Shown piece after piece: positions 1 through 64,000 of a DNA stretch of 64,000 nt; within the stretch, counting starts at the first letter, position 1; every line of letters begins with the position of its first letter. The stretch spans positions 1 to 64,000 of the forward strand of contig NZ_JAFEIG010000007.1 in NCBI RefSeq assembly GCF_017495225.1, written 5' to 3'. The notes beneath the pieces were generated by a model. That model saw only the letters and a program-made list of their open reading frames with translations. It was not told the origin of the DNA and ran no database searches. Position numbers and translations under genes: made by a program. This DNA comes from Daejeonella sp. (GTDB lineage Bacteria; Bacteroidota; Bacteroidia; Sphingobacteriales; Sphingobacteriaceae).

Positions 1-350
1 CCCTCTAGAGGGGGACATGCACAACAACCTCTAATACCCTACTATAAAAAATAAAAATCATTGTTTACTAGGAGTGAATAGGCGCATAGTGTCCCCCGCT
101 AGCGGGGGAATAAAAGGGGGTGGAAAAAGTTAGCAGCAAAATTATTATTAATATTCCTCCCCTACCCCCTCTAGAGGGGGACATGCACAACAACCTCTAA
201 TACCCTACTATAAAAAATAAATATCATTGTTTACTAGGAGTGAAAAGGCGCATAGTGTCCCCCGCTAGCGGGGGAATAAAAGGGGGTGGAATCTGGTTAA
301 TAGCAGAGTAACTGGTTAATAAACCTCCCCCTACCCCCTCGGAGAGGGGG
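1..350. repeat. tandem ~166-bp repeats with GC-rich CTAG-centred palindromes
   Basis: Two nearly identical units begin at 1 and 167, and a degenerate third begins at 336 (periods 166 and 169). Each unit carries two palindromes: CCCCCTCTAGAGGGGG (165-180; partial at 1-14; degenerate at 334-350, where CTAG is lost) and CCCCCGCTAGCGGGGG (93-108 and 259-274). AT-rich spacers separate them, and the flanking bases AAAAGGGGGTGG and CCTACCCCCT also complement each other. No ORF fits. The left edge is cut by the window. This resembles a family of non-coding intergenic palindromic repeats; a role (structured RNA, terminator or mobile miniature element) is not visible. Bases 351-480 are AT-rich upstream sequence of ileS in which I see nothing else. 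Confidence 0.85.
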
Positions 351-480
351 ACATGCACAGCGACCTCAGCTAACGAAGGAATACTATACAAAACCCAAAA
401 ATCATTTCCTCCAAAAAATCTCCATTTTAACCCTTAAAATTCTTAAATTGCGCCCTTAAAAATTGGGAGTTTAAACACTG

Positions 481-3400
481 ATGTACAAAGAATATAAGCA
501 ACTTGATTTATCGCAAACTGGTAAGGATATACTAGAATACTGGAAAGAAAACCAAGTATTTGAGAAAAGCATTTCTAATCGACCTGCTTCAAAACCCTAT
601 ACTTTTTACGAGGGGCCGCCTTCTGCTAACGGAATGCCGGGCATTCACCACGTGATGGCACGCTCAATCAAAGACATTTTTTGTCGCTATAAAACCCTAA
701 AAGGCTTCCGCGTAGAGCGTAAAGGGGGTTGGGATACTCATGGTCTTCCTATCGAACTTGCTGTAGAGAAAAAACTCGGCATCACTAAAGAAGATATCGG
801 CAAAACCATTACTGTTGATGCTTACAATGAAGCCTGCCGTACAGAAGTAATGAAATACACGGATGTTTGGAACGACCTAACCGAAAAAATGGGTTATTGG
901 GTCGACCTTGAAAATCCATACATCACCTACGAAAACGATTATATTGAAACCCTTTGGTGGATATTGAAGCAATTTCATGAAAAAGGCCTTTTATACAAGG
1001 GTTATACCGTTCAGCCTTATTCGCCTGCAGCGGGGACTGGTTTAAGCTCGCATGAGCTAAATCAACCTGGGACCTATAAAATGCTGAAGGATACCTCGAT
1101 TGTAGCGCAATTTCATCTTAAAAACGATCAAAAACATCCTTTAATGGATAAATTATTTGATCATGAAGGTGAAAATACCTGCATTTTAGCATGGACCACC
1201 ACTCCTTGGACACTCCCATCAAATTGTGCCCTTGCCGTTGGTGAAAACATCAATTATGTTAAAATTAAGACTTTCAATCCTTATACTTTCCTTCCTGTAA
1301 GCGTAATTCTTGCCAAAGATCTCGTTTCAAAATATTTTAAAGAGGAAGCGCAAAGCATTGATTTCAAGGATTATAAAGGAGGAGATAAACTCATTCCTTG
1401 GCAAATAGTAAACGAATTTAAAGGCTCTGAACTTCTTGGTTTACATTACCATCAATTGATGCCTTATGTAACGAATGAAGACTTGGAACAGAATGCTTTC
1501 CGCGTTATTCCTGCCGATTTTGTAACTACAGAAGATGGTACAGGTATCGTTCACACAGCTTCAGTTTTTGGTGCAGACGATTTTAGAGCTTGCCGCGAAA
1601 ATAATGTGCCATCGGTGATGGTTAGGGATGAAAAAGGTAATGAATTTCCACTTGTTGATAAGCAAGGACGTATGGTTCAAGAAGTTACAGACTTTGCCGG
1701 AAAATATGTGAAGGAAGAATATTACAGCGATGAAGAGCGTAAAAATCCTGATTTCAGGCCTACAGACGTTTTAATTGCCATCAAATTAAAAGAAGATAAC
1801 AAGGCTTTCGATGTAAAAAAATACGAGCACAGTTACCCACATTGCTGGAGAACGGATAAGCCAGTTTTATACTATCCTCTAGACAGCTGGTTTATTAAAA
1901 CTACTGCTGTAAAAGACCGTCTTGTAGAACTTAATAAAACCATTAATTGGAAACCTGAATCGACTGGTACTGGCCGTTTTGGGAATTGGTTAGAGAACTT
2001 AGTCGACTGGAATTTATCTAGATCGAGATACTGGGGCACTCCCCTTCCAATTTGGCGTAGCGAGGATGGTTCTGAAGAAAAATGCATCGGATCTGTCCAG
2101 GAGCTTCGCAACGAAATTAAAAAATCTGTTTCTGCTGGATTTATGGATTCTGCATTCGAAATTAATGATATGCACCGCCCATATGTGGATGACGTAATCT
2201 TAGTTTCTGCTTCAGGCAAGAAAATGTTCCGCGAATCCGATTTAATTGATGTCTGGTTTGATTCGGGTGCCATGCCTTATGCGCAATGGGGACTTCCACC
2301 AACGGAGGAAGGAAAAAGCGGTAATATGAGTCCGAAGGACTTTTTAGAATACTGGAACAAACATTCCCACGGATCAGATAATAATTCTTCAGAAGGCGCA
2401 GGCTCAATTTTCCCTGCTGATTTCATCGCAGAAGGGGTAGATCAAACCCGTGGCTGGTTTTTCACGCTCCATGCTATTGGTGTGATGCTAAATGACAGTG
2501 TAGCCTTTAAAAATGTGGTTTCCAACGGATTAGTCCTAGATAAAAACGGCAATAAAATGTCGAAACGCTTAGGAAATGCCGTAGATCCATTTGAAACTAT
2601 TGAGAAATATGGTGCTGATCCAACACGTTGGTACATGATTAGCAATGCATCTCCATGGGATAACTTGAAATTCAATATCGAAGGAATTGATGAAGTGCGC
2701 CGCAAGTTTTTTGGTACGCTACACAATACCTATGCTTTCTTTGTACTGTATGCTAATATAGACAGTTTCAAGTACCAAGAAGAAGATGTAAAAGATAGAC
2801 CGGAGATTGACCGTTGGATTATCTCACTTTTAAATTCATTAAGTTTAGAGGTAGATAAATTCTACGCCGACTTCGAACCAACACGTGCAACACGTGCCAT
2901 TCAGAACTTTGTGGATGAGCATTTGAGCAATTGGTACGTACGTTTATGTCGCCGTCGTTTTTGGAAGGGCGAATATACTGAAGATAAAATTTCGGCTTAT
3001 CAAACGCTTTACACCTGCTTAAATACCATTGCTAAATTAATGGCGCCTGTTGCTCCATTCTTTAGTGATCGTTTATTTATCGACCTTAATAAGGTCACAG
3101 GCAAGGAACAAGCCCTTTCTGTACACCTAGCAGATTTCCCTGAATACCAAGAAAATTTGGTGGATAAAGCTTTGGAAGAGCGTATGGGTCTTGCACAAGA
3201 TATTTCATCACTTATCCTTTCTTTGAGAAAGAAAGTGGGAATCAATGTAAGGCAGCCTTTAGGAAAAGCCTTGATTCCGGTACTAGATAAAAACTTTAAG
3301 GAACGGGTTGAGAAAATCAAAGATTTGATCTTATCTGAGACCAATATTAAAGAGATTGAGTACATTACAGATACTGCAGGTATCATCAGCAAAAAAATAA

Positions 3401-3903
3401 AACCAAATTTTAAAGCTTTAGGCCCGAAAGTTGGTAAGGATATGAAAGTTGTGGCAGAGGCATTAAATACCTTATCACAGCAAGACATCAGTCGCTTTGA
3501 AAGCGAGGGTAAGATTAGCATTCCAGGTACAGCATACCAGGTGGATGTTGAAGATGTGGAAATCTTGGCCGAGGATGTTCCGGGATGGCAGGTTGCCAAT
3601 ATCGGTGCATTGACAGTGGCTTTGGATATTACCATCAGTGAAGACCTAAAGCAAGAGGGAATTTCAAGAGAATTGATTAACCGCATACAAAATATGCGTA
3701 AAGATCAAGGATTTGAGGTAACTGATAAGATTAAGGTACAAGTTAAAGAACATCCTTATGTTTCGGAAGCTCTGAAAAATAATTTGTCTTATATTTGCGC
3801 CGAAATCCTGGCCGACTCCTTAGAGCTTGTAAATGAGCTAGATGGAGGCGAAGTGGTGAACATTGATGAACATGATTTAATGATACTAATTAAAAAAGGA
3901 TAG
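481..3903 (+). CDS. ileS: isoleucyl-tRNA synthetase
   Basis: Class I cytosolic aminoacyl-tRNA synthetase that charges tRNA-Ile. At 1140 residues it matches the long Bacteroidota/eukaryote-like form rather than the roughly 940-residue E. coli form. The ATP-binding HIGH region is PPSANGMPGIHH at residues 46-57, the usual variant in this subfamily, and the KMSKR loop is at residues 692-696. Between them lies the editing (CP1) domain with AWTTTPWTLPSN near residue 240. The C-terminal half holds the anticodon-binding helical domain. ATG at 481 follows about 130 bp of AT-rich DNA after the palindromic repeats. The next gene starts 2 nt after the stop, so ileS heads a three-gene operon with a TraR/DksA-like gene and lspA. 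Confidence 0.98.
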   Translation: MYKEYKQLDLSQTGKDILEYWKENQVFEKSISNRPASKPYTFYEGPPSANGMPGIHHVMARSIKDIFCRYKTLKGFRVERKGGWDTHGLPIELAVEKKLGITKEDIGKTITVDAYNEACRTEVMKYTDVWNDLTEKMGYWVDLENPYITYENDYIETLWWILKQFHEKGLLYKGYTVQPYSPAAGTGLSSHELNQPGTYKMLKDTSIVAQFHLKNDQKHPLMDKLFDHEGENTCILAWTTTPWTLPSNCALAVGENINYVKIKTFNPYTFLPVSVILAKDLVSKYFKEEAQSIDFKDYKGGDKLIPWQIVNEFKGSELLGLHYHQLMPYVTNEDLEQNAFRVIPADFVTTEDGTGIVHTASVFGADDFRACRENNVPSVMVRDEKGNEFPLVDKQGRMVQEVTDFAGKYVKEEYYSDEERKNPDFRPTDVLIAIKLKEDNKAFDVKKYEHSYPHCWRTDKPVLYYPLDSWFIKTTAVKDRLVELNKTINWKPESTGTGRFGNWLENLVDWNLSRSRYWGTPLPIWRSEDGSEEKCIGSVQELRNEIKKSVSAGFMDSAFEINDMHRPYVDDVILVSASGKKMFRESDLIDVWFDSGAMPYAQWGLPPTEEGKSGNMSPKDFLEYWNKHSHGSDNNSSEGAGSIFPADFIAEGVDQTRGWFFTLHAIGVMLNDSVAFKNVVSNGLVLDKNGNKMSKRLGNAVDPFETIEKYGADPTRWYMISNASPWDNLKFNIEGIDEVRRKFFGTLHNTYAFFVLYANIDSFKYQEEDVKDRPEIDRWIISLLNSLSLEVDKFYADFEPTRATRAIQNFVDEHLSNWYVRLCRRRFWKGEYTEDKISAYQTLYTCLNTIAKLMAPVAPFFSDRLFIDLNKVTGKEQALSVHLADFPEYQENLVDKALEERMGLAQDISSLILSLRKKVGINVRQPLGKALIPVLDKNFKERVEKIKDLILSETNIKEIEYITDTAGIISKKIKPNFKALGPKVGKDMKVVAEALNTLSQQDISRFESEGKISIPGTAYQVDVEDVEILAEDVPGWQVANIGALTVALDITISEDLKQEGISRELINRIQNMRKDQGFEVTDKIKVQVKEHPYVSEALKNNLSYICAEILADSLELVNELDGGEVVNIDEHDLMILIKKG

Positions 3904-3905
3904 AA

Positions 3906-4289
3906 ATGGATGCACACGAAAAAACTAGATATTCTGATTCAGAATTACAAGAATTTAAAGAACTTATAACTGAAAAAATACGTAGCTCAAGAGAGGAATT
4001 AGCGTCCTTAAGTCAGTCTTTAAGTAATCCAAATATGAATGGCACCGACGATACTTCTGGAGCATATAAAACTCTTGAAGATGGCTCGGCTACACTCGAA
4101 AAAGAATCAATTAACCAATTGGCAGCACGTCAGAGAAAGTTTATTGATAATTTAGAGAATGCTTTGGTACGTATTGAAAATAAAACCTACGGTATTTGCA
4201 GAGAAACAGGAAAATTAATTCCTAAGGAGCGCCTTCGTGCCGTTCCTCATGCAACATTAAGTATGGAAGCTAAATTGAAACAGTCCTAA
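3906..4289 (+). CDS. TraR/DksA-family protein with degenerate zinc finger
   Basis: A 127-residue protein with the DksA/TraR layout: an N-terminal helical coiled-coil (residues 10-90) and a short C-terminal finger. The family binds the RNA polymerase secondary channel. Only one of the four zinc cysteines remains (C98 in YGIC). The partner positions are T101, S119 and A122, where the canonical C4 finger has Cys; the spacing around IPKERL and ATLSMEAK is otherwise retained. Zinc is therefore probably not bound, as in several cysteine-poor DksA homologues. It lies 2 nt after ileS, and the lspA ATG abuts its stop codon, so the three genes should share a transcript. Whether it regulates transcription here is inferred from the family only. 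Confidence 0.9.
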   Translation: MDAHEKTRYSDSELQEFKELITEKIRSSREELASLSQSLSNPNMNGTDDTSGAYKTLEDGSATLEKESINQLAARQRKFIDNLENALVRIENKTYGICRETGKLIPKERLRAVPHATLSMEAKLKQS

Positions 4290-4940
4290 ATGAAAGCCTA
4301 TACTAATCCAGTACTTGCTATTGTTTTTATATTAATTGCCGACCAGGTTTTAAAGTTCTGGATTAAGCTAAATATGACATTAGGCCAAGAGTTTAAAATC
4401 ATTGGCAATTGGGCAATCATACATTTTACCGAAAATAACGGAATGGCATTCGGTATGGAATTTGGTGGTGAAGCAGGAAAGCTTGCCTTAACCTTATTCC
4501 GCATTGTGGCAGTTCTTGGTATTGGATATGGTTTAATCTACATGATAAAGCATAAATATCACCGTGGATTAATTATGAATTTATCGCTCATCTTTGCAGG
4601 AGCAATGGGAAATATCATTGATTCTACCTTTTATGGGATGATATTTAATGAAAGCTCATATTATGAAGCTGCAAAATTTATGCCTGCCGAAGGAGGATAT
4701 TCAAGTCTTTTTCATGGTAAAGTGGTAGATATGTTTTATATGCCTATCATACAAGGAACCTACCCATCATGGGTACCATTCTGGGGTGGTGAAGAGCTCA
4801 TTTTCTTTAGGCCAGTATTTAACCTAGCCGATACTGCAATCTCAATTGGGGTAATTATGATATTAATCTATCAGAAAAGCTACTTCAAAGAAGAGAAAGA
4901 AGAAGAAGTACATATTCATAGCGAAGTTATCGAAGAATAA
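4290..4940 (+). CDS. lspA: lipoprotein signal peptidase (signal peptidase II)
   Basis: Inner-membrane aspartyl protease that cleaves prolipoproteins before the lipidated Cys. Four hydrophobic segments are visible. Family motifs are NNGMAFGM (residues 49-56), GAMGNIID (104-111), and the two catalytic aspartates D147 (GKVVDMF) and D181 (FNLADTAIS). At 216 residues it exceeds the usual 160-170; the excess is an extracytoplasmic stretch around residues 114-172, rich in Gly and aromatics, plus an acidic tail. Such long LspA forms occur in Bacteroidota. The ATG immediately follows the stop of the TraR/DksA-like gene, and a terminator hairpin follows the stop. Many lipoproteins in this window (GldB, GldK, the OmpA-like protein, the TlpA-like protein) would be its substrates. 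Confidence 0.97.
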   Translation: MKAYTNPVLAIVFILIADQVLKFWIKLNMTLGQEFKIIGNWAIIHFTENNGMAFGMEFGGEAGKLALTLFRIVAVLGIGYGLIYMIKHKYHRGLIMNLSLIFAGAMGNIIDSTFYGMIFNESSYYEAAKFMPAEGGYSSLFHGKVVDMFYMPIIQGTYPSWVPFWGGEELIFFRPVFNLADTAISIGVIMILIYQKSYFKEEKEEEVHIHSEVIEE

Positions 4941-4944
4941 ATTT

Positions 4945-4970
4945 AAAGGCCTGAAAAGGCCTTTTTTATT
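4945..4970 (+). terminator. rho-independent terminator of the ileS operon
   Basis: Perfect stem AAAGGCC (4945-4951) and GGCCTTT (4958-4964) with a 6-nt loop, running into a T-rich tail, 4 nt after the lspA stop. Confidence 0.85.
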
Positions 4971-5068
4971 GGATCAATTTTCTTTTCAATCTCAAATTTT
5001 GGCAGTTTTTATAATTTGGCACGAAATTTTCTTTACAATTAAATCAATAATAATTTAATAATTAAGAC

Positions 5069-5767
5069 ATGAAAAATATTTTCCTAGCAACATTTTTAAG
5101 CCTTTTTAGCCTAAGTGCATTTTCTCAACAGATGATGAGTATGCACAAAAAAATTGAAGTAAATGGTTCGGCTGAGGCTGAGGTAACTCCAGACATCATT
5201 TATATCGGAATTTCATTAAAAGAGTATTTCAAAGATTCTGGCAATAAAAAGAAAGTTGAAATTGAAGATTTGGAGCGCCAGTTACAATCAGCAGTTTTAA
5301 AAGCCGGCATTCCACAAGAAAACTTCATGATTAATAATATTTCGAGCTATAATAATAGCTGGAATAAAAAAAAGACTCCTGACTTTTTAGCGCGCAAACA
5401 ATACCGTATTAAGGTAAGCGACTTAACTAAGTTTAATGATATTATGGGCAGTATTGATCCTAAAGGAATTGAATTTAGCAATATCGATAGTTACGACTAT
5501 TCTAAGATGGAGAGTCTCAAAAAAGAGCTCAAAATAAAGGCTTTACAAAATGCTAAAGAAAAGGCAGAATACCTGCTAAATTCTATTGGCAGTAAATTAG
5601 GTGGAGCATTAGAAATTCAGGAAATCAACAATGACAGTCCGATGGAAAATATGCAATATGCAAAAGTAATGCTCATGGAGGTTGATGTTGCTGGAAGCAT
5701 GCCAGAAATCGACTTCAAAAAAATTAAGCTCAGCTTTCAGATAAAGGCTGTATTTGAGATAAAATAA
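5069..5767 (+). CDS. secreted SIMPL (DUF541) domain protein
   Basis: A 232-residue exported protein. Residues 1-19 form a Sec signal peptide ending SAFS before QQ. The mature part opens with the SIMPL/DUF541 signature VNGSAEAEVTPDIIYIGIS and continues as an alternating beta/helix domain, including the helical KALQNAKEKAEYLL segment (about residues 157-170) typical of the family. SIMPL proteins (for example BP26/Omp28 and YggE) are periplasmic and of uncertain biochemical role; YggE is linked to oxidative stress. It stands alone between the lspA terminator and the next gene. The ATG at 5069 is the only start that gives a complete signal peptide. The family assignment is confident and the role is unknown. 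Confidence 0.85.
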   Translation: MKNIFLATFLSLFSLSAFSQQMMSMHKKIEVNGSAEAEVTPDIIYIGISLKEYFKDSGNKKKVEIEDLERQLQSAVLKAGIPQENFMINNISSYNNSWNKKKTPDFLARKQYRIKVSDLTKFNDIMGSIDPKGIEFSNIDSYDYSKMESLKKELKIKALQNAKEKAEYLLNSIGSKLGGALEIQEINNDSPMENMQYAKVMLMEVDVAGSMPEIDFKKIKLSFQIKAVFEIK

Positions 5768-5885
5768 TCTTGAATTGAATGATTTGAAGGTGATTTTCAA
5801 TAAATAATTATCAAATCGCCTAATGGATGCGTATTTTTATGGAAACAGAATTTATTTTTAGCTGTCCATTAAAATCATAAAATAA

Positions 5886-6944
5886 ATGCATTCACAACAA
5901 AAGGAGCCGAGAGATGTTGTTCCATCCAAGAAAAAACAGATATACTCCATAAGGCCCGAGCTTCGTGAATACCTATTAAAATTTGACCGGGAGGTAAAAC
6001 TCCCGGTTCAATATTCTGATTTGATGCGCTTTAACCTGAAAACCCCCTTACGGGATAAGGAAGGGCGCGACACACTGTGGTACACCGTTTATTATGATGA
6101 AAGTGAGATGAAGGAGCTCTATCCCAATCTCACTTATATTTATGCCCTGATGAATACCGATGGCGATACCGCGGTTATGGAGCATTTATCCGTAGCACGC
6201 ATCGATTACTGCACTTTTGCCAATACTAAGCCTTTTAGAGTTCGTATCATCAACCGCCTGAATGATAATTACGATCATTTTTATGTGAAAATTGCGGATG
6301 CTTCGAGGGTTTACGGACTCGAGCTAGAGCATATTTTATCGCCAAACAGAATCAGCTATTTAACCGATGGCAATACCTTAATTGAAGAGCATATTCCCGG
6401 CTTACCTGGCGATGAATTTATCAGTAGAAGGTTAGGAACATCCAAGTTTAATCAAATTAGGATCTGCAAAGAATTTGTAAAGTTTAATGAACGTTGTTTT
6501 GTGCGACTCCTTGGTGATATGCGTTCCTATAATTTTGTTGTAGATATTACGCCAGATATTGAAGGAAATCAATATCGCTTTCGTGCAATCGACTTCGACC
6601 AGCAATCCTATGAGGGAAGGCTAAAAATGTATTTACCTCATTATTTTAAAGAAAATTTAGCCCTCGTTCAGCTCGGCATGCAACACATGGATGAAACCAC
6701 CATGCGCCAATATCAAGAAGAAGAACGAAGTCTGATTGCCAATCGTTTTAGGACAGGGCATTATCGCATCGAAGAACTATTTAGTGTAATGGATATTGAT
6801 CAGATTGCTCCCGATGAAAAGGTGAAGCAGTTAGGGAAGGAATTATCTTCCTACCATAAAAATCCAGCTTTTAAAAGCTGTGAAACTATGGGACAAATTG
6901 TATTTGAATGTTTGAGTCAGGTGGTAGGAAAAAGACAAGGCTAA
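5886..6944 (+). CDS. uncharacterised protein with kinase/APH-like motif order
   Basis: A 352-residue soluble protein with no signal peptide; I do not recognise a named family. Motifs fall in the order of the protein kinase/aminoglycoside phosphotransferase fold: FYVKIAD (K135, a candidate beta-3 lysine), acidic YGLELEHIL (E147/E149, candidate helix C Glu), a hinge-like LIEEHIPG (165-172), LLGDMRSYNFVVD (D211 and N216, resembling the catalytic loop but with Leu in place of the usual His), then FRAIDFDQQ (D236, a candidate metal-binding Asp). The first 110 residues are a separate basic, aromatic-rich region. It is monocistronic, with its terminator overlapping the 3' end. The kinase-like fold is inferred by eye, and activity and substrate are unknown. 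Confidence 0.8.
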   Translation: MHSQQKEPRDVVPSKKKQIYSIRPELREYLLKFDREVKLPVQYSDLMRFNLKTPLRDKEGRDTLWYTVYYDESEMKELYPNLTYIYALMNTDGDTAVMEHLSVARIDYCTFANTKPFRVRIINRLNDNYDHFYVKIADASRVYGLELEHILSPNRISYLTDGNTLIEEHIPGLPGDEFISRRLGTSKFNQIRICKEFVKFNERCFVRLLGDMRSYNFVVDITPDIEGNQYRFRAIDFDQQSYEGRLKMYLPHYFKENLALVQLGMQHMDETTMRQYQEEERSLIANRFRTGHYRIEELFSVMDIDQIAPDEKVKQLGKELSSYHKNPAFKSCETMGQIVFECLSQVVGKRQG

Positions 6945-6965
6945 AGATTTTAACCCTGTCTTTTT
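6929..6965. terminator. bidirectional terminator between the kinase-like gene and pirin
   Basis: Arms AAAAAGACAAGG (6929-6940) and CCCTGTCTTTTT (6954-6965) pair with one mismatch. The left arm lies inside the 3' end of the plus-strand gene. T-runs on both strands fit termination of the two convergent genes. Confidence 0.7.
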
Positions 6966-6970
6966 AATAA

Positions 6971-7849
6971 TTAATCAGCTAAATAACCGAATTTCCCATT
7001 GTTGAAATCCTCAAAAGCTTGCACTATTTCCTCTCTGGTATTCATCACAAATGGCCCATGAGTTGCTATAGGCTCGTTTATAGGCTCTCCACTTAAAATT
7101 AATATCACCGCATCACTAGTCGCCTCAATTTCAAATTCTTCTCCTTGATTGGCCATTAAAACGAAGTGATTAGTAGGCACCTCATCAGATTGGTTTACCT
7201 TCATACTGCCTTCAATGACCAATAATCCGGTATTAAAATGGCTAGGGAAGCTAAATTTTGCCTTTGTTCCTTGTTTAAGCTTTGCATTCTGTAGATGTAA
7301 AGGAGTAAAAGTTGATGCTGCCCCACCAACACCTTGGTATTCGCCGGCAATAACTTCTATCTCACCTCCATTATTTTCGATTTGAAAACGATTTATTGTA
7401 GAATTTTCAATGGCTTGATATTTAGGAGTACTCATTTTATCTTTTGCAGGCAGGTTGACCCAAAGTTGTACCATTTGAAATTCGCCGCCCTTCTTACTCC
7501 ACTCCCGCTCATGAAATTCTTTATGTAAAACCCCACTTGCGGCGGTCATCCACTGCACATCACCCTCAGAAATCACTCCACCACCGCCACTACTATCATG
7601 ATGCTCAATTTGACCTTTGTAAGCGATAGTTACGGTTTCAAAACCACGATGCGGATGCACACCAACACCTTTAGGCTCGATGCTTGGCTCAAATGTATAT
7701 TTTGAATTATAATCCAACATGATAAATGGATCCATTCGCTTCATATCTAATTTATAAGCACTAGGTATGAAATTATGCACCCTGAAACCATCGCCAACAA
7801 AATGGGGGGCACTCGGACTAACAACTAATTCTACAGCTTTTGTACTCAT
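6971..7849 (-). CDS. pirin family protein
   Basis: A 292-residue bicupin of the pirin family. The N-terminal cupin holds the metal-site pattern HPHRGFETVTI followed by IEHHDSSGGGGVISEGDVQWMTA, giving the His residues and Glu expected for the iron site. The region from about residue 170 is the second cupin domain, and the C-terminus carries the family GPFVMNTREEI motif. Pirins include quercetin 2,3-dioxygenase-like enzymes and redox-sensing cofactors; the sequence does not settle which applies. It is transcribed alone. A -7-like box and a perfect 14-bp palindrome lie upstream, suggesting dedicated control. The start codon at 7849 is 20 nt downstream of the -7 box. Confidence 0.93.
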   Translation of the reverse strand: MSTKAVELVVSPSAPHFVGDGFRVHNFIPSAYKLDMKRMDPFIMLDYNSKYTFEPSIEPKGVGVHPHRGFETVTIAYKGQIEHHDSSGGGGVISEGDVQWMTAASGVLHKEFHEREWSKKGGEFQMVQLWVNLPAKDKMSTPKYQAIENSTINRFQIENNGGEIEVIAGEYQGVGGAASTFTPLHLQNAKLKQGTKAKFSFPSHFNTGLLVIEGSMKVNQSDEVPTNHFVLMANQGEEFEIEATSDAVILILSGEPINEPIATHGPFVMNTREEIVQAFEDFNNGKFGYLAD

Positions 7850-7868
7850 ATCTATTTCATTTATAAGG

Positions 7869-7912
7869 CAAAAGTACGAATCATAAAAAAGAATAGTGTT
7901 AACCTAGGTTAA
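7869..7912 (-). promoter_or_regulatory. pirin promoter with palindromic operator candidate
   Basis: On the minus strand TACTTTTG (7869-7876) matches the Bacteroidota -7 box TAnnTTTG. The perfect palindrome TTAACCTAGGTTAA (7899-7912) lies 22 bp upstream of it, over the expected -33 region, as a repressor or activator site would. No regulator gene is adjacent. Confidence 0.5.
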
Positions 7913-8012
7913 GAAATGATAGGATAGAGAAGCACAGAAAAATAAAAGAAAACATTAAGAACAAACTAACTAAGGGAAGAAAAGTATTCTGTGTTAAACA
8001 GATTATCGATAA

Positions 8013-8558
8013 TTAGTCACCCCAGTTAATATCGTAATCATCATTTGAAAGGATAAAAAATGTCCAAATCGCCGAATCTTCATTATATTCATTCTCAACG
8101 GTACCTGAGGTAATTTCAAATGTGGTTGTTGCCCCTCTATAAACTTTAACAATTTGTCCATTTTCTACTTTTGATGATATCATCTTACAACCAAATGCCC
8201 TTATTGCATTTACATATTCGGTGTATTTTTCTTTTTTATGAACTTGAATATTAATTCGAGTATCAGATGATACCTCACTGTAATAATAGGTCAAAAAGGA
8301 TTGGGCTCTATCTGAAGTGAAATTTTTTAAAAAAGTAAAAGTTGCCTTCCCCATTTTACCCAAACTAGGTTCAGTTGCGGCTGAAAATTCCCAATTCTTT
8401 GCAGTTAAATAGTCTTCTACATCACCCAAAGTTTTTTTTCTAACTTCTAGCAATTGACCCATTGTTAGATTTTGGGCACTTACGAAAAATGTATTGCTTA
8501 AAATAAAAATTATTAAAAATAGTAATCTTGCAATCCTATAATTGAAAATGTTCTTCAT
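8013..8558 (-). CDS. secreted protein of unknown function
   Basis: A 181-residue protein with a clear signal peptide (MKNIF start, basic residues, hydrophobic core, cleavage near VSA before QN at about residue 28). The mature domain is small and mixed alpha/beta, with a helix (about residues 31-47) followed by strands. I do not recognise the family and see no catalytic motif. An acidic tail (NDDYDINWGD) ends the protein. It lies downstream of serS in the same direction, separated by 38 bp, and could be read through from the serS promoter. Base composition is more AT-rich than serS. Confidence 0.75.
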   Translation of the reverse strand: MKNIFNYRIARLLFLIIFILSNTFFVSAQNLTMGQLLEVRKKTLGDVEDYLTAKNWEFSAATEPSLGKMGKATFTFLKNFTSDRAQSFLTYYYSEVSSDTRINIQVHKKEKYTEYVNAIRAFGCKMISSKVENGQIVKVYRGATTTFEITSGTVENEYNEDSAIWTFFILSNDDYDINWGD

Positions 8559-8596
8559 CTATATTTTAAAATATCTAAAGGATAAAATATTAATCC

Positions 8597-9868
8597 CTAG
8601 TTAATATATTCAAATCCAGTATAAGGAACCAATGCTGCTGGGATCTTAATTCCTTGTTCGGTCTGATTATTTTCTAATAATGAAGCCACGATACGAGGTA
8701 AGGCCAATGCGCTACCGTTAAGAGTATGTGCCAACTGAGATTTTCCTTCTTTACTTTTAAATCTCAATTTAAGTCGGTTGCTCTGATAAGTTTCAAAATT
8801 AGAAACAGAAGAAACTTCTAGCCAACGAGCTTGTGCAGCGCACCAGACCTCCATGTCGTAGGTTTTAGCAGATGTGAAACTCATATCGCCACCACAAAGA
8901 CTTAACACGCGGTATGGAAGCTCTAAGGCTCTCAAAAGTGATTGCACATAAGTACTCATATCTTCAAGCACCTCATAAGAATTATTGGGATGTACTACCT
9001 GTACTATTTCTACTTTATCAAATTGATGTAAGCGGTTTAATCCACGTACATGTGCGCCATAAGAACCTGCTTCACGACGGAAACAAGGGGTATAGGCACA
9101 ATTTTTTACAGGTAATTCTTCTTCCTTTAGAATTACATCACGGTATAAATTAGTTACTGGCACTTCAGCTGTAGGAATTAAATATAAATTATCAACACCG
9201 ATATGATACATTTGGCCTTCTTTGTCAGGCAGCTGACCGGTACCAAATCCTGAGGCTTCATTTACCACAATTGGTGGTTGCATCTCACGATAACCCACTT
9301 TGTCAGCATGATCTAAAAAGAAATTGATCAATGCACGTTGTAATTTGGCTCCTTTTCCCTTATAAACTGGAAATCCGGCACCAGCGATTTTATTCCCTAG
9401 CTCAAAATCAATAATATCATATTTTGCTGCCAGTTCCCAATGTGGAAGAGCATTTGGCATTAATTGCGGAATTTGACCGTGCTCTAGTACCACTACATTT
9501 TCTTCAGGAGACTTCCCTTTAGGGACCGAAACATGAGGAAGATTAGGAAGCAAAACAAGCTCATTTTGCAATAATATTTCGATGGCGCTAAGCTTATCAC
9601 TAAGGTCTTTAGTTTGCTCTTTAAAGTTATTCGACTGTTGCTTAAGGCTTTCTGCCTCGTCTTTCAGTCCCTGACGCATTAATTCTCCAATTTTCTTTGC
9701 ACTAGCATTTGCTTCGGCAGCAATGGAGTCTAATTTGGTCTGAGTTTGACGACGATCATCATCCAATTTAATGATTTGATCAACCAGCTCAACTGACTTA
9801 AAATTCTTTACCGATAAACGATTTAAAACTTCCTCCCTATTTTCGCGGATATAACTAACTTGCAGCAT
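8597..9868 (-). CDS. serS: seryl-tRNA synthetase
   Basis: Class II aminoacyl-tRNA synthetase charging tRNA-Ser and tRNA-Sec, 423 residues, which is the normal length. The N-terminal long helical hairpin that contacts the tRNA variable arm spans about residues 30-110. The catalytic core follows with GTGQLPDKEGQMY (motif 1 region), PCFRREAGSYG (motif 2) and the C-terminal HTLNGSALALPRIVASLLEN (motif 3). The open frame extends upstream to a TTG at 9946, but that extension overlaps the promoter box at 9885-9892 and is unlike the family. The ATG at 9868, giving MLQVSYIREN, matches the family N-terminus. It is divergent from rsmI. Confidence 0.97.
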   Translation of the reverse strand: MLQVSYIRENREEVLNRLSVKNFKSVELVDQIIKLDDDRRQTQTKLDSIAAEANASAKKIGELMRQGLKDEAESLKQQSNNFKEQTKDLSDKLSAIEILLQNELVLLPNLPHVSVPKGKSPEENVVVLEHGQIPQLMPNALPHWELAAKYDIIDFELGNKIAGAGFPVYKGKGAKLQRALINFFLDHADKVGYREMQPPIVVNEASGFGTGQLPDKEGQMYHIGVDNLYLIPTAEVPVTNLYRDVILKEEELPVKNCAYTPCFRREAGSYGAHVRGLNRLHQFDKVEIVQVVHPNNSYEVLEDMSTYVQSLLRALELPYRVLSLCGGDMSFTSAKTYDMEVWCAAQARWLEVSSVSNFETYQSNRLKLRFKSKEGKSQLAHTLNGSALALPRIVASLLENNQTEQGIKIPAALVPYTGFEYIN

Positions 9869-9884
9869 CTTTATTAATTTTATA

Positions 9885-9892
9885 CAAAGATA
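9885..9892 (-). promoter_or_regulatory. -7 box of serS
   Basis: TATCTTTG on the minus strand is an exact TAnnTTTG match, about 17 nt upstream of the serS ATG. No clear TTG -33 element is seen. Confidence 0.5.
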
Positions 9893-9961
9893 TAAACTTT
9901 TGCAGTTTGGGCTTTGATTTTGGATTTTTCCTCGATTATTGGCCAAATAAAATTAAAATAC

Positions 9962-10633
9962 ATGAGCGGAAAACTCTTTCTTGTACCCACACCCATCGGA
10001 AATTTGGAGGATATGACCTTCAGAGCCGTGCGCATTTTAAAGGAAGTGGACTTAATTTTGGCGGAAGATACCCGCACCAGTGCGCCATTATTAAAACATT
10101 TTGGCATAGATAAAAAAGTCTTTTCGCATCATCAGCACAATGAGCATAAATCCGTAACGGAGGTTATACGATTTTTAAAGGAGGGCAAGCAGATTGCTTT
10201 AATTTCTGATGCGGGAACACCGGCAATTTCAGATCCTGGCTTTTTATTGGTTCGCGAAGCTATCCGTAATGATATCCCATTGGAGTGCCTTCCGGGTCCG
10301 ACGGCCTTTGTACCAGCCTTAGTAGATTCGGGACTAGCAGCTGATAGGTTTACTTTTGAGGGATTTTTACCCGTAAAAAAAGGACGCCAAACTCGCATGA
10401 AAGAGCTTGTAAATGAGCCCCGTACCATGATTTTTTATGAATCGCCACACCGTTTATTAAAAACTTTGGAAGAGTTGGCACAATATTTAGGTACAGATCG
10501 CCAAGCTTCAGTTTCGCGTGAACTCAGCAAAATGTTTGAAGAAACAGTTCGAGGCACGCTTGAAGAAATTAAAATTCATTTTGAAACACATACTTTAAAA
10601 GGCGAAATTGTAATTTGCGTTGCAGGTAAGTAA
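9962..10633 (+). CDS. rsmI: 16S rRNA (cytidine-1402-2'-O)-methyltransferase
   Basis: A tetrapyrrole-methylase-fold SAM enzyme that 2'-O-methylates C1402 in the 16S rRNA decoding centre. At 223 residues it is shorter than E. coli RsmI, which has a C-terminal extension. Signatures are LFLVPTPIGNLEDMTFRA at the N-terminus, LAEDTRTSAPLLKHFGI, the SAM loop ISDAGTPAISDPGF, and LPGPTAFVPALVDSG. The frame is open from 9914, but ATG 9962 gives the conserved MSGKLFLVPTPIG start, so it is preferred. An 11-nt gap separates it from the next plus-strand gene, suggesting a three-gene operon ending with lnt. Confidence 0.96.
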   Translation: MSGKLFLVPTPIGNLEDMTFRAVRILKEVDLILAEDTRTSAPLLKHFGIDKKVFSHHQHNEHKSVTEVIRFLKEGKQIALISDAGTPAISDPGFLLVREAIRNDIPLECLPGPTAFVPALVDSGLAADRFTFEGFLPVKKGRQTRMKELVNEPRTMIFYESPHRLLKTLEELAQYLGTDRQASVSRELSKMFEETVRGTLEEIKIHFETHTLKGEIVICVAGK

Positions 10634-10644
10634 TATTTAAAAAT

Positions 10645-11262
10645 ATGTCGATAGAACAGTATTTAACAGACGAACAAGATCCAAAGACAGCCGAGAAAGT
10701 CTTAGCGAAATTAAAAGATATGCTCAGTGCAGATGAACCTGTGATTTATTTAGCAATTCAAAAACGACCTGGGGTAACCATCAATCCGGATAGCATTGCC
10801 GTGAGCAGTAAACGAATTGTATTTTGCATTCCTGAAAACCTAGGCTTAACAACCAATTTTATCACGTTTTATTGGGCAGATGTGAAGGAAGTATCCTTCA
10901 AAGAGGGATTTTTAGGATCCAAATTCATTATCGTCCCACAAAGAGGTGAAAATGTAGTTACCGATTATATTCCAAAAGTGCAAGCTAGAAAGCTGTATCA
11001 ATTTTGTAATGAGCAGATGGAAAAACATAAAATGATTCCTCCAGGAGTAGGCTCAATGATGCAAAACGAGAACCTAGCAGACGATTATGCTTCCTACATT
11101 GAGGTAAAAGATGAAGTAGAAAGTTTTACAACAGCAGAAAATAGTCAGACGGAAGATGACCTCATTCAAAAACTTCAAAAGTTAAAAACACTTTTCGAAA
11201 AACAATTGATTAGTCAGGCGGAATACGAACGCAAGAAAGCAGATATTTTATCTCAATTATAA
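10645..11262 (+). CDS. PH-like and SHOCT domain protein
   Basis: A 205-residue cytosolic protein. Residues 30-130 resemble the bacterial PH (YokE-like) domain: strands around IYLAIQKRPG, SSKRIVFCIPE and a tryptophan-containing strand FYWADVKEVSF, ending in a helix (KVQARKLYQFCNEQMEKH). After a variable linker, residues 170-205 form a SHOCT module (LQKLKTLFEKQLISQAEYERKKADIL), a short helical motif often at protein termini and linked to oligomerisation. Its function is not known. It sits between rsmI (11 nt) and lnt, whose GTG start directly follows its stop, so co-transcription is likely. Confidence 0.85.
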   Translation: MSIEQYLTDEQDPKTAEKVLAKLKDMLSADEPVIYLAIQKRPGVTINPDSIAVSSKRIVFCIPENLGLTTNFITFYWADVKEVSFKEGFLGSKFIIVPQRGENVVTDYIPKVQARKLYQFCNEQMEKHKMIPPGVGSMMQNENLADDYASYIEVKDEVESFTTAENSQTEDDLIQKLQKLKTLFEKQLISQAEYERKKADILSQL

Positions 11263-12879
11263 GTGAAAAAGAATTATCAACTGGCACTTTTAAGTGCATT
11301 TTTATTGTGGCTAGCTTGGCCCCCAATACCATTTACTGCCTTGATTTTGCTTGTGGCCTTAATCCCGTTATTACAGGCGGCAGAAAACATCCTGGAGTCA
11401 GATGAAAAAAAGAAAGGCAAACAAATTTGGCGCATTGCTATAATTTGCTTTTTTATCTGGAATACAGCCTCCATTTATTGGGTTTTTAACTCACTACATG
11501 CGGTGATGCCAGTTTGGCTAGCGCTTATCATTTCACAGATTCCATTTTTCTTGGGCGCAGTTTTGATGGCTTTATCTTTTTGGCTTTATTTTCAACTAAG
11601 AAAGCTAACAAGTAAAACATGGAGCTATATCGGATTTGTTTGCCTTTGGATAGGATATGAATATTTACATCAAACTTGGGATCTTGCCTTTCCTTGGATG
11701 AATTTAGGAAATGGCTTTGCCGAATCACATTATTTGGTTCAATGGTATGAATATACGGGTGTTTATGGTGGCACTTTATGGGTAATAATATCCAATATCC
11801 TACTCTTTGAGAACAGATTAGCCATAAAAAATAAGTTGGAACGCGTTCGAAAAGTAAAGCTTCAATCAGCAACAGCAGCATTTATTCTTTTGCCAATACT
11901 GCTCTCAACATTGATCTATGTTAACTATGAAGAAAGGGTAAATCCTGCAAATATAGTGGTGGTACAGCCCAATATAGACCCCTACGAGAAGTTTGGTTCA
12001 TTGTCGACATCAGATCAGGTGGAGAAGCTCATTAAGCTTTCTGAGGGCATCGGACAAAGCAATACAGAATTCTTCATTTGGCCAGAAACAGCCATCTCGA
12101 AAGGCACGGAAGAGAAAACATTTAGAGAAGATTCCAATTTTATTAGAATTCAAGAATTCTTAAACAATTACAAAAATGGCAATCTGATTTCAGGGATTGA
12201 GAGTTACTCTATTTATGATAGCGCAAAGACTGAAACAGCGAGATACGATAGCAAATCGGGTATTTATTATGATGTTTTTAATGCGGCTGTTCTTATTGAA
12301 AACTCAGCTAAACTTCAATTTTACCATAAGTCGAAGCTTGTCCCGGGAGTTGAACAAACCCCCTTTTCAAACTCATTATCCTTTTTAAAGCCTGTATTTA
12401 AGGCATTTGGAGGATCTTCAGGAAGCTATGGAAAACAAAGTGAGCCATCTGTATTTTATTCACAAAGTGGAATTGGAGCGGCTCCTGTTATTTGCTATGA
12501 ATCTATTTGGGGCGAATATGTAGCCGATTATATCAAAAAAGATGCGCAATTTATTACGATAATCACCAATGATGGTTGGTGGGGCAACACTTCTGGTAAA
12601 GACCAACATTTACAATATGCAAAGCTGAGAGCGATAGAAACCAGACGATGGGTAGCACGTGCTGCCAATACTGGTATTTCGGCATTTATTGATCAAAAAG
12701 GTACGATTGTTCAAAGAACAAAATGGTGGATGCCGGGGGCATTAAAACAAGATATAAACCTGAATGAAGAATTGACTTTTTACGTAAGAAATGGAGATTA
12801 TATCGCAAAAATTGCCGTTTTAGGCAGTGCTGCTTTCTTGATATTTCTTATTTTTAGTGTCATCAAGAAGCGGGTATAA
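11263..12879 (+). CDS. lnt: apolipoprotein N-acyltransferase
   Basis: Inner-membrane enzyme that N-acylates the diacylglyceryl-Cys of lipoproteins, the last maturation step after Lgt and LspA. The 538 residues comprise about six N-terminal membrane segments (residues 5-220), a periplasmic nitrilase-like domain (230-505) and a last membrane helix (about 512-532). The catalytic triad is visible: E275 (FIWPETA), K358 (KSKLVPGVE) and C411 (PVICYESIWG). GTG at 11263 directly follows the previous stop codon; no in-frame ATG gives a complete first helix. A strong hairpin terminator follows the stop. Confidence 0.95.
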   Translation: MKKNYQLALLSAFLLWLAWPPIPFTALILLVALIPLLQAAENILESDEKKKGKQIWRIAIICFFIWNTASIYWVFNSLHAVMPVWLALIISQIPFFLGAVLMALSFWLYFQLRKLTSKTWSYIGFVCLWIGYEYLHQTWDLAFPWMNLGNGFAESHYLVQWYEYTGVYGGTLWVIISNILLFENRLAIKNKLERVRKVKLQSATAAFILLPILLSTLIYVNYEERVNPANIVVVQPNIDPYEKFGSLSTSDQVEKLIKLSEGIGQSNTEFFIWPETAISKGTEEKTFREDSNFIRIQEFLNNYKNGNLISGIESYSIYDSAKTETARYDSKSGIYYDVFNAAVLIENSAKLQFYHKSKLVPGVEQTPFSNSLSFLKPVFKAFGGSSGSYGKQSEPSVFYSQSGIGAAPVICYESIWGEYVADYIKKDAQFITIITNDGWWGNTSGKDQHLQYAKLRAIETRRWVARAANTGISAFIDQKGTIVQRTKWWMPGALKQDINLNEELTFYVRNGDYIAKIAVLGSAAFLIFLIFSVIKKRV

Positions 12880-12884
12880 AAAGA

Positions 12885-12910
12885 AAATCCGTCCCAGTTG
12901 GGACGGATTT
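12885..12910 (+). terminator. strong hairpin after lnt
   Basis: Perfect 11-bp stem AAATCCGTCCC (12885-12895) and GGGACGGATTT (12900-12910) with loop AGTT, 5 nt after the lnt stop. The 3' T-run is short. The stretch 12911-13156 holds no recognisable gene, only AT-rich sequence. Confidence 0.8.
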
Positions 12911-13156
12911 CTCAATAAAAATACACCTTAAAACTCTGATAATTAACAATACAATCATTAAAAATCAACACATTATCTAACCTTCACAAAGGAACGGTTA
13001 AAATTAATGCATAGTATAAAAAATGCAGTTTTGTTACATCTATCTGACTGAATACTGATAAAAATGCTCTGTTAGTAAAAAATTTGTAAGATATCTCCCT
13101 TAAATTTTCAGAATAAGCCTTAAATATTGTATTTTCAAAATAAAAATTTAACAAAC

Positions 13157-14107
13157 ATGACCAATAACCGTCGTAAATTCATCCAACAAGTTTCTGGCTT
13201 AGCCGGAATTGCATTGATTCCTTCTTCATTGTATTCATGCATAGCTAAGAAAAATCCAAATGCAGCAGATTTACAAAATTCATTTTTTGAAATTTCGCTA
13301 GCTGAATGGTCTCTTCATAAAGAATTGTTTAGTAAGAAAATCACCAATTTAGATTTTCCGGTAGTAGCTAAAAAAGAGTTTGGCATCAGTGCGATAGAGT
13401 ACGTGAATGCTTTCTTTAAAGATAAAGCTAAAGACACAAACTACTTGAATGAGCTCTTAATGCGTTGCAATGATAATGGGGTTAAAAATCACCTAATTAT
13501 GTGCGATGGCGAAGGTAATTTAGGAGAATTAGACAATGCAAAACGCATGCAAGCGGTTGAAAACCACTATAAGTGGGTTGAAGCTGCAAAATATTTAGGT
13601 TGTGCTACCATTCGTGTAAATGCTTATGGTGTTGGGACTGCGGCAGAAGTTAAAACTGCGGCAATCGACGGATTAGGTCGCTTGGGAGAGTTTGCATCAA
13701 AAGTTGGCATCAATGTAATTGTTGAAAACCATGGTGGATATAGCTCAGATGGCAGCTGGTTAAGTAGCGTAATGAAAGAAGTTGGTAAAAAGAATGTAGG
13801 AACATTACCTGATTTTAACAATTTCTGTCTTACTCGTCAAGGAAATAAATGTATTGAAGAATACGATAGATATAAAGGTACCCTTGAAATGATGCCTTAT
13901 GCAAAAGCGGTAAGTGCAAAATCACTTGATTTTGATGCGCAAGGAAATTGCATTGAAACCGATTATGTGAAAATGCTCAAAATTGTAAAAGATTCAGGCT
14001 TTAAAGGATATGTAGGTATTGAGTATGAGGGAGATAAGCTTGGAGAATACGAAGGTATCAAGAAAACTAAAGCGCTATTGGAACGTGTAAGAGCTGAGAT
14101 TGGGTAA
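13157..14107 (+). CDS. secreted sugar phosphate isomerase/epimerase-like TIM barrel protein
   Basis: A 316-residue protein of the xylose isomerase-like TIM barrel (AP endonuclease 2) family. The N-terminus carries a twin-arginine-like motif NRRKFIQQVSG followed by a hydrophobic stretch and a Cys (LYSCIAKK), so export by Tat and possible lipidation are likely. Barrel features include GISAIEYVNAFF, VIVENHGGYSSD and VGIEYEGDKLGEYEGI, with Glu/His/Asp metal-ligand candidates on successive strands. Many Bacteroidota carry such Tat-exported epimerase-like proteins near sugar catabolism genes, but none is adjacent here. The frame opens at 13127; ATG 13157 is chosen because it gives the complete Tat signal. 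Its stop lies 3 nt from the first heptad array. Confidence 0.88.
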   Translation: MTNNRRKFIQQVSGLAGIALIPSSLYSCIAKKNPNAADLQNSFFEISLAEWSLHKELFSKKITNLDFPVVAKKEFGISAIEYVNAFFKDKAKDTNYLNELLMRCNDNGVKNHLIMCDGEGNLGELDNAKRMQAVENHYKWVEAAKYLGCATIRVNAYGVGTAAEVKTAAIDGLGRLGEFASKVGINVIVENHGGYSSDGSWLSSVMKEVGKKNVGTLPDFNNFCLTRQGNKCIEEYDRYKGTLEMMPYAKAVSAKSLDFDAQGNCIETDYVKMLKIVKDSGFKGYVGIEYEGDKLGEYEGIKKTKALLERVRAEIG

Positions 14108-14110
14108 GGG

Positions 14111-14280
14111 AGATATGAGATGTGAGATATGAGATATGAGATATGAGATGTGAGATGTGAGATATGAGAGGCACCGTGTCTCATATCTAAATAAAGATGT
14201 GAGATATGAGATGTGAGATGCACCGTGTCTCAAATCTATTGTCTCATATCTCACATCTATTGTCTCATATCTAAATAAAA
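14111..14280. repeat. heptad repeat array 1
   Basis: About nine copies of GAGATRT are followed by a GCACCGT core (14171), an inversion to TCTCATATCT, heptads again, a second GCACCGT core (14220, 49 bp later = 7x7) and inverted heptads. The array fills the gap between two convergent genes: it starts 3 nt after the epimerase stop (14107) and ends 6 nt before the TlpA-like stop (14287, minus strand). The two orientations can pair as long imperfect hairpins. ORFs inside it are by-products of the repeat. Confidence 0.9.
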
Positions 14281-14286
14281 ATAGTT

Positions 14287-15375
14287 TCACTCATGAGTAT
14301 TAATGTATTCAGTTATTAATTGTAAATCATTAACAGTGTTTAATAATTCTTTTCCCTCAGTATCAAGCAAAACTAAAGTTGGAATTGCACTTATGTTATA
14401 TTCAGATTTTATTGCCAGTTTATTCTTTGGTAAGTCCGATAAATTATGCCAATCTATTTTCTCCTTCTCAACAGCAGCTTTCCATTTATCATAATCAGAA
14501 TCAATACTTAAACTCACTAAAGCAACTTTATCCTTAAATTTTAAATTGAATTTTTTTAGCTCTGGAATTTCTGCTATACATGGTGCGCACCAACTAGCCC
14601 AAAAAACTAATAGAACATACTTTTTGTCTTTAATTACGTCATCGTAGTTAAATTTATTACCATTTACATCACTCCATAAAAAACTTTTCTTATAGCCTAT
14701 TTTAGATAAATTGTTTTTTTGATCTAAATATTTCTTTAAAATTTTATATGGTTCTGTAATCTTAATTTTATCGGAAAACAAGCCCATTAATGAAGATAAT
14801 TCTTCGCTAGACTTAGATTCTTTTTGCCAAAAAAGTTGATATAAAACTGCAAAACTTTCATTATTTGATTTTACAATTTTGGGAGTTATTTTTTTAGAAG
14901 ATATCTCAAAGTATGTATCAGATTCCTGAGAACCATCATAATCAACTCTTAAAGTTTTACCCTTAAATTCTACAGGAAAACCCGACGTTTTACTATTAGC
15001 ATTTATTAGAATATTTTCATTTTTAATAAATAATACACTAGAAACACGTGTTTTATCTTTTTTGCGAAAAAAATAAAGTTTTGTGTAAAACTTATTGTTT
15101 TCAAGAAATTCGATTTCTAAATTTTTGGCCTTATCTATACTGTATTTATACTCCAATGAACCATTAATTACTTGAACAGTATCAACTATAAGTGTTGTAT
15201 CTCCGAGCGGAGCGTATCCCCACATTCTAATAACAGCTTTATCACAATTGGAAACATATTTTTTTAACTCAATCGTTATTTTTCCTTCATCTTTATTTTT
15301 TTCGCAACTAATAATAGTGAAGCAAGCTATTAATAACAAAAACTGGAATCTGTAATTTTTTATTTTCATGTCCAT
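14287..15375 (-). CDS. TlpA-like thiol-disulfide oxidoreductase lipoprotein
   Basis: A 362-residue lipoprotein (signal peptide with ACFTIISC, lipid Cys C24). An N-terminal DUF4369-like beta domain (about residues 30-190) precedes a C-terminal thioredoxin-fold domain of the TlpA/AhpC-TSA family with active site WCAPC (C263 and C266) and the cis-proline region ISAIPTLVLLDTEG. Such proteins reduce or shuffle disulfides in the periplasm. Codon use is strikingly AT-rich and Lys/Asn-rich compared with neighbouring housekeeping genes, and the gene is bracketed by repeat arrays, which hints at recent acquisition. Starts at 15375 and 15369 are both possible. No heme-maturation partner genes are adjacent. 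Confidence 0.9.
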   Translation of the reverse strand: MDMKIKNYRFQFLLLIACFTIISCEKNKDEGKITIELKKYVSNCDKAVIRMWGYAPLGDTTLIVDTVQVINGSLEYKYSIDKAKNLEIEFLENNKFYTKLYFFRKKDKTRVSSVLFIKNENILINANSKTSGFPVEFKGKTLRVDYDGSQESDTYFEISSKKITPKIVKSNNESFAVLYQLFWQKESKSSEELSSLMGLFSDKIKITEPYKILKKYLDQKNNLSKIGYKKSFLWSDVNGNKFNYDDVIKDKKYVLLVFWASWCAPCIAEIPELKKFNLKFKDKVALVSLSIDSDYDKWKAAVEKEKIDWHNLSDLPKNKLAIKSEYNISAIPTLVLLDTEGKELLNTVNDLQLITEYINTHE

Positions 15376-15529
15376 TACAATTTATAATATATAAAATATT
15401 TTTTCTTAGTGAAATACCTATAAATTCATGTACTTTCCTCTCTAGTCTGTCCCTTTGCGTTTTGTGTAGTTTAATGATTTTCTCCAACTAGTATATATGT
15501 TTCACAAAATCATCCCAATCCACCTCAAC

Positions 15530-15780
15530 TCGGATCTATAAGTCCCACAAATGCCTCAAAAATATTTATTGAAATTACACTAATTAACCGAAATAATAAA
15601 AATTTAATATAAAGATTAAATTTTATCATCATGAATAAAAAATAAGCAATATTGAGTCCTAAGCAATTCAAAATCAATACATTCAATTAGCGGCTAGGCT
15701 TTTGCTTCACAAAGTCATCCTTTAGAAAGCTCTAAAAATAGTTGCCTTCTAATAAATTTATGGTTGTTTTTTGTCTTAAA
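15530..15780. repeat. duplicated block, copy A
   Basis: This block is highly similar to 16356-16591 (copy B), beginning TCGGATCTATAAGTCC and ending TTTTTTGTCTTAAA, with small indels (offset 826 at the left end, 811 at the right). It runs straight into heptad array 2. No intact gene is present. On the minus strand short coding-like tails are visible (GLIDPS then stop; ELSKG then stop), so it may be a gene remnant. The flanking 15376-15529 holds nothing recognisable apart from TTCACAAAATCATCC (15501-15515), which resembles a segment within the block near 15706. Confidence 0.85.
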
Positions 15781-15782
15781 TA

Positions 15783-16020
15783 TGAGGTGTGAGACGTGAG
15801 ATATGAGATGTGAGATGTGAGATATGAGATGTGAGATGCACCGTGTCTCATATCTCATATCTATTGTCTCAAATCTAAATACAGATGTGAGATGTGAGAG
15901 GCACCGTATCTCATATCTCAAATCTAGTGTCTCAAATCTAAATACAGATGTGAGATGTGAGAGGCACCGTGTCTCATATCTCACATCTATTATCTCAAAT
16001 CTAAATAAAGATATGAGAGT
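15783..16020. repeat. heptad repeat array 2
   Basis: Forward heptads (GAGATGT/GAGATAT) are followed by three tandem higher-order units. GCACCGT cores lie at 15838, 15901 and 15964, a period of exactly 63 bp (9x7). Each unit runs from forward heptads through GAGAGGCACCGT to inverted heptads (TCTCATATCTC) and CTAAATA. The array ends 8 nt before the stop codon of the small minus-strand membrane ORF (16029). Confidence 0.92.
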
Positions 16021-16028
16021 CACTAGTG

Positions 16029-16289
16029 TCACATATCAATCAATGTAAATGCAAGAATAAAAAGTATTAAATTGATTATTAATCTAATAAATACATTTCT
16101 CAAAAATTTTCTTTCATCAGATAAATAAATCTTTCTGATAAGATAAATATTAAAAAAAATATTTAAGATAATTAGAATATTTAAGATAATTATCCAAAAT
16201 TCACTTAAATTAAATCTACGAAATAGAGAATAATTAATATATAATATTATTGTTAAGAAACTTGAAACGGAATTAAGTTTTGAAATCAT
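16029..16289 (-). CDS. small membrane protein, unknown
   Basis: An 86-residue hydrophobic ORF with two to three predicted membrane segments (about residues 10-25, 31-55 and 66-84) and basic loops. It has no recognised family. The sequence is very AT-rich, dominated by Ile, Leu, Asn and Phe. It lies between heptad array 2 and duplicated block copy B, with its stop just beyond the array edge. It could be a real small membrane protein, an orphan partner gene left from a larger locus, or chance coding in AT-rich DNA. Confidence 0.4.
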   Translation of the reverse strand: MISKLNSVSSFLTIILYINYSLFRRFNLSEFWIIILNILIILNIFFNIYLIRKIYLSDERKFLRNVFIRLIINLILFILAFTLIDM

Positions 16290-16355
16290 AATTAAAAACT
16301 ATTCATAAAATCAGCAAAATCCATTAGCATTCATGCAACGCCCATTCACCCCAAT

Positions 16356-16591
16356 TCGGATCTATAAGTCCCTCAAAAAACATATATTGAAATTACAATA
16401 ATTAATAAAAAAATTAAATATAAAGATTAAATTTTATCGTTATGGATAAAAAATAAGCAATATTAAGTCCTAACCCATTCAAAATCAATAGATTCAAATA
16501 GCGGCTAGGCTTTTGCTTCACAAAGTCATCCTTTAGAAAGCTCTAAAAACAGTTGCCTTCTAATAAATTTATGATTGTTTTTTGTCTTAAA
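16356..16591. repeat. duplicated block, copy B
   Basis: Second copy of the block at 15530-15780, again running directly into a heptad array. On the minus strand a short frame at 16324-16383 reads MFFEGLIDPNWGEW and then a few residues to a stop; it matches the shorter GLIDPS tail in copy A and looks like the end of a lost gene. A second tail (FIRRQLFLELSKG, stop) is kept in both copies, and its two base differences are both synonymous. The region 16290-16355 is otherwise featureless. Confidence 0.85.
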
Positions 16592-16912
16592 TGTGGGATG
16601 CGAGATATGAGATATGAGATGTGAGATGCACCGTGTCTCATATCTAAATAAAGATGTGAGATATGAGATGTGAGATGTGAGAGGCACCGTGTCTCATATC
16701 TATTGTCTCAAATCTAAATACAGATGTGAGATGTGAGAGGCACCGTATCTCATATCTCAAATCTATTGTCTCAAATCTAAATAAAGATATGAGATGTGAG
16801 AGGCACCGTATCTCATATCTCAAATCTATTATCTCAAATCTAAATAAAGATGTGAGAAGCACCGTGTCTCATATCTATTGTCTCATATCTCACATCTATT
16901 ATCTATCATCTA
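16592..16912. repeat. heptad repeat array 3, overlapping the nadE stop
   Basis: The longest array. GCACCGT cores at 16628, 16684, 16740, 16803 and 16859 are spaced 56, 56, 63 and 56 bp, all multiples of seven. Units have the same build as array 2. The right end (CTATTATCTATCATCTATAC) merges into the last codons of nadE, whose TGA lies at 16906-16908 on the minus strand. Confidence 0.92.
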
Positions 16913-18543
16913 TACTTCGCCACAATCGGCATTCTCCTACCCGTTCCAAATGCTTTTGGGGAAACTCGAAGTATTGGGGGTGCTTGTTTACGCTTAAATT
17001 CGGCCATGTTTACCATCCTAAGGATTCTCTTAACCATTGCTTCATCAAAACCCATTGAAATTAGTTCGGAGGAACTCTTTTTAAGCTCAATATATTGGAA
17101 AAGTATGGCATCTAATACCTCATAATCTGGCAATGAATCCGAATCTTTTTGTCCCGGACGTAATTCAGCCGATGGGGGTTTCACGATGCTATTTTGAGGA
17201 ATAATTTCACCATTTCTATTAATGAAATGAGCTAATTTATAAACTTGCGTTTTATATACATCTCCCAAAACAGAAATTGCTCCAGCCATATCTCCATACA
17301 AAGTCCCATAGCCTACAGCACACTCACTTTTATTGGATGTATTGAGTAAAATATAACCAAATTTATTCGACATAGCCATTACAACAATGCCTCTACTTCT
17401 TGCTTGAATATTCTCTTCTGCCACATTAAATGGAAGATCTTCAAATGCTGGCTTCATCATGCTATCGAATGCTGCTGTAGCCTCCTTAATTGGAATGATT
17501 TGATGTTTACAGCCAAGGTTGGCAACAAGATCTAATGCATCTTGTATAGAATGATCGCTAGAGTACTCTGAAGGCATTAAAACAGCCATAACGTTCTCCG
17601 ATCCCAAAGCCTCAGCGGCAAGCGCACAAACGAGCGCAGAATCAATTCCGCCGGAAAGTCCGAGTACCGCCTTCGAAAATCCAGATTTTTGGAAATAGTC
17701 TTTAATACCTAAGACTAAAGCATCATGAATTTGTTCAATATCATTATGAGGATTATGAATGATAGCGTTTAGTCCGAAAATCTTTCCTTCTTCAATAGAA
17801 TAAAACCTGAGACTTTCCTGAAAATAAGGCAGTTCATCGAGGAGTGCACCTTCTTGATCAAATACTAAAGAACCTCCATCAAAAATAATTTCTGTTTGAG
17901 CGCCAATCTGATTTACATAGAATAATGGCAATTTATATTTCCGGCAGTTATCCCCCAATACTTGTACCCTTTCTTCATCATGATTATAAGCGAAAGGAGA
18001 GGCTGCAATATTAATCATGAAATCCGGATTTTCCTTTGCAAGCTCCTCCATTGGCGAAATCACATACATCGGATTATCGTTGATATTCCAAAGATCCTCA
18101 CAAATAGTAAGCGCAATTTTATGGCCTTTAAACTCGATGCAGCTAAAATTTACAGCTGGCTCAAAGTAGCGATACTCATCAAAAACATCATAATTTGGGA
18201 GTAGAGCCTTATTCACAATGGACTTAACCTTCCCATTTTCAATAAAATAAGCCGAATTATACAAATCCTTGCCCTTAATTTCAGGATTCTTTGTTGGGAG
18301 TCCGATGATGCATGCAATACCCTCACAAGCCTCAGCAATCTTCCTAGCTGAATCTTCACATTGATCGATAAATTCCGAGAATTCCAGAAAATCGCAAGGC
18401 GAGTAAGCACAAACAGAAAGCTCGGCAAATACCACTAAATCAGCACCTTGAGCCTTTGCTGAATGGAGTGTATCAATTATTTTGGAGGTGTTAAAATCGA
18501 AATCTCCAATAATATAATTTAGTTGAGCAAGGGCTATTTTCAT
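16906..18543 (-). CDS. nadE: glutamine-dependent NAD+ synthetase
   Basis: Last step of NAD synthesis: ATP-dependent amidation of deamido-NAD using glutamine. The 545-residue protein has an N-terminal nitrilase-type glutaminase domain with triad E41, K112 and C148 (ALTICEDLW), and a C-terminal synthetase domain with the PP-loop SGGIDS at residues 297-302 and the STSNKSE-like segment LNTSNKSECAVGYGT. The order (glutaminase then synthetase) and the short length match the bacterial two-domain form. It is divergent from gldB, with a 96-bp shared upstream region containing a 16-bp palindrome. Its 3' end is fused to heptad array 3, so the last residues (AKYR) may have been shaped by the repeat. Confidence 0.97.
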   Translation of the reverse strand: MKIALAQLNYIIGDFDFNTSKIIDTLHSAKAQGADLVVFAELSVCAYSPCDFLEFSEFIDQCEDSARKIAEACEGIACIIGLPTKNPEIKGKDLYNSAYFIENGKVKSIVNKALLPNYDVFDEYRYFEPAVNFSCIEFKGHKIALTICEDLWNINDNPMYVISPMEELAKENPDFMINIAASPFAYNHDEERVQVLGDNCRKYKLPLFYVNQIGAQTEIIFDGGSLVFDQEGALLDELPYFQESLRFYSIEEGKIFGLNAIIHNPHNDIEQIHDALVLGIKDYFQKSGFSKAVLGLSGGIDSALVCALAAEALGSENVMAVLMPSEYSSDHSIQDALDLVANLGCKHQIIPIKEATAAFDSMMKPAFEDLPFNVAEENIQARSRGIVVMAMSNKFGYILLNTSNKSECAVGYGTLYGDMAGAISVLGDVYKTQVYKLAHFINRNGEIIPQNSIVKPPSAELRPGQKDSDSLPDYEVLDAILFQYIELKKSSSELISMGFDEAMVKRILRMVNMAEFKRKQAPPILRVSPKAFGTGRRMPIVAKYR

Positions 18544-18591
18544 GGTCTAATCATTAAAGCTAAATTAATTGAGCGCTATTCATAAGCTAAA

Positions 18592-18607
18592 CACAGAATA
18601 TTCTGTG
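18592..18607. promoter_or_regulatory. 16-bp perfect palindrome between nadE and gldB
   Basis: CACAGAATATTCTGTG lies in the 96-bp intergenic region of the divergent genes, 48 bp from the nadE start and 32 bp from the gldB start. The position fits an operator acting on one or both promoters. No regulator is linked. Confidence 0.45.
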
Positions 18608-18639
18608 CATTTTCATAATTTAGCAATTTATCTTCATTT

Positions 18640-19665
18640 ATGAGACGAGCGCAAATTTACCTGTTTTTTTTAATATGCCTGATGATCCTGTCTTGTAATA
18701 ATAAAAAGACTCCCGATATCAGCAAAATCAATCTAAATACTAAAATTGAACGATTTGATAAGGATTTTGGAAGCTTAAATGCAAATAATATCTCCGAAAA
18801 AGCGCCAGATTTAAGGAAAAAATATACCTGGTTTTATGATGATTATATGGAAAAAATAATCGTTGCCGGTGTAGCAAGTGATACAGCATATTATTCTAAT
18901 TTGAGATTTATTCTTCAAAATCCTGATTATTTAGAATTAAAAAACACTGTAGATAAGACTTTTCCTGATCTCAAAAAGCAAGAATTAGAGATTAATCAAG
19001 CATTTAAATACATTAAATACTATTATCCGAAGCAGAAATTACCACGTTTAATAAGTTTTTTATCGGGTTTTGCGGTACAAACGCCAATTGGCAACGACTA
19101 TATTGGAATAGGCTTAGATATGTTCTTAGGCAAAAATGGAGAACGCTTTTATCCTGCCCTTAGAGAAAGTATTCCTGCTTATATTGCTAGACGATTCAAT
19201 CCAGAAAATATAAGTCCCAGGGTAATAGAAACCCTCATTCGGGAGGACATATTCCCAGAAAAAGACAGCGACAGAACCTTACTAAGTAAAATGATTTACA
19301 ATGGGAAGGTTCTTTATTTGATGGATGCAGTGATGCCCGAAACAAGTGATACGCTCAAGATTGGATATACCCAAAAGCAACTCGATTGGTGTGAAGAATA
19401 TGAATCTGGGATTTGGGCTTATTTTATTGAAAATAACCTTTTATACGAATCAGATTACTTAAAAATACAGAAATATATAGCTGAGGCGCCATTTACTCCG
19501 GGTATTGGCGAAAAATCTGACTCTGCACCTAAATTAGGAATTTGGACTGGCTGGCAAATTGTAAAGAAGTATATGGATAAAAATCCAGAGTTAAGTTTAC
19601 AACAGTTAATGCAAGAGGGTGATGCCCAAAAAATTCTAAACGAATCGAAGTATAAGCCGAGATAG
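18640..19665 (+). CDS. gldB: gliding motility lipoprotein GldB
   Basis: A 341-residue lipoprotein with signal peptide and lipobox (LMILSCN, C19). The body matches GldB: INLNTKIERFDKDFGSL near the start, then LPRLISFLSGF, NDYIGIGLDMFLG, RESIPAYIARRF and PGIGEKSDSAPKLGIWTGWQIVKKYM. In Flavobacterium, GldB is needed for gliding; in non-gliding Bacteroidota it is retained with other T9SS-associated genes. The nadE-gldB adjacency is a known arrangement. No gldC follows here; a terminator and an opposite-strand small gene come next. Confidence 0.92.
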   Translation: MRRAQIYLFFLICLMILSCNNKKTPDISKINLNTKIERFDKDFGSLNANNISEKAPDLRKKYTWFYDDYMEKIIVAGVASDTAYYSNLRFILQNPDYLELKNTVDKTFPDLKKQELEINQAFKYIKYYYPKQKLPRLISFLSGFAVQTPIGNDYIGIGLDMFLGKNGERFYPALRESIPAYIARRFNPENISPRVIETLIREDIFPEKDSDRTLLSKMIYNGKVLYLMDAVMPETSDTLKIGYTQKQLDWCEEYESGIWAYFIENNLLYESDYLKIQKYIAEAPFTPGIGEKSDSAPKLGIWTGWQIVKKYMDKNPELSLQQLMQEGDAQKILNESKYKPR

Positions 19666-19715
19666 GCAGTGTACAATATTTATTGAAAATATTATTTGGC
19701 AGTGCTATAAAACAG

Positions 19716-19752
19716 AAAAGGCTCATAACCAATAGGATACGAGCCTTTTTTT
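19716..19752. terminator. terminator downstream of gldB
   Basis: AAAAGGCTC (19716-19724) pairs with GAGCCTTTT (19741-19749), loop 16 nt, followed by further T residues. It can act in both directions for gldB and the convergent small gene. Confidence 0.75.
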
Positions 19753-19765
19753 ATATAATATAAGA

Positions 19766-19975
19766 CTATTTTAAAATTCTAAGAACAGCTCTTAAGCAAA
19801 TTACTGAACCAATTACCCAAAGCACATTAGAAACGATGCTTATCATCGGCCATTCGCCTGTAAAGCGTAGAAAAATACCTACTAAACCAATAGCAATACC
19901 TAAAACAATAGTTTTGTAGTGTGAAGGATTATTAGCTTCTGCAGTTGAGTTATTTTTATTTAAAGAATCTTCCAT
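19766..19975 (-). CDS. small two-helix membrane protein
   Basis: A 69-residue protein with a polar, Asn-rich N-terminus (residues 1-20) and two membrane segments: about 23-38 (IVLGIAIGLVGIFLRF) and 45-66 (ISIVSNVLWVIGSVICLRAV). The FTGEWPM loop lies between them. It resembles small conserved membrane proteins of Bacteroidota of unknown function. ATG at 19975 is well placed. It is on the same strand as the atp operon and 51 bp downstream of atpG, so it could be read from it, although it is not a known ATP synthase component. Confidence 0.7.
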   Translation of the reverse strand: MEDSLNKNNSTAEANNPSHYKTIVLGIAIGLVGIFLRFTGEWPMISIVSNVLWVIGSVICLRAVLRILK

Positions 19976-20026
19976 TTCGGTTTATTTAGAAATACAAATT
20001 TACAAAATATTGTAATTAAAATTTAA

Positions 20027-20908
20027 TTATCCGTTAGATAATGCTGCTGCACCACTTACAATTTCAGTTAATTCGGTTGTAATTGCTGCTTGTCTAGCTT
20101 GGTTATACGATAATTTAAGCGATTTTAATAAGTCGCCAGCATTTTCAGTAGCCTTATCCATTGCAGTCATACGCGCACCATGTTCAGAAGCATGAGAATC
20201 TAAAACAGCTTTAAAAACTTGAGTTTTTACAGATTTAGGTATTAGTTGTTCTACAATTTCCTCTTGTGATGGTTCTAAAACATAATCAGTTTGAGAAGAA
20301 GTCAAATTGGTCATATCCGACTTAGGTACAGGCAATAATTGTTCTGTAGTAAGAACTTGCACTGCAGCATTTTTAAACTGGTTGTAAACCAACTCCACAC
20401 GATCATATTCGCCTTTCTGAAATCCTGCCATGACAGACTCAGTAATTTTTGAGGTATTTTCGAAAGTTAAATCAGAGAAAAGTTCGTTATTATTACCGAT
20501 AACATTGTATTTACGTTTCTCATAAAAATCTTGAACTTTCTTACCGATGGCAACGATATGTACGTTTCCTTGGCGAAATTGTTCAGAATATTTATCATTA
20601 ATCAGGTTATTGGTAGTTTTAATCACATTCATATTGAATGCACCTGCCAAACCACGATTTGAAGAAATAGCAATAATCAAAACCTTATTCGGCTCACGTT
20701 CTTGCGTAAAAGGAGAGTTTGATCCATCCATGGTAGCAGATAGGTTGGACAAGATATCCCTCATTTTATTCGCATAAGGACGCAACTGAACAATTGCACT
20801 TGTTGCTCTTTTCAACTTAGCTGCTGAAACCATTTTCATGGCTTTAGTAATCTGCTGGGTTGAGGTTACAGATGCTATACGATTTCTTACTTCTTTTAAA
20901 TTTGCCAT
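20027..20908 (-). CDS. atpG: ATP synthase F1 subunit gamma
   Basis: Central rotor stalk of F1. At 293 residues it has the normal length. The N-terminus MANLKEVRNRIASVTSTQQITKAMKMV and the C-terminus (TENAGDLLKSLKLSYNQARQAAITTELTEIVSGA) are the paired coiled-coil helices conserved in all gamma subunits. The frame is open a further 69 nt upstream to 20977 through the heptad array, giving Ser/His-rich sequence; this is repeat-derived, and ATG 20908 is the real start. It is the last gene of the operon. atpD and atpC are not here, as is usual in Bacteroidota. Confidence 0.97.
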   Translation of the reverse strand: MANLKEVRNRIASVTSTQQITKAMKMVSAAKLKRATSAIVQLRPYANKMRDILSNLSATMDGSNSPFTQEREPNKVLIIAISSNRGLAGAFNMNVIKTTNNLINDKYSEQFRQGNVHIVAIGKKVQDFYEKRKYNVIGNNNELFSDLTFENTSKITESVMAGFQKGEYDRVELVYNQFKNAAVQVLTTEQLLPVPKSDMTNLTSSQTDYVLEPSQEEIVEQLIPKSVKTQVFKAVLDSHASEHGARMTAMDKATENAGDLLKSLKLSYNQARQAAITTELTEIVSGAAALSNG

Positions 20909-20913
20909 CTTAT

Positions 20914-21004
20914 TGAGATGTGAGATGTGAGATATGAGATTTGAGACCTGAGATGTGAGATGTGAGACGAATCTCAAATCTCACATCTATGATCTCATAT
21001 CTCA
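20914..21004. repeat. heptad repeat array 4 inside the atp operon
   Basis: Fills nearly all of the 97-bp gap between atpA and atpG. Forward heptads span 20915-20968 and inverted heptads span 20971-21004; there is no GCACCGT core, the turn being GAGACGAATCTC. The right end is 1 nt from the atpA stop. On the mRNA it can fold into a long imperfect hairpin just upstream of the atpG ribosome-binding region. Confidence 0.9.
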
Positions 21005-21005
21005 A

Positions 21006-22580
21006 TTAATATTTACCGCTAAGCTCCTTAGCCACTGTTTCAAGAACAGTTGTAATGCTATCATCCAATTTACCAGCTTTTAAAGCTTGTAAAACTTCTG
21101 GGTGACGTTGCTCAATCTGCTGGATAAACTCAAATTCAAAATCTTTAACCTTATTTACAGGAACATTTCTCATTAAGTTTTTGGTACCAACATAAAGAAT
21201 AGCTACTTGCTTTTCAACTGTTTCGGGTGCAAACTGTGCTTGTTTTAACAATTCAACGTTACGAGCACCTTTATCAAGTACTAATTTTGTTGCTGCATCA
21301 AGATCAGAACCGAATTTAGAGAAGGCCTCTAATTCACGATATTGAGCTTGGTCAAGCTTAAGAGTACCGGCAACTTTCTTCATCGACTTGATTTGCGCGT
21401 TACCACCCACACGAGATACCGAGATACCTACATTAATTGCGGGACGAACACCAGCGTTAAACAAGTTCGACTCAAGGAATATCTGTCCGTCGGTGATTGA
21501 AATCACGTTAGTTGGGATATATGCAGAAACGTCACCAGCTTGAGTTTCAATAATTGGCAAAGCCGTTAATGAACCACCACCTTTTACGATATGCTTAATT
21601 GATTCAGGAAGATCGTTCATTGACTGAGCGATAGAATCGTTTGAATTAATTTTTGCAGCACGCTCTAACAAACGGCTGTGAAGGTAGAATACGTCACCTG
21701 GATAAGCCTCACGACCTGGAGGACGACGTAAAAGTAGAGATACCTCACGATAAGAAACAGCTTGCTTAGAAAGATCATCATAAACAATTAATGCTGGTCT
21801 ACCAGTATCACGGAAGAATTCGCCAATTGCAGCACCCGCAAATGGAGCGTAGAACTGCATTGGTGCAGGATCAGCTGCAGAAGCTGCAACGATTACTGTG
21901 TAAGGTAAAGCACCATTTTCTTCTAATACCTTTAATATTTGAGCTACAGTAGAATTTTTCTGTCCGATAGCTACATAAATACAGAATACAGGATTTCCTG
22001 CTTCGTAAAATTCTTTTTGATTGATGATGGTATCAATACAAACTGCAGTTTTTCCAGTCTGACGATCACCAATTACAAGCTCACGTTGTCCGCGACCAAT
22101 TGGAATCATCGCATCAATTGCTTTGATACCAGTTTGTAATGGTTCAGTTACTGGCTGACGATAAATTACACCTGGTGCTTTACGCTCCAAAGGCATTTCA
22201 TAAGTATCACCTGTAATTGGTCCCTTACCATCAATTGGCTGACCTAAAGTATTAACAACGCGTCCAAGCATACCTTCACCAACCTTGATAGAAGCAATTT
22301 TATTGGTACGTTTTACTGTAGCGCCTTCTTTGATTTCATCAAAAGCACCAAGTAACACGACACCCACATTGTCTTCTTCCAGGTTCAAAACGATACCTTG
22401 CAAACCATTTTCAAACTCAACCAGCTCACCTGATTGAACTTTTGTTAAACCGTATACGCGAGCAATACCATCACCCACTTGTAACACAGTACCAACCTCT
22501 TCGAGCTCGGCCTCCGATTTAAAGCCTGACAGTTGTTGTCTTAAAATCGCCGAAACTTCATCTGGTCTTACCTCTACCAT
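21006..22580 (-). CDS. atpA: ATP synthase F1 subunit alpha
   Basis: Regulatory nucleotide-binding subunit of the F1 hexamer, 524 residues. The Walker A motif GDRQTGKT is at residues 171-178, and the region with [12 protein letters not shown] and the arginine-finger area [15 protein letters not shown] are intact. [17 protein letters not shown] is the normal N-terminus. It is separated from atpH by 87 bp that include GC-rich small hairpins, and from atpG by heptad array 4. Confidence 0.98.
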
Positions 22581-22667
22581 AGTAGTATTTTTTGAGTTTT
22601 ATATTGTAAATCTTACGCCCCCACCCCTATTGGGAGCAATTTTTGCCCTATTATGGGATTGGGGTAA

Positions 22668-23207
22668 TTAATTTTGTTGAAATTCCTTTTTAAGTTTGTT
22701 GAGTTTACCCGACAAGCTTGTATCAAATTGTCTATCGCCAACTTTAAGAATAAAGCCACCAATTAATGCAGGATCAACATGAGAAGTAAGAATTACTTCA
22801 CCTTTAGTTGCCTCTTTTACTACTGCTTCAATCTGACTAATATTTTCTTTACTTAAAGCTGAAGAGGAGGTAACTGTTGCCTTCACTACATTTTTCAGCA
22901 CATTATACTGATTAACATATTCTTTAGCAGAGGCTAATAAAACATCAGCGCGTCCCTTCCTGATAGCAATTTTGAAAAATTCAAGAATCATTTTATTCAG
23001 CTTATCGCCAAATATAGCATCCAAAATATTCGCTTTTTTATCAAGGCTAATAATTGGATTTTTTAGAATCGCTTGAAGTTCTGCATTGGCTTTACAGGTA
23101 TCGATAAATAACTCAATATCCTTCTTAACCGGCTCAACAATATTTTGCTCAGCCGCCAGATCAATTAAAGCTTTTGCGTAACGCGATGCAACTTGTATTT
23201 CTGACAT
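22668..23207 (-). CDS. atpH: ATP synthase F1 subunit delta
   Basis: Peripheral stalk subunit (OSCP family), 179 residues. The N-terminal helical domain opens with the family pattern ASRYAKALIDLAAEQN, and the C-terminus has the beta-strand signature VDPALIGGFILKVGDRQFDTSLSGKLNKLKKEF. It links the b subunits to the top of F1. It lies between atpF (49 bp upstream) and atpA in the standard order. Its length and conserved ends show that it is intact. Confidence 0.96.
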   Translation of the reverse strand: MSEIQVASRYAKALIDLAAEQNIVEPVKKDIELFIDTCKANAELQAILKNPIISLDKKANILDAIFGDKLNKMILEFFKIAIRKGRADVLLASAKEYVNQYNVLKNVVKATVTSSSALSKENISQIEAVVKEATKGEVILTSHVDPALIGGFILKVGDRQFDTSLSGKLNKLKKEFQQN

Positions 23208-23256
23208 AATTCGATTTGTTAATTTATTGTCTTATCAAATTAGATTAACAAAATTC

Positions 23257-23769
23257 TTAATTAAGTTTTACTTCTTTCAGAAGGTCGTTTACAAGAGCCT
23301 CTTGTTTTCCCTGATCTTCGAATTGCTTACGCAAAACTTTTTCAGCAATTTCAATAGACAAGCTAGAAACTTGATTTTTTATTTCTGCCATTGCGGCAAG
23401 CTTCTGATTAGTAATCTCAATTTTTGCTTTTTCAATAAGCTTAGAACCTTCGGTTTTAGCTTGTTCTTTTGCATCATTAACGATCTGATCTTTAATCTCT
23501 TTAGCCTCTTTTAAAATCTCATCACGCTTTAAACGTGCTTCCTTTAAAAGATCTTCGTTCTCACTGATCAATTTAGCCATTTCAGCTTTCGCCATTTCAG
23601 CCTTTGCCAAAGAATCTTCGATAAAACGCTCACGCTCATCAAGAGCCTTAACTATTGGCTTCCAGGCAAACTTGCTTAGAAGGAAAAACAGTATTAAAAA
23701 AGTAACTGTCGACCAGATGAATAAACCCGGATCCGGAGTAACCAATGGATTTAATGCCAGTAATATCAT
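23257..23769 (-). CDS. atpF: ATP synthase Fo subunit b
   Basis: Peripheral stalk subunit, 170 residues. One N-terminal membrane helix (about residues 14-33, LFIWSTVTFLILFFLLSKF) is followed by a long charged coiled coil with the conserved KALDERERFIEDSLAKAEMAK region and an acidic/basic heptad pattern to about residue 150. It follows atpE after a hairpin that may act as a partial terminator. Confidence 0.97.
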   Translation of the reverse strand: MILLALNPLVTPDPGLFIWSTVTFLILFFLLSKFAWKPIVKALDERERFIEDSLAKAEMAKAEMAKLISENEDLLKEARLKRDEILKEAKEIKDQIVNDAKEQAKTEGSKLIEKAKIEITNQKLAAMAEIKNQVSSLSIEIAEKVLRKQFEDQGKQEALVNDLLKEVKLN

Positions 23770-23802
23770 TTGTTATATTGTTTAATAATCAATCAAAATA
23801 AT

Positions 23803-23839
23803 AAAATAAGGCCGGTGCCAATCGCACAGGCCTTATTTT
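23803..23839 (-). terminator. hairpin between atpE and atpF (attenuator candidate)
   Basis: Perfect 11-bp stem AAAATAAGGCC (23803-23813) and GGCCTTATTTT (23829-23839) with a 15-nt loop, 4 nt after the atpE stop on the minus strand and ending in a T-rich arm. It has the look of an intrinsic terminator inside the operon, directly after the high-copy c subunit. Confidence 0.7.
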
Positions 23840-23843
23840 GTTT

Positions 23844-24056
23844 TTACCTTGTTCCTAAGAACGCAACAACCACAGCAAATAATGCTACCGCTTCAACGAA
23901 TGCTGCCGCGATTAACATAGCTGTTTGAATTTTAGATGCTGCTTCAGGTTGGCGAGCCATACCTTCCATAGCTTTTCCACCAATGTTTCCGATACCAATG
24001 CCTGCTCCAAGAGCAGCTAATCCTGCACCAATACCTGCGATACTTCCAACGATCAT
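23844..24056 (-). CDS. atpE: ATP synthase Fo subunit c
   Basis: A 70-residue two-helix proteolipid that forms the rotor ring. The glycine-rich first helix is GIGAGLAALGAGIGIGNIGG, the polar loop is ARQPEA (residues 35-40), and the proton-binding carboxylate is E55 in AAFVEAVALF. The residue after E55 is Ala, and the Na+ ligand Gln of helix 1 is absent, so proton rather than sodium coupling is expected. A hairpin lies directly downstream. Confidence 0.98.
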   Translation of the reverse strand: MIVGSIAGIGAGLAALGAGIGIGNIGGKAMEGMARQPEAASKIQTAMLIAAAFVEAVALFAVVVAFLGTR

Positions 24057-24098
24057 AGTCTGATTTTTAAATATATATTAAACAAAAAATAATTCAAA

Positions 24099-25235
24099 TT
24101 AATGTTCAGCATGCTCTTCTACCGCCATCCCAATAAATAGGGCTGATAAAATGGTGAAGATGAATGCTTGAATAAAACCTACTAACAATTCAATTACACT
24201 AATAAATAGCACGAATGGAATTGCGACACCCGCAACAAATACTGATTTCAAAATAAAAATCAGAGATATTAAACTTAAGATCAAAATGTGACCGGCAGTG
24301 ATGTTTGCAAACAAACGAATCATTAATGCTACAGGCTTCACAATTAGTCCTACAATTTCAACTGGAATCATTAGTGGATATAACCACCAAGGAACGTGAG
24401 GTGTAAATACGTGACCCCAATAATTTTTATTCCCATTAACCGTAGTTAAAACAAAAGTACAAAGTGCAAGCATCATTGTAACTGCAATATTTCCGGTTAC
24501 GTTTGCTCCACCTGGGAAGAAAGGAACTAATCCCAAAAGGTTATTTAACCAAACGAAGAAAAATATCGTCAGTAAATAAGGCATGAAACCTCTGTATTTA
24601 TGTCCCAATTGTGGTTTTGCAATATCGTCACGGACAAATAAAATAATTGGTTCCAACAAAGATTGCATTCCCTTAGGGGCTTTACCCTCTCTCTTTTTGT
24701 ATGAATTAGCAACGCCAATAAAAACAATTAAAAGAATTGTAACAGATATTAATAACGAAACAACATTCTTAGTGATAGATATGTCGAGTGGCTTTTTATT
24801 CAAAAGCTCTCCATCTGCATTATAAGTAATGTAAGTTCCATTAGCACTTTTAACATCAGATGGGTAATAATACTTGCCATGATAATTTACAAGTTTTGTA
24901 CCCTCTAGATCTAAGATTTCAGTCCCATGATCATTATGACCAAATTTATTTGAAAGAAAAGTCTTAAGTCCATTATCGGTCCAAAGAATTACTGGAAGTG
25001 GAATATAAACATGGCCGAAAAAATGCCATTCATGTGAATCTGCAATATGGTGAAGAATCACTTCAGAAATATCTTCGTCTGCTTCCTCAACATGCGCTTC
25101 AGTAGCTGAAACCTTAGAAGAATCTGCTGCTGCGTGCTCTTCTGAAAAGGCAGAAAAACTCAATAGCGAAAAGAAAACTGCACAAAATGCAAGGCTGAAG
25201 AATTTTTTTGTATTGAAAATATGGCTCAAATCCAT
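24099..25235 (-). CDS. atpB: ATP synthase Fo subunit a
   Basis: Stator channel subunit, 378 residues, long because of a Bacteroidota-type N-terminal extension: a signal-like hydrophobic segment (residues 11-31) followed by an acidic periplasmic domain with a His-rich part (HHIADSHEWHFFGHVYIPLP). The essential arginine is R307 in LMIRLFANITAGHILI, and the C-terminal helices include ELLVGFIQAFIFTILSALFIG. It follows the atpI-like gene by 14 bp and precedes atpE by 42 bp. Confidence 0.97.
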   Translation of the reverse strand: MDLSHIFNTKKFFSLAFCAVFFSLLSFSAFSEEHAAADSSKVSATEAHVEEADEDISEVILHHIADSHEWHFFGHVYIPLPVILWTDNGLKTFLSNKFGHNDHGTEILDLEGTKLVNYHGKYYYPSDVKSANGTYITYNADGELLNKKPLDISITKNVVSLLISVTILLIVFIGVANSYKKREGKAPKGMQSLLEPIILFVRDDIAKPQLGHKYRGFMPYLLTIFFFVWLNNLLGLVPFFPGGANVTGNIAVTMMLALCTFVLTTVNGNKNYWGHVFTPHVPWWLYPLMIPVEIVGLIVKPVALMIRLFANITAGHILILSLISLIFILKSVFVAGVAIPFVLFISVIELLVGFIQAFIFTILSALFIGMAVEEHAEH

Positions 25236-25249
25236 TTATTATAAGGAAT

Positions 25250-25639
25250 TTACTTAATTTTTTGGTTGCGCAAGTTACACAACAAACAATATATTTCAAA
25301 CACTGTATGAAAGAAATACAGATAAAAAAAATTGATCACGAAATAAATTGGATCAAAGGTGTTATTTTGAATATAAACAAAGGCTATAATCATGCTAAAA
25401 AGCATCTTTACTGTGATGCTAACGAGTAGTGCTTGTGCAGAAGCTTGGTCACTAATTCTCATTCTCCAAGAAGCAATTATATAAATATTGAAAGTAATGA
25501 ATGAGAATATCCAAAACATTGGCCAAAATTTAGGGATTAAAACGCCTCTTTCCGGAAAGAAATAATCGGCAAAAAAGGGAGCAGCCGCTAAAAACAAGTT
25601 GAACAGAATAAAATAAATTATAAAGCGATTAAAACTCAT
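25250..25639 (-). CDS. AtpI-like membrane protein of the atp operon
   Basis: A 129-residue membrane protein with four predicted helices (about residues 5-22, 33-52, 66-88 and 95-115) and sparse conserved polar residues. It occupies the position of subunit I/AtpI in the operon, upstream of atpB, and is probably an assembly factor or Mg2+-related accessory protein, as proposed for AtpI. The frame extends upstream to 25693, but ATG 25639 overlaps the atpZ stop in an ATGA arrangement (stop 25636-25638, start 25637-25639), which points to translational coupling and fixes the start. The sequence match to AtpI is weak, so the name rests mainly on context. Confidence 0.8.
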   Translation of the reverse strand: MSFNRFIIYFILFNLFLAAAPFFADYFFPERGVLIPKFWPMFWIFSFITFNIYIIASWRMRISDQASAQALLVSITVKMLFSMIIAFVYIQNNTFDPIYFVINFFYLYFFHTVFEIYCLLCNLRNQKIK

Positions 25640-25872
25640 GCCTTCAATTGTCTGACAGTTTGATAAATGGATAAAAATACGCCCAAAACACAAGCTATAG
25701 CCGTAACATATTGAACTTTATGATCGTAATATTGATCAATTTTGTATCCTATATATGCTGAACCTCCAATAATAGCCATCATTTGGAAAGCTACACCCGT
25801 ATATTTTGCAAAATTTGCATAAGACTGACCTTTTGAATTCTCAGAATTTGGCTTATTTCTTTCCTCTTCCAT
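25636..25872 (-). CDS. AtpZ/AtpI-family small membrane protein
   Basis: A 78-residue protein with a hydrophilic N-terminus (residues 1-18) and two membrane helices. It carries the AtpZ (putative F1Fo-ATPase subunit) pattern YANFAKYTGVAFQMMAIIGGSAYIGYKIDQYY, followed by a second helix. It is the first gene of the atp operon, with a -7-like box 19 nt upstream of the ATG. AtpZ and AtpI proteins are proposed to help Fo assembly or Mg2+/Ca2+ transport. It overlaps the next gene by 4 nt. Confidence 0.88.
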   Translation of the reverse strand: MEEERNKPNSENSKGQSYANFAKYTGVAFQMMAIIGGSAYIGYKIDQYYDHKVQYVTAIACVLGVFLSIYQTVRQLKA

Positions 25873-25890
25873 TATTGAAAATTAACATCG

Positions 25891-25898
25891 CAAAATTA
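25891..25898 (-). promoter_or_regulatory. -7 box of the atp operon
   Basis: TAATTTTG on the minus strand matches TAnnTTTG. Transcription would begin near 25885, giving a short leader before the AtpZ-like ATG at 25872. Confidence 0.5.
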
Positions 25899-26066
25899 TT
25901 AAAATAAAGCCTTGCATTGCGGAAAAAATCAAAAACAGGAAAAATAAATGCCTAATTTTAATAAATCATGCACCTTCATATCCAAATTAGCATTTGGTAT
26001 GAGCCGATCTAAAAATTTCTTAGATAAAGAGTTTATATTTATGACTACAATTCCGTTCTGATAAAA

Positions 26067-26074
26067 TATCTTTG
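26067..26074 (+). promoter_or_regulatory. -7 box of the porW-like gene
   Basis: TATCTTTG is an exact TAnnTTTG match, placing a start site near 26081, about 30 nt before the TTG start codon. No strong TTG -33 element is seen. The sequence from 25899 to 26066 holds nothing else recognisable. Confidence 0.5.
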
Positions 26075-26109
26075 CATAGTTTCTGTTATACTAATTAAAG
26101 AAAATTAAT

Positions 26110-28956
26110 TTGAGATCAAAAAATCAAGTTATACGACAATTTTTATTTTTAAGCTTAGCCCTTGGACTGAGCTTTTCTTCCTGCAATTCCCAGAAAGAGA
26201 CTGTTGCGAGCAGGAATATGCAAAATTTGACTGCTCATTTCAACATTCTTTATAATGCTAATGAAATTGTAAATGAAAGTGAGAGAAATATTCAATTGGC
26301 TCATTCCGACGATTATGACCGAATTATCTCGGTCTTCAAAGAAGCTAATGAAAGCAATTCTCAGGGCGAGTTGGGCAAATTAGATCAAGCAATATTAAAG
26401 GCAAATACCATTGCGAATGAGAAATCTCAGAGCAAATATGTAGATGAAGCCTATTTCTTAATCGGAAAAGCAAATCATTTAAAGTCTAATTTTTTTAATG
26501 CCGTTGAATATTTTGATTATGTGTGCCTAAATTATCCGAAGGAAAAAGAAGTTAAGCAAGCCTCTTTAGCTTGGAAAACGAGGTCATTAATAGCATCTGA
26601 CAGGCTAGAAGAAGCTTATAACTCCATTGATTCTGCATTAAAATACGTCAATACAGAGAAAAAATCTGTCGCAGATATATTCGCTATCCGTGCACAACTA
26701 CATATCTATGCAAAGGAAGATCTTCAGGCGATTAATATGCTTGAAAAAGCGATTGCTTCTAAAACAAGTAAGCAGAATAAAATACGCTGGACTTACCTTT
26801 TAGCGCAGCTTCAGCAAATAAATGGGCAGGCAGAGGATGCATATAAAAATTATGCTAGAGTTTTAAAGAGCAATGCTTCCTTCGAAATGGCTTTTAATGC
26901 AAAATTAAGCTCAATAAATCTTAAAAATAAGATTAGCCTAGATCCTCAAAATAGAACAAAACAAATTGCTGCCTTATTAAAAGATAGCAAAAACATTGAT
27001 TTTCATGATCAAATTTATTTTCAAATCGCGAACAGCTACGCAGAGGAAAATAACATTGAAAAAGCGATTGAAAACTACAATAATGCGATCTCAAAAAGCA
27101 CAAAAAATGTCATTCAAAAAGGATTAGCCTATTTAAAATTGGCTGAAATTTATTTTAACGATAGTGACTATATCAAATCGAAAGCTTACTATGATAGCAC
27201 CCTTGTAGCACTTCCAAGTATTTATCCTGACTATGCACAGATAAAAAAGAAAGCCGATAATATTGAGTTACTTGCTGATCGCTTATCTATTATCGCGAAG
27301 GAAGACACCCTTCAAATGCTTGCAAAATTGCCAGAAAATGAGCGAAATGAAAAAATAAACGCGCTAGCTGAGCAAGAATTAATTAAAGCCCAAGCTAAAA
27401 TTGATAATGACCAATCAGGAGTTACAACTGCTGGATCAACGAGTAGCAGCGGTGGAAATACAAAATTCTATTTTAATAATAGCATTGCCATAAATCAAGG
27501 GATTGTAGATTTTAAAAAGACTTGGGGGACAAGAAAGCTAGAAGATAATTGGAGACGCAGCCAAAAATCAGCTGCCGATATTTCTAATACTTTAGCAAAT
27601 AACCAAGTTCCAATTAATGACCCTTTCAAAGAAATATCTGCTCCAAGCGCATCAGTAAATATTGATTCATTGAAAAAAGCATTAAGTGATTCAATTCCAT
27701 TGAGCGAGGAAATGAAAAAAGTTTCTAATGAGAAAATCGGATCTGCTATGTATGATATTGGCAATTATTACCGAGAAGTAACTAATGACACTTTAGAAGC
27801 AATCAATACGTATGAAAAACTTCTGCAAAGATTTCCGGAAGATCCGAACAAATTGGCTGTTTACTATAATTTATATAGACTTTACAAAGGCGCAAATATG
27901 CCGCTTTCCGATAAATACAAGAACATTCTTTTAGATCAATTTCCGGAATCACCATTTGCAAAAATCATTCTTGATCCTGACTACAATCAGAAAAATGACG
28001 AGAAAGAAATGGCCTTCAATCAATTTTACAATGATGTGTATGAATTATACACCGATAAAAAATATTCGGACGTGTTAAAATCAATTGAAGAGAATAGTAA
28101 TAAGTTGGGAGATGAGAAAATTCCAGCCCAATTAGCTTATTTAAATTCACTTGCATTAGGACATTTGGAAAAGCTCGACAAGCTTGAAGATTCATTTAAA
28201 AATATTGTTGATTCAAACCCGGAAGATCAACTGATTGTACCATTAATTAAATTACAATTGGCCTTTATCGACTCCAATAGAACTGAAATTGCTAATCGTC
28301 CATTTGCATTATTAGACAATGAAACCATCATAAATTCAGTGATTGAAGAACCTACTAATCAAGAGCCTGTGATTAAAAAGCCTGTGATTGTAGAAGCAGT
28401 TGTAGAAAAGGCTGTAGTAGTAGAAAAGCCTATAGTAGTGGCAAAGCCAGCGCAATCAGAAGAGAAAAAAGCTGTAGAACCCGTAAAAATAGTAGTCGAA
28501 GAACCTAAAAATACTAAACCTGAAGAATTAGTCGTTCAAGAAGCTAAGAAGGAAGAGCCAAAGATTAAAATTGAGCCAATTGATACTTTCTTTGAGCTGA
28601 ATGAGCCTGGCGATTATTATTTCATAGTAAACGTTTCTGACCCTACTCTGAATTTAAGTTCGTCCCGTTTCGGAATAGGGCAATTTAACCGCGTCAATTT
28701 CTCGGGCAATTCAATTAAACATCAAGTTAAATCAGTAGCCGATCAAAATCAGTTAATATTTGTCGGGCCTCTAAATAGCAAAGATGCTGCTCAAGCATAT
28801 TTTGATCAGATAAATCCTCTTATGAAAGAGATTATGAAAGTTCCTGCTACAAAATACAGTACATTCCTAATCAGCGATAAAAACCTTGAAAAAATTACTG
28901 ATTTAGGAACCCTTGAGCGTTATGTAAACTTTTACAAAAAGAATTTTAATCAATAA
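26110..28956 (+). CDS. porW: PorW/SprE-like T9SS TPR lipoprotein
   Basis: A 948-residue lipoprotein (signal peptide with SFSSC, C25), starting at TTG 26110. Right after the Cys comes SRNMQNLTAHFNILYNANEIVNESERN, which matches the start of mature PorW/SprE-type proteins. Tetratricopeptide-like helices span about residues 100-400 and 550-720. A low-complexity Val/Glu/Lys/Pro stretch (about 750-820) links to a C-terminal globular domain with YYFIVNVSDPTLNLSSSRFGIGQFN and FVGPLNSKDAAQAYFDQI, typical of the family. SprE/PorW is needed for T9SS secretion and gliding and connects the PorKLMN ring to other parts. It lies near gldKLMN, with the PBP gene 6 nt downstream. Family assignment is fairly sure; the symbol is by analogy. 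Confidence 0.8.
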   Translation: MRSKNQVIRQFLFLSLALGLSFSSCNSQKETVASRNMQNLTAHFNILYNANEIVNESERNIQLAHSDDYDRIISVFKEANESNSQGELGKLDQAILKANTIANEKSQSKYVDEAYFLIGKANHLKSNFFNAVEYFDYVCLNYPKEKEVKQASLAWKTRSLIASDRLEEAYNSIDSALKYVNTEKKSVADIFAIRAQLHIYAKEDLQAINMLEKAIASKTSKQNKIRWTYLLAQLQQINGQAEDAYKNYARVLKSNASFEMAFNAKLSSINLKNKISLDPQNRTKQIAALLKDSKNIDFHDQIYFQIANSYAEENNIEKAIENYNNAISKSTKNVIQKGLAYLKLAEIYFNDSDYIKSKAYYDSTLVALPSIYPDYAQIKKKADNIELLADRLSIIAKEDTLQMLAKLPENERNEKINALAEQELIKAQAKIDNDQSGVTTAGSTSSSGGNTKFYFNNSIAINQGIVDFKKTWGTRKLEDNWRRSQKSAADISNTLANNQVPINDPFKEISAPSASVNIDSLKKALSDSIPLSEEMKKVSNEKIGSAMYDIGNYYREVTNDTLEAINTYEKLLQRFPEDPNKLAVYYNLYRLYKGANMPLSDKYKNILLDQFPESPFAKIILDPDYNQKNDEKEMAFNQFYNDVYELYTDKKYSDVLKSIEENSNKLGDEKIPAQLAYLNSLALGHLEKLDKLEDSFKNIVDSNPEDQLIVPLIKLQLAFIDSNRTEIANRPFALLDNETIINSVIEEPTNQEPVIKKPVIVEAVVEKAVVVEKPIVVAKPAQSEEKKAVEPVKIVVEEPKNTKPEELVVQEAKKEEPKIKIEPIDTFFELNEPGDYYFIVNVSDPTLNLSSSRFGIGQFNRVNFSGNSIKHQVKSVADQNQLIFVGPLNSKDAAQAYFDQINPLMKEIMKVPATKYSTFLISDKNLEKITDLGTLERYVNFYKKNFNQ

Positions 28957-28962
28957 AAAAAC

Positions 28963-31200
28963 ATGAATACCCCTTTAACGCAACGCGAATTAAGTCAATA
29001 TACCATCCTATTTTGGAAATGGATCATTGGAATAATTGCGTTTGGAGCAATCCTAATATTCAGTATTGGTTTGGGGCTTTTTGGTAAGCTCCCCGATTTA
29101 AAAACGCTAGAGAATCCGAAAAGCAACCAAGCATCAGAAGTTATTGCTGACGACAATGTGGTTTTAGGCACTTATTATGTGCAAAACAGATCAAATGTTC
29201 GTTACGATGAAATTTCTCCTAATGTTATTAATGCGCTCATTGCTACTGAAGATATTCGTTTTTATGGACATTCGGGGATTGATTTCAAGCGGACTTTCAC
29301 CGTTATTTTCTACAATCTTATGGGTAAAAGACAAGGAGCGAGTACAATTACGCAGCAACTTGCCTTAAATCTTTTTTCGAAGGAAGGTCGCTCGAAAAAT
29401 TTTGTAAAGCGCTTAATCCAAAAATCTCAAGAGCTAATTGTAGCAGTGAAACTAGAGCGTCAATATACTAAGGAAGAGATTATTACCATGTATTTGAACA
29501 CGGTAGATTTCGGATCTTACAATACATTTGGGATAAAATCTGCTGCAAGAACCTATTTCAGTACCACACCCGATAAACTAAAGCCTGAACAAGCAGCTAT
29601 TTTGATTGGAATGCTAAAAGGGCCTTCACTTTATAATCCTAATCGTAATCCTGAACGTGCCTTTTTAAGAAGGAATACGGTTATTGAGAATATGGCTAAG
29701 GCAAATTACATTAGTGAAGAAGAAGAAGAACGACTAAAAAAAATTCCATTAAAACTTCTATTTAATCCTTCAGACCATAATGAAGGATCTGCACCCTACT
29801 TTAGGGCAGTGCTGAAGAAAGATATTCAACAAACCTTAGAAGAAAACTCAATTTATAAGGCAGATGGCACACCTTACGATCTCGATAGAGATGGTTTAAA
29901 GATTTATACAACAATTAACTCGCGCATGCAAAAATATGCTGAAGATGCGCAAAGAGAGTACTTAAAAACCTTACAAGTACAGTTCAATAATTCTTGGAAA
30001 GGACGTGATCCTTTTAATTTTCAGGAAGCCAAAAGTCTTATTGATCAGGGCATGCGACGTTCTGATAGATATCAACAGCTAAAAGCAGAAGGCCTTACGG
30101 AAGAGGATATTATTAAAAATTTTAAAACACCTACTGAAATGACTATTTTCAGCTGGAGAGGTGAGATTGATACCTTGATGCGACCGCTTGACTCAATCAA
30201 GTATTATAAATTGATGTTACGTAATGCTTTGATGTCTATGGAGCCTCAAACAGGCTATATTCGTGCGTGGGTTGGTGGTACAAACTATACTCACTTCAAG
30301 TACGATCAAGTAAAAATGGGAACCCGCCAAGTAGGGTCAACTGCCAAACCATTTACTTATGCAGTCGCTATTGGAAATGGCGGCTACTCTCCTTGTTACT
30401 CAGTTGCTAATGAGCCTGTTGGTATTGATGCAGGTGATGGCACCATTTGGACACCAAAAGCTTATAAACCTATTCCTGGAACAATCAGCTTAAAAAAGGC
30501 ATTAGCAAATTCACAAAACTATGTTACTGCCTACATGATGAAACAAGTTGGCGCAACTGCGGTATCAACCCTAACAAAAAACATGGGAATTACTAGTGAT
30601 GTACCAGCAGTCCCATCTATTTGTTTAGGATCTTTTGATGCTTCTGTTCATGACATGGTAGGCGCTTATTCTGTATTTGTAAACCATGGCGTATGGACCG
30701 AACCAATTTATCTTTTACGCATTGAAGACAAGAATGGCAATGTTATCTACGAGCGCAAGCCAAGGGTAAAAGTTGTATTGGATGAACAAACAGCCTATGT
30801 AATGACGGATATGCTCAAGGCAGTGGTAAAAGAAGGCACAGGGGCAAGATTAGGATGGAAGTACAATCTAACTAATCCGATTGGTGGTAAAACTGGTACT
30901 ACCCAAAACAATTCAGACGGTTGGTTCATGGGAATAACCCCCGAATTAGTTACGGGAGTATGGACTGGCGCCGAAGATAGAGCAATTCACTTTACGTCAA
31001 CTAATTTTGGAGAGGGTGCAAATACTGCCCTACCAATATTTGCATTGTATATGCAAAAAGTTTATGCCGACCCTACATTAAAATATACAAAGGGAGATTT
31101 TCCACTTCCAAAAGGAGGCATCACAACAATTATTGATTGTAGCACTTATTCACAAGAGCAAAATGGTGAAACTGAACAGGATAAGAAACTTGGTTTTTAA
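28963..31200 (+). CDS. class A penicillin-binding protein (PBP1A-like)
   Basis: Bifunctional peptidoglycan glycosyltransferase/transpeptidase, 745 residues, anchored by one N-terminal helix (about residues 18-38). GT51 domain: the catalytic Glu is E96 in ATEDIRFYGHSG, followed by QGASTITQQLALNLF and the LNTVDFGSYNTFGIKSAA segment. Transpeptidase domain: active-site S459-TAK-462, SQN at 517-519 and KTG at 643-645. All catalytic motifs are intact. It follows the porW-like gene by 6 nt and precedes uvrC by 33 nt, so the three may form one transcript. It lacks the C-terminal extensions seen in some PBP1 proteins. Confidence 0.96.
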   Translation: MNTPLTQRELSQYTILFWKWIIGIIAFGAILIFSIGLGLFGKLPDLKTLENPKSNQASEVIADDNVVLGTYYVQNRSNVRYDEISPNVINALIATEDIRFYGHSGIDFKRTFTVIFYNLMGKRQGASTITQQLALNLFSKEGRSKNFVKRLIQKSQELIVAVKLERQYTKEEIITMYLNTVDFGSYNTFGIKSAARTYFSTTPDKLKPEQAAILIGMLKGPSLYNPNRNPERAFLRRNTVIENMAKANYISEEEEERLKKIPLKLLFNPSDHNEGSAPYFRAVLKKDIQQTLEENSIYKADGTPYDLDRDGLKIYTTINSRMQKYAEDAQREYLKTLQVQFNNSWKGRDPFNFQEAKSLIDQGMRRSDRYQQLKAEGLTEEDIIKNFKTPTEMTIFSWRGEIDTLMRPLDSIKYYKLMLRNALMSMEPQTGYIRAWVGGTNYTHFKYDQVKMGTRQVGSTAKPFTYAVAIGNGGYSPCYSVANEPVGIDAGDGTIWTPKAYKPIPGTISLKKALANSQNYVTAYMMKQVGATAVSTLTKNMGITSDVPAVPSICLGSFDASVHDMVGAYSVFVNHGVWTEPIYLLRIEDKNGNVIYERKPRVKVVLDEQTAYVMTDMLKAVVKEGTGARLGWKYNLTNPIGGKTGTTQNNSDGWFMGITPELVTGVWTGAEDRAIHFTSTNFGEGANTALPIFALYMQKVYADPTLKYTKGDFPLPKGGITTIIDCSTYSQEQNGETEQDKKLGF

Positions 31201-31233
31201 CAATTAAGGCAAGTCCAATTAGTTATCCCAAAA

Positions 31234-33042
31234 ATGAAAGAATTTGATTACCGATCCGACCTTAAAAATATACCTCAAAAACCTGGAGTATATCAGTTTT
31301 GGTCGGATGCGGAAGAATTAATCTATATTGGGAAGGCTAAAAATCTCAAAAACAGGGTTTCTTCTTACTTTAATAAAGATAATTTCCGACTAAATGCCAA
31401 GACTAGGATATTGGTCGGCAAGGTTAAAAAAATAACCTTTACCATCGTTGATACGGAAATTGATGCTTGGCTATTAGAGAATAGCCTAATTAAAAAGTAC
31501 AAGCCTAAATACAATATTCTTTTAAAAGATGATAAGACCTACCCATGGATTATCATTAAAAATGAAAAATTTCCGCGTATTTTCTGGACAAGAAAGATTA
31601 TAAAAGATGGCTCAACTTATTTTGGCCCCTACGCCTCTGTCAGCATGATGCACACCATTCTTGGCATGATCAAAGAGATTTATCCTTTAAGAACGTGTAG
31701 TTTACCACTCAGCCACGAAAATATAAATGCAGGTAAGTTCAGAGTATGCCTTGAATATCAAATAGGAAATTGCAAAGGACCATGCCAAGCATATCAATTA
31801 GAGGATGACTATAATCAAAGTATTGCAGAAATAAAAGATATTCTAAGTGGGAAAACTGGTACAGTTATTAAAAGACTAAAAAAACAGCTAGATGAATCTG
31901 TAACAGAGCTAAATTTTGAGCTTGCACACCGATTAAAATTAAAATATGATTCACTAGATCAGTATCAGAGTAAATCAACTATCGTAAACTCATCTATCAC
32001 GGATGTAGATGTTTTCAGCATTGCCACCGATGAAAAACATGCATTTGTTAATTTCTTGAAAGTGATGAATGGCACTGTTATTCAGACACAAACTCTGGAG
32101 ATGAAAAAGAGATTAGATGAAACCGACGAGGAATTGTTAAGCTTGGCAATTACCGAATTTCGAGATCGATTTAATAGTGAATCAAGAGAGATTATAGTAC
32201 CTTTTGAGATTGACCTTCCCGACAAGGGCATTAGATTTACTATTCCAAAATTAGGAGAGAAGAAAAAATTGCTGGAATTATCAGAAAAAAATGTGCTATT
32301 CTTCAAACGTGAAAAATTAAATCAATACGAAAAACTCAATCCTGAGTTTAGAACTGATCGATTGCTTAATTTAATGATGAAGGATTTACGTTTAAACCAA
32401 TTGCCAAGACATATAGAATGCTTTGATAATTCAAACTTTCAAGGAGATTTTCCAGTATCTGCAATAGTTGTATTTCGTGATGCAAAGCCATCAAAGAAAG
32501 ACTATAGGCATTTTAACGTAAAAACAGTAGTCGGGCCCGATGATTTTGCAACGATGGAGGAAGCTGTTTTCAGAAGATACAGCAGGTTATTAGAGGAGGG
32601 GGAAACCTTACCTCAATTAATTGTTATTGATGGAGGTAAAGGGCAATTATCTTCAGCTATGAAGAGTCTCAAGCGTTTAGGAATTGAGAAAGAAGTTACC
32701 ATAATTGGCATTGCTAAGCGCTTGGAAGAGATTTATTACCCAGGCGATCAATATCCCTTATATCTTGATAAAAAATCAGAAAGCTTAAAAATTATACAAC
32801 AATTAAGAGATGAAGCCCACCGATTTGGCATTACAGCCCACAGAAAGAAGCGAAATAAAGCCACTCTAGCTACCGAACTTGAAAACGTGCCTGGAATTGG
32901 CCGAACAACAGCCGAGAAGCTCCTGAGGCATTTTAAATCGGTTAAGAAGGTAAAAGAAGCAACAGAAGTCCAGTTGATAGACTTATTGACTAAAAGTCAG
33001 ACTCAATCTATCCTAGAATATTTTAAACAAAAAAGCCGATAG
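31234..33042 (+). CDS. uvrC: UvrABC excinuclease subunit C
   Basis: Nucleotide excision repair nuclease that makes both incisions around UvrB-marked lesions. The 602 residues begin with a GIY-YIG domain (PGVYQFW, then LIYIGKAKNLKNRV, residues 17-42) and continue through a four-cysteine segment (C155, C172, C180 and C184), which in other UvrC proteins binds an Fe-S cluster. A UvrB-binding UVR-like helix pair follows (about 200-235), then the RNase H-like endonuclease domain (ECFDNSNFQGD and VIDGGKGQLSSA), and a C-terminal tandem helix-hairpin-helix (ENVPGIGRTTAEKLLRHF). It is complete. A terminator overlaps its stop codon. Confidence 0.98.
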   Translation: MKEFDYRSDLKNIPQKPGVYQFWSDAEELIYIGKAKNLKNRVSSYFNKDNFRLNAKTRILVGKVKKITFTIVDTEIDAWLLENSLIKKYKPKYNILLKDDKTYPWIIIKNEKFPRIFWTRKIIKDGSTYFGPYASVSMMHTILGMIKEIYPLRTCSLPLSHENINAGKFRVCLEYQIGNCKGPCQAYQLEDDYNQSIAEIKDILSGKTGTVIKRLKKQLDESVTELNFELAHRLKLKYDSLDQYQSKSTIVNSSITDVDVFSIATDEKHAFVNFLKVMNGTVIQTQTLEMKKRLDETDEELLSLAITEFRDRFNSESREIIVPFEIDLPDKGIRFTIPKLGEKKKLLELSEKNVLFFKREKLNQYEKLNPEFRTDRLLNLMMKDLRLNQLPRHIECFDNSNFQGDFPVSAIVVFRDAKPSKKDYRHFNVKTVVGPDDFATMEEAVFRRYSRLLEEGETLPQLIVIDGGKGQLSSAMKSLKRLGIEKEVTIIGIAKRLEEIYYPGDQYPLYLDKKSESLKIIQQLRDEAHRFGITAHRKKRNKATLATELENVPGIGRTTAEKLLRHFKSVKKVKEATEVQLIDLLTKSQTQSILEYFKQKSR

Positions 33043-33064
33043 AAAATAATTCAATCGGCTTTAT
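33032..33064. terminator. bidirectional terminator between uvrC and gldN
   Basis: AAAGCCGAT (33032-33040) pairs with ATCGGCTTT (33054-33062), loop 13 nt; the left arm overlaps the uvrC stop codon. It serves the convergent uvrC and gldN transcripts. Confidence 0.8.
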
Positions 33065-33083
33065 CAAATATCTTTTTTTGTTT

Positions 33084-33950
33084 TTAATAAGACCAAAGAT
33101 CGTGTTCAAAATCCATTAAAGCTTTCTTCACGCGCTCAGATTCATATAGTTTATCTATACCAATGGCATAATCCTTGATTCTTAAATCATCAGGATTAGA
33201 TTCTTTAACTATATAACTTGAAAAAATACGCTTCATGAAAATATCGTCATAGCTTAAGCCTGCCATGTCATTGGTACGATTAACAGCAGCTTTTGTAACC
33301 AAAAGATGACGAGCCTCAGGGAAATAAACCCAAAATGCAGGTTGCTCATCAGAAACTTGACCAGCTTTACTAATTTTTACAATTGGTGCAATTCCAATAA
33401 TTCTAGGTTCAAAAACAGAACGTTGCTTATCAAAAATCCAATCCTCTTTAATTCTGAACTTCACAATACTATCAGGATTAAACTCGCCGGCCTTCATATT
33501 TCCACCAATTTGGTTTCCATCTTGATCGAAAGTTGGAACAAATACACTATCTGCAAATTTTGCCATCGCATCCTTTGCACTTAATACCACGGAAAATTCG
33601 TCGCCATTCACATCTTCTTTGGTGCTAGTTGCATCATAAGCAGTTAACTCCCCAGCCTCAATGGCATCGGTTAAAATCGTAACCAATCTTGATTTAGGAG
33701 ATGCAAAAATCGTGTTTACTTTATCGCGAACGTCAATTTCTCTCCATACACGCTTACTAAACATCACATCAGACTCTCTTAAATTTGCATAAGGAGTAAC
33801 TTTTGCATTTAGAACATTTGATTTTTTATAATAACCATCTATAGGCCTTTCGGTTGGCTTAGGTTTGGTGCTATTATTCAAGTTTGGTACTTGAGCATTA
33901 ACAACTAGTGAACTAGCTATCAAAATGAAGGCAAAAAATATATTTTTCAT
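33084..33950 (-). CDS. gldN: gliding motility/T9SS protein GldN
   Basis: A 288-residue periplasmic T9SS component. The signal peptide ends near VNA before QVPN (about residue 20). The GldN domain is recognisable by RESDVMFSKRVWREIDVRDKVN, the IKEDWIFDKQRSVFEPRIIGIAPI segment, and the C-terminal DDIFMKRIFSSYIVKESNPDDLRI. GldN forms a large outer-membrane-associated ring with GldK. It is the last gene of the gldKLMN operon, starting 5 nt after the gldM stop. Confidence 0.96.
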   Translation of the reverse strand: MKNIFFAFILIASSLVVNAQVPNLNNSTKPKPTERPIDGYYKKSNVLNAKVTPYANLRESDVMFSKRVWREIDVRDKVNTIFASPKSRLVTILTDAIEAGELTAYDATSTKEDVNGDEFSVVLSAKDAMAKFADSVFVPTFDQDGNQIGGNMKAGEFNPDSIVKFRIKEDWIFDKQRSVFEPRIIGIAPIVKISKAGQVSDEQPAFWVYFPEARHLLVTKAAVNRTNDMAGLSYDDIFMKRIFSSYIVKESNPDDLRIKDYAIGIDKLYESERVKKALMDFEHDLWSY

Positions 33951-33955
33951 ACCAA

Positions 33956-35491
33956 TTAATTTGCTTTAAAGACCATAGGGTCAAGTTGTCTTGGAGAACC
34001 ATCAGGTCCAACAGCAACAATATCATCAAAAATTACACGAGTCCCAGGTGTTACTGTAGCTAATGCGGCACGCATTTGCGGACTAAAACTATTACTTGAG
34101 GCTTGTAAGACAACTAGATCTGCACGTGGTCTGGCAATAGCCAAACTAAACCTAGTTACTTTAAATTTCGCATCAAAGTCGAACTGATCTAGAGTAGCAA
34201 AAATTGCATCTTGGCCTTTAATAACCACCGAACTAAGTGGTCCACCAGTTTTACCAGCAAATTTTGCCTTAGGATCAGGAATACGTTTTACACGGAAATC
34301 ACTAGAGCCAATATTTTGAACTTTACCGTTAATAGTTGCAGATACATTTACCTTGGCAACAGCACCAGGGCTAGTTACATTTACAGAATATTTACCGTTT
34401 GAACCAGAAATAGTACCACCATTAATTGTTACAGATAAACTTTCCTTTGGTATTCCTGGCGCTGATACAGATACAGGATTTGGAACACCAACATAAAATA
34501 CATTCATCTTATCAGGTGAAACTACAACTGAAGGACGAGCGACTTGATATTTTTGTTCTGCAGTAGTATAAGTTTTAATTGAACCATCTGTTTGCTTCAC
34601 ACGAACTGTACCAGTCCAGGTGAAAACACCCTCCTTAGAAGTATTAACAGTGTACATTCCTTTACCATCTTTAATTTGGAGTGAAGATCCACCTACACTC
34701 ACATCAGGACTTGATTTAGAATCAGATGCAGTAAGAAATACTTCAGCGGTATAAGGTTGTCCCAATATCAAATAAGAAGTAGGTGCAACGGCAACAGCTG
34801 AAAATTGATCTAAATTAACCACAGCTACATCCATTTTACCAAGAATACGCTTCACCATTTCAGACTCAGCATTTTTAACATCTGCCTGAATCTTAGCTAA
34901 AGCTGTAATTGCAGCGGTTAAAGGAATACCATCGCCAAAATTAGCTTGCTCCCAGCTTTTACTAATTCCTGCACCACTGGTTTTAGGATCTTTAGCTTCT
35001 AAAGAAAAGTTTACGCTCTCTCGTTCTTTAGCGTCAAGTAAACCTAACAGTTTGGAACGAGTATCATTAATCTTCTTCTTAAGTACAGTAGCTCTATTCT
35101 CGTTAATCATTAAACGGGAAGAAATATCGAGGTTATCTCTTTTAGAGACATCACCAGTCTCTTTATTCATTCCACCACCTTCTTGCTCAAAACGACTTTT
35201 CAACTCGGCTAGGTAAACCTCCAATTCTTTAGTATATGAACTCGCCAATTTGGCCTTATCATAAATAGGTTTTGCTCGAGCCGGCTCATCCTTAAGTTTG
35301 GTGGCTTCAAATGACGCATAAGTTGCATCAACACCACTTTGAACATTCTCAGTAGAAGCATTCAAGCTATTTGTTAAATTTTTAAAAGCATCTAAAATTG
35401 AATCACTAACATTTAGTGCTACTAAACCAAGTAAAACCAGGTAAAGTATTCCAATCATTTTCTGCCTTGGGGTTTCCTTACCTCCAGCCAT
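33956..35491 (-). CDS. gldM: gliding motility/T9SS motor protein GldM
   Basis: A 511-residue inner-membrane anchored protein. N-terminal MAGGKETPRQKMIGILYLVLL places Arg at position 9 just ahead of the single membrane helix (about residues 13-33); in the GldLM motor this Arg contacts GldL. The long periplasmic part begins with a helical domain (about 40-215) and continues as three Ig-like beta domains to the C-terminus. Dimeric GldM passes torque from the membrane motor to the GldK/GldN ring. It starts 48 nt after the gldL stop and ends 5 nt before gldN. Confidence 0.97.
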   Translation of the reverse strand: MAGGKETPRQKMIGILYLVLLGLVALNVSDSILDAFKNLTNSLNASTENVQSGVDATYASFEATKLKDEPARAKPIYDKAKLASSYTKELEVYLAELKSRFEQEGGGMNKETGDVSKRDNLDISSRLMINENRATVLKKKINDTRSKLLGLLDAKERESVNFSLEAKDPKTSGAGISKSWEQANFGDGIPLTAAITALAKIQADVKNAESEMVKRILGKMDVAVVNLDQFSAVAVAPTSYLILGQPYTAEVFLTASDSKSSPDVSVGGSSLQIKDGKGMYTVNTSKEGVFTWTGTVRVKQTDGSIKTYTTAEQKYQVARPSVVVSPDKMNVFYVGVPNPVSVSAPGIPKESLSVTINGGTISGSNGKYSVNVTSPGAVAKVNVSATINGKVQNIGSSDFRVKRIPDPKAKFAGKTGGPLSSVVIKGQDAIFATLDQFDFDAKFKVTRFSLAIARPRADLVVLQASSNSFSPQMRAALATVTPGTRVIFDDIVAVGPDGSPRQLDPMVFKAN

Positions 35492-35539
35492 GTAATTTTA
35501 TTTAAAAAATTAAAGATTTATAATATCTATAAAAAACAA

Positions 35540-36334
35540 TTAAGATCTACTAGCTTGATTCATTGCCGATAACATATTTCCATAAACAGCATTTAGGGAA
35601 GATAAGTTCTTAGCTAATTTACCAACTTCATCTTTAAATTGTTTTGAATCTTCCATCGACTCATTAAAGTTTTGCATGGTTGCAGAAAGATTCTGGTAAA
35701 AACCATTCATAGCCTTTAAATGATTACTAGAATCTTGTAACTCTAATTCATAAACGGCATTTAATGCTCCAATATTTTTAGCAAGAGCATTAACTTGATC
35801 ATGATAGGCTTTTGTATCAATATTAGATTCGCCCATATCCTTTAGACTTGAAGTTGCTTTCTCGAAGGCTTGACTTAAATTATCAAAACTTCCAGTAGCT
35901 GTTTTTACCTTAGCAGCCAATTCAGTTGTTGCACTTGCAGTATCTGCGATACCTGAAATTGCCGACACCTTGTCACCAAAGCTACGCAAACCTGCACCGA
36001 GGCTTTCAATAAGCTCAGGACCAATTTTAGCATCACTTAACATATTGTCTAAAGCTGCAGTAGAAGAAGCTGAACCTCCAGCTCTTGGACGAGCTACTTC
36101 ACCCTTAAATTCCTCATCAAGTTCAGGATATACTTTAGTCCAATCTGGTTCCACATGATCAGGTTGAAAGCCCATATAGAAAAATAAAAGCGCTTCAGTA
36201 ATTAAACCAATAGCGATCATGTATTCTCCACCCTTCCAATGAAGGATTTTAAACATCAAACCAATAATTACAATAGTGGCACCCCAAGAAATTAGGGAGT
36301 TCACACCAATTTTAAATTTTTTCTTTTGTGCCAT
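35540..36334 (-). CDS. gldL: gliding motility/T9SS motor protein GldL
   Basis: A 264-residue stator-like protein that with GldM uses the proton gradient. Two N-terminal membrane helices (about residues 11-30 and 38-56) flank KILHWKGGEY; the buried E47 in GLITEALLFF and H32 correspond to residues important for proton flow in Flavobacterium GldL. The rest (about residues 95-264) is cytoplasmic and helical, Ala/Ser/Asn-rich, with two similar segments (YHDQVNALAKNIGALNAVYE and FKDEVGKLAKNLSSLNAVYG), suggesting an internal repeat. It lies between gldK (35 bp) and gldM. Confidence 0.96.
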   Translation of the reverse strand: MAQKKKFKIGVNSLISWGATIVIIGLMFKILHWKGGEYMIAIGLITEALLFFYMGFQPDHVEPDWTKVYPELDEEFKGEVARPRAGGSASSTAALDNMLSDAKIGPELIESLGAGLRSFGDKVSAISGIADTASATTELAAKVKTATGSFDNLSQAFEKATSSLKDMGESNIDTKAYHDQVNALAKNIGALNAVYELELQDSSNHLKAMNGFYQNLSATMQNFNESMEDSKQFKDEVGKLAKNLSSLNAVYGNMLSAMNQASRS

Positions 36335-36369
36335 AAATATAAGGGTAGTATAAAAATGAATTTTTTATT

Positions 36370-37695
36370 TTAAAGTTTATCTTTTATATCGCGACCAAGA
36401 TATTTACTTACGTTGCGGAATCCGATATATGATTTCGCTGTATCTTGGTATTCGAAGCTACTTGTTGAATTTTGAAGGAAATAACCAATATCCTTCCATG
36501 ATCCGCCACGAACAACTTTTCGTTTTAGAACTTCAGGGTCTCCAGCTTTAGCCTCATAAGCATAGTTCGGATTCATGTCATGTGTAAAGGTAGATGAAGA
36601 CTCATCAAAGGCTGAGGAAGTCCATTCCGCTACGTTTCCAGCCATATTATACAATCCATAATCATTTGGATAATATGCCTTAACATGAACAGTAAACGGT
36701 CCGCCATCGTCAATATAATTACCACGACCAGGCTTAAAGTTTGCCATCAAACAGCCTTTCGCATTCCTAATATAAGGTCCGCCCCAAGGATAACTTGTTC
36801 CAACTCTACCACCTCTTGCAGCATATTCAAATTCAGCCTCTGTTGGAAGTTCGTAATCAGCTCTTTTTGGAAGACGACGGCTTTCTTTATAATTTCCACT
36901 TAGCCTTGTTCTCCAAACAGAAAAAGCCCGTGCTTGACGCCAAGTAACACCAACTACAGGATAGTTTTTATAGGCAGGATGAGAAAAATAACCTTGTACC
37001 ATTGGTTCATTTTGCGTGTAGGCAAAATCGGCAAGCCATACAAGTGTATCAGGATAAATACCTACTGTATCTCTTAGAATAAAATCGGAACGCTTAGTAT
37101 TTTTATTACCTCTATTATTTGAAGCATCTCTAAATTGCATGATGGCAAAATTGTATTTAATCAATCTCACATCAATTTCATTACGATTAAAGAGTCTATC
37201 ATCTCCTTGGTAGTACATTGCTTGCAATTTATTACTATTAGCTGCAGCACTTTTACCCTTTTTGCTACCCCAAATTGAACTACCGTTGCCAACTTTTTTC
37301 CAATTAATAAACTTTTGAGCAGTACTATTAGGATCTGATTGACCTTTAGGCTTTAAGAAGAATTGATCGTCTTGAAGATAATCAGTAACTGCAATAGAGT
37401 CGCGGACCCAATTCACAAACTGACGATACTCATTATTTGTAATCTCGGTTTCATCCATATAAAAAGCAGGAACAGTAACCTGCTTGTTTTGTGAAATTTG
37501 AGCAAATGTAACGTCTTGATCGGTCTGACCCATGATAAAAGTCCCTGCAGGAATATAAACCATACCATAAGGAACTTCTGTATTCTTAAATTTCTTGGTT
37601 GATACTCCAATCAATTCACCATTGCCACCACCTTTACCACAGCTAGTGCCCAAAATGTACAAAGCTGCAAGAGCGATAAAGTATATTTTTCTCAT
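36370..37695 (-). CDS. gldK: gliding motility/T9SS lipoprotein GldK
   Basis: A 441-residue lipoprotein (lipobox ILGTSC, C19) with a formylglycine-generating-enzyme-like (FGE-sulfatase) fold. Motifs are MVYIPAGTFIMGQTDQD, MDETEITNNEYRQFVNWV, VGVTWRQARAFSVWR, LPTEAEFEYAARGG and NVAEWTSSAF, ending VVRGGSWKD and GFRNVSKY. In T9SS, GldK forms an outer-membrane ring with GldN; enzymatic activity is not expected. The frame extends upstream to 37767, but ATG 37695 gives a clean lipoprotein signal. It is the first gene of the gldKLMN operon; the 265-bp upstream gap holds its promoter but no further gene. Confidence 0.96.
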   Translation of the reverse strand: MRKIYFIALAALYILGTSCGKGGGNGELIGVSTKKFKNTEVPYGMVYIPAGTFIMGQTDQDVTFAQISQNKQVTVPAFYMDETEITNNEYRQFVNWVRDSIAVTDYLQDDQFFLKPKGQSDPNSTAQKFINWKKVGNGSSIWGSKKGKSAAANSNKLQAMYYQGDDRLFNRNEIDVRLIKYNFAIMQFRDASNNRGNKNTKRSDFILRDTVGIYPDTLVWLADFAYTQNEPMVQGYFSHPAYKNYPVVGVTWRQARAFSVWRTRLSGNYKESRRLPKRADYELPTEAEFEYAARGGRVGTSYPWGGPYIRNAKGCLMANFKPGRGNYIDDGGPFTVHVKAYYPNDYGLYNMAGNVAEWTSSAFDESSSTFTHDMNPNYAYEAKAGDPEVLKRKVVRGGSWKDIGYFLQNSTSSFEYQDTAKSYIGFRNVSKYLGRDIKDKL

Positions 37696-37960
37696 TTTAA
37701 ATGATTCCTTTTTGTATTCCCACAACAAAATAAATTCGAATATAGTAAAAATCATTTTACAATACACGTTTACAATAATCTACATCCTCATAAAATAAAT
37801 AACTCTAACTAAACAATAGCTTAAAAGGAACTATTTTTTTAAGAACGGAAAAGTATCGTATCTATTTTTGATGTGCCAAAATATTTCAATTCTACGTAAA
37901 AATGCAACAAAAAGTTGCGATTATTTTTTTGTTTTTTTCTTTTTAAGATAAAAAGTCTGA

Positions 37961-38731
37961 TTACTTATTTACCTGCTTTATATATTGCTCCAATGCCATG
38001 GTCATACTTGGCGCTTCTGGTGTTGGTGCTGGGATATTTAAAACTAATTCATGCTCAAGCACCGCTTTGTGTGTACTAGCGCCAAAAGCAGCAATACGAG
38101 TATAGTTTTGCTTAAAGTCTGGGAAGTTAATAAATAGTGAGTTAATGCTACTCGGACTAAAAAATGCGATAACATCATAGAATACCTCAGCTAAATCCGA
38201 CAAATCACTACAAACAGTATGGAATAATACAGCAGCTTTGAAATCATAACCATTTTCACTTAGAAATTTCTGAGTTTCTTCCGCTGCAACATCCGAACAA
38301 GGATAAAGAAACTTCTCAGTACTATGCTTTTTTAAAACCTCTGCTAAATCGGCAGCAGTTTGCTTACCAACAAAAATCTTTCTTTTTCGATACTGAATAT
38401 ACTTCTGTAGATACAAAGCAATTGTTTCTGAAATACAAAAGTATTTTAAGTCGGCAGGAACGTCATAACGCATCTCTTCACATATCCTAAAGAAATGATC
38501 TGCTGCGTTTTTACTCGTGAAAATAACCGCTGTAAAATCAGCTAAATTGATTTTTTCTTTCCTAAACTCTTTGGCCGGAACTCCCTCTACATGAATAAAA
38601 GATCTAAAATCTATTTTTAGATTGTACTTTTTAGCCAATTCAAAATATGGAGACTTTTCAGTATCAGGCTTTGGCAATGTAACCAAGATGCTTTTTACTT
38701 TCCTTGGTTTCTCAGTTGAAGTTTCTTGCAT
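37961..38731 (-). CDS. hemD: uroporphyrinogen-III synthase
   Basis: Closes and inverts ring D of hydroxymethylbilane in heme synthesis. At 256 residues, with low sequence conservation as usual for HemD, it shows the two-domain Rossmann-like pattern: ILVTLPKPDTEKSPYFELAKKYNL at the start, FTAVIFTSKNAADHFF, and DVIAFFSPSSINSLF with TRIAAFGASTHKAVLEH in the second half. A TTG start at 38749 overlapping the upstream stop is possible, but ATG 38731 is preferred. It is paired with the upstream DUF4271 gene, an order common in Bacteroidota. Confidence 0.88.
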   Translation of the reverse strand: MQETSTEKPRKVKSILVTLPKPDTEKSPYFELAKKYNLKIDFRSFIHVEGVPAKEFRKEKINLADFTAVIFTSKNAADHFFRICEEMRYDVPADLKYFCISETIALYLQKYIQYRKRKIFVGKQTAADLAEVLKKHSTEKFLYPCSDVAAEETQKFLSENGYDFKAAVLFHTVCSDLSDLAEVFYDVIAFFSPSSINSLFINFPDFKQNYTRIAAFGASTHKAVLEHELVLNIPAPTPEAPSMTMALEQYIKQVNK

Positions 38732-38745
38732 ATTTTTAATGGGTC

Positions 38746-39732
38746 TCAATACCCAAGTGCTTTAAATAAGATTATTAAAGGACAGAATTCGAGGGCACAA
38801 AGGTAAATAATTAAATAAACTTTAGGAAACTTGTAATTCGATAAAATATTTTCGGCCACCCGAAGAAACTGAAGGGCGAAAATCAATAAGAGCAAAATCA
38901 CCCCTATATAGCTGTAAATGACAGAAAAACGATAGGACGTGAGACTAAAAGCAATTACAATTGGGAGAAATAAAATCGCTGCATTGAAGTAACTCAAGTA
39001 CAAAACTGACACATAATCTCGTACTAATCGAGACGAATCGAATAAAAAACCAACGATTTTTAGTACTATAATCTTAAGAGTAAACAGGGTAATTACTGTT
39101 GCTGATAAGTACAAAAACAAATTAAAGCCCTCAACAGAGTAAGATATTCCAAAATATTTAGCAGATAAATAAAGATATAGGCCAAGAATTAAACCAAATA
39201 AAAGGTATAAAAACACAAAAGGCCAAGAATTAAATAAAGTATCCTCCTTGTTTACTTTACTTAGTACTTGATTGCTATAAAAAGCGTGACTAATGGTATT
39301 AATCTCTGTTGGAAAAAAGAATCGAACTAATGAATAAAATAAAACCAGAAATAAAACCACTAAAATAATCCATGATTCTCTAAATTTCCTCAAACTTCCT
39401 TCTTCGTATCTTGTTGGTTTTTGGGGGAATTTTGCAACCCATGCCTTAAAATCAAGATTCTCAACTTTATAAAGATTAATAAGGCTATCTAAGAAAGGAT
39501 TTGGTCTGTTAGGGTCAGGCTTCTTAATCCAAGCAATCGAAAGCGAATCTTGAATAATTTTAATGGAATCACGATACTCTTGTCTCTTTGCAAGGCTTGC
39601 AGAATCTAGACGCCTATTGCTTTGCGCAAGAGAAGGCTCTTCAACAAATTTTTTATTACTATCAAGCTGCCCGAAAACAGATGGAATAGCCAAAAAAGAA
39701 ATCAGAATTAAAACTAAAACCCGCTGAATCAT
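38746..39732 (-). CDS. DUF4271 membrane protein
   Basis: A 328-residue protein. The signal peptide (residues 1-21, ending SVFG before QLD) is followed by a polar periplasmic segment (about 22-115) and seven or so membrane helices to the C-terminus (about 120-325), including RESWIILVVLFLVLFYSLVRFF and ALQFLRVAENILSNYKFPKVYLIIYLC. This is DUF4271, a Bacteroidota family usually placed next to hemD; the function is unknown. The frame opens at 39774, but ATG 39732 gives the proper signal peptide. The last codons reach the upstream edge of the hemD start region, so the pair is likely co-transcribed. Confidence 0.85.
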   Translation of the reverse strand: MIQRVLVLILISFLAIPSVFGQLDSNKKFVEEPSLAQSNRRLDSASLAKRQEYRDSIKIIQDSLSIAWIKKPDPNRPNPFLDSLINLYKVENLDFKAWVAKFPQKPTRYEEGSLRKFRESWIILVVLFLVLFYSLVRFFFPTEINTISHAFYSNQVLSKVNKEDTLFNSWPFVFLYLLFGLILGLYLYLSAKYFGISYSVEGFNLFLYLSATVITLFTLKIIVLKIVGFLFDSSRLVRDYVSVLYLSYFNAAILFLPIVIAFSLTSYRFSVIYSYIGVILLLLIFALQFLRVAENILSNYKFPKVYLIIYLCALEFCPLIILFKALGY

Positions 39733-40053
39733 AATGGTTAAAATCTTTAAGACTGAATAGAAATCATTTTGCAAATTTCCGATTTTTTATTTTTGTTTCC
39801 TAAATATCTTTACAAAATCGCTTTTGGAAAAATAAGGAGTAAATATTATTAGTCAAGCCATAAAAAACATCAAAAATTTTATAGCATTATTAATATTTTA
39901 AATATGCTCCTAAATCTTGAATACTAGCTCATTTTAAATAGCTTTGCGCTGTAAATAATCAAAAACAGCCTTAATATTTAACAGATTAAAATATCAATCT
40001 TGTTTTTTATTAACTAGGAGGAAATAATTTAAAGATAATTATAAATAAATCGA
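39733..40053. other. divergent intergenic region
   Basis: A 321-bp AT-rich gap between the DUF4271 gene (minus) and the EamA gene (plus). It must hold both promoters, but no convincing -33/-7 pair, palindrome or small ORF stands out. CTAGGAGGAAA at about 40014-40024 looks like a Shine-Dalgarno sequence but lies about 30 nt from the next start and has no ORF. Confidence 0.6.
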
Positions 40054-41001
40054 ATGTCTGCCACCGCATCAAAAAACGCTTCACCACTACTCGTTATCAT
40101 CGCTTTCGCTATTGTATATGTGGTTTGGGGCTCAACTTATTTTTTCATACAATTGGCAGTTCATGGTTTTCCACCTTTCATTTTAGGAGCATTACGATTT
40201 ATTCTAGCTGGCTTAATTATGGCATCTTGGTGCCTCATAAAAGGTGAAAACTTGTTTGCAATTGAAGGAATTAAGCGCGCTATAATAAGTGGCATTTTAT
40301 TGCTTTTTTTTGGTAATGGAATAATTATCTGGGTTGAGCAAAGTATGCCAAGTGCTATGGTAGCGATTACTGTATCATCAGCCCCTTTGTGGTTTGTTTT
40401 ACTGGATAAGCCCAAATGGACTGAAAATTTCAGGAGTAAATCTATTATTACGGGTATGCTTATCGGACTTGCAGGAGTTGTTTTGCTATTTAGCGAGCAG
40501 ATTTCTAAAATTTTCTCCATGCCAGAAAGTACGCCAGTAAAAATGAGTAGTATGATCCTACTGCTTTTAGGTGCTATTGCATGGGCTGGAGGCTCACTTT
40601 ACACAAAATATAAACCTGCCAAAGGATCTATCATTGTAATTAGCACCTGGCAAATGATGGCTGCTGGCATCACTTTTATTCCCGGAATTTTCATACGTAA
40701 TGAATTTGATGCTTTTCAATGGCAAAATGTTCCCTCCGAGTCATGGATGTCGCTAATTTACCTCGTAATTATGGGATCAATTGCAGGATTTAGCGCCTAT
40801 GTATGGTTGCTACAAGTTAGAACGGCCATGCAGGTGAGCACCTATGCCTATGTAAATCCGGTAGTAGCAGTACTTCTAGCTGTATTTTTTGCGAATGAAA
40901 AAATTACTGGGATTCAAATCGCAGGACTAATCATTATTCTTGGAAGTGTATTGCTTATTAATATGGCCCGATACCGACGAGAAAAATTAGCGAGCAATTA
41001 A
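40054..41001 (+). CDS. EamA-family (DMT) transporter
   Basis: A 315-residue inner-membrane protein with ten predicted helices arranged as two EamA repeats (about residues 13-145 and 165-305). Signatures include YVVWGSTYFFIQLAVHGFPPFILGALRF in helix 1-2 and the second-repeat end YAYVNPVVAVLLAVFFANEKITGIQIAGLIIILGSVLL (given in parts across residues 268-305). It is closest in layout to the YedA-type drug/metabolite exporters; the substrate cannot be told from sequence. It is monocistronic, with 77 bp before hemW. Confidence 0.9.
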   Translation: MSATASKNASPLLVIIAFAIVYVVWGSTYFFIQLAVHGFPPFILGALRFILAGLIMASWCLIKGENLFAIEGIKRAIISGILLLFFGNGIIIWVEQSMPSAMVAITVSSAPLWFVLLDKPKWTENFRSKSIITGMLIGLAGVVLLFSEQISKIFSMPESTPVKMSSMILLLLGAIAWAGGSLYTKYKPAKGSIIVISTWQMMAAGITFIPGIFIRNEFDAFQWQNVPSESWMSLIYLVIMGSIAGFSAYVWLLQVRTAMQVSTYAYVNPVVAVLLAVFFANEKITGIQIAGLIIILGSVLLINMARYRREKLASN

Positions 41002-41078
41002 AAATCCTGAAAAGGTTTTTCACAGCTTAATTATTTTCAAAAGCTTAGCCCTACAGCTTTTTATTGTAGATTTGAATC

Positions 41079-42209
41079 ATGGCCGGAATTTATCTCCATA
41101 TCCCTTTCTGTAAAAAAGCCTGTCACTACTGTGATTTTCACTTTAGCACCTCCCCACAGTATAAAGAGCCCATGCTCAAAGCATTAAGGCAAGAAATACT
41201 TTTGAGAAAGAGCTATTTAAACAATCAAAGTATTGAAACAATTTACTTTGGAGGTGGTACTCCTTCACTTCTAAGTGCCAATGAATTACAAATACTTCTT
41301 GGCGAAATCGTAGATCAATTTGATGTAAGCTCAAAAGCCGAAATAACCATTGAGGCTAACCCCGATGATTTAAATCCGCAAAGAGTAAAAGAGCTACGCC
41401 AGACGCTAATAAATCGTTTTAGCATTGGAATTCAATCTTTCTTTGAAGAAGATTTACGATGGATGAACCGCGCGCACACTGCCACTGAAGCTCAAAGCTC
41501 AATTAAGAGAGTCCAGGATGCAGGTTTCGAAAATATTACCGCAGATTTAATTTATGGATATCCCCTTTTAACTAATCCTAAATGGGAGCATAATATTCAG
41601 GAACTTATCCAACTCAATATTCCTCATATTTCATCCTACTCCATGACGGTTGAACCCGCAACAGCTTTATCATCTTTCATCAAAAAAGGGGAGCAAAAAG
41701 CCATGGATGAAGGTCAAAGTGCTGCACAATTCTTGATTTTAATGGAACAATTAAAGGAGGCAGGTTTTGATCATTATGAAATATCGAATTTCGCAAAGCC
41801 AGGATCCTATTCCAAACACAACTCTAATTATTGGGAAGGCATTTCATACCTAGGAATTGGACCATCAGCTCATTCATTTAACGGAGAAAGCAGACAATGG
41901 AACATTTCAAATAATGCCAAATATATCGATCAAATAGAAAAGGGTAAAATTCCCGCAGAAATTGAGGAATTAACCCTAGAAAATCGCATAAACGAATATA
42001 TAATGACCTCACTAAGAACTAGTAAGGGAATGGATTTAGATAAAATCGCAGATCAATTTGGTTCAGACTATTCAAATGAAATCAAAAATAATTTGGATGC
42101 TTTCACCGAAAAGAACTGGATTTTAAAAAAAGATCAGCAGATTATTCTAACAACAGATGGTAAGCTTTTTGCAGACCATATTGCTTCAGAACTTTTTATT
42201 AATGCCTAA
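41079..42209 (+). CDS. hemW: radical SAM heme chaperone HemW
   Basis: A 376-residue radical SAM protein, formerly called oxygen-independent coproporphyrinogen oxidase-like. The cluster motif CKKACHYC gives C11, C15 and C18. The following FYFGGGTPS-type segment (TIYFGGGTPSLLS) and IEANPDDL bind SAM. It lacks the extra N-terminal region and Cys of true HemN, supporting HemW, which delivers heme to respiratory enzymes. The C-terminal HemN_C winged-helix domain (about residues 290-370) includes NEYIMTSLRTSKGMDLDKI. The SDR gene follows after 3 nt. Confidence 0.93.
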   Translation: MAGIYLHIPFCKKACHYCDFHFSTSPQYKEPMLKALRQEILLRKSYLNNQSIETIYFGGGTPSLLSANELQILLGEIVDQFDVSSKAEITIEANPDDLNPQRVKELRQTLINRFSIGIQSFFEEDLRWMNRAHTATEAQSSIKRVQDAGFENITADLIYGYPLLTNPKWEHNIQELIQLNIPHISSYSMTVEPATALSSFIKKGEQKAMDEGQSAAQFLILMEQLKEAGFDHYEISNFAKPGSYSKHNSNYWEGISYLGIGPSAHSFNGESRQWNISNNAKYIDQIEKGKIPAEIEELTLENRINEYIMTSLRTSKGMDLDKIADQFGSDYSNEIKNNLDAFTEKNWILKKDQQIILTTDGKLFADHIASELFINA

Positions 42210-42212
42210 AAA

Positions 42213-43004
42213 ATGGATTTAAAAAATAAAATTATTTGGATTACTGGCGCTTCCAGCGGAATTGGTGAAGCACTTTGCTATCAACTCAATCAGTTAGGAG
42301 CTAAACTAATTATTTCATCTAGAAATAGAGAGGCGCTTTATCAAGTAAAAAATAATTGTAAAATCAATCCTTTAGATGTGCATGTTTTACCCCTAGATTT
42401 AGAAAATATAGACTCATTAAAAGAGCTAACAAATGAGGCAATAAAGATTTTCAATAAAATAGATATCATCATACATTCTGGAGGAGTTAGTCAGCGATCT
42501 CTTGCCCTCGAAACAGAACTATCTGTAGCACAAAGAATTATGAATATCAATTTTTGGGGCACCATAGCACTTTCGCAACATCTATTGCCTAGCATGTTAT
42601 CCAAAGGCTCGGGTCATATTGTAATTATAAGCAGCCTTGTTGGGAAATTTGGAACCAAATTTCGTTCGGCCTACTCTGCGTCAAAACATGCTTTGCATGG
42701 CTATTTCGACTCTCTACGTACAGAAATAGATCCTAACATAAAAATCACGATTGTTTGTCCTGGATTTATAAAAACTAATGTCACCATCAATGCCTTAACT
42801 GCCAACGGGACTAAGCAAAATAGCATGGACGACGCTCAAGCTAACGGAATGCCAGCTGAAGAATGTGCTAAGCAAATAATAAAAGCTATCCTATCTGGCA
42901 AAGAAGAGGTTTATATCGGTGGTAAGGAAAAGTATGGCGTACTTTTAAAGCGCTTTTTACCTGGACTATTTACAAAAATTGTTAAAAAAGCAAAAGTAAC
43001 CTAA
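42213..43004 (+). CDS. short-chain dehydrogenase/reductase
   Basis: A 263-residue classical SDR with an N-terminal NAD(P) Rossmann fold TGASSGIG (residues 11-18). A basic residue (SSRNRE) after strand 2 suggests NADPH. The active site includes S140/S141 and Y154-x-x-x-K158 (YSASK). The C-terminal part (KEEVYIGGKEKYGVLLKRFLPGLFTKIVKK) resembles the DHRS7-like branch that acts on lipophilic carbonyls. It is translationally close to hemW (3-nt gap) but its substrate is unknown. The convergent DUF4440 gene begins 3 nt after its stop. Confidence 0.93.
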   Translation: MDLKNKIIWITGASSGIGEALCYQLNQLGAKLIISSRNREALYQVKNNCKINPLDVHVLPLDLENIDSLKELTNEAIKIFNKIDIIIHSGGVSQRSLALETELSVAQRIMNINFWGTIALSQHLLPSMLSKGSGHIVIISSLVGKFGTKFRSAYSASKHALHGYFDSLRTEIDPNIKITIVCPGFIKTNVTINALTANGTKQNSMDDAQANGMPAEECAKQIIKAILSGKEEVYIGGKEKYGVLLKRFLPGLFTKIVKKAKVT

Positions 43005-43007
43005 TGC

Positions 43008-43433
43008 CTAACTTGAATGGTCGGAAATTACCTTCCATTCGCCATTAATTTTTTTCACAATAAGAGTAAAATAACCTCCTGGCTCATCTTTCTCACGCTT
43101 TAGCTTCCAAGCACCCAGTACAAAAGCATGATCAGGAGATAAAATTTTAATATCCTTAATGTCGAAACTTAAATAGCCCATTGCTTGTTTATCAGGATAA
43201 GACTTCTTATAATTATTAAGCGTATTGTTCCAGCCATATTTAGGACCAGCTTTCCCAACATAAAGTAAAGAGTCAGATTTAACATAGCCTTGCATATACT
43301 CTTCAACATCACCCTGATTCCATGCTAAGCGCTGATCTTCAAGAAGCTTTAAAATAAGTGCTTTATCAGTAGTTTGTGCAACTAAGCACAGCGTTGGAAA
43401 TACAAATAATAGGGAAAGGATTATTTTCTTCAT
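43008..43433 (-). CDS. secreted DUF4440 (NTF2-like) protein
   Basis: A 141-residue protein with a signal peptide (residues 1-19, cleaved near VAQ). The NTF2-like DUF4440 domain has the typical start ILKLLEDQRLAWNQGDVEEYMQGYVKSDSLLYVG and ends GGYFTLIVKKINGEWKVISDHSS. The fold makes a cone-shaped pocket, and members range from isomerases to binding proteins; nothing here indicates which applies. It is monocistronic and convergent with the SDR gene. Confidence 0.88.
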   Translation of the reverse strand: MKKIILSLLFVFPTLCLVAQTTDKALILKLLEDQRLAWNQGDVEEYMQGYVKSDSLLYVGKAGPKYGWNNTLNNYKKSYPDKQAMGYLSFDIKDIKILSPDHAFVLGAWKLKREKDEPGGYFTLIVKKINGEWKVISDHSS

Positions 43434-43576
43434 AGCTAAAATTAAATTTTATCAGGATAAAAAAGAAATAGATTCAAAAAATAACAAAATAGAATTCTTT
43501 ATTTGACACATACTTAACATTATTAGTCGGCTAAAGCCATAACTTAGATTTTTATTAAACATCTCAAAATAACCAC

Positions 43577-44677
43577 ATGCGGGGACATGCATTTTCAAAA
43601 TTTATTCCGAATGAGCTTCCTAAAGGAGGGTTTGACGAATTATTGAAGCTATTTCTCGAATTGCTCAATTATACTGCCGGCGATGCAGATGAAGCAATCG
43701 CGTGGCTCAACGAATTAGATAAGCAGTACAAGCTTACCACCGATGAGTATGGCATGGGTGATTTTATCGAGGATTTGAAAAAGAAAGGTTATTTGGGCGA
43801 TGATGAAAAAAATCCCGGAGGATTTAAAATAACACCCAAAACCGAACAAAGCATTCGTCAATCAGCACTCGAAGAAATCTTTGGCCAATTGAAAAAATCG
43901 GGCAAAGGCGGACACAATACCAATGTTTCGGGACTAGGCGAAGAGAAAAATGCCGATCGTAGGGAATATCAATTTGGTGATAGTGTTGACCAGATTGATA
44001 TGACCGCATCCATCCATAATGCACAGGTAAACAATGGCATAGGAGATTTCTCCATGACCGAAAGAGACCTAGAAGTAGAGGAGAAAGATTATAAAACAAC
44101 CACCTCAACTGTCTTAATGATTGATATCTCCCACTCCATGATTTTATATGGAGAAGATCGAATCACTCCGGCAAAAAAGGTAGCCATGGCACTTGCCGAG
44201 CTAATTAGAACAAAATATCCTAAAGATACGCTTGATATCGTTGTTTTCGGTAACGATGCCTGGACCATCACCATTAAAGAATTACCCTATTTACAGGTTG
44301 GTCCGTATTATACCAATACCTATGCTGGCCTTGAGCTTGCTGTTGATTTATTGAGGAGAAGAAAAACGCATAACAAGCAAATTTTCATGATAACCGATGG
44401 TAAACCAACTTGCTTAAAAGAAGGCCTAAAATATTATAAAAATAGTGTCGGATTAGATCGCAAAGTGGTTAATAAAACCCTCAACATGGCTGCTCAATGT
44501 AAGCGACTAAAAATTCCAATAACTACTTTCATGATTGCCCAAGACCCTTATTTACAGCAATTTGTGAGACAGTTTACAGAAATTAATGGCGGCAGGGCAT
44601 TTTATAGCTCATTAAAAGGATTAGGCGAATATATTTTTGAGGATTACATAAAGAATAGAAAAAGAACAATTAGATAG
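43577..44677 (+). CDS. VWA-domain protein (partner of an AAA+ ATPase)
   Basis: A 366-residue cytosolic protein. An N-terminal helical region (residues 1-110) is followed by a short linker, then a von Willebrand factor A domain (about 175-366) with a complete MIDAS: D183-x-S185-x-S187 (DISHS), a Thr in TNTYAGLELAV, and the Asp in MITDGKPT. VWA proteins beside MoxR/ChlI-type ATPases act together as metal-insertion or protein-remodelling chaperones (for example RavA-ViaA or BchI-BchD). The AAA+ gene follows after 11 nt, so the pair is an operon. There is no signal peptide or membrane anchor. The substrate is unknown. Confidence 0.9.
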   Translation: MRGHAFSKFIPNELPKGGFDELLKLFLELLNYTAGDADEAIAWLNELDKQYKLTTDEYGMGDFIEDLKKKGYLGDDEKNPGGFKITPKTEQSIRQSALEEIFGQLKKSGKGGHNTNVSGLGEEKNADRREYQFGDSVDQIDMTASIHNAQVNNGIGDFSMTERDLEVEEKDYKTTTSTVLMIDISHSMILYGEDRITPAKKVAMALAELIRTKYPKDTLDIVVFGNDAWTITIKELPYLQVGPYYTNTYAGLELAVDLLRRRKTHNKQIFMITDGKPTCLKEGLKYYKNSVGLDRKVVNKTLNMAAQCKRLKIPITTFMIAQDPYLQQFVRQFTEINGGRAFYSSLKGLGEYIFEDYIKNRKRTIR

Positions 44678-44688
44678 AATTTCAAGAT

Positions 44689-46200
44689 ATGGATTTGTTG
44701 CGTATAAAAACACTTAAAGAACTTCGCGAATCGGGATATAAGCCACGTTCAGTTAAAGAGGAGCTTCGTGAGAATCTCATCAAAGAGCTTAAAAATAAAA
44801 ATACCACCATGGATGGTATCATTGGTTATGAAGATACGGTACTTCCTGATCTTCAAACTGCAATCTTATCGCAACATAATATTTTGCTTTTAGGTTTACG
44901 TGGACAAGCAAAAACGCGTATAGCACGCTTAATGATCAATTTACTGGACGAATATGTGCCATATATTGAGGGATCTGAATTATTTGAAGACCCTATGAAC
45001 CCAATATCTTGGTTTGGGCATCATATTTTAGAGATCAAAGGAGAAGAAACCCCGATTGCTTGGCTGCACCGCTCTGATCGTTATACCGAAAAATTAGCTA
45101 CTCCAGATGTTACTGTGGCTGATTTAATTGGTGATGTAGATCCTATAAAAGCTGCGACATTAAAACTAACCTATTCGGATGAGCGGGTAATTCACTTCGG
45201 GCTAATTCCGAGGGCTCATCGAGGAATTTTTGTGATTAATGAACTTCCCGACTTACAGGCACGTATTCAGGTGGCGTTATTTAATATCCTCCAAGAGAAG
45301 GATATTCAAATCAGAGGCTTTAAACTACGCTTAGCATTAGATATTCAATTTGTTTTCACTGCAAATCCGGAAGATTATACCAACAGAGGATCAATTGTTA
45401 CCCCTTTAAAAGATAGAATTGAAAGTCAGATTTTAACCCATTATCCACGTAGCATTGATATTTCGAGAAAAATTACACAACAAGAAGCTCGCTTAACAGA
45501 TTCACAGCGCTCAAGCATTGAAGCTGATGGATTAGTAAAAGACTTAGTAGAGCAAATTGCTTTTGAAGCCCGTGATTCGGAATATATTGATAAAAAATCT
45601 GGTGTTTCTGCGCGACTTACCATATCTGCATATGAGAATTTGATTAGCAATGCCGAAAGAAGAATGTTGCTGAATGGCGAAAAGAACACATTTGTAAGAA
45701 TTTCTGATTTTCTAGGTGTTATTCCTGCAATTACAGGAAAAATTGAGTTAGTTTATGAAGGTGAGCTAGAAGGGCCAAGCAAAGTGGCAAATATCCTTTT
45801 AGGGAAAGCTATCAAAACCTTAATGGTGACTTATTTCCCGGATCCCGAGAAGGTTAAAAAAGCAAAAACAGCAAATCCCTATGCTGACATAATAAATTGG
45901 TTTGCTGCAGGAAATACCATCAGCTTGGTAGATGATTTAAGGCTTGAAGACTATAAAAAATCTTTAGAATCAGTACCGGGATTAAAAACTGTAATAAAAC
46001 AGTTCCATCCGCGTCTAAGCGAAAACCAAAAAGTTTTATTGATGGAGTTTTTATTGCATGGTTTAGCTGAATTCTCTCTGATCAATAAATCTTTTTTAGA
46101 TAAAGGCTTTAGCTTTGCAGATATGTTTAACAGCTTATTTAGTGCAGAGTTTGAAGACGATGAAGACGAAGACTATAATGATGATCAAGGACGATTTTAA
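44689..46200 (+). CDS. MoxR/ChlI-like AAA+ ATPase
   Basis: A 503-residue AAA+ protein of the magnesium-chelatase-subunit-I/MoxR group. The Walker A region is GLRGQAKT (residues 69-76). The Walker B-like strand reads GIFVINELPDL, with Asn where the canonical Asp sits, followed by Glu. Sensor 1 is in VFTANPEDYTNRG and the arginine finger region is TPLKDRIESQILTHYP. The remainder is a helical lid and a C-terminal domain (about 400-503) ending in a very acidic tail (EFEDDEDEDYNDD). No cobalamin, chlorophyll or bacteriochlorophyll genes are nearby, so a chaperone role with the upstream VWA protein is more likely than a chelatase. Confidence 0.9.
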   Translation: MDLLRIKTLKELRESGYKPRSVKEELRENLIKELKNKNTTMDGIIGYEDTVLPDLQTAILSQHNILLLGLRGQAKTRIARLMINLLDEYVPYIEGSELFEDPMNPISWFGHHILEIKGEETPIAWLHRSDRYTEKLATPDVTVADLIGDVDPIKAATLKLTYSDERVIHFGLIPRAHRGIFVINELPDLQARIQVALFNILQEKDIQIRGFKLRLALDIQFVFTANPEDYTNRGSIVTPLKDRIESQILTHYPRSIDISRKITQQEARLTDSQRSSIEADGLVKDLVEQIAFEARDSEYIDKKSGVSARLTISAYENLISNAERRMLLNGEKNTFVRISDFLGVIPAITGKIELVYEGELEGPSKVANILLGKAIKTLMVTYFPDPEKVKKAKTANPYADIINWFAAGNTISLVDDLRLEDYKKSLESVPGLKTVIKQFHPRLSENQKVLLMEFLLHGLAEFSLINKSFLDKGFSFADMFNSLFSAEFEDDEDEDYNDDQGRF

Positions 46201-46233
46201 TAAACCTGAATCAGAAAAACCGAATTTTAACAA

Positions 46234-47523
46234 ATGACAAACCGAATTTTAGGCTTAATTATAATCAGCATTCTGCTTCTTATAATCGATTTTTATATTT
46301 TAAAAGCCCTTAAATCAGTTAAATGGAAGTGGAAGCCTAAAAAATATTTATCCTTCTCCAAAATTTGGTGGGGCTATACCATTATATTAATTATAGGGGT
46401 ATTTATCAGCATATTTTTCAATATTAAGTTTCTCTTTCGCACCATCATTTTAGTATCGTTCTTCTTAACATTTGTCTCAAAAATATTCATTTTGCCCTTT
46501 TTGATGTTCGATGATTTAAGAAGAGCATTTATTTGGACAAAAAGAAAATACCTGACGAAATCTGAGAAAGAGAATATTGATGACAACAAAAAAGAAAATG
46601 CTATCCCAAGATCTGAATTTTTAATTAAGACAGGAACATTAATTGCCGCTTTACCTTTGGGATCATTAAGCTACGGAATAGTTTCAAGCGCGTATGATTA
46701 TCAAATAAAAAAGCAAGTTTTATATTTACCAAGCCTTCCCAAAGCATTTGAGGGAATCACCATTGCGCAGCTTTCAGACATACATTCTGGAAGTTTTTAT
46801 GATCGCAAAGCGGTTTTGGGTGGTGTTGAAATGTTATTAAAAGAGAAACCTGAACTTGTATTTTTTACCGGCGACTTAGTTAATAATTTGGCTTCCGAAA
46901 TGCGTGATTACCAAGACATATTCTCAAAGGTAAAAGCACCACTAGGGGTTTATTCCGTATTGGGAAATCATGATTATGGCGATTATCAATTCGGATTTGG
47001 GCCATCAGCAGTAAAAGCAAAAAACCTCGCAGATGTAAAGGCAACACATAAAAACATGGGCTGGGATTTACTTCTGAATGAAAATAGAACGATAAAAATT
47101 AGCGGCGAAGAAATTTCTATTGTGGGAATTGAAAATTGGGGCGTTGGACGATTTGCCAAATACGGAAAGTTGGATGAAGCCTTAAAAAACACAGATGATA
47201 AGCCTGTTAAACTTTTGTTATCGCATGACCCATCTCATTGGAGAGCGCAGGTATTAGCTAATTATCCTCAAATAGATGTCATGTTTAGTGGACATACACA
47301 TGGGATGCAATTTGGTATCGTTACCGAACAATTTCAATGGAGTCCGGCGCAGTACGTTTATAAAGAATGGTCGGGCCGATACCAAGAAGGCTCACAACAA
47401 TTATATGTGAACGTAGGATATGGCTTTTTAGGCTATCCTGGTAGGGTAGGAATGTTACCTGAAATCACGATATTTGAATTAAGACAAGGTGATCCGAGTT
47501 CAATGAATGAACAAAATTCTTAA
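46234..47523 (+). CDS. membrane-anchored calcineurin-like metallophosphoesterase
   Basis: A 429-residue protein. Three N-terminal membrane segments (about residues 5-24, 48-63 and 68-90) and a fourth hydrophobic stretch (130-150) precede a metallophosphoesterase domain. Metal ligands are D182 and H184 (LSDIHSG), D214 (TGDLVNN), N245 and H246 (GNHDYGD), a later SHDPSHW, and GHTHGMQ. This arrangement is the YkuE/YaeI type, active on lipid-linked or membrane substrates such as UDP-diacylglucosamine in some relatives; the substrate here is not known. It overlaps the next gene by 17 nt, indicating coupled translation. Confidence 0.92.
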   Translation: MTNRILGLIIISILLLIIDFYILKALKSVKWKWKPKKYLSFSKIWWGYTIILIIGVFISIFFNIKFLFRTIILVSFFLTFVSKIFILPFLMFDDLRRAFIWTKRKYLTKSEKENIDDNKKENAIPRSEFLIKTGTLIAALPLGSLSYGIVSSAYDYQIKKQVLYLPSLPKAFEGITIAQLSDIHSGSFYDRKAVLGGVEMLLKEKPELVFFTGDLVNNLASEMRDYQDIFSKVKAPLGVYSVLGNHDYGDYQFGFGPSAVKAKNLADVKATHKNMGWDLLLNENRTIKISGEEISIVGIENWGVGRFAKYGKLDEALKNTDDKPVKLLLSHDPSHWRAQVLANYPQIDVMFSGHTHGMQFGIVTEQFQWSPAQYVYKEWSGRYQEGSQQLYVNVGYGFLGYPGRVGMLPEITIFELRQGDPSSMNEQNS

Positions 47524-48382
47524 GCAAAGTCTAAATTTTCTTTTATTTAGCAATATTTTTATTGCCTTATGCGCTGTTTCACAAGCTTTAGTAAGCTATT
47601 GGCTTCTAGAAATAGAACCTAATCCTTATGTTTTAGCAATCTTATTTTTCTCAACAATACTAACCTATAATTTCAGCATTCTCCTATCAAAGCCGCAAAA
47701 TCCTGAAAAATCGCCATTTTTAAGAGTGCGATGGATATTTTCTCATTTTAGGCTAATGCTAAGCCTATTAATTATTTCCGCCTTAAGTTTATTAGCATTA
47801 GCCTTCTTTCTCAGTTTCTCTTCCTTAATACTTATGTTAATTCTCGGAGTAATTTCCATCGCCTATAGTCTGCCCATTTGGGGTGCTAAAGGCAATAAAT
47901 ATGGGATTAGAAATATTCCAGGATTGAAGATTTTTATAATCGGCATGGTATGGGCAGGAAGTACCGTACTATTACCAATATTTGAAATTGAGAGCCCTGA
48001 TATAAGCACGATTTCAAATCAGGAAACACTAATTTTACTTTTGAATCGCTTCCTATTTATTGTTGCAATAACCATCCCATTTGATATACGAGATCTTTTT
48101 CAAGACAAGCAAAATGAGCTTAAAACTATTCCCGTAATCATTGGAGAAAAAAAATCACTAGGACTTTGCCAATTTTTCCTAGTATCGCATCTTTTCCTAC
48201 TTTACGCATTTATAGGAGAATTGGATGCTAATTTCTGGGCATTAGCGCTTAGTATTTTTATTTCGGGATGGCTTATATTTAGATCGAAATGGAAGAAAAA
48301 TGAATATTATTACTTTCTTTTGCTCGATGGAACCATGATTCTACAACTATTTATGTTAGAACTATTTAACATTGCTACATGA
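47507..48382 (+). CDS. UbiA-like prenyltransferase homologue, first Asp motif missing
   Basis: A 291-residue membrane protein with about eight helices. The second half carries the UbiA second aspartate-rich motif, IPFDIRDLFQDKQNELKTIPVIIGEKKS (D positions around residues 193-200). The first motif (NDxxDxxxD), expected about 40-80 residues from the N-terminus, is replaced by TYNFSILLSKPQNPEK, which has no Asp. Catalysis by the standard prenyl transfer mechanism is therefore doubtful. It overlaps the phosphoesterase gene by 17 nt and the MOSC gene by 4 nt (ATGA), so the three are one translationally coupled unit. Confidence 0.8.
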   Translation: MNKILKQSLNFLLFSNIFIALCAVSQALVSYWLLEIEPNPYVLAILFFSTILTYNFSILLSKPQNPEKSPFLRVRWIFSHFRLMLSLLIISALSLLALAFFLSFSSLILMLILGVISIAYSLPIWGAKGNKYGIRNIPGLKIFIIGMVWAGSTVLLPIFEIESPDISTISNQETLILLLNRFLFIVAITIPFDIRDLFQDKQNELKTIPVIIGEKKSLGLCQFFLVSHLFLLYAFIGELDANFWALALSIFISGWLIFRSKWKKNEYYYFLLLDGTMILQLFMLELFNIAT

Positions 48383-49044
48383 CAAAAAACATTCAGATTA
48401 ATTCTATAAACATCCTTGGCAAAGCAGAACTGCTCGTTTCTGATCATCAGAAAGCAATGACTGCATTTAGGAAGATTAGCATCCAGACTGAGGGAATTAA
48501 TTTAGATTATACTGGTTTTGTTGGCGACATGGTAAAAAACACTAAACACCATGGAGGAAATGATAAGGCTATTTGTTGCTATAATTCAGATCATTTTGTA
48601 AAATGGAAAAATGAACTTGACTTTGACCTTGAAAAAGGTGCATTTGGTGAGAATCTGACATTGTCTGGCGAAAATGCTCATGAACAGTGCGTTTATATTG
48701 GCGACCGCTATCAATTGGGAGAGGCTATTGTGGAGGTATCTGAACCACGTGGGCCTTGTTATATGATTGGGATACGATATAACTATAAACAATTCCCTAT
48801 TCATCTTCAAGCAAGCGGATTAACAGGATTTTATTTGAGAACAATAAAGCCAGGATTTGTCAAAAAAAGCGATGAATTGGTACATATTAGCTCTCATCCC
48901 GAACAGATATCGGTGATGGATGTAAATCAAGTTCGCTACCATGATCCAAAAAATAAGGAATGGCTCGATCGTTTAATAAAATTATCGCCACTCACCGAAG
49001 AATGGCGAATTAGGTTCGAAAAAATGCGTAATAAACTAAAATAG
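48379..49044 (+). CDS. MOSC-domain protein (YiiM-like)
   Basis: A 221-residue protein whose core is the MOSC beta-barrel (about residues 35-165): GFVGDMVKNTKHHGGNDKAICCYNSDHF, GAFGENLTL, and VSEPRGPCYMIGIRY, which holds the conserved Cys that binds the molybdenum cofactor or performs sulfur transfer. YiiM-type proteins reduce N-hydroxylated compounds. The C-terminal 3-alpha domain follows. It starts with an ATGA overlap with the UbiA-like gene. I see no moco biosynthesis genes in the window. Confidence 0.92.
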   Translation: MTKNIQINSINILGKAELLVSDHQKAMTAFRKISIQTEGINLDYTGFVGDMVKNTKHHGGNDKAICCYNSDHFVKWKNELDFDLEKGAFGENLTLSGENAHEQCVYIGDRYQLGEAIVEVSEPRGPCYMIGIRYNYKQFPIHLQASGLTGFYLRTIKPGFVKKSDELVHISSHPEQISVMDVNQVRYHDPKNKEWLDRLIKLSPLTEEWRIRFEKMRNKLK

Positions 49045-49076
49045 AATTTTAGGCTTCCTTTAATATACGGAATTTT

Positions 49077-49766
49077 TTAATCAATTACAAATTTATAGCC
49101 TACCCCTCTAACCGTTTGCATAAAATGTGGTCTATCGGGATTGCTCTCAATTTTCTTCCGTAAGCGTACTATATGCATATCAAGGGTGCGGGTATTTACA
49201 TCCGAATTATAGCCCCATACCACCATCATCAGCTCATCGCGATTAATAACGGTATTGGCATTCTTTAAAAAGTAGAGTAAAATTCTGTTCTCCAAAATGG
49301 TGAGCTCAATCTTTTTCCCGTCACGAATCAGTGAATGGGTATTAGGATGATGCTCCATATTACCAAATTTATAGACTTCAGACTTATCACTATTGATGAC
49401 AAATTTTACCTTATTTTCAATTAACGCGACCAATACATCCATATTGAAAGGCTTAGTTACATAATCAGAAACTCCAAAGCTATAGGCATCAATTTTATCA
49501 ATATCCTGCGACTTAGCGGTCATCATGATGATCAGATTGTCAAAGCCTAGCTTACGCACATTCTGACAAACTTCAGAGCCCTGCTTAGTAGGTAGCATCC
49601 AATCGAGCAATACAATATCTGGCTGCTCAGTCATAATCAAATTTTCGGCAATTAGACCATCAGAAGCCTCTATTACTTTATATCCTTCAGCCTGTAGGCG
49701 ATGTACGACTAAGAATCGTAAATTTTCATCATCCTCAATAACGGCAATTTTAATTTCTTTTTGCAT
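49077..49766 (-). CDS. OmpR-family response regulator
   Basis: A 229-residue two-component regulator. The receiver domain has the acidic pair (EDDE, residues 11-14), phospho-acceptor D55 (LLDWMLP) and K105 (TKPF). The C-terminal OmpR/PhoB winged helix includes ENRILLYFLKNANTVINRDELMMVVWGYNSDVNTRTLDMHIVRLRKKIE. The target genes are unknown. It follows the histidine kinase with a 2-nt gap and belongs to the S9 peptidase-kinase-regulator operon. Confidence 0.95.
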   Translation of the reverse strand: MQKEIKIAVIEDDENLRFLVVHRLQAEGYKVIEASDGLIAENLIMTEQPDIVLLDWMLPTKQGSEVCQNVRKLGFDNLIIMMTAKSQDIDKIDAYSFGVSDYVTKPFNMDVLVALIENKVKFVINSDKSEVYKFGNMEHHPNTHSLIRDGKKIELTILENRILLYFLKNANTVINRDELMMVVWGYNSDVNTRTLDMHIVRLRKKIESNPDRPHFMQTVRGVGYKFVID

Positions 49767-49768
49767 AA

Positions 49769-51442
49769 TTATAATTCATAAGGCAATTCTATTGTAAATT
49801 CAGACCCCTTCCCAACCACACTTTTGACAGATATGTTTCCATGCATAAATTTAACCAGTTCTTTACAAAATGCCAAACCTAAGCCCACACTTCCCTGCTG
49901 ATTATACTCATTTTGGACTCTAAAAAATTTTTCAAATATATTATTTAGGTCCTTTGTAGGAATACCAATACCGCGATCAGAAAATTTGATAAACAGTTGC
50001 TTCTTAATTTTAGTAATCTTGATTTTTAAAACTTTATTATCAGGCCTAGAATATTTATAAGCATTATCTATCAAATTTTGGAATATGCTACCAAGTAAAA
50101 CTGGGTCTGACCTAAAATATTCAACTCCCCTAATCATATAAGATATATCGAAATCAGGATACTTAACTCGGTAACTATCAATCAAATTCTGACAAAACAC
50201 TTCTAGATTAATGTTTTCAGGCTTAATCTGTATGGCTTTATTCTCAATCTGAGTAAATGAAAGCAATTTATTCATCAAATCGTTGAGCTTATCGGCTTCT
50301 TCATCAAGTATTTTACCATAATGAATACGTTCACGATCACTTAACTGGCTAGCACTTCTAATATTATTGCCAGCTATTTTAATCACGCTTACTGGTGTTT
50401 TAAACTCGTGTGTAAGATTATTGATGAAATCATACTGAAGCTTAAATAGTTTACTGTTAATATTTAGATTCCTAAAAATTAAATAGGCGATAAGAACGAG
50501 TATAAAATAAGAAATGATTAATCCGCCAGCGATAGGCAAAAAACGAGCATTTATTTCCTTACGGAGAAAGGTCTTACTAGAGCTAAAATATAGCTTATAA
50601 TCAGAGAATGGACCCGATAAGGGTAAATCATTGCTTATGATTTCTGAAGTATTTTCAAGTGATTCATAAACCAGAGGTTTAATATTTATGGATTCATACA
50701 ATTCTGGCTTCGTATTTTTAATTCTTAGCTTCAGTGGGTCGAGATAAAATGAAAACATATCCAACTCATACATTGGCGAGAGGCTCTGATTAGAGAGCAT
50801 TAAATCTTTATAGATTTTTATCTCCTCCCTTCGGGGGATGTTCATGTAGGAAATCCTTTTGGACATCACACTATAAAAAACATTGAATCGATCTGAATCG
50901 TTTAGCACACGACTCGTATCTGCCAACTCAATAAAACCACTAAATTTAAGAGCCATTTTATTGAACTCATCTCCTGATTTTAGCGAAAAAGGTTTTGTAG
51001 CCACATTTTCTTTAAAGACAAGGATTGAATCTGGAGCTATATTTCTTGAGAATTGATAAATAGCCTTAGGACCTAGTGAAAAGTTATTAACCCTGATTCC
51101 TTCAGAAAATGTACGATTACTTATGGTGGCATCATAAAAAACAACACGATCAACGAAATTGAATTTCCGGAAGATTGTATCTATATACTTTGCCGCTTGC
51201 GTGGAGTCCAGGTAGCCTTGATAGAATGATATTTCTGGAATTTTATTTTGAAAAAAATCATTGTATGGTTTAATGGTCTCTTCTAGGACTTCAATTTTTT
51301 GAGAAGCAAACTCGTTTTCTACGTAATTAGCGGTAAAATTATAAGCGGTATATAAAGTCCCACCGAGAGCGGCTGTAATTAGTATCAGGAATATTATAAC
51401 CAGGGCAAAGTTTTTACGATAAGTTTGCTGATAGTGCTTCAT
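49769..51442 (-). CDS. sensor histidine kinase
   Basis: A 557-residue membrane kinase. Helix 1 (about residues 14-36) and helix 2 (302-325) enclose a 265-residue periplasmic sensor domain with no family I recognise; no HAMP motif is evident. The H-box is H345 in NNLTHEFKTPVSVIKIA, and the ATP-binding domain shows NLIDNAYKYS (N box), DRGIGIPTKDL (G1), the F-box FEKFFRV, and VGLGLAFCKELV (G2). It starts 3 nt after the S9 peptidase stop and precedes its regulator by 2 nt. Confidence 0.95.
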   Translation of the reverse strand: MKHYQQTYRKNFALVIIFLILITAALGGTLYTAYNFTANYVENEFASQKIEVLEETIKPYNDFFQNKIPEISFYQGYLDSTQAAKYIDTIFRKFNFVDRVVFYDATISNRTFSEGIRVNNFSLGPKAIYQFSRNIAPDSILVFKENVATKPFSLKSGDEFNKMALKFSGFIELADTSRVLNDSDRFNVFYSVMSKRISYMNIPRREEIKIYKDLMLSNQSLSPMYELDMFSFYLDPLKLRIKNTKPELYESINIKPLVYESLENTSEIISNDLPLSGPFSDYKLYFSSSKTFLRKEINARFLPIAGGLIISYFILVLIAYLIFRNLNINSKLFKLQYDFINNLTHEFKTPVSVIKIAGNNIRSASQLSDRERIHYGKILDEEADKLNDLMNKLLSFTQIENKAIQIKPENINLEVFCQNLIDSYRVKYPDFDISYMIRGVEYFRSDPVLLGSIFQNLIDNAYKYSRPDNKVLKIKITKIKKQLFIKFSDRGIGIPTKDLNNIFEKFFRVQNEYNQQGSVGLGLAFCKELVKFMHGNISVKSVVGKGSEFTIELPYEL

Positions 51443-51445
51443 CCG

Positions 51446-53338
51446 CTATTTACGGCTAAGGTTTTTGTCTAGAAATACTTCTAGTTCACGATAAAACTCA
51501 AGGCGATTGTCGATATTTCTGAAATAATGTGCCTCATCTTCCTTAAGAATATAAGTTACCGGAACATTTTTCTTTTTTAATTCCTTAACAAACTGATTGG
51601 TTTCATTCATGTTAACCCTTGGATCTCTGGCGCCTTGGGCGATAAGAACAGGGACTTTAATCTTATCTGTATGAAAAACTGGAGAAACAGCTCTGAAATA
51701 TTCCGAGTCTTTTTCAGGATTTCCCACCGTTTCATAATACATCTGCTGGTAAGGTCTGAAATAAGGTGGAATATCCTTCAAATAGGTATATAAATTTGTA
51801 AAACCTGAATAAGAAGCACCGCATTGATATAAATCGGGTCTAGAAAACAGTCCGTGTAAAGCCGAAAACCCCCCAAAACTATAGCCATAGATCGCAATTC
51901 GTTTCGGATCTGCAATTTTTTCTGAAATCAACCAACGCACACCATCTGTAATGTCATCTTGCATTTTACCGCCCCATTCTTTGAAGCCAGCAGTCCAAAA
52001 TTTCTTACCATAGCCCTTTGTCCCTCTAAAATTAACCTGAAAAACTGCATAGCCCCTATTTGCTAAAAATTGTACTTCAGAATTATAGCCCCAGCTATTT
52101 CTAGATTCCGAGCTTGAATGAGGTATTACTACAACAGGTAAATTTTCTTTGTTTTTACCTTTTGGAAGAGTCAAATATCCATTTACAATCAGGGAATCTC
52201 TAGTTTTGAAGCTTACTGGCTTCATCTCAGCCATATCCTCAATGAGCAGTGAAGGATTTACATCACTCAATTTTACCAATTTATTGGTACTTGGTGTGTA
52301 TCGGTAAAATGATCCTGGATTACGATCGGTATAGGTCCGAACAATAAACTTACTCTCTGCCGAATCAGAACTACTCAATCGAATCTCAGTATTGGGCAAT
52401 AGTAATTCGAGTTTATTAAAAATACTTTTAAACGAATCATCCAAATAATGACGTTCCTTTGTCCAAGTTTCATAGCCCGCATAAACCAATTTGCCCTTAT
52501 TTACAGAAAAAGTGGCATCAGAAACGTCTACATCAGGATGGTTATAAATGGTTTTGTGCTCTTTTCCAGTTTTACAGTCCAGTTCAACTAATGCCATCTT
52601 ATCTCGATTCTGATTAGACAAAGCATAAATACAGGTATTATCTGCACTAAATCCTAAGGGCAAAATAGTCGTTTTGAAATTATTAGTAATGACTGAGTTA
52701 AAGGCTTGGCTCTCTTGCTCCCGGTATAATAAAGTTTCATTAACCCCATCACTTGCAATTGCCATACGCAATTTACCAACTGGATCAGAATACCATTTAG
52801 TTATATTGCCAGGATTTTTAAAAACTAAGGCTAGTTTACCGGTCTGAATATTTAATCTATAGGCATCAAATACGGTCGAATCTCTTTTATTAAGAGCCAC
52901 TAGAACATGATCATCAAAAACTCTACTTGTAGTTATTAACCTAATTCTAGAATCAGTGGTTGATAATAATTCGCGATTGTTTGTGCCATCTATTTTTACA
53001 GCAACTAAGGCTGCATCTTTATTCGCCGGACCGGTATTCAGGTATAAAATCTCATTATTACTTGCCCAAAAATAGTTTGAAATGCTCCTGTTGGTATCAC
53101 AAGTTAACTGAATAGTATTTTTACCATCCCAAGTTTCAACATAAATATGGATTCGGTTATTTTCAGGCTTTAGATAAGAAATAAACTTCCCATCAGGTGA
53201 AACCAAAAAAGATGTTTTTAAAGGTGCAGCAAAGAATTTTTCCAGAGGAATACGCTCCACCGAGCCTTCATAAGAACAGGCTGCTGTGGTTAGTATTACA
53301 AATAAGAATAAATAATTTCTCAATAACTGCATTATCAA
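51446..53338 (-). CDS. S9 prolyl oligopeptidase-family lipoprotein
   Basis: A 630-residue lipoprotein (lipobox TTAAC, C21) with an N-terminal beta-propeller-like region (about 30-370) and a C-terminal alpha/beta hydrolase. The catalytic triad is S487 (GYSFGG), D572 (ARDPRVN) and H604 (EAHYF). Upstream hydrolase features include NFRGTKGYGKKFWTAGFKEWGGKMQDDI. It probably degrades peptides on the cell surface or in the periplasm. It is the first gene before the kinase and regulator, which start 3 nt later, so expression is likely linked to that two-component system. A second start two codons downstream (MQLLRN) is possible. Confidence 0.93.
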   Translation of the reverse strand: MIMQLLRNYLFLFVILTTAACSYEGSVERIPLEKFFAAPLKTSFLVSPDGKFISYLKPENNRIHIYVETWDGKNTIQLTCDTNRSISNYFWASNNEILYLNTGPANKDAALVAVKIDGTNNRELLSTTDSRIRLITTSRVFDDHVLVALNKRDSTVFDAYRLNIQTGKLALVFKNPGNITKWYSDPVGKLRMAIASDGVNETLLYREQESQAFNSVITNNFKTTILPLGFSADNTCIYALSNQNRDKMALVELDCKTGKEHKTIYNHPDVDVSDATFSVNKGKLVYAGYETWTKERHYLDDSFKSIFNKLELLLPNTEIRLSSSDSAESKFIVRTYTDRNPGSFYRYTPSTNKLVKLSDVNPSLLIEDMAEMKPVSFKTRDSLIVNGYLTLPKGKNKENLPVVVIPHSSSESRNSWGYNSEVQFLANRGYAVFQVNFRGTKGYGKKFWTAGFKEWGGKMQDDITDGVRWLISEKIADPKRIAIYGYSFGGFSALHGLFSRPDLYQCGASYSGFTNLYTYLKDIPPYFRPYQQMYYETVGNPEKDSEYFRAVSPVFHTDKIKVPVLIAQGARDPRVNMNETNQFVKELKKKNVPVTYILKEDEAHYFRNIDNRLEFYRELEVFLDKNLSRK

Positions 53339-53596
53339 ATTATTAGTCTACAAATTTCGCTCAAAAAAATTCACTAGCCTATTCTAATTGAATAATATAG
53401 ATAAATGTTACAAGTAATAATCAAATCAGTATCATTTATTGCCGTAGACAAGTCTGAAGCTGAATCAATTATCGTAAAAAAATCTTAAAAGTCTCCCCAG
53501 AAGGGCGGTTAGTTAGTTCTAATTTATGAAATTATTAAATTTAATAGCATTAAACTTAACTTTATATATTCGGGAAATCGAATTTTAAAAAAAATA

Positions 53597-55411
53597 ATGA
53601 AAAAAGTCGTTTTTATACTTTTTCTTCTTTACCCATTTACACCGCTCAAGGCCCAAATTAACCCTGAGGAAGTCCTTGCTATGCAATATTTTCAATCTGG
53701 TGAATTTGAAAAGGCTGCACCAATTTTTGAAAAACTTTTTAATAGGACCAAGGATTTAAATTACTACGACCCATATTTCAATAGCTTACTGAAAACAAAA
53801 CAGTTTAATGCTGCTGAGAAACTAGCAAAAAGCCTTTTGAAGGATAACCCCAACAATTATACATTCTCAGTGGATATTGGGCGTATTTATTTGGAAAAAA
53901 GTGAACAAGAAAAAGCATCAGAATGGTTTAATTCATTAATCCAGTCTATGCCATCAAATGAATTTGCCATCAAAGATCTTGCTATTACATTTTATAGAGC
54001 TGATGCTTATGATTATTCTATAAAGGCATTAGTTGCCGGACGAAAATTAATCAACCAAAAAGATGCCTTTACATATGATTTACTGAGCTTATACCGATTT
54101 AAAAAAGATAAGCCAATGCTCATTCAAGAGTATATTAATTTATTAAATACAAGTCCTGAGGCACTTCCACAAGCACAGAGAGCTCTAGGTAGTACTTTTG
54201 AGAACAAAGAGGACTATGAGCTCCTGAAATCGGCAATTTTACGCTTTCTTCAAAAAGAACCTCAAAATACGGTGATGGCCGAGCTCCTAACCTGGTACTA
54301 CATTCAGCAAAAGGAATTTGACATGGCATTGAGGCAAACGCTTGCCTTAGACCGCCGTTTAAAAGAAAACGGGCTTAGAATATTTGAGCTTTCTAAAATA
54401 ATGGCTTCAAATAATGCCTTTGACCAAGCAATAGAATCATTAAACTATCTTATCACAAAAGGAAGCACAAATCAATTTTACATTCCTGCAAAAATCAATC
54501 TCGTTTCCATAAAAAACAAACAGCTCAATTCAAAAAAAGCTAGCAAAGAAGAATTAATTGCTCTTGAAAACGATTATAATTTTCTACTGAACGAGTTCGG
54601 ACGCAAACGAGAAACCGCTTTCGCCATACGACAATTAGCAAATTTACAAGCCTATTATCTTGGTAAGCATAACATTGCCACCGAACAATTGGAAACACTA
54701 TTAAACCTTCCAGATTTAGAAAAACAATTAATTGGAGAAGTAAAATTGGATCTTGGCGATATTTATATTTTAAGTGGAGAGCTGTGGGAATCCGCTCTTT
54801 TATTCGGACAAGTAGAAAAAGATTTTGCCAATGAGCCATTAGGCCAAGAGGCTAAGTTCAAGAATGCAAAATTAGCCTATTTTCAAGGCGATTTTTTATG
54901 GTCGAAAGCACAATTAGATATCTTAAAAAGCGCAACATCTCAGTTAATTGCAAACGACGCCTTGAATCTTAGTCTGCTGATTTCGAGTGATCTAAGCACT
55001 AAAAATGACAGTGCAGCACTACTAAAATATGCAAATGCTGACCTTCTCTTCTTTAAAAAGCAAAATAAAGAAGCATTACAACTTTTAGATAGCATTAGCG
55101 TTCTTTATCCAGGCAATACATTGGACGATGATATTGCCATGTTAAAAACTAAAATATTTATAAATAACAAGTCGATAGATGAAGCCATTGAACAGCTTCA
55201 AAAAATTATCAATCAAAATATTACAGAACTATGGGGCGATGATGCGCTCTTTCTATTGGCAGAAATTTATGAGGAAGAAACAAAGCAAACTGATAAGGCA
55301 ATGGAGCTATATCAAAAAATAATAAATGATTTTCCAGGTAGTTTATTTGTTCTTGAAGCGAGGCAACGCTACCGTAAACTACGCGGAGATCAAATGGATA
55401 AAGAGTTTTAA
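53597..55411 (+). CDS. secreted TPR protein
   Basis: A 604-residue exported protein with a signal peptide (residues 1-18, ending KAQ). The whole mature part is tetratricopeptide-like helical pairs; examples are MQYFQSGEFEKAAPIFEKLF, ALVAGRKLINQKDAF and DDALFLLAEIYEEETKQTDKAMELYQKIINDFPGS (quoted in part across residues 555-590). The last repeats look like the BamD/YbgF-like end seen in outer-membrane assembly proteins. No enzymatic domain is present. A DUF4286 gene and rfbC follow in the same direction (37-nt gap, then a 4-nt overlap). The role is probably scaffolding in the envelope. Confidence 0.88.
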   Translation: MKKVVFILFLLYPFTPLKAQINPEEVLAMQYFQSGEFEKAAPIFEKLFNRTKDLNYYDPYFNSLLKTKQFNAAEKLAKSLLKDNPNNYTFSVDIGRIYLEKSEQEKASEWFNSLIQSMPSNEFAIKDLAITFYRADAYDYSIKALVAGRKLINQKDAFTYDLLSLYRFKKDKPMLIQEYINLLNTSPEALPQAQRALGSTFENKEDYELLKSAILRFLQKEPQNTVMAELLTWYYIQQKEFDMALRQTLALDRRLKENGLRIFELSKIMASNNAFDQAIESLNYLITKGSTNQFYIPAKINLVSIKNKQLNSKKASKEELIALENDYNFLLNEFGRKRETAFAIRQLANLQAYYLGKHNIATEQLETLLNLPDLEKQLIGEVKLDLGDIYILSGELWESALLFGQVEKDFANEPLGQEAKFKNAKLAYFQGDFLWSKAQLDILKSATSQLIANDALNLSLLISSDLSTKNDSAALLKYANADLLFFKKQNKEALQLLDSISVLYPGNTLDDDIAMLKTKIFINNKSIDEAIEQLQKIINQNITELWGDDALFLLAEIYEEETKQTDKAMELYQKIINDFPGSLFVLEARQRYRKLRGDQMDKEF

Positions 55412-55448
55412 AGCTTAATTTTTAAATCACTATTCCTATATTCGCAGC

Positions 55449-55757
55449 ATGATTTTATATAATGTGACCATAATTTTGGATAATGAAATCCAAATTGAAT
55501 GGTTGAATTGGATGCAAAAAAAGCAAATTCCAGAATTAATGGAAACGGGCTATTTTGTTTCCAATCGCCTTTTAAAGATACTTGACTCTCCCAATGAAGG
55601 TGTAACTTATTGCGTTCAGTTTGTTGCAGAGTCAATTGAAAAGCTGAATGACTTTAAACAAAAGCACGGACAATTTTTAGAGGCAAATACCCCAACAGAA
55701 TTTAATAATAAGCTGGTAATCTTTCCAACGGCAATGGAATTTATTGATAATCAATGA
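55449..55757 (+). CDS. DUF4286 family protein
   Basis: A 102-residue single-domain protein matching DUF4286: ILYNVTIILDNEIQIEWLNWM at the N-terminus, IPELMETGYF, and the C-terminal KLNDFKQKHGQFLEANTPTEFNNKLVIFPTAMEFI. The fold is ferredoxin-like; the function is unknown. Its stop overlaps the rfbC ATG by 4 nt (ATGA), so the pair is coupled. Confidence 0.87.
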   Translation: MILYNVTIILDNEIQIEWLNWMQKKQIPELMETGYFVSNRLLKILDSPNEGVTYCVQFVAESIEKLNDFKQKHGQFLEANTPTEFNNKLVIFPTAMEFIDNQ

Positions 55758-56302
55758 AATTTGTAGAAACAGAAATTAAAGATCTTTTCATTATTGAACC
55801 CAAAATTTGGAAAGATGACCGCGGTTATTTTTTTGAAAGTTATAATAAACAATCTTTCGATGACGCGGGTATTCAGGTAAATTTTGTTCAAGACAATCAA
55901 TCGCTTTCTCAGAAAGGAACATTGAGAGGATTACATGCTCAAGCCAATCCTTATGCACAAGGAAAACTAGTCCGCGTTATTCAAGGTAAAGTTCTAGACA
56001 TAGCTGTTGACATCCGTAAAGAATCTAAAACTTATGGACAATATGAAGCTGTTGAATTAAGTGGCGACAATAATCGAATGCTATGGATCCCACCAGGCTT
56101 TTTACATGGGTTTGTAACGCTAGAAGATGATACTATTTTCGCTTATAAGGTTTCTGGACTTTATAATAAATCATCAGAGTTTGGAGTTATTTGGAATGAC
56201 CCTGATTTAAACATCGATTGGGGAATTCCTACAGATCAAGTAATATTATCAGAGAAAGACAAAACGCTGCCTTTATTTAAGGATTTAGATAATTCATTTT
56301 AA
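55754..56302 (+). CDS. rfbC: dTDP-4-dehydrorhamnose 3,5-epimerase
   Basis: Third enzyme of dTDP-rhamnose synthesis, 182 residues, cupin fold. Typical motifs are DDRGYFFESYNKQSF, QDNQSLSQKGTLRGLHAQ (with the catalytic His), VDIRKESKTYGQYEAVELS and IPPGFLHGFVTLEDD, which are all intact. The other rhamnose genes (rfbA, B and D) are not in the window, so the pathway must be completed elsewhere. A strong palindromic terminator follows the stop. Confidence 0.95.
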   Translation: MKFVETEIKDLFIIEPKIWKDDRGYFFESYNKQSFDDAGIQVNFVQDNQSLSQKGTLRGLHAQANPYAQGKLVRVIQGKVLDIAVDIRKESKTYGQYEAVELSGDNNRMLWIPPGFLHGFVTLEDDTIFAYKVSGLYNKSSEFGVIWNDPDLNIDWGIPTDQVILSEKDKTLPLFKDLDNSF

Positions 56303-56304
56303 TT

Positions 56305-56332
56305 AAAAAGCCGGTTTTAAAACCGGCTTTTT
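56305..56332. terminator. bidirectional terminator between rfbC and the OmpA-like gene
   Basis: Two adjoining arms AAAAAGCCGGTTTT (56305-56318) and AAAACCGGCTTTTT (56319-56332) form a perfect 28-bp palindrome with T-runs on both strands, ending both convergent genes. Confidence 0.88.
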
Positions 56333-56349
56333 AATTGCTAGGATTATTT

Positions 56350-57189
56350 TTATTTAATAAGATTATAAAGTTCGTCTAATTTAGGTGAAAGAACAATTTC
56401 AATTCGTCTGTTACGACTTCTAATCTCGGGGCTTGATCCAGTTTCTATCGGTTGATATTCCCCTTTTCCTGTAGCAGTAATACGGTCGTTCTCAATTTTT
56501 TCAATTTCGGTTAAAAACCGAACTACAGAGGTAGCCCTTAAAACACTTAAATCCCAGTTATCCGTAATTTGACCTAGGTTTACCACACGCTGATTATCCG
56601 TATGCCCTTCCACAGAAATATTAATTTCCGGTTGCGTTTTTAACACCTTGGCAAGCTCTTTTAAAGCTAGCTCACCTTTCTCATCAATAATGATACTTCC
56701 ACTACTAAATAGTAATTTGTCTGTTAAGGAAACATATACCTTACCATTCCGAATATCAACACTCAAGCCATTCTGCTGAAAGCCCAATAATGCTTTTTGT
56801 AATTTATCCTTTAAAGCATTGGTAGCTTCATCCCTTTTTCTTAGGATATCTTCTACCTCTGTTAAACGCTCTTCACGTTTTTGTAAATCATCAGCAAGCT
56901 TTTGGATTTCAGAACTTGTGTTTAATTTTAATGCTGAATAGTTCTCGTCAAGAGTTTTTAACTTTTCTTCAAGCTCAGTAATTTTTGAATTAAGCAGGGC
57001 AGTATCCGACCTCAAACTAACTATTTCACCTTCTAAAGCATTAACCTTATTTCGAGAAGCTTCCCAGCCTAGAGATATGGAATCTTTTTGAACCAGTAAT
57101 GCATTGTATTTTTTTGTGGACATTACCACACAAGATGAGATAAAGCTTATTGAAAATAATAGAATTAGGGATTGAAAAATAGTTTTCAT
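56350..57189 (-). CDS. OmpA-family lipoprotein
   Basis: A 279-residue lipoprotein (lipobox ISSC, C20) with a long coiled coil (about residues 40-135, SKITELEEKLKTLDENYSAL and similar) and a C-terminal OmpA-like peptidoglycan-binding domain (about 150-270). The domain has SVEGHTDNQRV and the terminal RSRNRRIEIVLSP. It should tether the outer membrane to peptidoglycan. It starts 8 nt after the end of the DUF2461 gene, suggesting co-transcription. Confidence 0.93.
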   Translation of the reverse strand: MKTIFQSLILLFSISFISSCVVMSTKKYNALLVQKDSISLGWEASRNKVNALEGEIVSLRSDTALLNSKITELEEKLKTLDENYSALKLNTSSEIQKLADDLQKREERLTEVEDILRKRDEATNALKDKLQKALLGFQQNGLSVDIRNGKVYVSLTDKLLFSSGSIIIDEKGELALKELAKVLKTQPEINISVEGHTDNQRVVNLGQITDNWDLSVLRATSVVRFLTEIEKIENDRITATGKGEYQPIETGSSPEIRSRNRRIEIVLSPKLDELYNLIK

Positions 57190-57197
57190 TTTTATAT

Positions 57198-57860
57198 TTA
57201 AGAAATTGCGTTTCGTAAAAATCCAATAAATGGATATAGTTTTGAAAAGCCCTCAATTACTTGTTCAGCAGCATTTGGACTTGACAATTCTTTTTGATTT
57301 AATGCGTGAGTAAAAGTAAAACTTTTAAGCTTTAGAAATTCAAGTTCAGGATGGTCAATTTCATAACCTTTCGGACAGGTCTTCAATTTATACTCAGTAT
57401 CTAGGCCGCCATAATAGTTTAGGAAAGAAGATTTTTCAATAATATTTCTAAAATCAGTCCCATTATAATCAATTTCCTGCCTAATAGCCTTCAATAAATC
57501 AGCTTCTGGCATCCAGCATCCCCCACCGATAAATGATTCTTCGGGATGTATATGTAGATAATATCCGGGGCCATTAAACTTTTTGCCATTCGGAGAGAAG
57601 CCGATACCAAAATTGCTTTTATAGGGTGTTTTATCCTTGCTAAATCGAATATCACGATAAATTCTGTTTACGCAATCTTTGGATGCCAAAGTAGAAGGTA
57701 TGGAAGGATCAAATTTGGAAATACCGGCTAATACATCGGAAGCAAAATTAAGAACATTTAAACGTGCGTTTTCAAACCTATCTTTATTTAACAAAAACCA
57801 ATCACGGTTATTATTAGAGGCTAGATCGCTTAAAAAATTAAATGTGCTCGAGTTTATCAT
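57198..57860 (-). CDS. DUF2461 (TIGR02453) family protein
   Basis: A 220-residue soluble protein with the TIGR02453/DUF2461 pattern: FLSDLASNNNRDWFLLNKDRFE near the start, RIYRDIRFSKDKTPYKSNFGIGFSP, GPGYYLHIHPEESFIGGGCWMP, and the C-terminal PKGYEIDHPELEFLKLKSF. The family has no settled function. Its 5' end overlaps the 3' end of the DUF983 gene by 23 nt, so the two are coupled. A Trp/Arg cluster in the pocket region suggests ligand binding, but no catalytic residues can be named. Confidence 0.9.
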   Translation of the reverse strand: MINSSTFNFLSDLASNNNRDWFLLNKDRFENARLNVLNFASDVLAGISKFDPSIPSTLASKDCVNRIYRDIRFSKDKTPYKSNFGIGFSPNGKKFNGPGYYLHIHPEESFIGGGCWMPEADLLKAIRQEIDYNGTDFRNIIEKSSFLNYYGGLDTEYKLKTCPKGYEIDHPELEFLKLKSFTFTHALNQKELSSPNAAEQVIEGFSKLYPFIGFLRNAIS

Positions 57861-58245
57861 TCGTATCGTATTCTGGCTTATACTTAACTTTGGGTGCTAA
57901 GAAATGAAGAAGAAGTACCTTAGAATACCTATAGTTTACTGGAGTAAGTGCAAAAACAGATAATAAGATAGAAACTATATATAACCAAGGAGATTTATCA
58001 TTCCCAGTAATCAAGTAGGTCAAAAGGCCTACATTTAACATTTCGGCAACAACAAATGCATAACTAACATACATTGCACCATAAAAAAAGCCAGGCTCTA
58101 TTTCAAACTTCATATGACAATGTGAACAGGTTTCATTGGTACGTTGTAAATTAAAACCGTATAAAGAACCTGAAAATATTTTACCCCTTCTACAACGTGG
58201 ACATTTAGACTGTAAAACTGCTACGAATTTGGATGTTTTTGCCAT
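57838..58245 (-). CDS. DUF983 membrane protein with zinc-ribbon-like Cys pairs
   Basis: A 135-residue protein. N-terminal CPRCRRG and CSHCHMKFE make a two-CxxC ribbon (residues 15-45), followed by GFFYGAMYVSYAFVVAEMLNVG and a second helix with a short loop. This is the DUF983 family, often found near cytochrome oxidase genes (the CtaF/SURF region) and thought to relate to oxidase assembly, though this is unproven. Here the oxidase cluster begins a few hundred bp upstream on the same strand. Confidence 0.88.
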   Translation of the reverse strand: MAKTSKFVAVLQSKCPRCRRGKIFSGSLYGFNLQRTNETCSHCHMKFEIEPGFFYGAMYVSYAFVVAEMLNVGLLTYLITGNDKSPWLYIVSILLSVFALTPVNYRYSKVLLLHFLAPKVKYKPEYDTNDKLEHI

Positions 58246-58286
58246 TGGGAATTAAATATTGAAGTATTAATATCAAAGAAAAATAA

Positions 58287-58562
58287 TTAATTAAGATTAA
58301 TTTTATTTTCTTTAATATTAATATTAATGTTTTTTCGTCTATATTTTTTGTACCAAAGGAAACCAACAGCGGCAATAGCAATGTAAGGAGCTGCTAGAAG
58401 ATATAAAATCCCTCTATTTAAACCATTACCTTCAGTATTTCCATTCTGAACAGAGTTTTCAGCATTCAGGGTACACATGGAACATTGAGCAAGTGAATCT
58501 GAGGAATAAAAAATTGCTCCAGAAACAATTAAACAAATTATAATTATCCTAAGAGTTTTCAT
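58287..58562 (-). CDS. small CxxC membrane protein near the oxidase cluster
   Basis: A 91-residue protein with a signal peptide (about residues 1-25, ending SLAQ), immediately followed by CSMC and a short Asn/Gly-rich segment, then one membrane helix (about 52-68) and a basic tail. The frame opens at 58592, but ATG 58562 gives the proper signal. Such tiny CSMC proteins occur in Bacteroidota near cytochrome oxidase genes; the exposed CxxC could hold copper or a disulfide, which is inference. It lies between DUF420 and DUF983. Confidence 0.7.
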   Translation of the reverse strand: MKTLRIIIICLIVSGAIFYSSDSLAQCSMCTLNAENSVQNGNTEGNGLNRGILYLLAAPYIAIAAVGFLWYKKYRRKNININIKENKINLN

Positions 58563-58652
58563 AATACAAAGATAAGTTATTTTGAAATACAATCGCTTTT
58601 TAAGGATTAATTCCTAGGTTAAATAGTGTTTTTTACCCTATTAGGACAAAAA

Positions 58653-59192
58653 TCAAAAAGTATAATAAGGCGAAATCATCAAGTAAACAATTACGCCAGT
58701 AACAGTAACATACAACCAAATTGGGTAAGTCCAGCGGACAAGCTTTTTATGCGCTACAACTTGCATTTGGAGTCCTTTTTGGAAACTAAAAAGTACTAAA
58801 GGCAGAACTACCGCTGCTAAGATAATATGAGTTATTAAAATAAAATAATAGACTGTACGAATAAAACCGGTCCCACCATAGGTCGTTTTTATGCCTGTAG
58901 CATGAAAAATTATGTAGGATACTAAAAACAAAGAGGATAAAATAAAGGTCAGTATATTGGTCTTCTTATGACTTTCAATATCTTGTTTTTTTATGAAATA
59001 GAGCGAAAGCAGTAGTAATACACTACATGTTCCATTAACAATTGCATTGAATTTAGGGAGAAAAAATACCCATTCAGGAATAGCTGTTTTATCAGGGAAA
59101 ATATTGAGCACATTACTTTGAAGAATAATTACTACAATCAGTACAAAAACTGAGATTCCTGCAATTAGCTTTGAAATAAATTTATCGTTCAT
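58653..59192 (-). CDS. DUF420 membrane protein
   Basis: A 179-residue protein with five predicted helices, matching DUF420 (YozB-like): VFFLPKFNAIVNGTCSVLLLLSLYFIKK, HKKTNILTFILSSLFLVSYIIFHA, and HIILAAVVLPLVLFSFQKGL, with several conserved His residues (in HKKTN, FHATG and THIIL). It is frequently encoded with caa3 oxidase and SCO genes, and proposed to help oxidase assembly. It lies 21 nt downstream of the SCO gene in the same direction. Confidence 0.9.
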   Translation of the reverse strand: MNDKFISKLIAGISVFVLIVVIILQSNVLNIFPDKTAIPEWVFFLPKFNAIVNGTCSVLLLLSLYFIKKQDIESHKKTNILTFILSSLFLVSYIIFHATGIKTTYGGTGFIRTVYYFILITHIILAAVVLPLVLFSFQKGLQMQVVAHKKLVRWTYPIWLYVTVTGVIVYLMISPYYTF

Positions 59193-59213
59193 AGATTCAA
59201 CAATAATTAAAAT

Positions 59214-59921
59214 TTAACGGGTTTTAATAGATCTTAATTCTTCAGTAATCAAAAGTTTTATTTCATCAATAAGTAGGTTGACTTGCTCTGGCCCTCGACT
59301 TGAATCATAGTAGCCTCTAATTCTCTTTTGGGGATCTAGAAGAATTAACATTGGTGTATGGATGATTTCTTTTTTATTGACAGTATCTTGAATTACATCT
59401 ACAAGAAAATCATTTTTGGCAATGGAAAAGATTAAGTCTTTATCTCCACTTACAAAATCCCATTTTTTATTTTCTGATACAAAGGGCTTACTATATTCAG
59501 CTAAGACTCCTGGCGTATCATTTTCAGGATCTACACTAATAGAAATGAATCGCATAAGTCTATTGTTTTTATAAACTTTAGCAACTCTTGCCAATTCTTT
59601 GTTCATATTCTTACAAAAAACAGGGCATTTAGTATAGAAAAAATTAACAACAGTAATTTGGTTACTATCAGCTGGGAATTTTACTGTATCGGAATTTTGA
59701 TTTAGAAACTTAAAATCGCGAATAACATGGTATATAGTATCAGGTACTTGTTTTCTACGTTTTATAGTAAAGGTTTTAGCAACCTGTTTTTCACCATAGA
59801 TTGGTAAGGGGCGGTATCTATTGACACCTTTCTCTTTAAGCAGATAGTAAACAGTTCCTGGTACTGCTAATAGAATTAACAGTACCAGAATCTTTTTAAG
59901 GGGAAATGAGGGCAAGCTCAT
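59214..59921 (-). CDS. SCO1/SenC copper chaperone
   Basis: A 235-residue membrane-anchored (helix about residues 9-27) thioredoxin-fold protein that loads copper into the CuA site of oxidase subunit II. The copper motif is C99-PVF-C103 (TKCPVFCKNM) and the distal ligand is H188 in IIHTPMLILLDP. The usual pattern SISVDPENDTP is present. Its start codon overlaps the stop of the subunit IV gene by 1 nt. Confidence 0.93.
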   Translation of the reverse strand: MSLPSFPLKKILVLLILLAVPGTVYYLLKEKGVNRYRPLPIYGEKQVAKTFTIKRRKQVPDTIYHVIRDFKFLNQNSDTVKFPADSNQITVVNFFYTKCPVFCKNMNKELARVAKVYKNNRLMRFISISVDPENDTPGVLAEYSKPFVSENKKWDFVSGDKDLIFSIAKNDFLVDVIQDTVNKKEIIHTPMLILLDPQKRIRGYYDSSRGPEQVNLLIDEIKLLITEELRSIKTR

Positions 59922-60262
59922 TAATTCATTTGAACAAATTGGTAAGATCCTTCAATTAACATTAATACAATGAAGTAAATAATGAAGATCAAAGAAACAG
60001 TAATCCCAGTCTTTAAAGCAAATTTCTCAAATTTAAGGTGCATGAAATATGCAACAATGTAGAATGCTTTAACGAGTGTTAACACGATATAGATAAAATT
60101 ACCCATTCCGTGCCCCATTAATCCCTTAGGTATCATATAAAGAGCTATAAAAAACTCAATAGCAGTTATACCTAATAGGTAAAAGAAAACTTGCCAGATC
60201 TTTTTCTTGCTCATTCCCTCATGCTCTGAAGCATGCTCGTGATTTGTGTGTTCTGCTGACAT
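59921..60262 (-). CDS. cytochrome c oxidase subunit IV
   Basis: A 113-residue protein with three membrane helices (about residues 26-44, 51-72 and 83-106) after a hydrophilic, His/Glu-rich N-terminus. It matches the prokaryotic COX4 (CtaF/CyoD) family: IWQVFFYLLGITAIEFFIALYMIP and FYIVAYFMHLKFE. It is required for stable assembly of the oxidase. It follows the subunit III gene by 21 nt and overlaps the SCO gene by one base. Confidence 0.9.
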   Translation of the reverse strand: MSAEHTNHEHASEHEGMSKKKIWQVFFYLLGITAIEFFIALYMIPKGLMGHGMGNFIYIVLTLVKAFYIVAYFMHLKFEKFALKTGITVSLIFIIYFIVLMLIEGSYQFVQMN

Positions 60263-60283
60263 TATATATCGATTATCAGGATT

Positions 60284-60973
60284 TTAAACTAAATAGAAAA
60301 ATGTAAATACGAATACCCAAACAAGGTCTACAAAGTGCCAGTAAAGACCAACTTTTTCAACCATTAGGTAGCTGCCGCTCTTTTGAAAAACATTAGCCAA
60401 TACCATGAATAGGATGATAATATTTATTAGTACACCAGTAAATACGTGAAAACCGTGGAATCCAGTTATCGTAAAAAAGAGATTTGAAAACTGAAGAGCA
60501 CCCACAGTATCAACACCTGTGTAAGATGCAGGAAATGCACCCCACCAGTATCCTTCATGGTGTAAGTGAGACCATTCTAAAGCTTGACAACCTAAGAACA
60601 TGAAACCACCAATAATGGTTGCAATCATCCACCAAACAACTTCTTTCTTTGAGTTACGGTGGCCTGCTTCAACGGCAAGAACCATTGTTACAGAGCTCAT
60701 AATAAGGATAAAAGTCATGATTCCGACAAAAACAAGCGGATATCCATGATCAGCTACACCTGGAATTGATTGGAAAACCACATCAGGATCGGGCCAGCTA
60801 ATTTTACTGAAGCGTTGCGCTCCATAATAAATTAGAAATGCTGAAAAAGTAAAAGCGTCTGACAAAAGGAAAAACCACATCATTAGTTTTCCATATTCTA
60901 CAGAAAAAGGCGACTTGCCGCCACTCCAGGCGTCAGTTTTTAGTTCATCTAGTTTTGATACAGTAGTACTCAT
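60284..60973 (-). CDS. cytochrome c oxidase subunit III
   Basis: A 229-residue membrane protein of the heme-copper oxidase subunit III family, with about five helices. Motifs include KLMMWFFLLSDAFTFSAFLIYYG, AVEAGHRNSKKEVVWW, and the C-terminal ITGFHGFHVFTGV and VGLYWHFVDLVWVFVFTFFYLV. Subunit III stabilises the proton entry path. It differs from the neighbouring 193-residue paralogue by length, both being required in the Bacteroidota oxidase cluster arrangement. Confidence 0.94.
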   Translation of the reverse strand: MSTTVSKLDELKTDAWSGGKSPFSVEYGKLMMWFFLLSDAFTFSAFLIYYGAQRFSKISWPDPDVVFQSIPGVADHGYPLVFVGIMTFILIMSSVTMVLAVEAGHRNSKKEVVWWMIATIIGGFMFLGCQALEWSHLHHEGYWWGAFPASYTGVDTVGALQFSNLFFTITGFHGFHVFTGVLINIIILFMVLANVFQKSGSYLMVEKVGLYWHFVDLVWVFVFTFFYLV

Positions 60974-60996
60974 TTAAACTATGGTATATTGATTTA

Positions 60997-61578
60997 TTAT
61001 TGATTCAAAAGTAAGAAAACATATAGATAAATCCATAAGATATCTATAAAATGCCAAAAAATGGATGTTACTTCCATACGGAATATATTACGCACTTGAG
61101 GAATATTGCGAATTTTGCCTATAAATGCATAGATAAGCATAAATATTCCAGCAATAATATGAAGTAAATGGGCGCCAGAAAACACGTAAATAAAGGACTG
61201 AGAGGCATTATAATTAACAAAATAAGCTCCAGACTCATAAAGTGATTGCCAAGCAGAGTATTGGCTAAAGAAAAATGCCAGCGCGAGTAAAATAGTTAAC
61301 CCTATGTATAATTTTTGATTAGCAAATTGTAATTTCTTTGCAGACAAATAGGCCATATGCATAGTGAAACTGCTCATTAAAATGAGAAGTGTGCTATACA
61401 TAAATTGCTTAGGAAGTAAAACCTTGATACCACGTTCAACGTTTCCTTCTGTGTAGACAATGAAACCACTCGTTAAAGCGGCAAACATCATAAATGAAGA
61501 AATGATAAACAGCCACATTAAAAACTTTCTTGCTTTAAAATTCTGTCTATCCTCAACTTGTACACTATTGATTTCCAT
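60997..61578 (-). CDS. second subunit III-like oxidase protein
   Basis: A 193-residue five-helix membrane protein of the same family, distinguished by NFKARKFLMWLFIISSFMMFAALTSGFIVY near the N-terminus and IFSGAHLLHIIAGIF-type HLLH and EVTSIFWHFIDILWIYLYVFLLL motifs at the C-terminus. It lies between ctaB (6 nt upstream) and the longer subunit III (23 nt downstream). The two paralogues in tandem are usual for aa3-type oxidases of this phylum. It lacks the N-terminal helices that the longer one carries. Confidence 0.92.
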   Translation of the reverse strand: MEINSVQVEDRQNFKARKFLMWLFIISSFMMFAALTSGFIVYTEGNVERGIKVLLPKQFMYSTLLILMSSFTMHMAYLSAKKLQFANQKLYIGLTILLALAFFFSQYSAWQSLYESGAYFVNYNASQSFIYVFSGAHLLHIIAGIFMLIYAFIGKIRNIPQVRNIFRMEVTSIFWHFIDILWIYLYVFLLLNQ

Positions 61579-61584
61579 GATTTT

Positions 61585-62472
61585 TTATTTTGCTATAAAG
61601 TCAAACAATAAAGTTAGTTGTAATAAGGGTAAATAAATAAAAGAGGTGTACATCAATTTTTTAGCAGATGCAACATCCATATTCTTGTATAATAAAATAG
61701 CTTTCCACGTAAAATAAAGACCTGCTATAATAGCAATGAATAAATATATATCACCTGCAAAAGCTGCCCCACTAGGCATAAAATATAAAGTAGGCATCAA
61801 ACTTACAGGAATTAAAATTAGGGTAGATATCAAAGTTATGATAGCACTAGTTTTATCTTGCTTTGTGGTGGGGAGCAATCTAAAACCAGCACGTTTATAA
61901 TCTTCATCCAAAACCCAAGCAATAGCCCAAAAATGTGGAAATTGCCATACAAACTGGATCAAAAAAAGAATAACCGGAATCCAAGAAATTTGAGGTTCTT
62001 CAAATGCAGCAAAATAACCAATAAGTGGTGGAAAAGCCCCTGGAAAAGCTCCTATAAAAACAGCAATTGGAGATTTTCTCTTCATTGGTGTATACACGAA
62101 AGCATACAAAAAGATAGAGAATACGGCCAATAAACTAGTTGGGAAGTTAAGTTTCACTAAAAGCATTGTACCAGCAATTCCCATAAATAAACTAAGAACT
62201 AAAGCTTGTCCAGTAGTCATATTTCCAGAAGGAATAGGGCGATCCATCGTACGCTTCATTAATTTATCAAGATCCTTCTCAATAATTTCATTAAAACCAT
62301 TAGCAGCACCTGTAACTAAAAAACCACCAATAGTAAGAATTAGCCAATTAAACCAGTTTATTTCCCCTTGAAATTTGCTCCCCATTAGAAAACAAATTGA
62401 AGCAGAAAATACAACTGTTAGCGTTAGCCTTAATTTAATAAGCTTATTGAAATCGGATATGAATTTCCTCAC
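61585..62472 (-). CDS. ctaB: protoheme IX farnesyltransferase (heme O synthase)
   Basis: Makes heme O from heme B for the oxidase, 295 residues, UbiA fold with nine helices. The first Asp-rich motif is NGFNEIIEKDLDKLMKRTMDRP (about residues 60-81), followed by the ALVLSLF region and the second motif AIAWVLDEDYKRAGFRLLP. All key residues are present, in contrast to the UbiA-like protein at 47.5 kb. It is the first gene downstream of the ctaD terminator and has its own upstream region of 268 bp, where TAAATTTG (minus strand, just upstream of the ATG) resembles a -7 box. Confidence 0.95.
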   Translation of the reverse strand: MRKFISDFNKLIKLRLTLTVVFSASICFLMGSKFQGEINWFNWLILTIGGFLVTGAANGFNEIIEKDLDKLMKRTMDRPIPSGNMTTGQALVLSLFMGIAGTMLLVKLNFPTSLLAVFSIFLYAFVYTPMKRKSPIAVFIGAFPGAFPPLIGYFAAFEEPQISWIPVILFLIQFVWQFPHFWAIAWVLDEDYKRAGFRLLPTTKQDKTSAIITLISTLILIPVSLMPTLYFMPSGAAFAGDIYLFIAIIAGLYFTWKAILLYKNMDVASAKKLMYTSFIYLPLLQLTLLFDFIAK

Positions 62473-62694
62473 TATGTTTTCTATTTCACAAATTTATACC
62501 TGATTATAACATAATAATTATTGTTTTCAGGCGAGTTCAAAAGTACAAAGGAAATATCTTTAAATCAGTATCTCCAAGGATATATCATTTAAACCTTAAA
62601 ATAAATGATATTCAATTTACATTCTTAAAATATGCAGAAGACAAACATTTGAGAATAATATTTGATATCGCAAAACAAAAGGCTATTAAATAAA

Positions 62695-62718
62695 CAGGCA
62701 GTACGTTAATACTGCCTG
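62695..62718 (-). terminator. terminator of ctaD
   Basis: CAGGCAGTA (62695-62703) and TACTGCCTG (62710-62718) form a perfect 9-bp stem with a 6-nt loop and a T-rich tail on the minus strand, 23 nt after the ctaD stop. Confidence 0.8.
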
Positions 62719-62740
62719 CTCTTTATTATTAGTTTTTAAA

Positions 62741-64000
62741 TTAAACTTCCTCAGTAGCCTTAGGGGTCTTTGCATTTTGCTTTTCCCACTCTTCTTGAAT
62801 GCGTTCAGCTTCAGGATTATCCTCAAAATCGTGAGGAAGATTGGAGCTCATTGTTTCAGAGAAAGGTGTTGTTTGAGGAATAAAGTCTGTATCATGACCA
62901 GGCTTGCTATAATCATATGGCCAACGGTAAACGGAAGGAATTTCTCCAGGCCAGTTACCATGTAAATGCTCAACAGGAGTTGTCCATTCTAAAGTAGTTG
63001 ACTGCCAAGGATTTTGCTCAGCTTTCTTACCATAGAACATAGAATAGAAGAAGTTCCATAAGAAAGCTACTTGAGCTAAAGCTGAAATAATGGCTGCCCA
63101 AGTAATAAATACGTTAACAGTTAACCATTCTTGCATGAATGCAAATTCAGTGAAAGCGTAGTAACGACGAGGAACGCCATCAATACCCATAAAGTGCATT
63201 GGAAAGAATACTAAATATGCACAAATAAAAGTTACCCAAAAGTGTAAATAACCTAAACGAGCATCCATCATTCTACCGAACATTTTAGGATACCAGTGAT
63301 AAACACCACAAAGCATACCAAAAATAGCTGCAGAACCCATTACAAGGTGGAAGTGAGCAACAACAAAATAAGTATCGTGTAAGTTGATGTCTAATGCTGC
63401 ATTACCTAGGAAGATACCAGTTAAACCACCAGAGATAAAGAATGAAACTAAACCGATTGCAAAAAGCATTGCAGGAGTAAATCTTAAGTTACCTCTCCAG
63501 ATAGTAGCTAAATAATTGAAAGTTTTTACCGCAGATGGAACCGCAATGATCAATGTTGTAATCATAAAAACCCCACCTAGGAATGGATTCATTCCGGTAA
63601 CAAACATGTGGTGTCCCCATACAATAAATGAAAGAACTGTAATACCAATTAAAGAATAAACCATGGCATGATATCCAAAAATTGGCTTTCTTGAATTAGT
63701 AGCAATAACTTCAGAAGTGATACCTAAAGCAGGCATAATTACGATGTAAACTTCTGGGTGACCAAGGAACCAGAATAAGTGTTGCCACAATACAGGGCTA
63801 CCACCTTGATTTGGAAGCACTTGACCAGCAACTACGATATCAGAAAGATAGAAACTAGTCCCGAAACTACGATCAAAAATTAAGAGTACAACTGCCGAAA
63901 CTAGAACAGGGAATGATAATACACCAACAATTGCAGTTAAAAAGAATGCCCAAATTGTTAATGGCATTTTCCACATATCCATACCTTTAGTACGCATATT
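62741..64000 (-). CDS. ctaD: cytochrome c oxidase subunit I (5' end beyond window)
   Basis: C-terminal 419 or so residues of the catalytic heme-copper oxidase subunit; the frame stays open through the window edge (codon 63998-64000 is sense), so the start lies outside. Counting from the Met at 63997: CuB ligands H80 (GHPEVY, with cross-linked Y84), H129 and H130 (WGHHMF), and heme ligands H215 (a3) and H217 (a) in VVAHFHLVM. The K-channel and A-type features look normal. The C-terminus ends in a charged tail. A terminator follows. Upstream genes (subunit II and the ACIII complex) are presumably just outside. Confidence 0.97.
   Translation of the reverse strand, partial: NMRTKGMDMWKMPLTIWAFFLTAIVGVLSFPVLVSAVVLLIFDRSFGTSFYLSDIVVAGQVLPNQGGSPVLWQHLFWFLGHPEVYIVIMPALGITSEVIATNSRKPIFGYHAMVYSLIGITVLSFIVWGHHMFVTGMNPFLGGVFMITTLIIAVPSAVKTFNYLATIWRGNLRFTPAMLFAIGLVSFFISGGLTGIFLGNAALDINLHDTYFVVAHFHLVMGSAAIFGMLCGVYHWYPKMFGRMMDARLGYLHFWVTFICAYLVFFPMHFMGIDGVPRRYYAFTEFAFMQEWLTVNVFITWAAIISALAQVAFLWNFFYSMFYGKKAEQNPWQSTTLEWTTPVEHLHGNWPGEIPSVYRWPYDYSKPGHDTDFIPQTTPFSETMSSNLPHDFEDNPEAERIQEEWEKQNAKTPKATEEV

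What the first reader, a model, noticed from the sequence alone, without database searches (positions are those of the whole stretch)
20909..21005. Heptad array inside the atp operon between atpA and atpG
The 97-bp gap between two essential, stoichiometrically linked F1 subunits is almost entirely a self-complementary array. On the mRNA it would fold just ahead of the atpG start and could affect gamma synthesis, mRNA processing or stability. A repeat tolerated at this place suggests it is either neutral to transcription or useful.
Basis: partly seen in the sequence, partly recalled or inferred. Interest (0 to 1): 0.6.

Follow-up and report, generated by a model that had tools for sequence, protein, structure and literature searches.

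The report
Shape-conserved heptad hairpin in atp operon
Between two ATP-synthase genes this bacterium carries a hairpin built from 7-base repeats, and most of its relatives have such a hairpin at the same spot made of different 7-base words, which suggests that evolution keeps the folded shape, possibly to set how much of each subunit is made.

Summary
The whole 97-nt gap 20909-21005 is an inverted array of TGAGATG-type heptads that folds into a 29-bp hairpin in the atpA-atpG mRNA. Comparison adds much. In Sphingobacteriaceae about 80% of atpA-atpG gaps (101 of 127 loci) hold such an array, but the word changes between lineages (at least 52 changes on an atpA tree, against at least 14 changes of presence). 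Of 61 gene pairs conserved in at least 4 of 9 sampled genomes, only atpA-atpG has arrays in most (7 of 9); atpF-atpH follows (3 of 9), the other 59 have at most one. In a genome nearly free of arrays the atpD-atpC and atpA-atpG gaps hold the best ones. The hairpins follow subunits needed in more copies than the next gene (alpha3-gamma1, beta3-epsilon1, b2-delta1) and are rare before a step up (delta1-alpha3). The atpD-atpC case was predicted before it was looked at. Best explanation: an intercistronic RNA hairpin that lowers the downstream relative to the upstream subunit, as between malE and malF, built and rewritten by heptad slippage and arm-to-arm copying. Positional and structural conservation are shown; the RNA mechanism is inferred.

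The parts
20909..21005 (-). atpA-atpG intercistronic heptad hairpin, the element itself; fills the whole gap
20972..21004 (-). 5' arm in mRNA sense: G-containing, C-poor heptads (TGAGATA TGAGATC ATAGATG TGAGATT TGAGA)
20914..20967 (-). 3' arm in mRNA sense: about 7.7 C-containing, G-poor heptads (CATCTCA type), longer than the 5' arm, so several pairing registers are possible
21006..22580 (-). atpA, F1 alpha subunit (3 copies per enzyme), upstream gene
   Evidence: stoichiometry from general knowledge of F1Fo
20027..20908 (-). atpG, F1 gamma subunit (1 copy), downstream gene; start at 20908 is conserved in relatives
22581..22667 (-). atpH-atpA gap (delta1 to alpha3): no heptad array (0 of 9 genomes)
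23208..23256 (-). atpF-atpH gap (b2 to delta1): no array in this genome, but period-7 or period-8 gaps in 22 of 35 family loci
23770..23843 (-). atpE-atpF gap (c-ring to b2): a different, U-tailed hairpin with invariant CGRTTGG apex; 15 of 16 stem pairs show two-sided changes in relatives

Best explanation
The array is an intercistronic RNA hairpin that separates a high-copy from a low-copy subunit gene in the ATP synthase operon. Downstream of the atpA stop codon the gap folds into a long hairpin a few nucleotides before the atpG start. Inferred steps: the hairpin shields the 3' end of the upstream atpA message from 3'-5' decay after cleavage downstream, and/or limits ribosome entry at atpG, so that more alpha than gamma is made. 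The same device sits between atpD and atpC. The sequence is free as long as the arms pair: the heptad array grows and shrinks by whole 7-nt units and arms are rewritten from each other, so each lineage builds the same shape from its own word. Shown: position, periodicity, arm pairing, word turnover, restriction to certain gaps. Inferred: that selection acts on the RNA, and the effect on subunit ratio.
For: (1) Occupancy at the orthologous gap: 28 of 35 family loci, 101 of 127 loci with some genomes held twice; also in other families of the class, e.g. Hymenobacter and Arcicella. (2) Specificity: 7 of 9 genomes at atpA-atpG, 3 of 9 at atpF-atpH, at most 1 at 59 other conserved pairs; the array site next to nadE in this genome is occupied in only about 4-6 of 16 relatives. 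(3) Persistence where arrays are rare: in G015 the atpA-atpG gap is the only clear period-7 array in 400 kb, and the two best of 5 genome-wide matches are the atpD-atpC and atpA-atpG gaps. (4) Prediction met: the atpD-atpC gap in this genome is a 117-nt heptad hairpin, and matches fall in that gap in five relatives, G001, G008, G009, G015, G016. (5) Arms change together: own arm complementarity 15.7, cross-species swaps 8.1, shuffled 6.7. (6) Word class changes at least 52 times on an atpA tree, presence at least 14. (7) No U-tract follows the hairpin, so an intrinsic terminator is unlikely. (8) Precedent: protective intergenic hairpin between malE and malF and wide use of differential decay to set stoichiometry in E. 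coli (PMC5927463).
Against: No expression data. Mismatches in the stems are not clearly biased to G-U over A-C in mRNA sense (119 to 99, p = 0.2, nonredundant set), so selection on RNA rather than DNA pairing is not shown. Some lineages do without: Parapedobacter (3-5 nt gap) and a group of Pedobacter (26-30 nt). In this genome atpF-atpH lacks an array. A weak array lies between groES and groEL in G015 and one between sdhA and sdhB in G018, which do not fit a step-down rule. The step-down pattern rests on few gaps.
Confidence: 0.5

Rival explanations
1. Neutral or selfish heptad arrays that spread through intergenic DNA and are merely tolerated here.
For: Arrays are intergenic throughout the sampled genomes (12 in 400 kb here, about 60 in 400 kb of G018) and at most sites turn over between relatives.
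Against: atpA-atpG is occupied in 7 of 9 genomes while 59 other conserved pairs have at most one, and it persists in genomes that have nearly no other arrays.
Confidence: 0.15
2. Translational insulator: the hairpin blocks reinitiation or run-on of ribosomes from atpA into atpG and sets independent, lower initiation, without a role in mRNA stability.
For: The hairpin ends a median of 9 nt before the atpG start, inside a ribosome's upstream footprint; lineages without it mostly have short gaps that would allow coupling.
Against: Cannot be separated from the decay model without data. In this genome the favoured register leaves 26 nt free before the start.
Confidence: 0.2
3. Mutational hotspot: something about this gap makes heptad arrays arise repeatedly, without selection on their product.
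For: Whole-unit length changes (L098 and L099 gaps differ by one heptad) and an arm rewritten to perfect complementarity (L091 and L092) are seen, so mutation does shape the form.
Against: The neighbouring atpH-atpA gap of the same operon has 0 of 9, while the unlinked atpD-atpC gap has arrays.
Confidence: 0.1
4. Tandem binding sites for a protein that reads heptads in DNA or RNA, as suggested for TAACTGA repeats; the hairpin is secondary.
For: Strict period 7 (or 8), and 5' arm words mostly share an AG every 7 nt (70 of 89 distinct words).
Against: The word differs between close relatives at the same site and between sites in one genome, which is hard to square with a sequence-specific reader.
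Confidence: 0.05

Closest known systems
Intercistronic protective hairpin between malE and malF of E. coli (PMC5927463)
   Same: Stable hairpin in the gap after the gene needed in more copies, with no U-tract
   Different: Not built of heptads; here the sequence is not conserved and the site is in the ATP synthase operons; decay effect untested
STRR sequences of cyanobacteria (short tandemly repeated heptamers; from general knowledge)
   Same: Intergenic tandem heptamers in many copies
   Different: STRRs are direct repeats of set words; here arrays are inverted and the word varies by site and lineage
TAACTGA repeats of Beggiatoaceae, Cyanobacteria and a few Bacteroidetes (PMC4679880)
   Same: Period-7 intergenic repeats, often just before a start codon
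   Different: One word, mostly direct orientation, no conserved gene pair reported in the parts read; the word differs from those here
REP elements (GTAG- or CGTC-tagged palindromes; PMC3733652)
   Same: Extragenic palindromes in many copies, some intercistronic
   Different: No fixed sequence or tag here; arms are tandem heptads

Membership tests
Intrinsic (Rho-independent) terminator | Hairpin followed directly by a U-tract | tested here: not met
   Sequence after the hairpin in mRNA sense is further heptads, then AATAAG and ATG
REP element | Fixed palindromic sequence with GTAG or CGTC tag | tested here: not met
   Words differ between lineages and no constant tag is seen across gaps
REP element | Associated RAYT transposase | not tested
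   Not searched
STRR or TAACTGA-type heptamer repeats | Period of 7 nt, intergenic | tested here: met
   Only period 7 is enriched among periods 4-12, intergenic
STRR or TAACTGA-type heptamer repeats | One set word repeated in direct orientation | tested here: not met
   Inverted arms; many words, at least 52 word changes on the tree
malE-malF type protective intercistronic hairpin | Hairpin in the gap after the gene needed in more copies, no U-tract | tested here: met
   atpA (3) before atpG (1); also atpD before atpC
malE-malF type protective intercistronic hairpin | Upstream mRNA outlives downstream mRNA, with a 3' end at the hairpin | not testable with these tools
   Needs RNA-seq, term-seq and half-lives
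Any Rfam family | Match above gathering score | tested here: not met
   Window 12000-30000: only chance-level hits far below gathering score

The most novel reading that the evidence does not exclude
A new kind of cis-acting RNA element that is conserved only as shape and period: an inverted array of 7-nt (or 8-nt) units that sits at set gaps of the ATP synthase operons and sets subunit ratios, while its sequence is continually rewritten by slippage and copying between arms.
Probability: 0.4. Interest if true: 0.85.

Novelty: new variant of a known kind. Interest (0 to 1): 0.72.

Why it matters
If right, it is a regulatory RNA that alignment-based searches do not see, because only pairing and period are kept. 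It would offer an answer to how these Bacteroidota make unequal amounts of subunits from one operon, and it would show tandem-repeat mutation serving as the raw material that keeps a functional hairpin alive.

Tried and rejected
A genome-specific heptad was considered and dropped: one genome holds several words, and the sites of one genome differ. A G-U against A-C asymmetry test for RNA-level selection looked positive on the redundant set (89 to 59) but not after removing related gaps (119 to 99, p = 0.2) and is treated as inconclusive. Stop codons in every frame as the reason for period 7 were considered; words such as CAAGTAT hold none. Literature searches found no description of these arrays in Sphingobacteriaceae, within an open-access library only.

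Full report
What is there. The 97 nt between atpA (stop at 21006) and atpG (ATG at 20908), both on the minus strand, consist of tandem heptads of the TGAGATG type followed by their reverse complements. In mRNA sense the gap folds into a 29-bp hairpin at -44.1 kcal/mol (z = -7.2). The 3' arm is longer than the 5' arm, so other registers lie within about 3 kcal/mol. The genome belongs to the Sphingobacteriaceae; the nearest named records are a Pedobacter schmidteae MAG and a Daejeonella MAG. Related heptad arrays occur at many other intergenic places of this genome.

The site in relatives. The atpA-atpG gap was cut out of relatives. Nearly all gaps of 60-150 nt in the family are self-complementary arrays of period 7, a few of period 8, but the word differs: GAGATNT, GTATTGA, GTATTTA, AAGTATC, GTTGCGA, AAAGTTG, TGTGCAGA and others. 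In 35 family loci, 28 have a period-7 or period-8 gap at atpA-atpG, 22 at atpF-atpH, 6 at atpH-atpA and 1 after atpG. Seventy-one more gaps from the family agree. Over 127 loci, some genomes being held twice, the labels are 94 period 7, 7 period 8, 7 other, 19 short. On an atpA tree of 116 rows, presence changes at least 14 times and word class at least 52 times. Swapping arms between species halves the complementarity, nearly to the shuffled level (15.7, 8.1, 6.7).

Is this site special? Nine genomes were sampled in stretches of 175-400 kb. Period 7 is the only enriched period among 4-12 and the arrays are intergenic. Their number varies widely: about 60 in 400 kb of G018, 12 here, 1 in G015, 0 in G013 and G024. 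Among 61 co-directional gene pairs conserved in at least 4 of the 9 genomes, atpA-atpG has arrays in 7 of 9 (the other two have a 22-nt gap), atpF-atpH in 3 of 9, and every other pair in at most one. In G015 the only clear array of the 400-kb sample is this one. The neighbouring nadE site, also with an array in this genome, is occupied in only about 4-6 of 16 relatives. The genomes were chosen for contig size after arrays had been seen at the locus in most relatives, so the 7 of 9 is not an independent sample, but the contrast with other pairs in the same genomes does not depend on that choice. Genes were called as longest ATG open reading frames, so some gap limits are approximate.

A prediction. 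The occupied gaps follow a subunit needed in more copies than the next (alpha3 before gamma1, b2 before delta1; stoichiometry from general knowledge), and the gap before a step up (delta1 to alpha3) is mostly free. This predicted an array between atpD (beta3) and atpC (epsilon1), which lie elsewhere in the genome. The gap, G000:C7:53124-53240, is a 117-nt heptad hairpin. With coordinates of atpD and atpC, matches to this array fall inside the atpD-atpC gap of G001, G008, G009, G015 and G016; in G015 the two best of five genome-wide matches are the atpD-atpC and atpA-atpG gaps. The atpB-atpE gap (step up) is AT-rich and conserved in sequence without an evident hairpin, and the atpE-atpF gap (step down) has a different hairpin with strong covariation. 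Weak counter-examples are arrays between groES and groEL in G015 and between sdhA and sdhB in G018.

How it probably works. Two mutational modes are visible: loss or gain of exactly one heptad (L098 and L099) and rewriting of one arm to perfect complementarity with the other (L091 and L092). These would keep a hairpin alive while its sequence drifts. The likely function is the one shown for the malE-malF hairpin: a stable structure after the high-copy gene that protects its mRNA, and/or keeps ribosomes from entering the next gene, the hairpin ending a median of 9 nt before the atpG start. Which of the two applies, and whether selection acts on RNA at all, is not shown; the G-U against A-C test was inconclusive. 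In 83 of 89 hairpins the 5' arm is G-rich relative to C and the 3' arm the reverse, an unexplained polarity.

What is known. No Rfam family matches above gathering score. Heptamer repeats are known from cyanobacteria and Beggiatoaceae, with a few cases in Bacteroidetes (PMC4679880), there as repeats of one word. No paper found in the searched library describes these arrays in Sphingobacteriaceae or at the ATP synthase genes.

Noticed in passing
window 23770-23843 (minus strand), loci L335-L361: The atpE-atpF gap holds a U-tailed hairpin whose apex CG[A/G]TTGG is invariant in 15 sequences from several families while 15 of 16 stem pairs show changes on both sides; no Rfam match above gathering score. 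It looks like an undescribed conserved RNA after the c-subunit gene.
   Followed up: partly
window 14110-14276, 15780-16018, 16591-16913: Composite heptad arrays, the latter two with a recurring GAGGCACCGT core between the arms, repeated with a 56-63-nt period near nadE.
   Followed up: partly
L335-L352, gap between atpB and atpE (window about 24057-24098): A strongly conserved AT-rich stretch (GAATTTATTTTTTGTTTAATATATATTTAAAAATCA) just before atpE; perhaps a promoter or translation enhancer for the c subunit.
   Followed up: no
G018 sample, loci L139-L158: One relative has about 60 period-7 arrays in 400 kb with many different words, some over 150 nt long, nearly all intergenic; the cause of this expansion is unknown.
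   Followed up: no
89 atpA-atpG hairpins: Fixed polarity: the 5' arm has more G than C and the 3' arm more C than G in 83 of 89, and 5' arm words mostly carry AG every 7 nt.
   Followed up: partly
window 1-367: Tandem repeat with a 166-bp unit, 2.2 copies, holding CCCTCTAGAGGG and CCCCGCTAGCGGGG palindromes.
   Followed up: no
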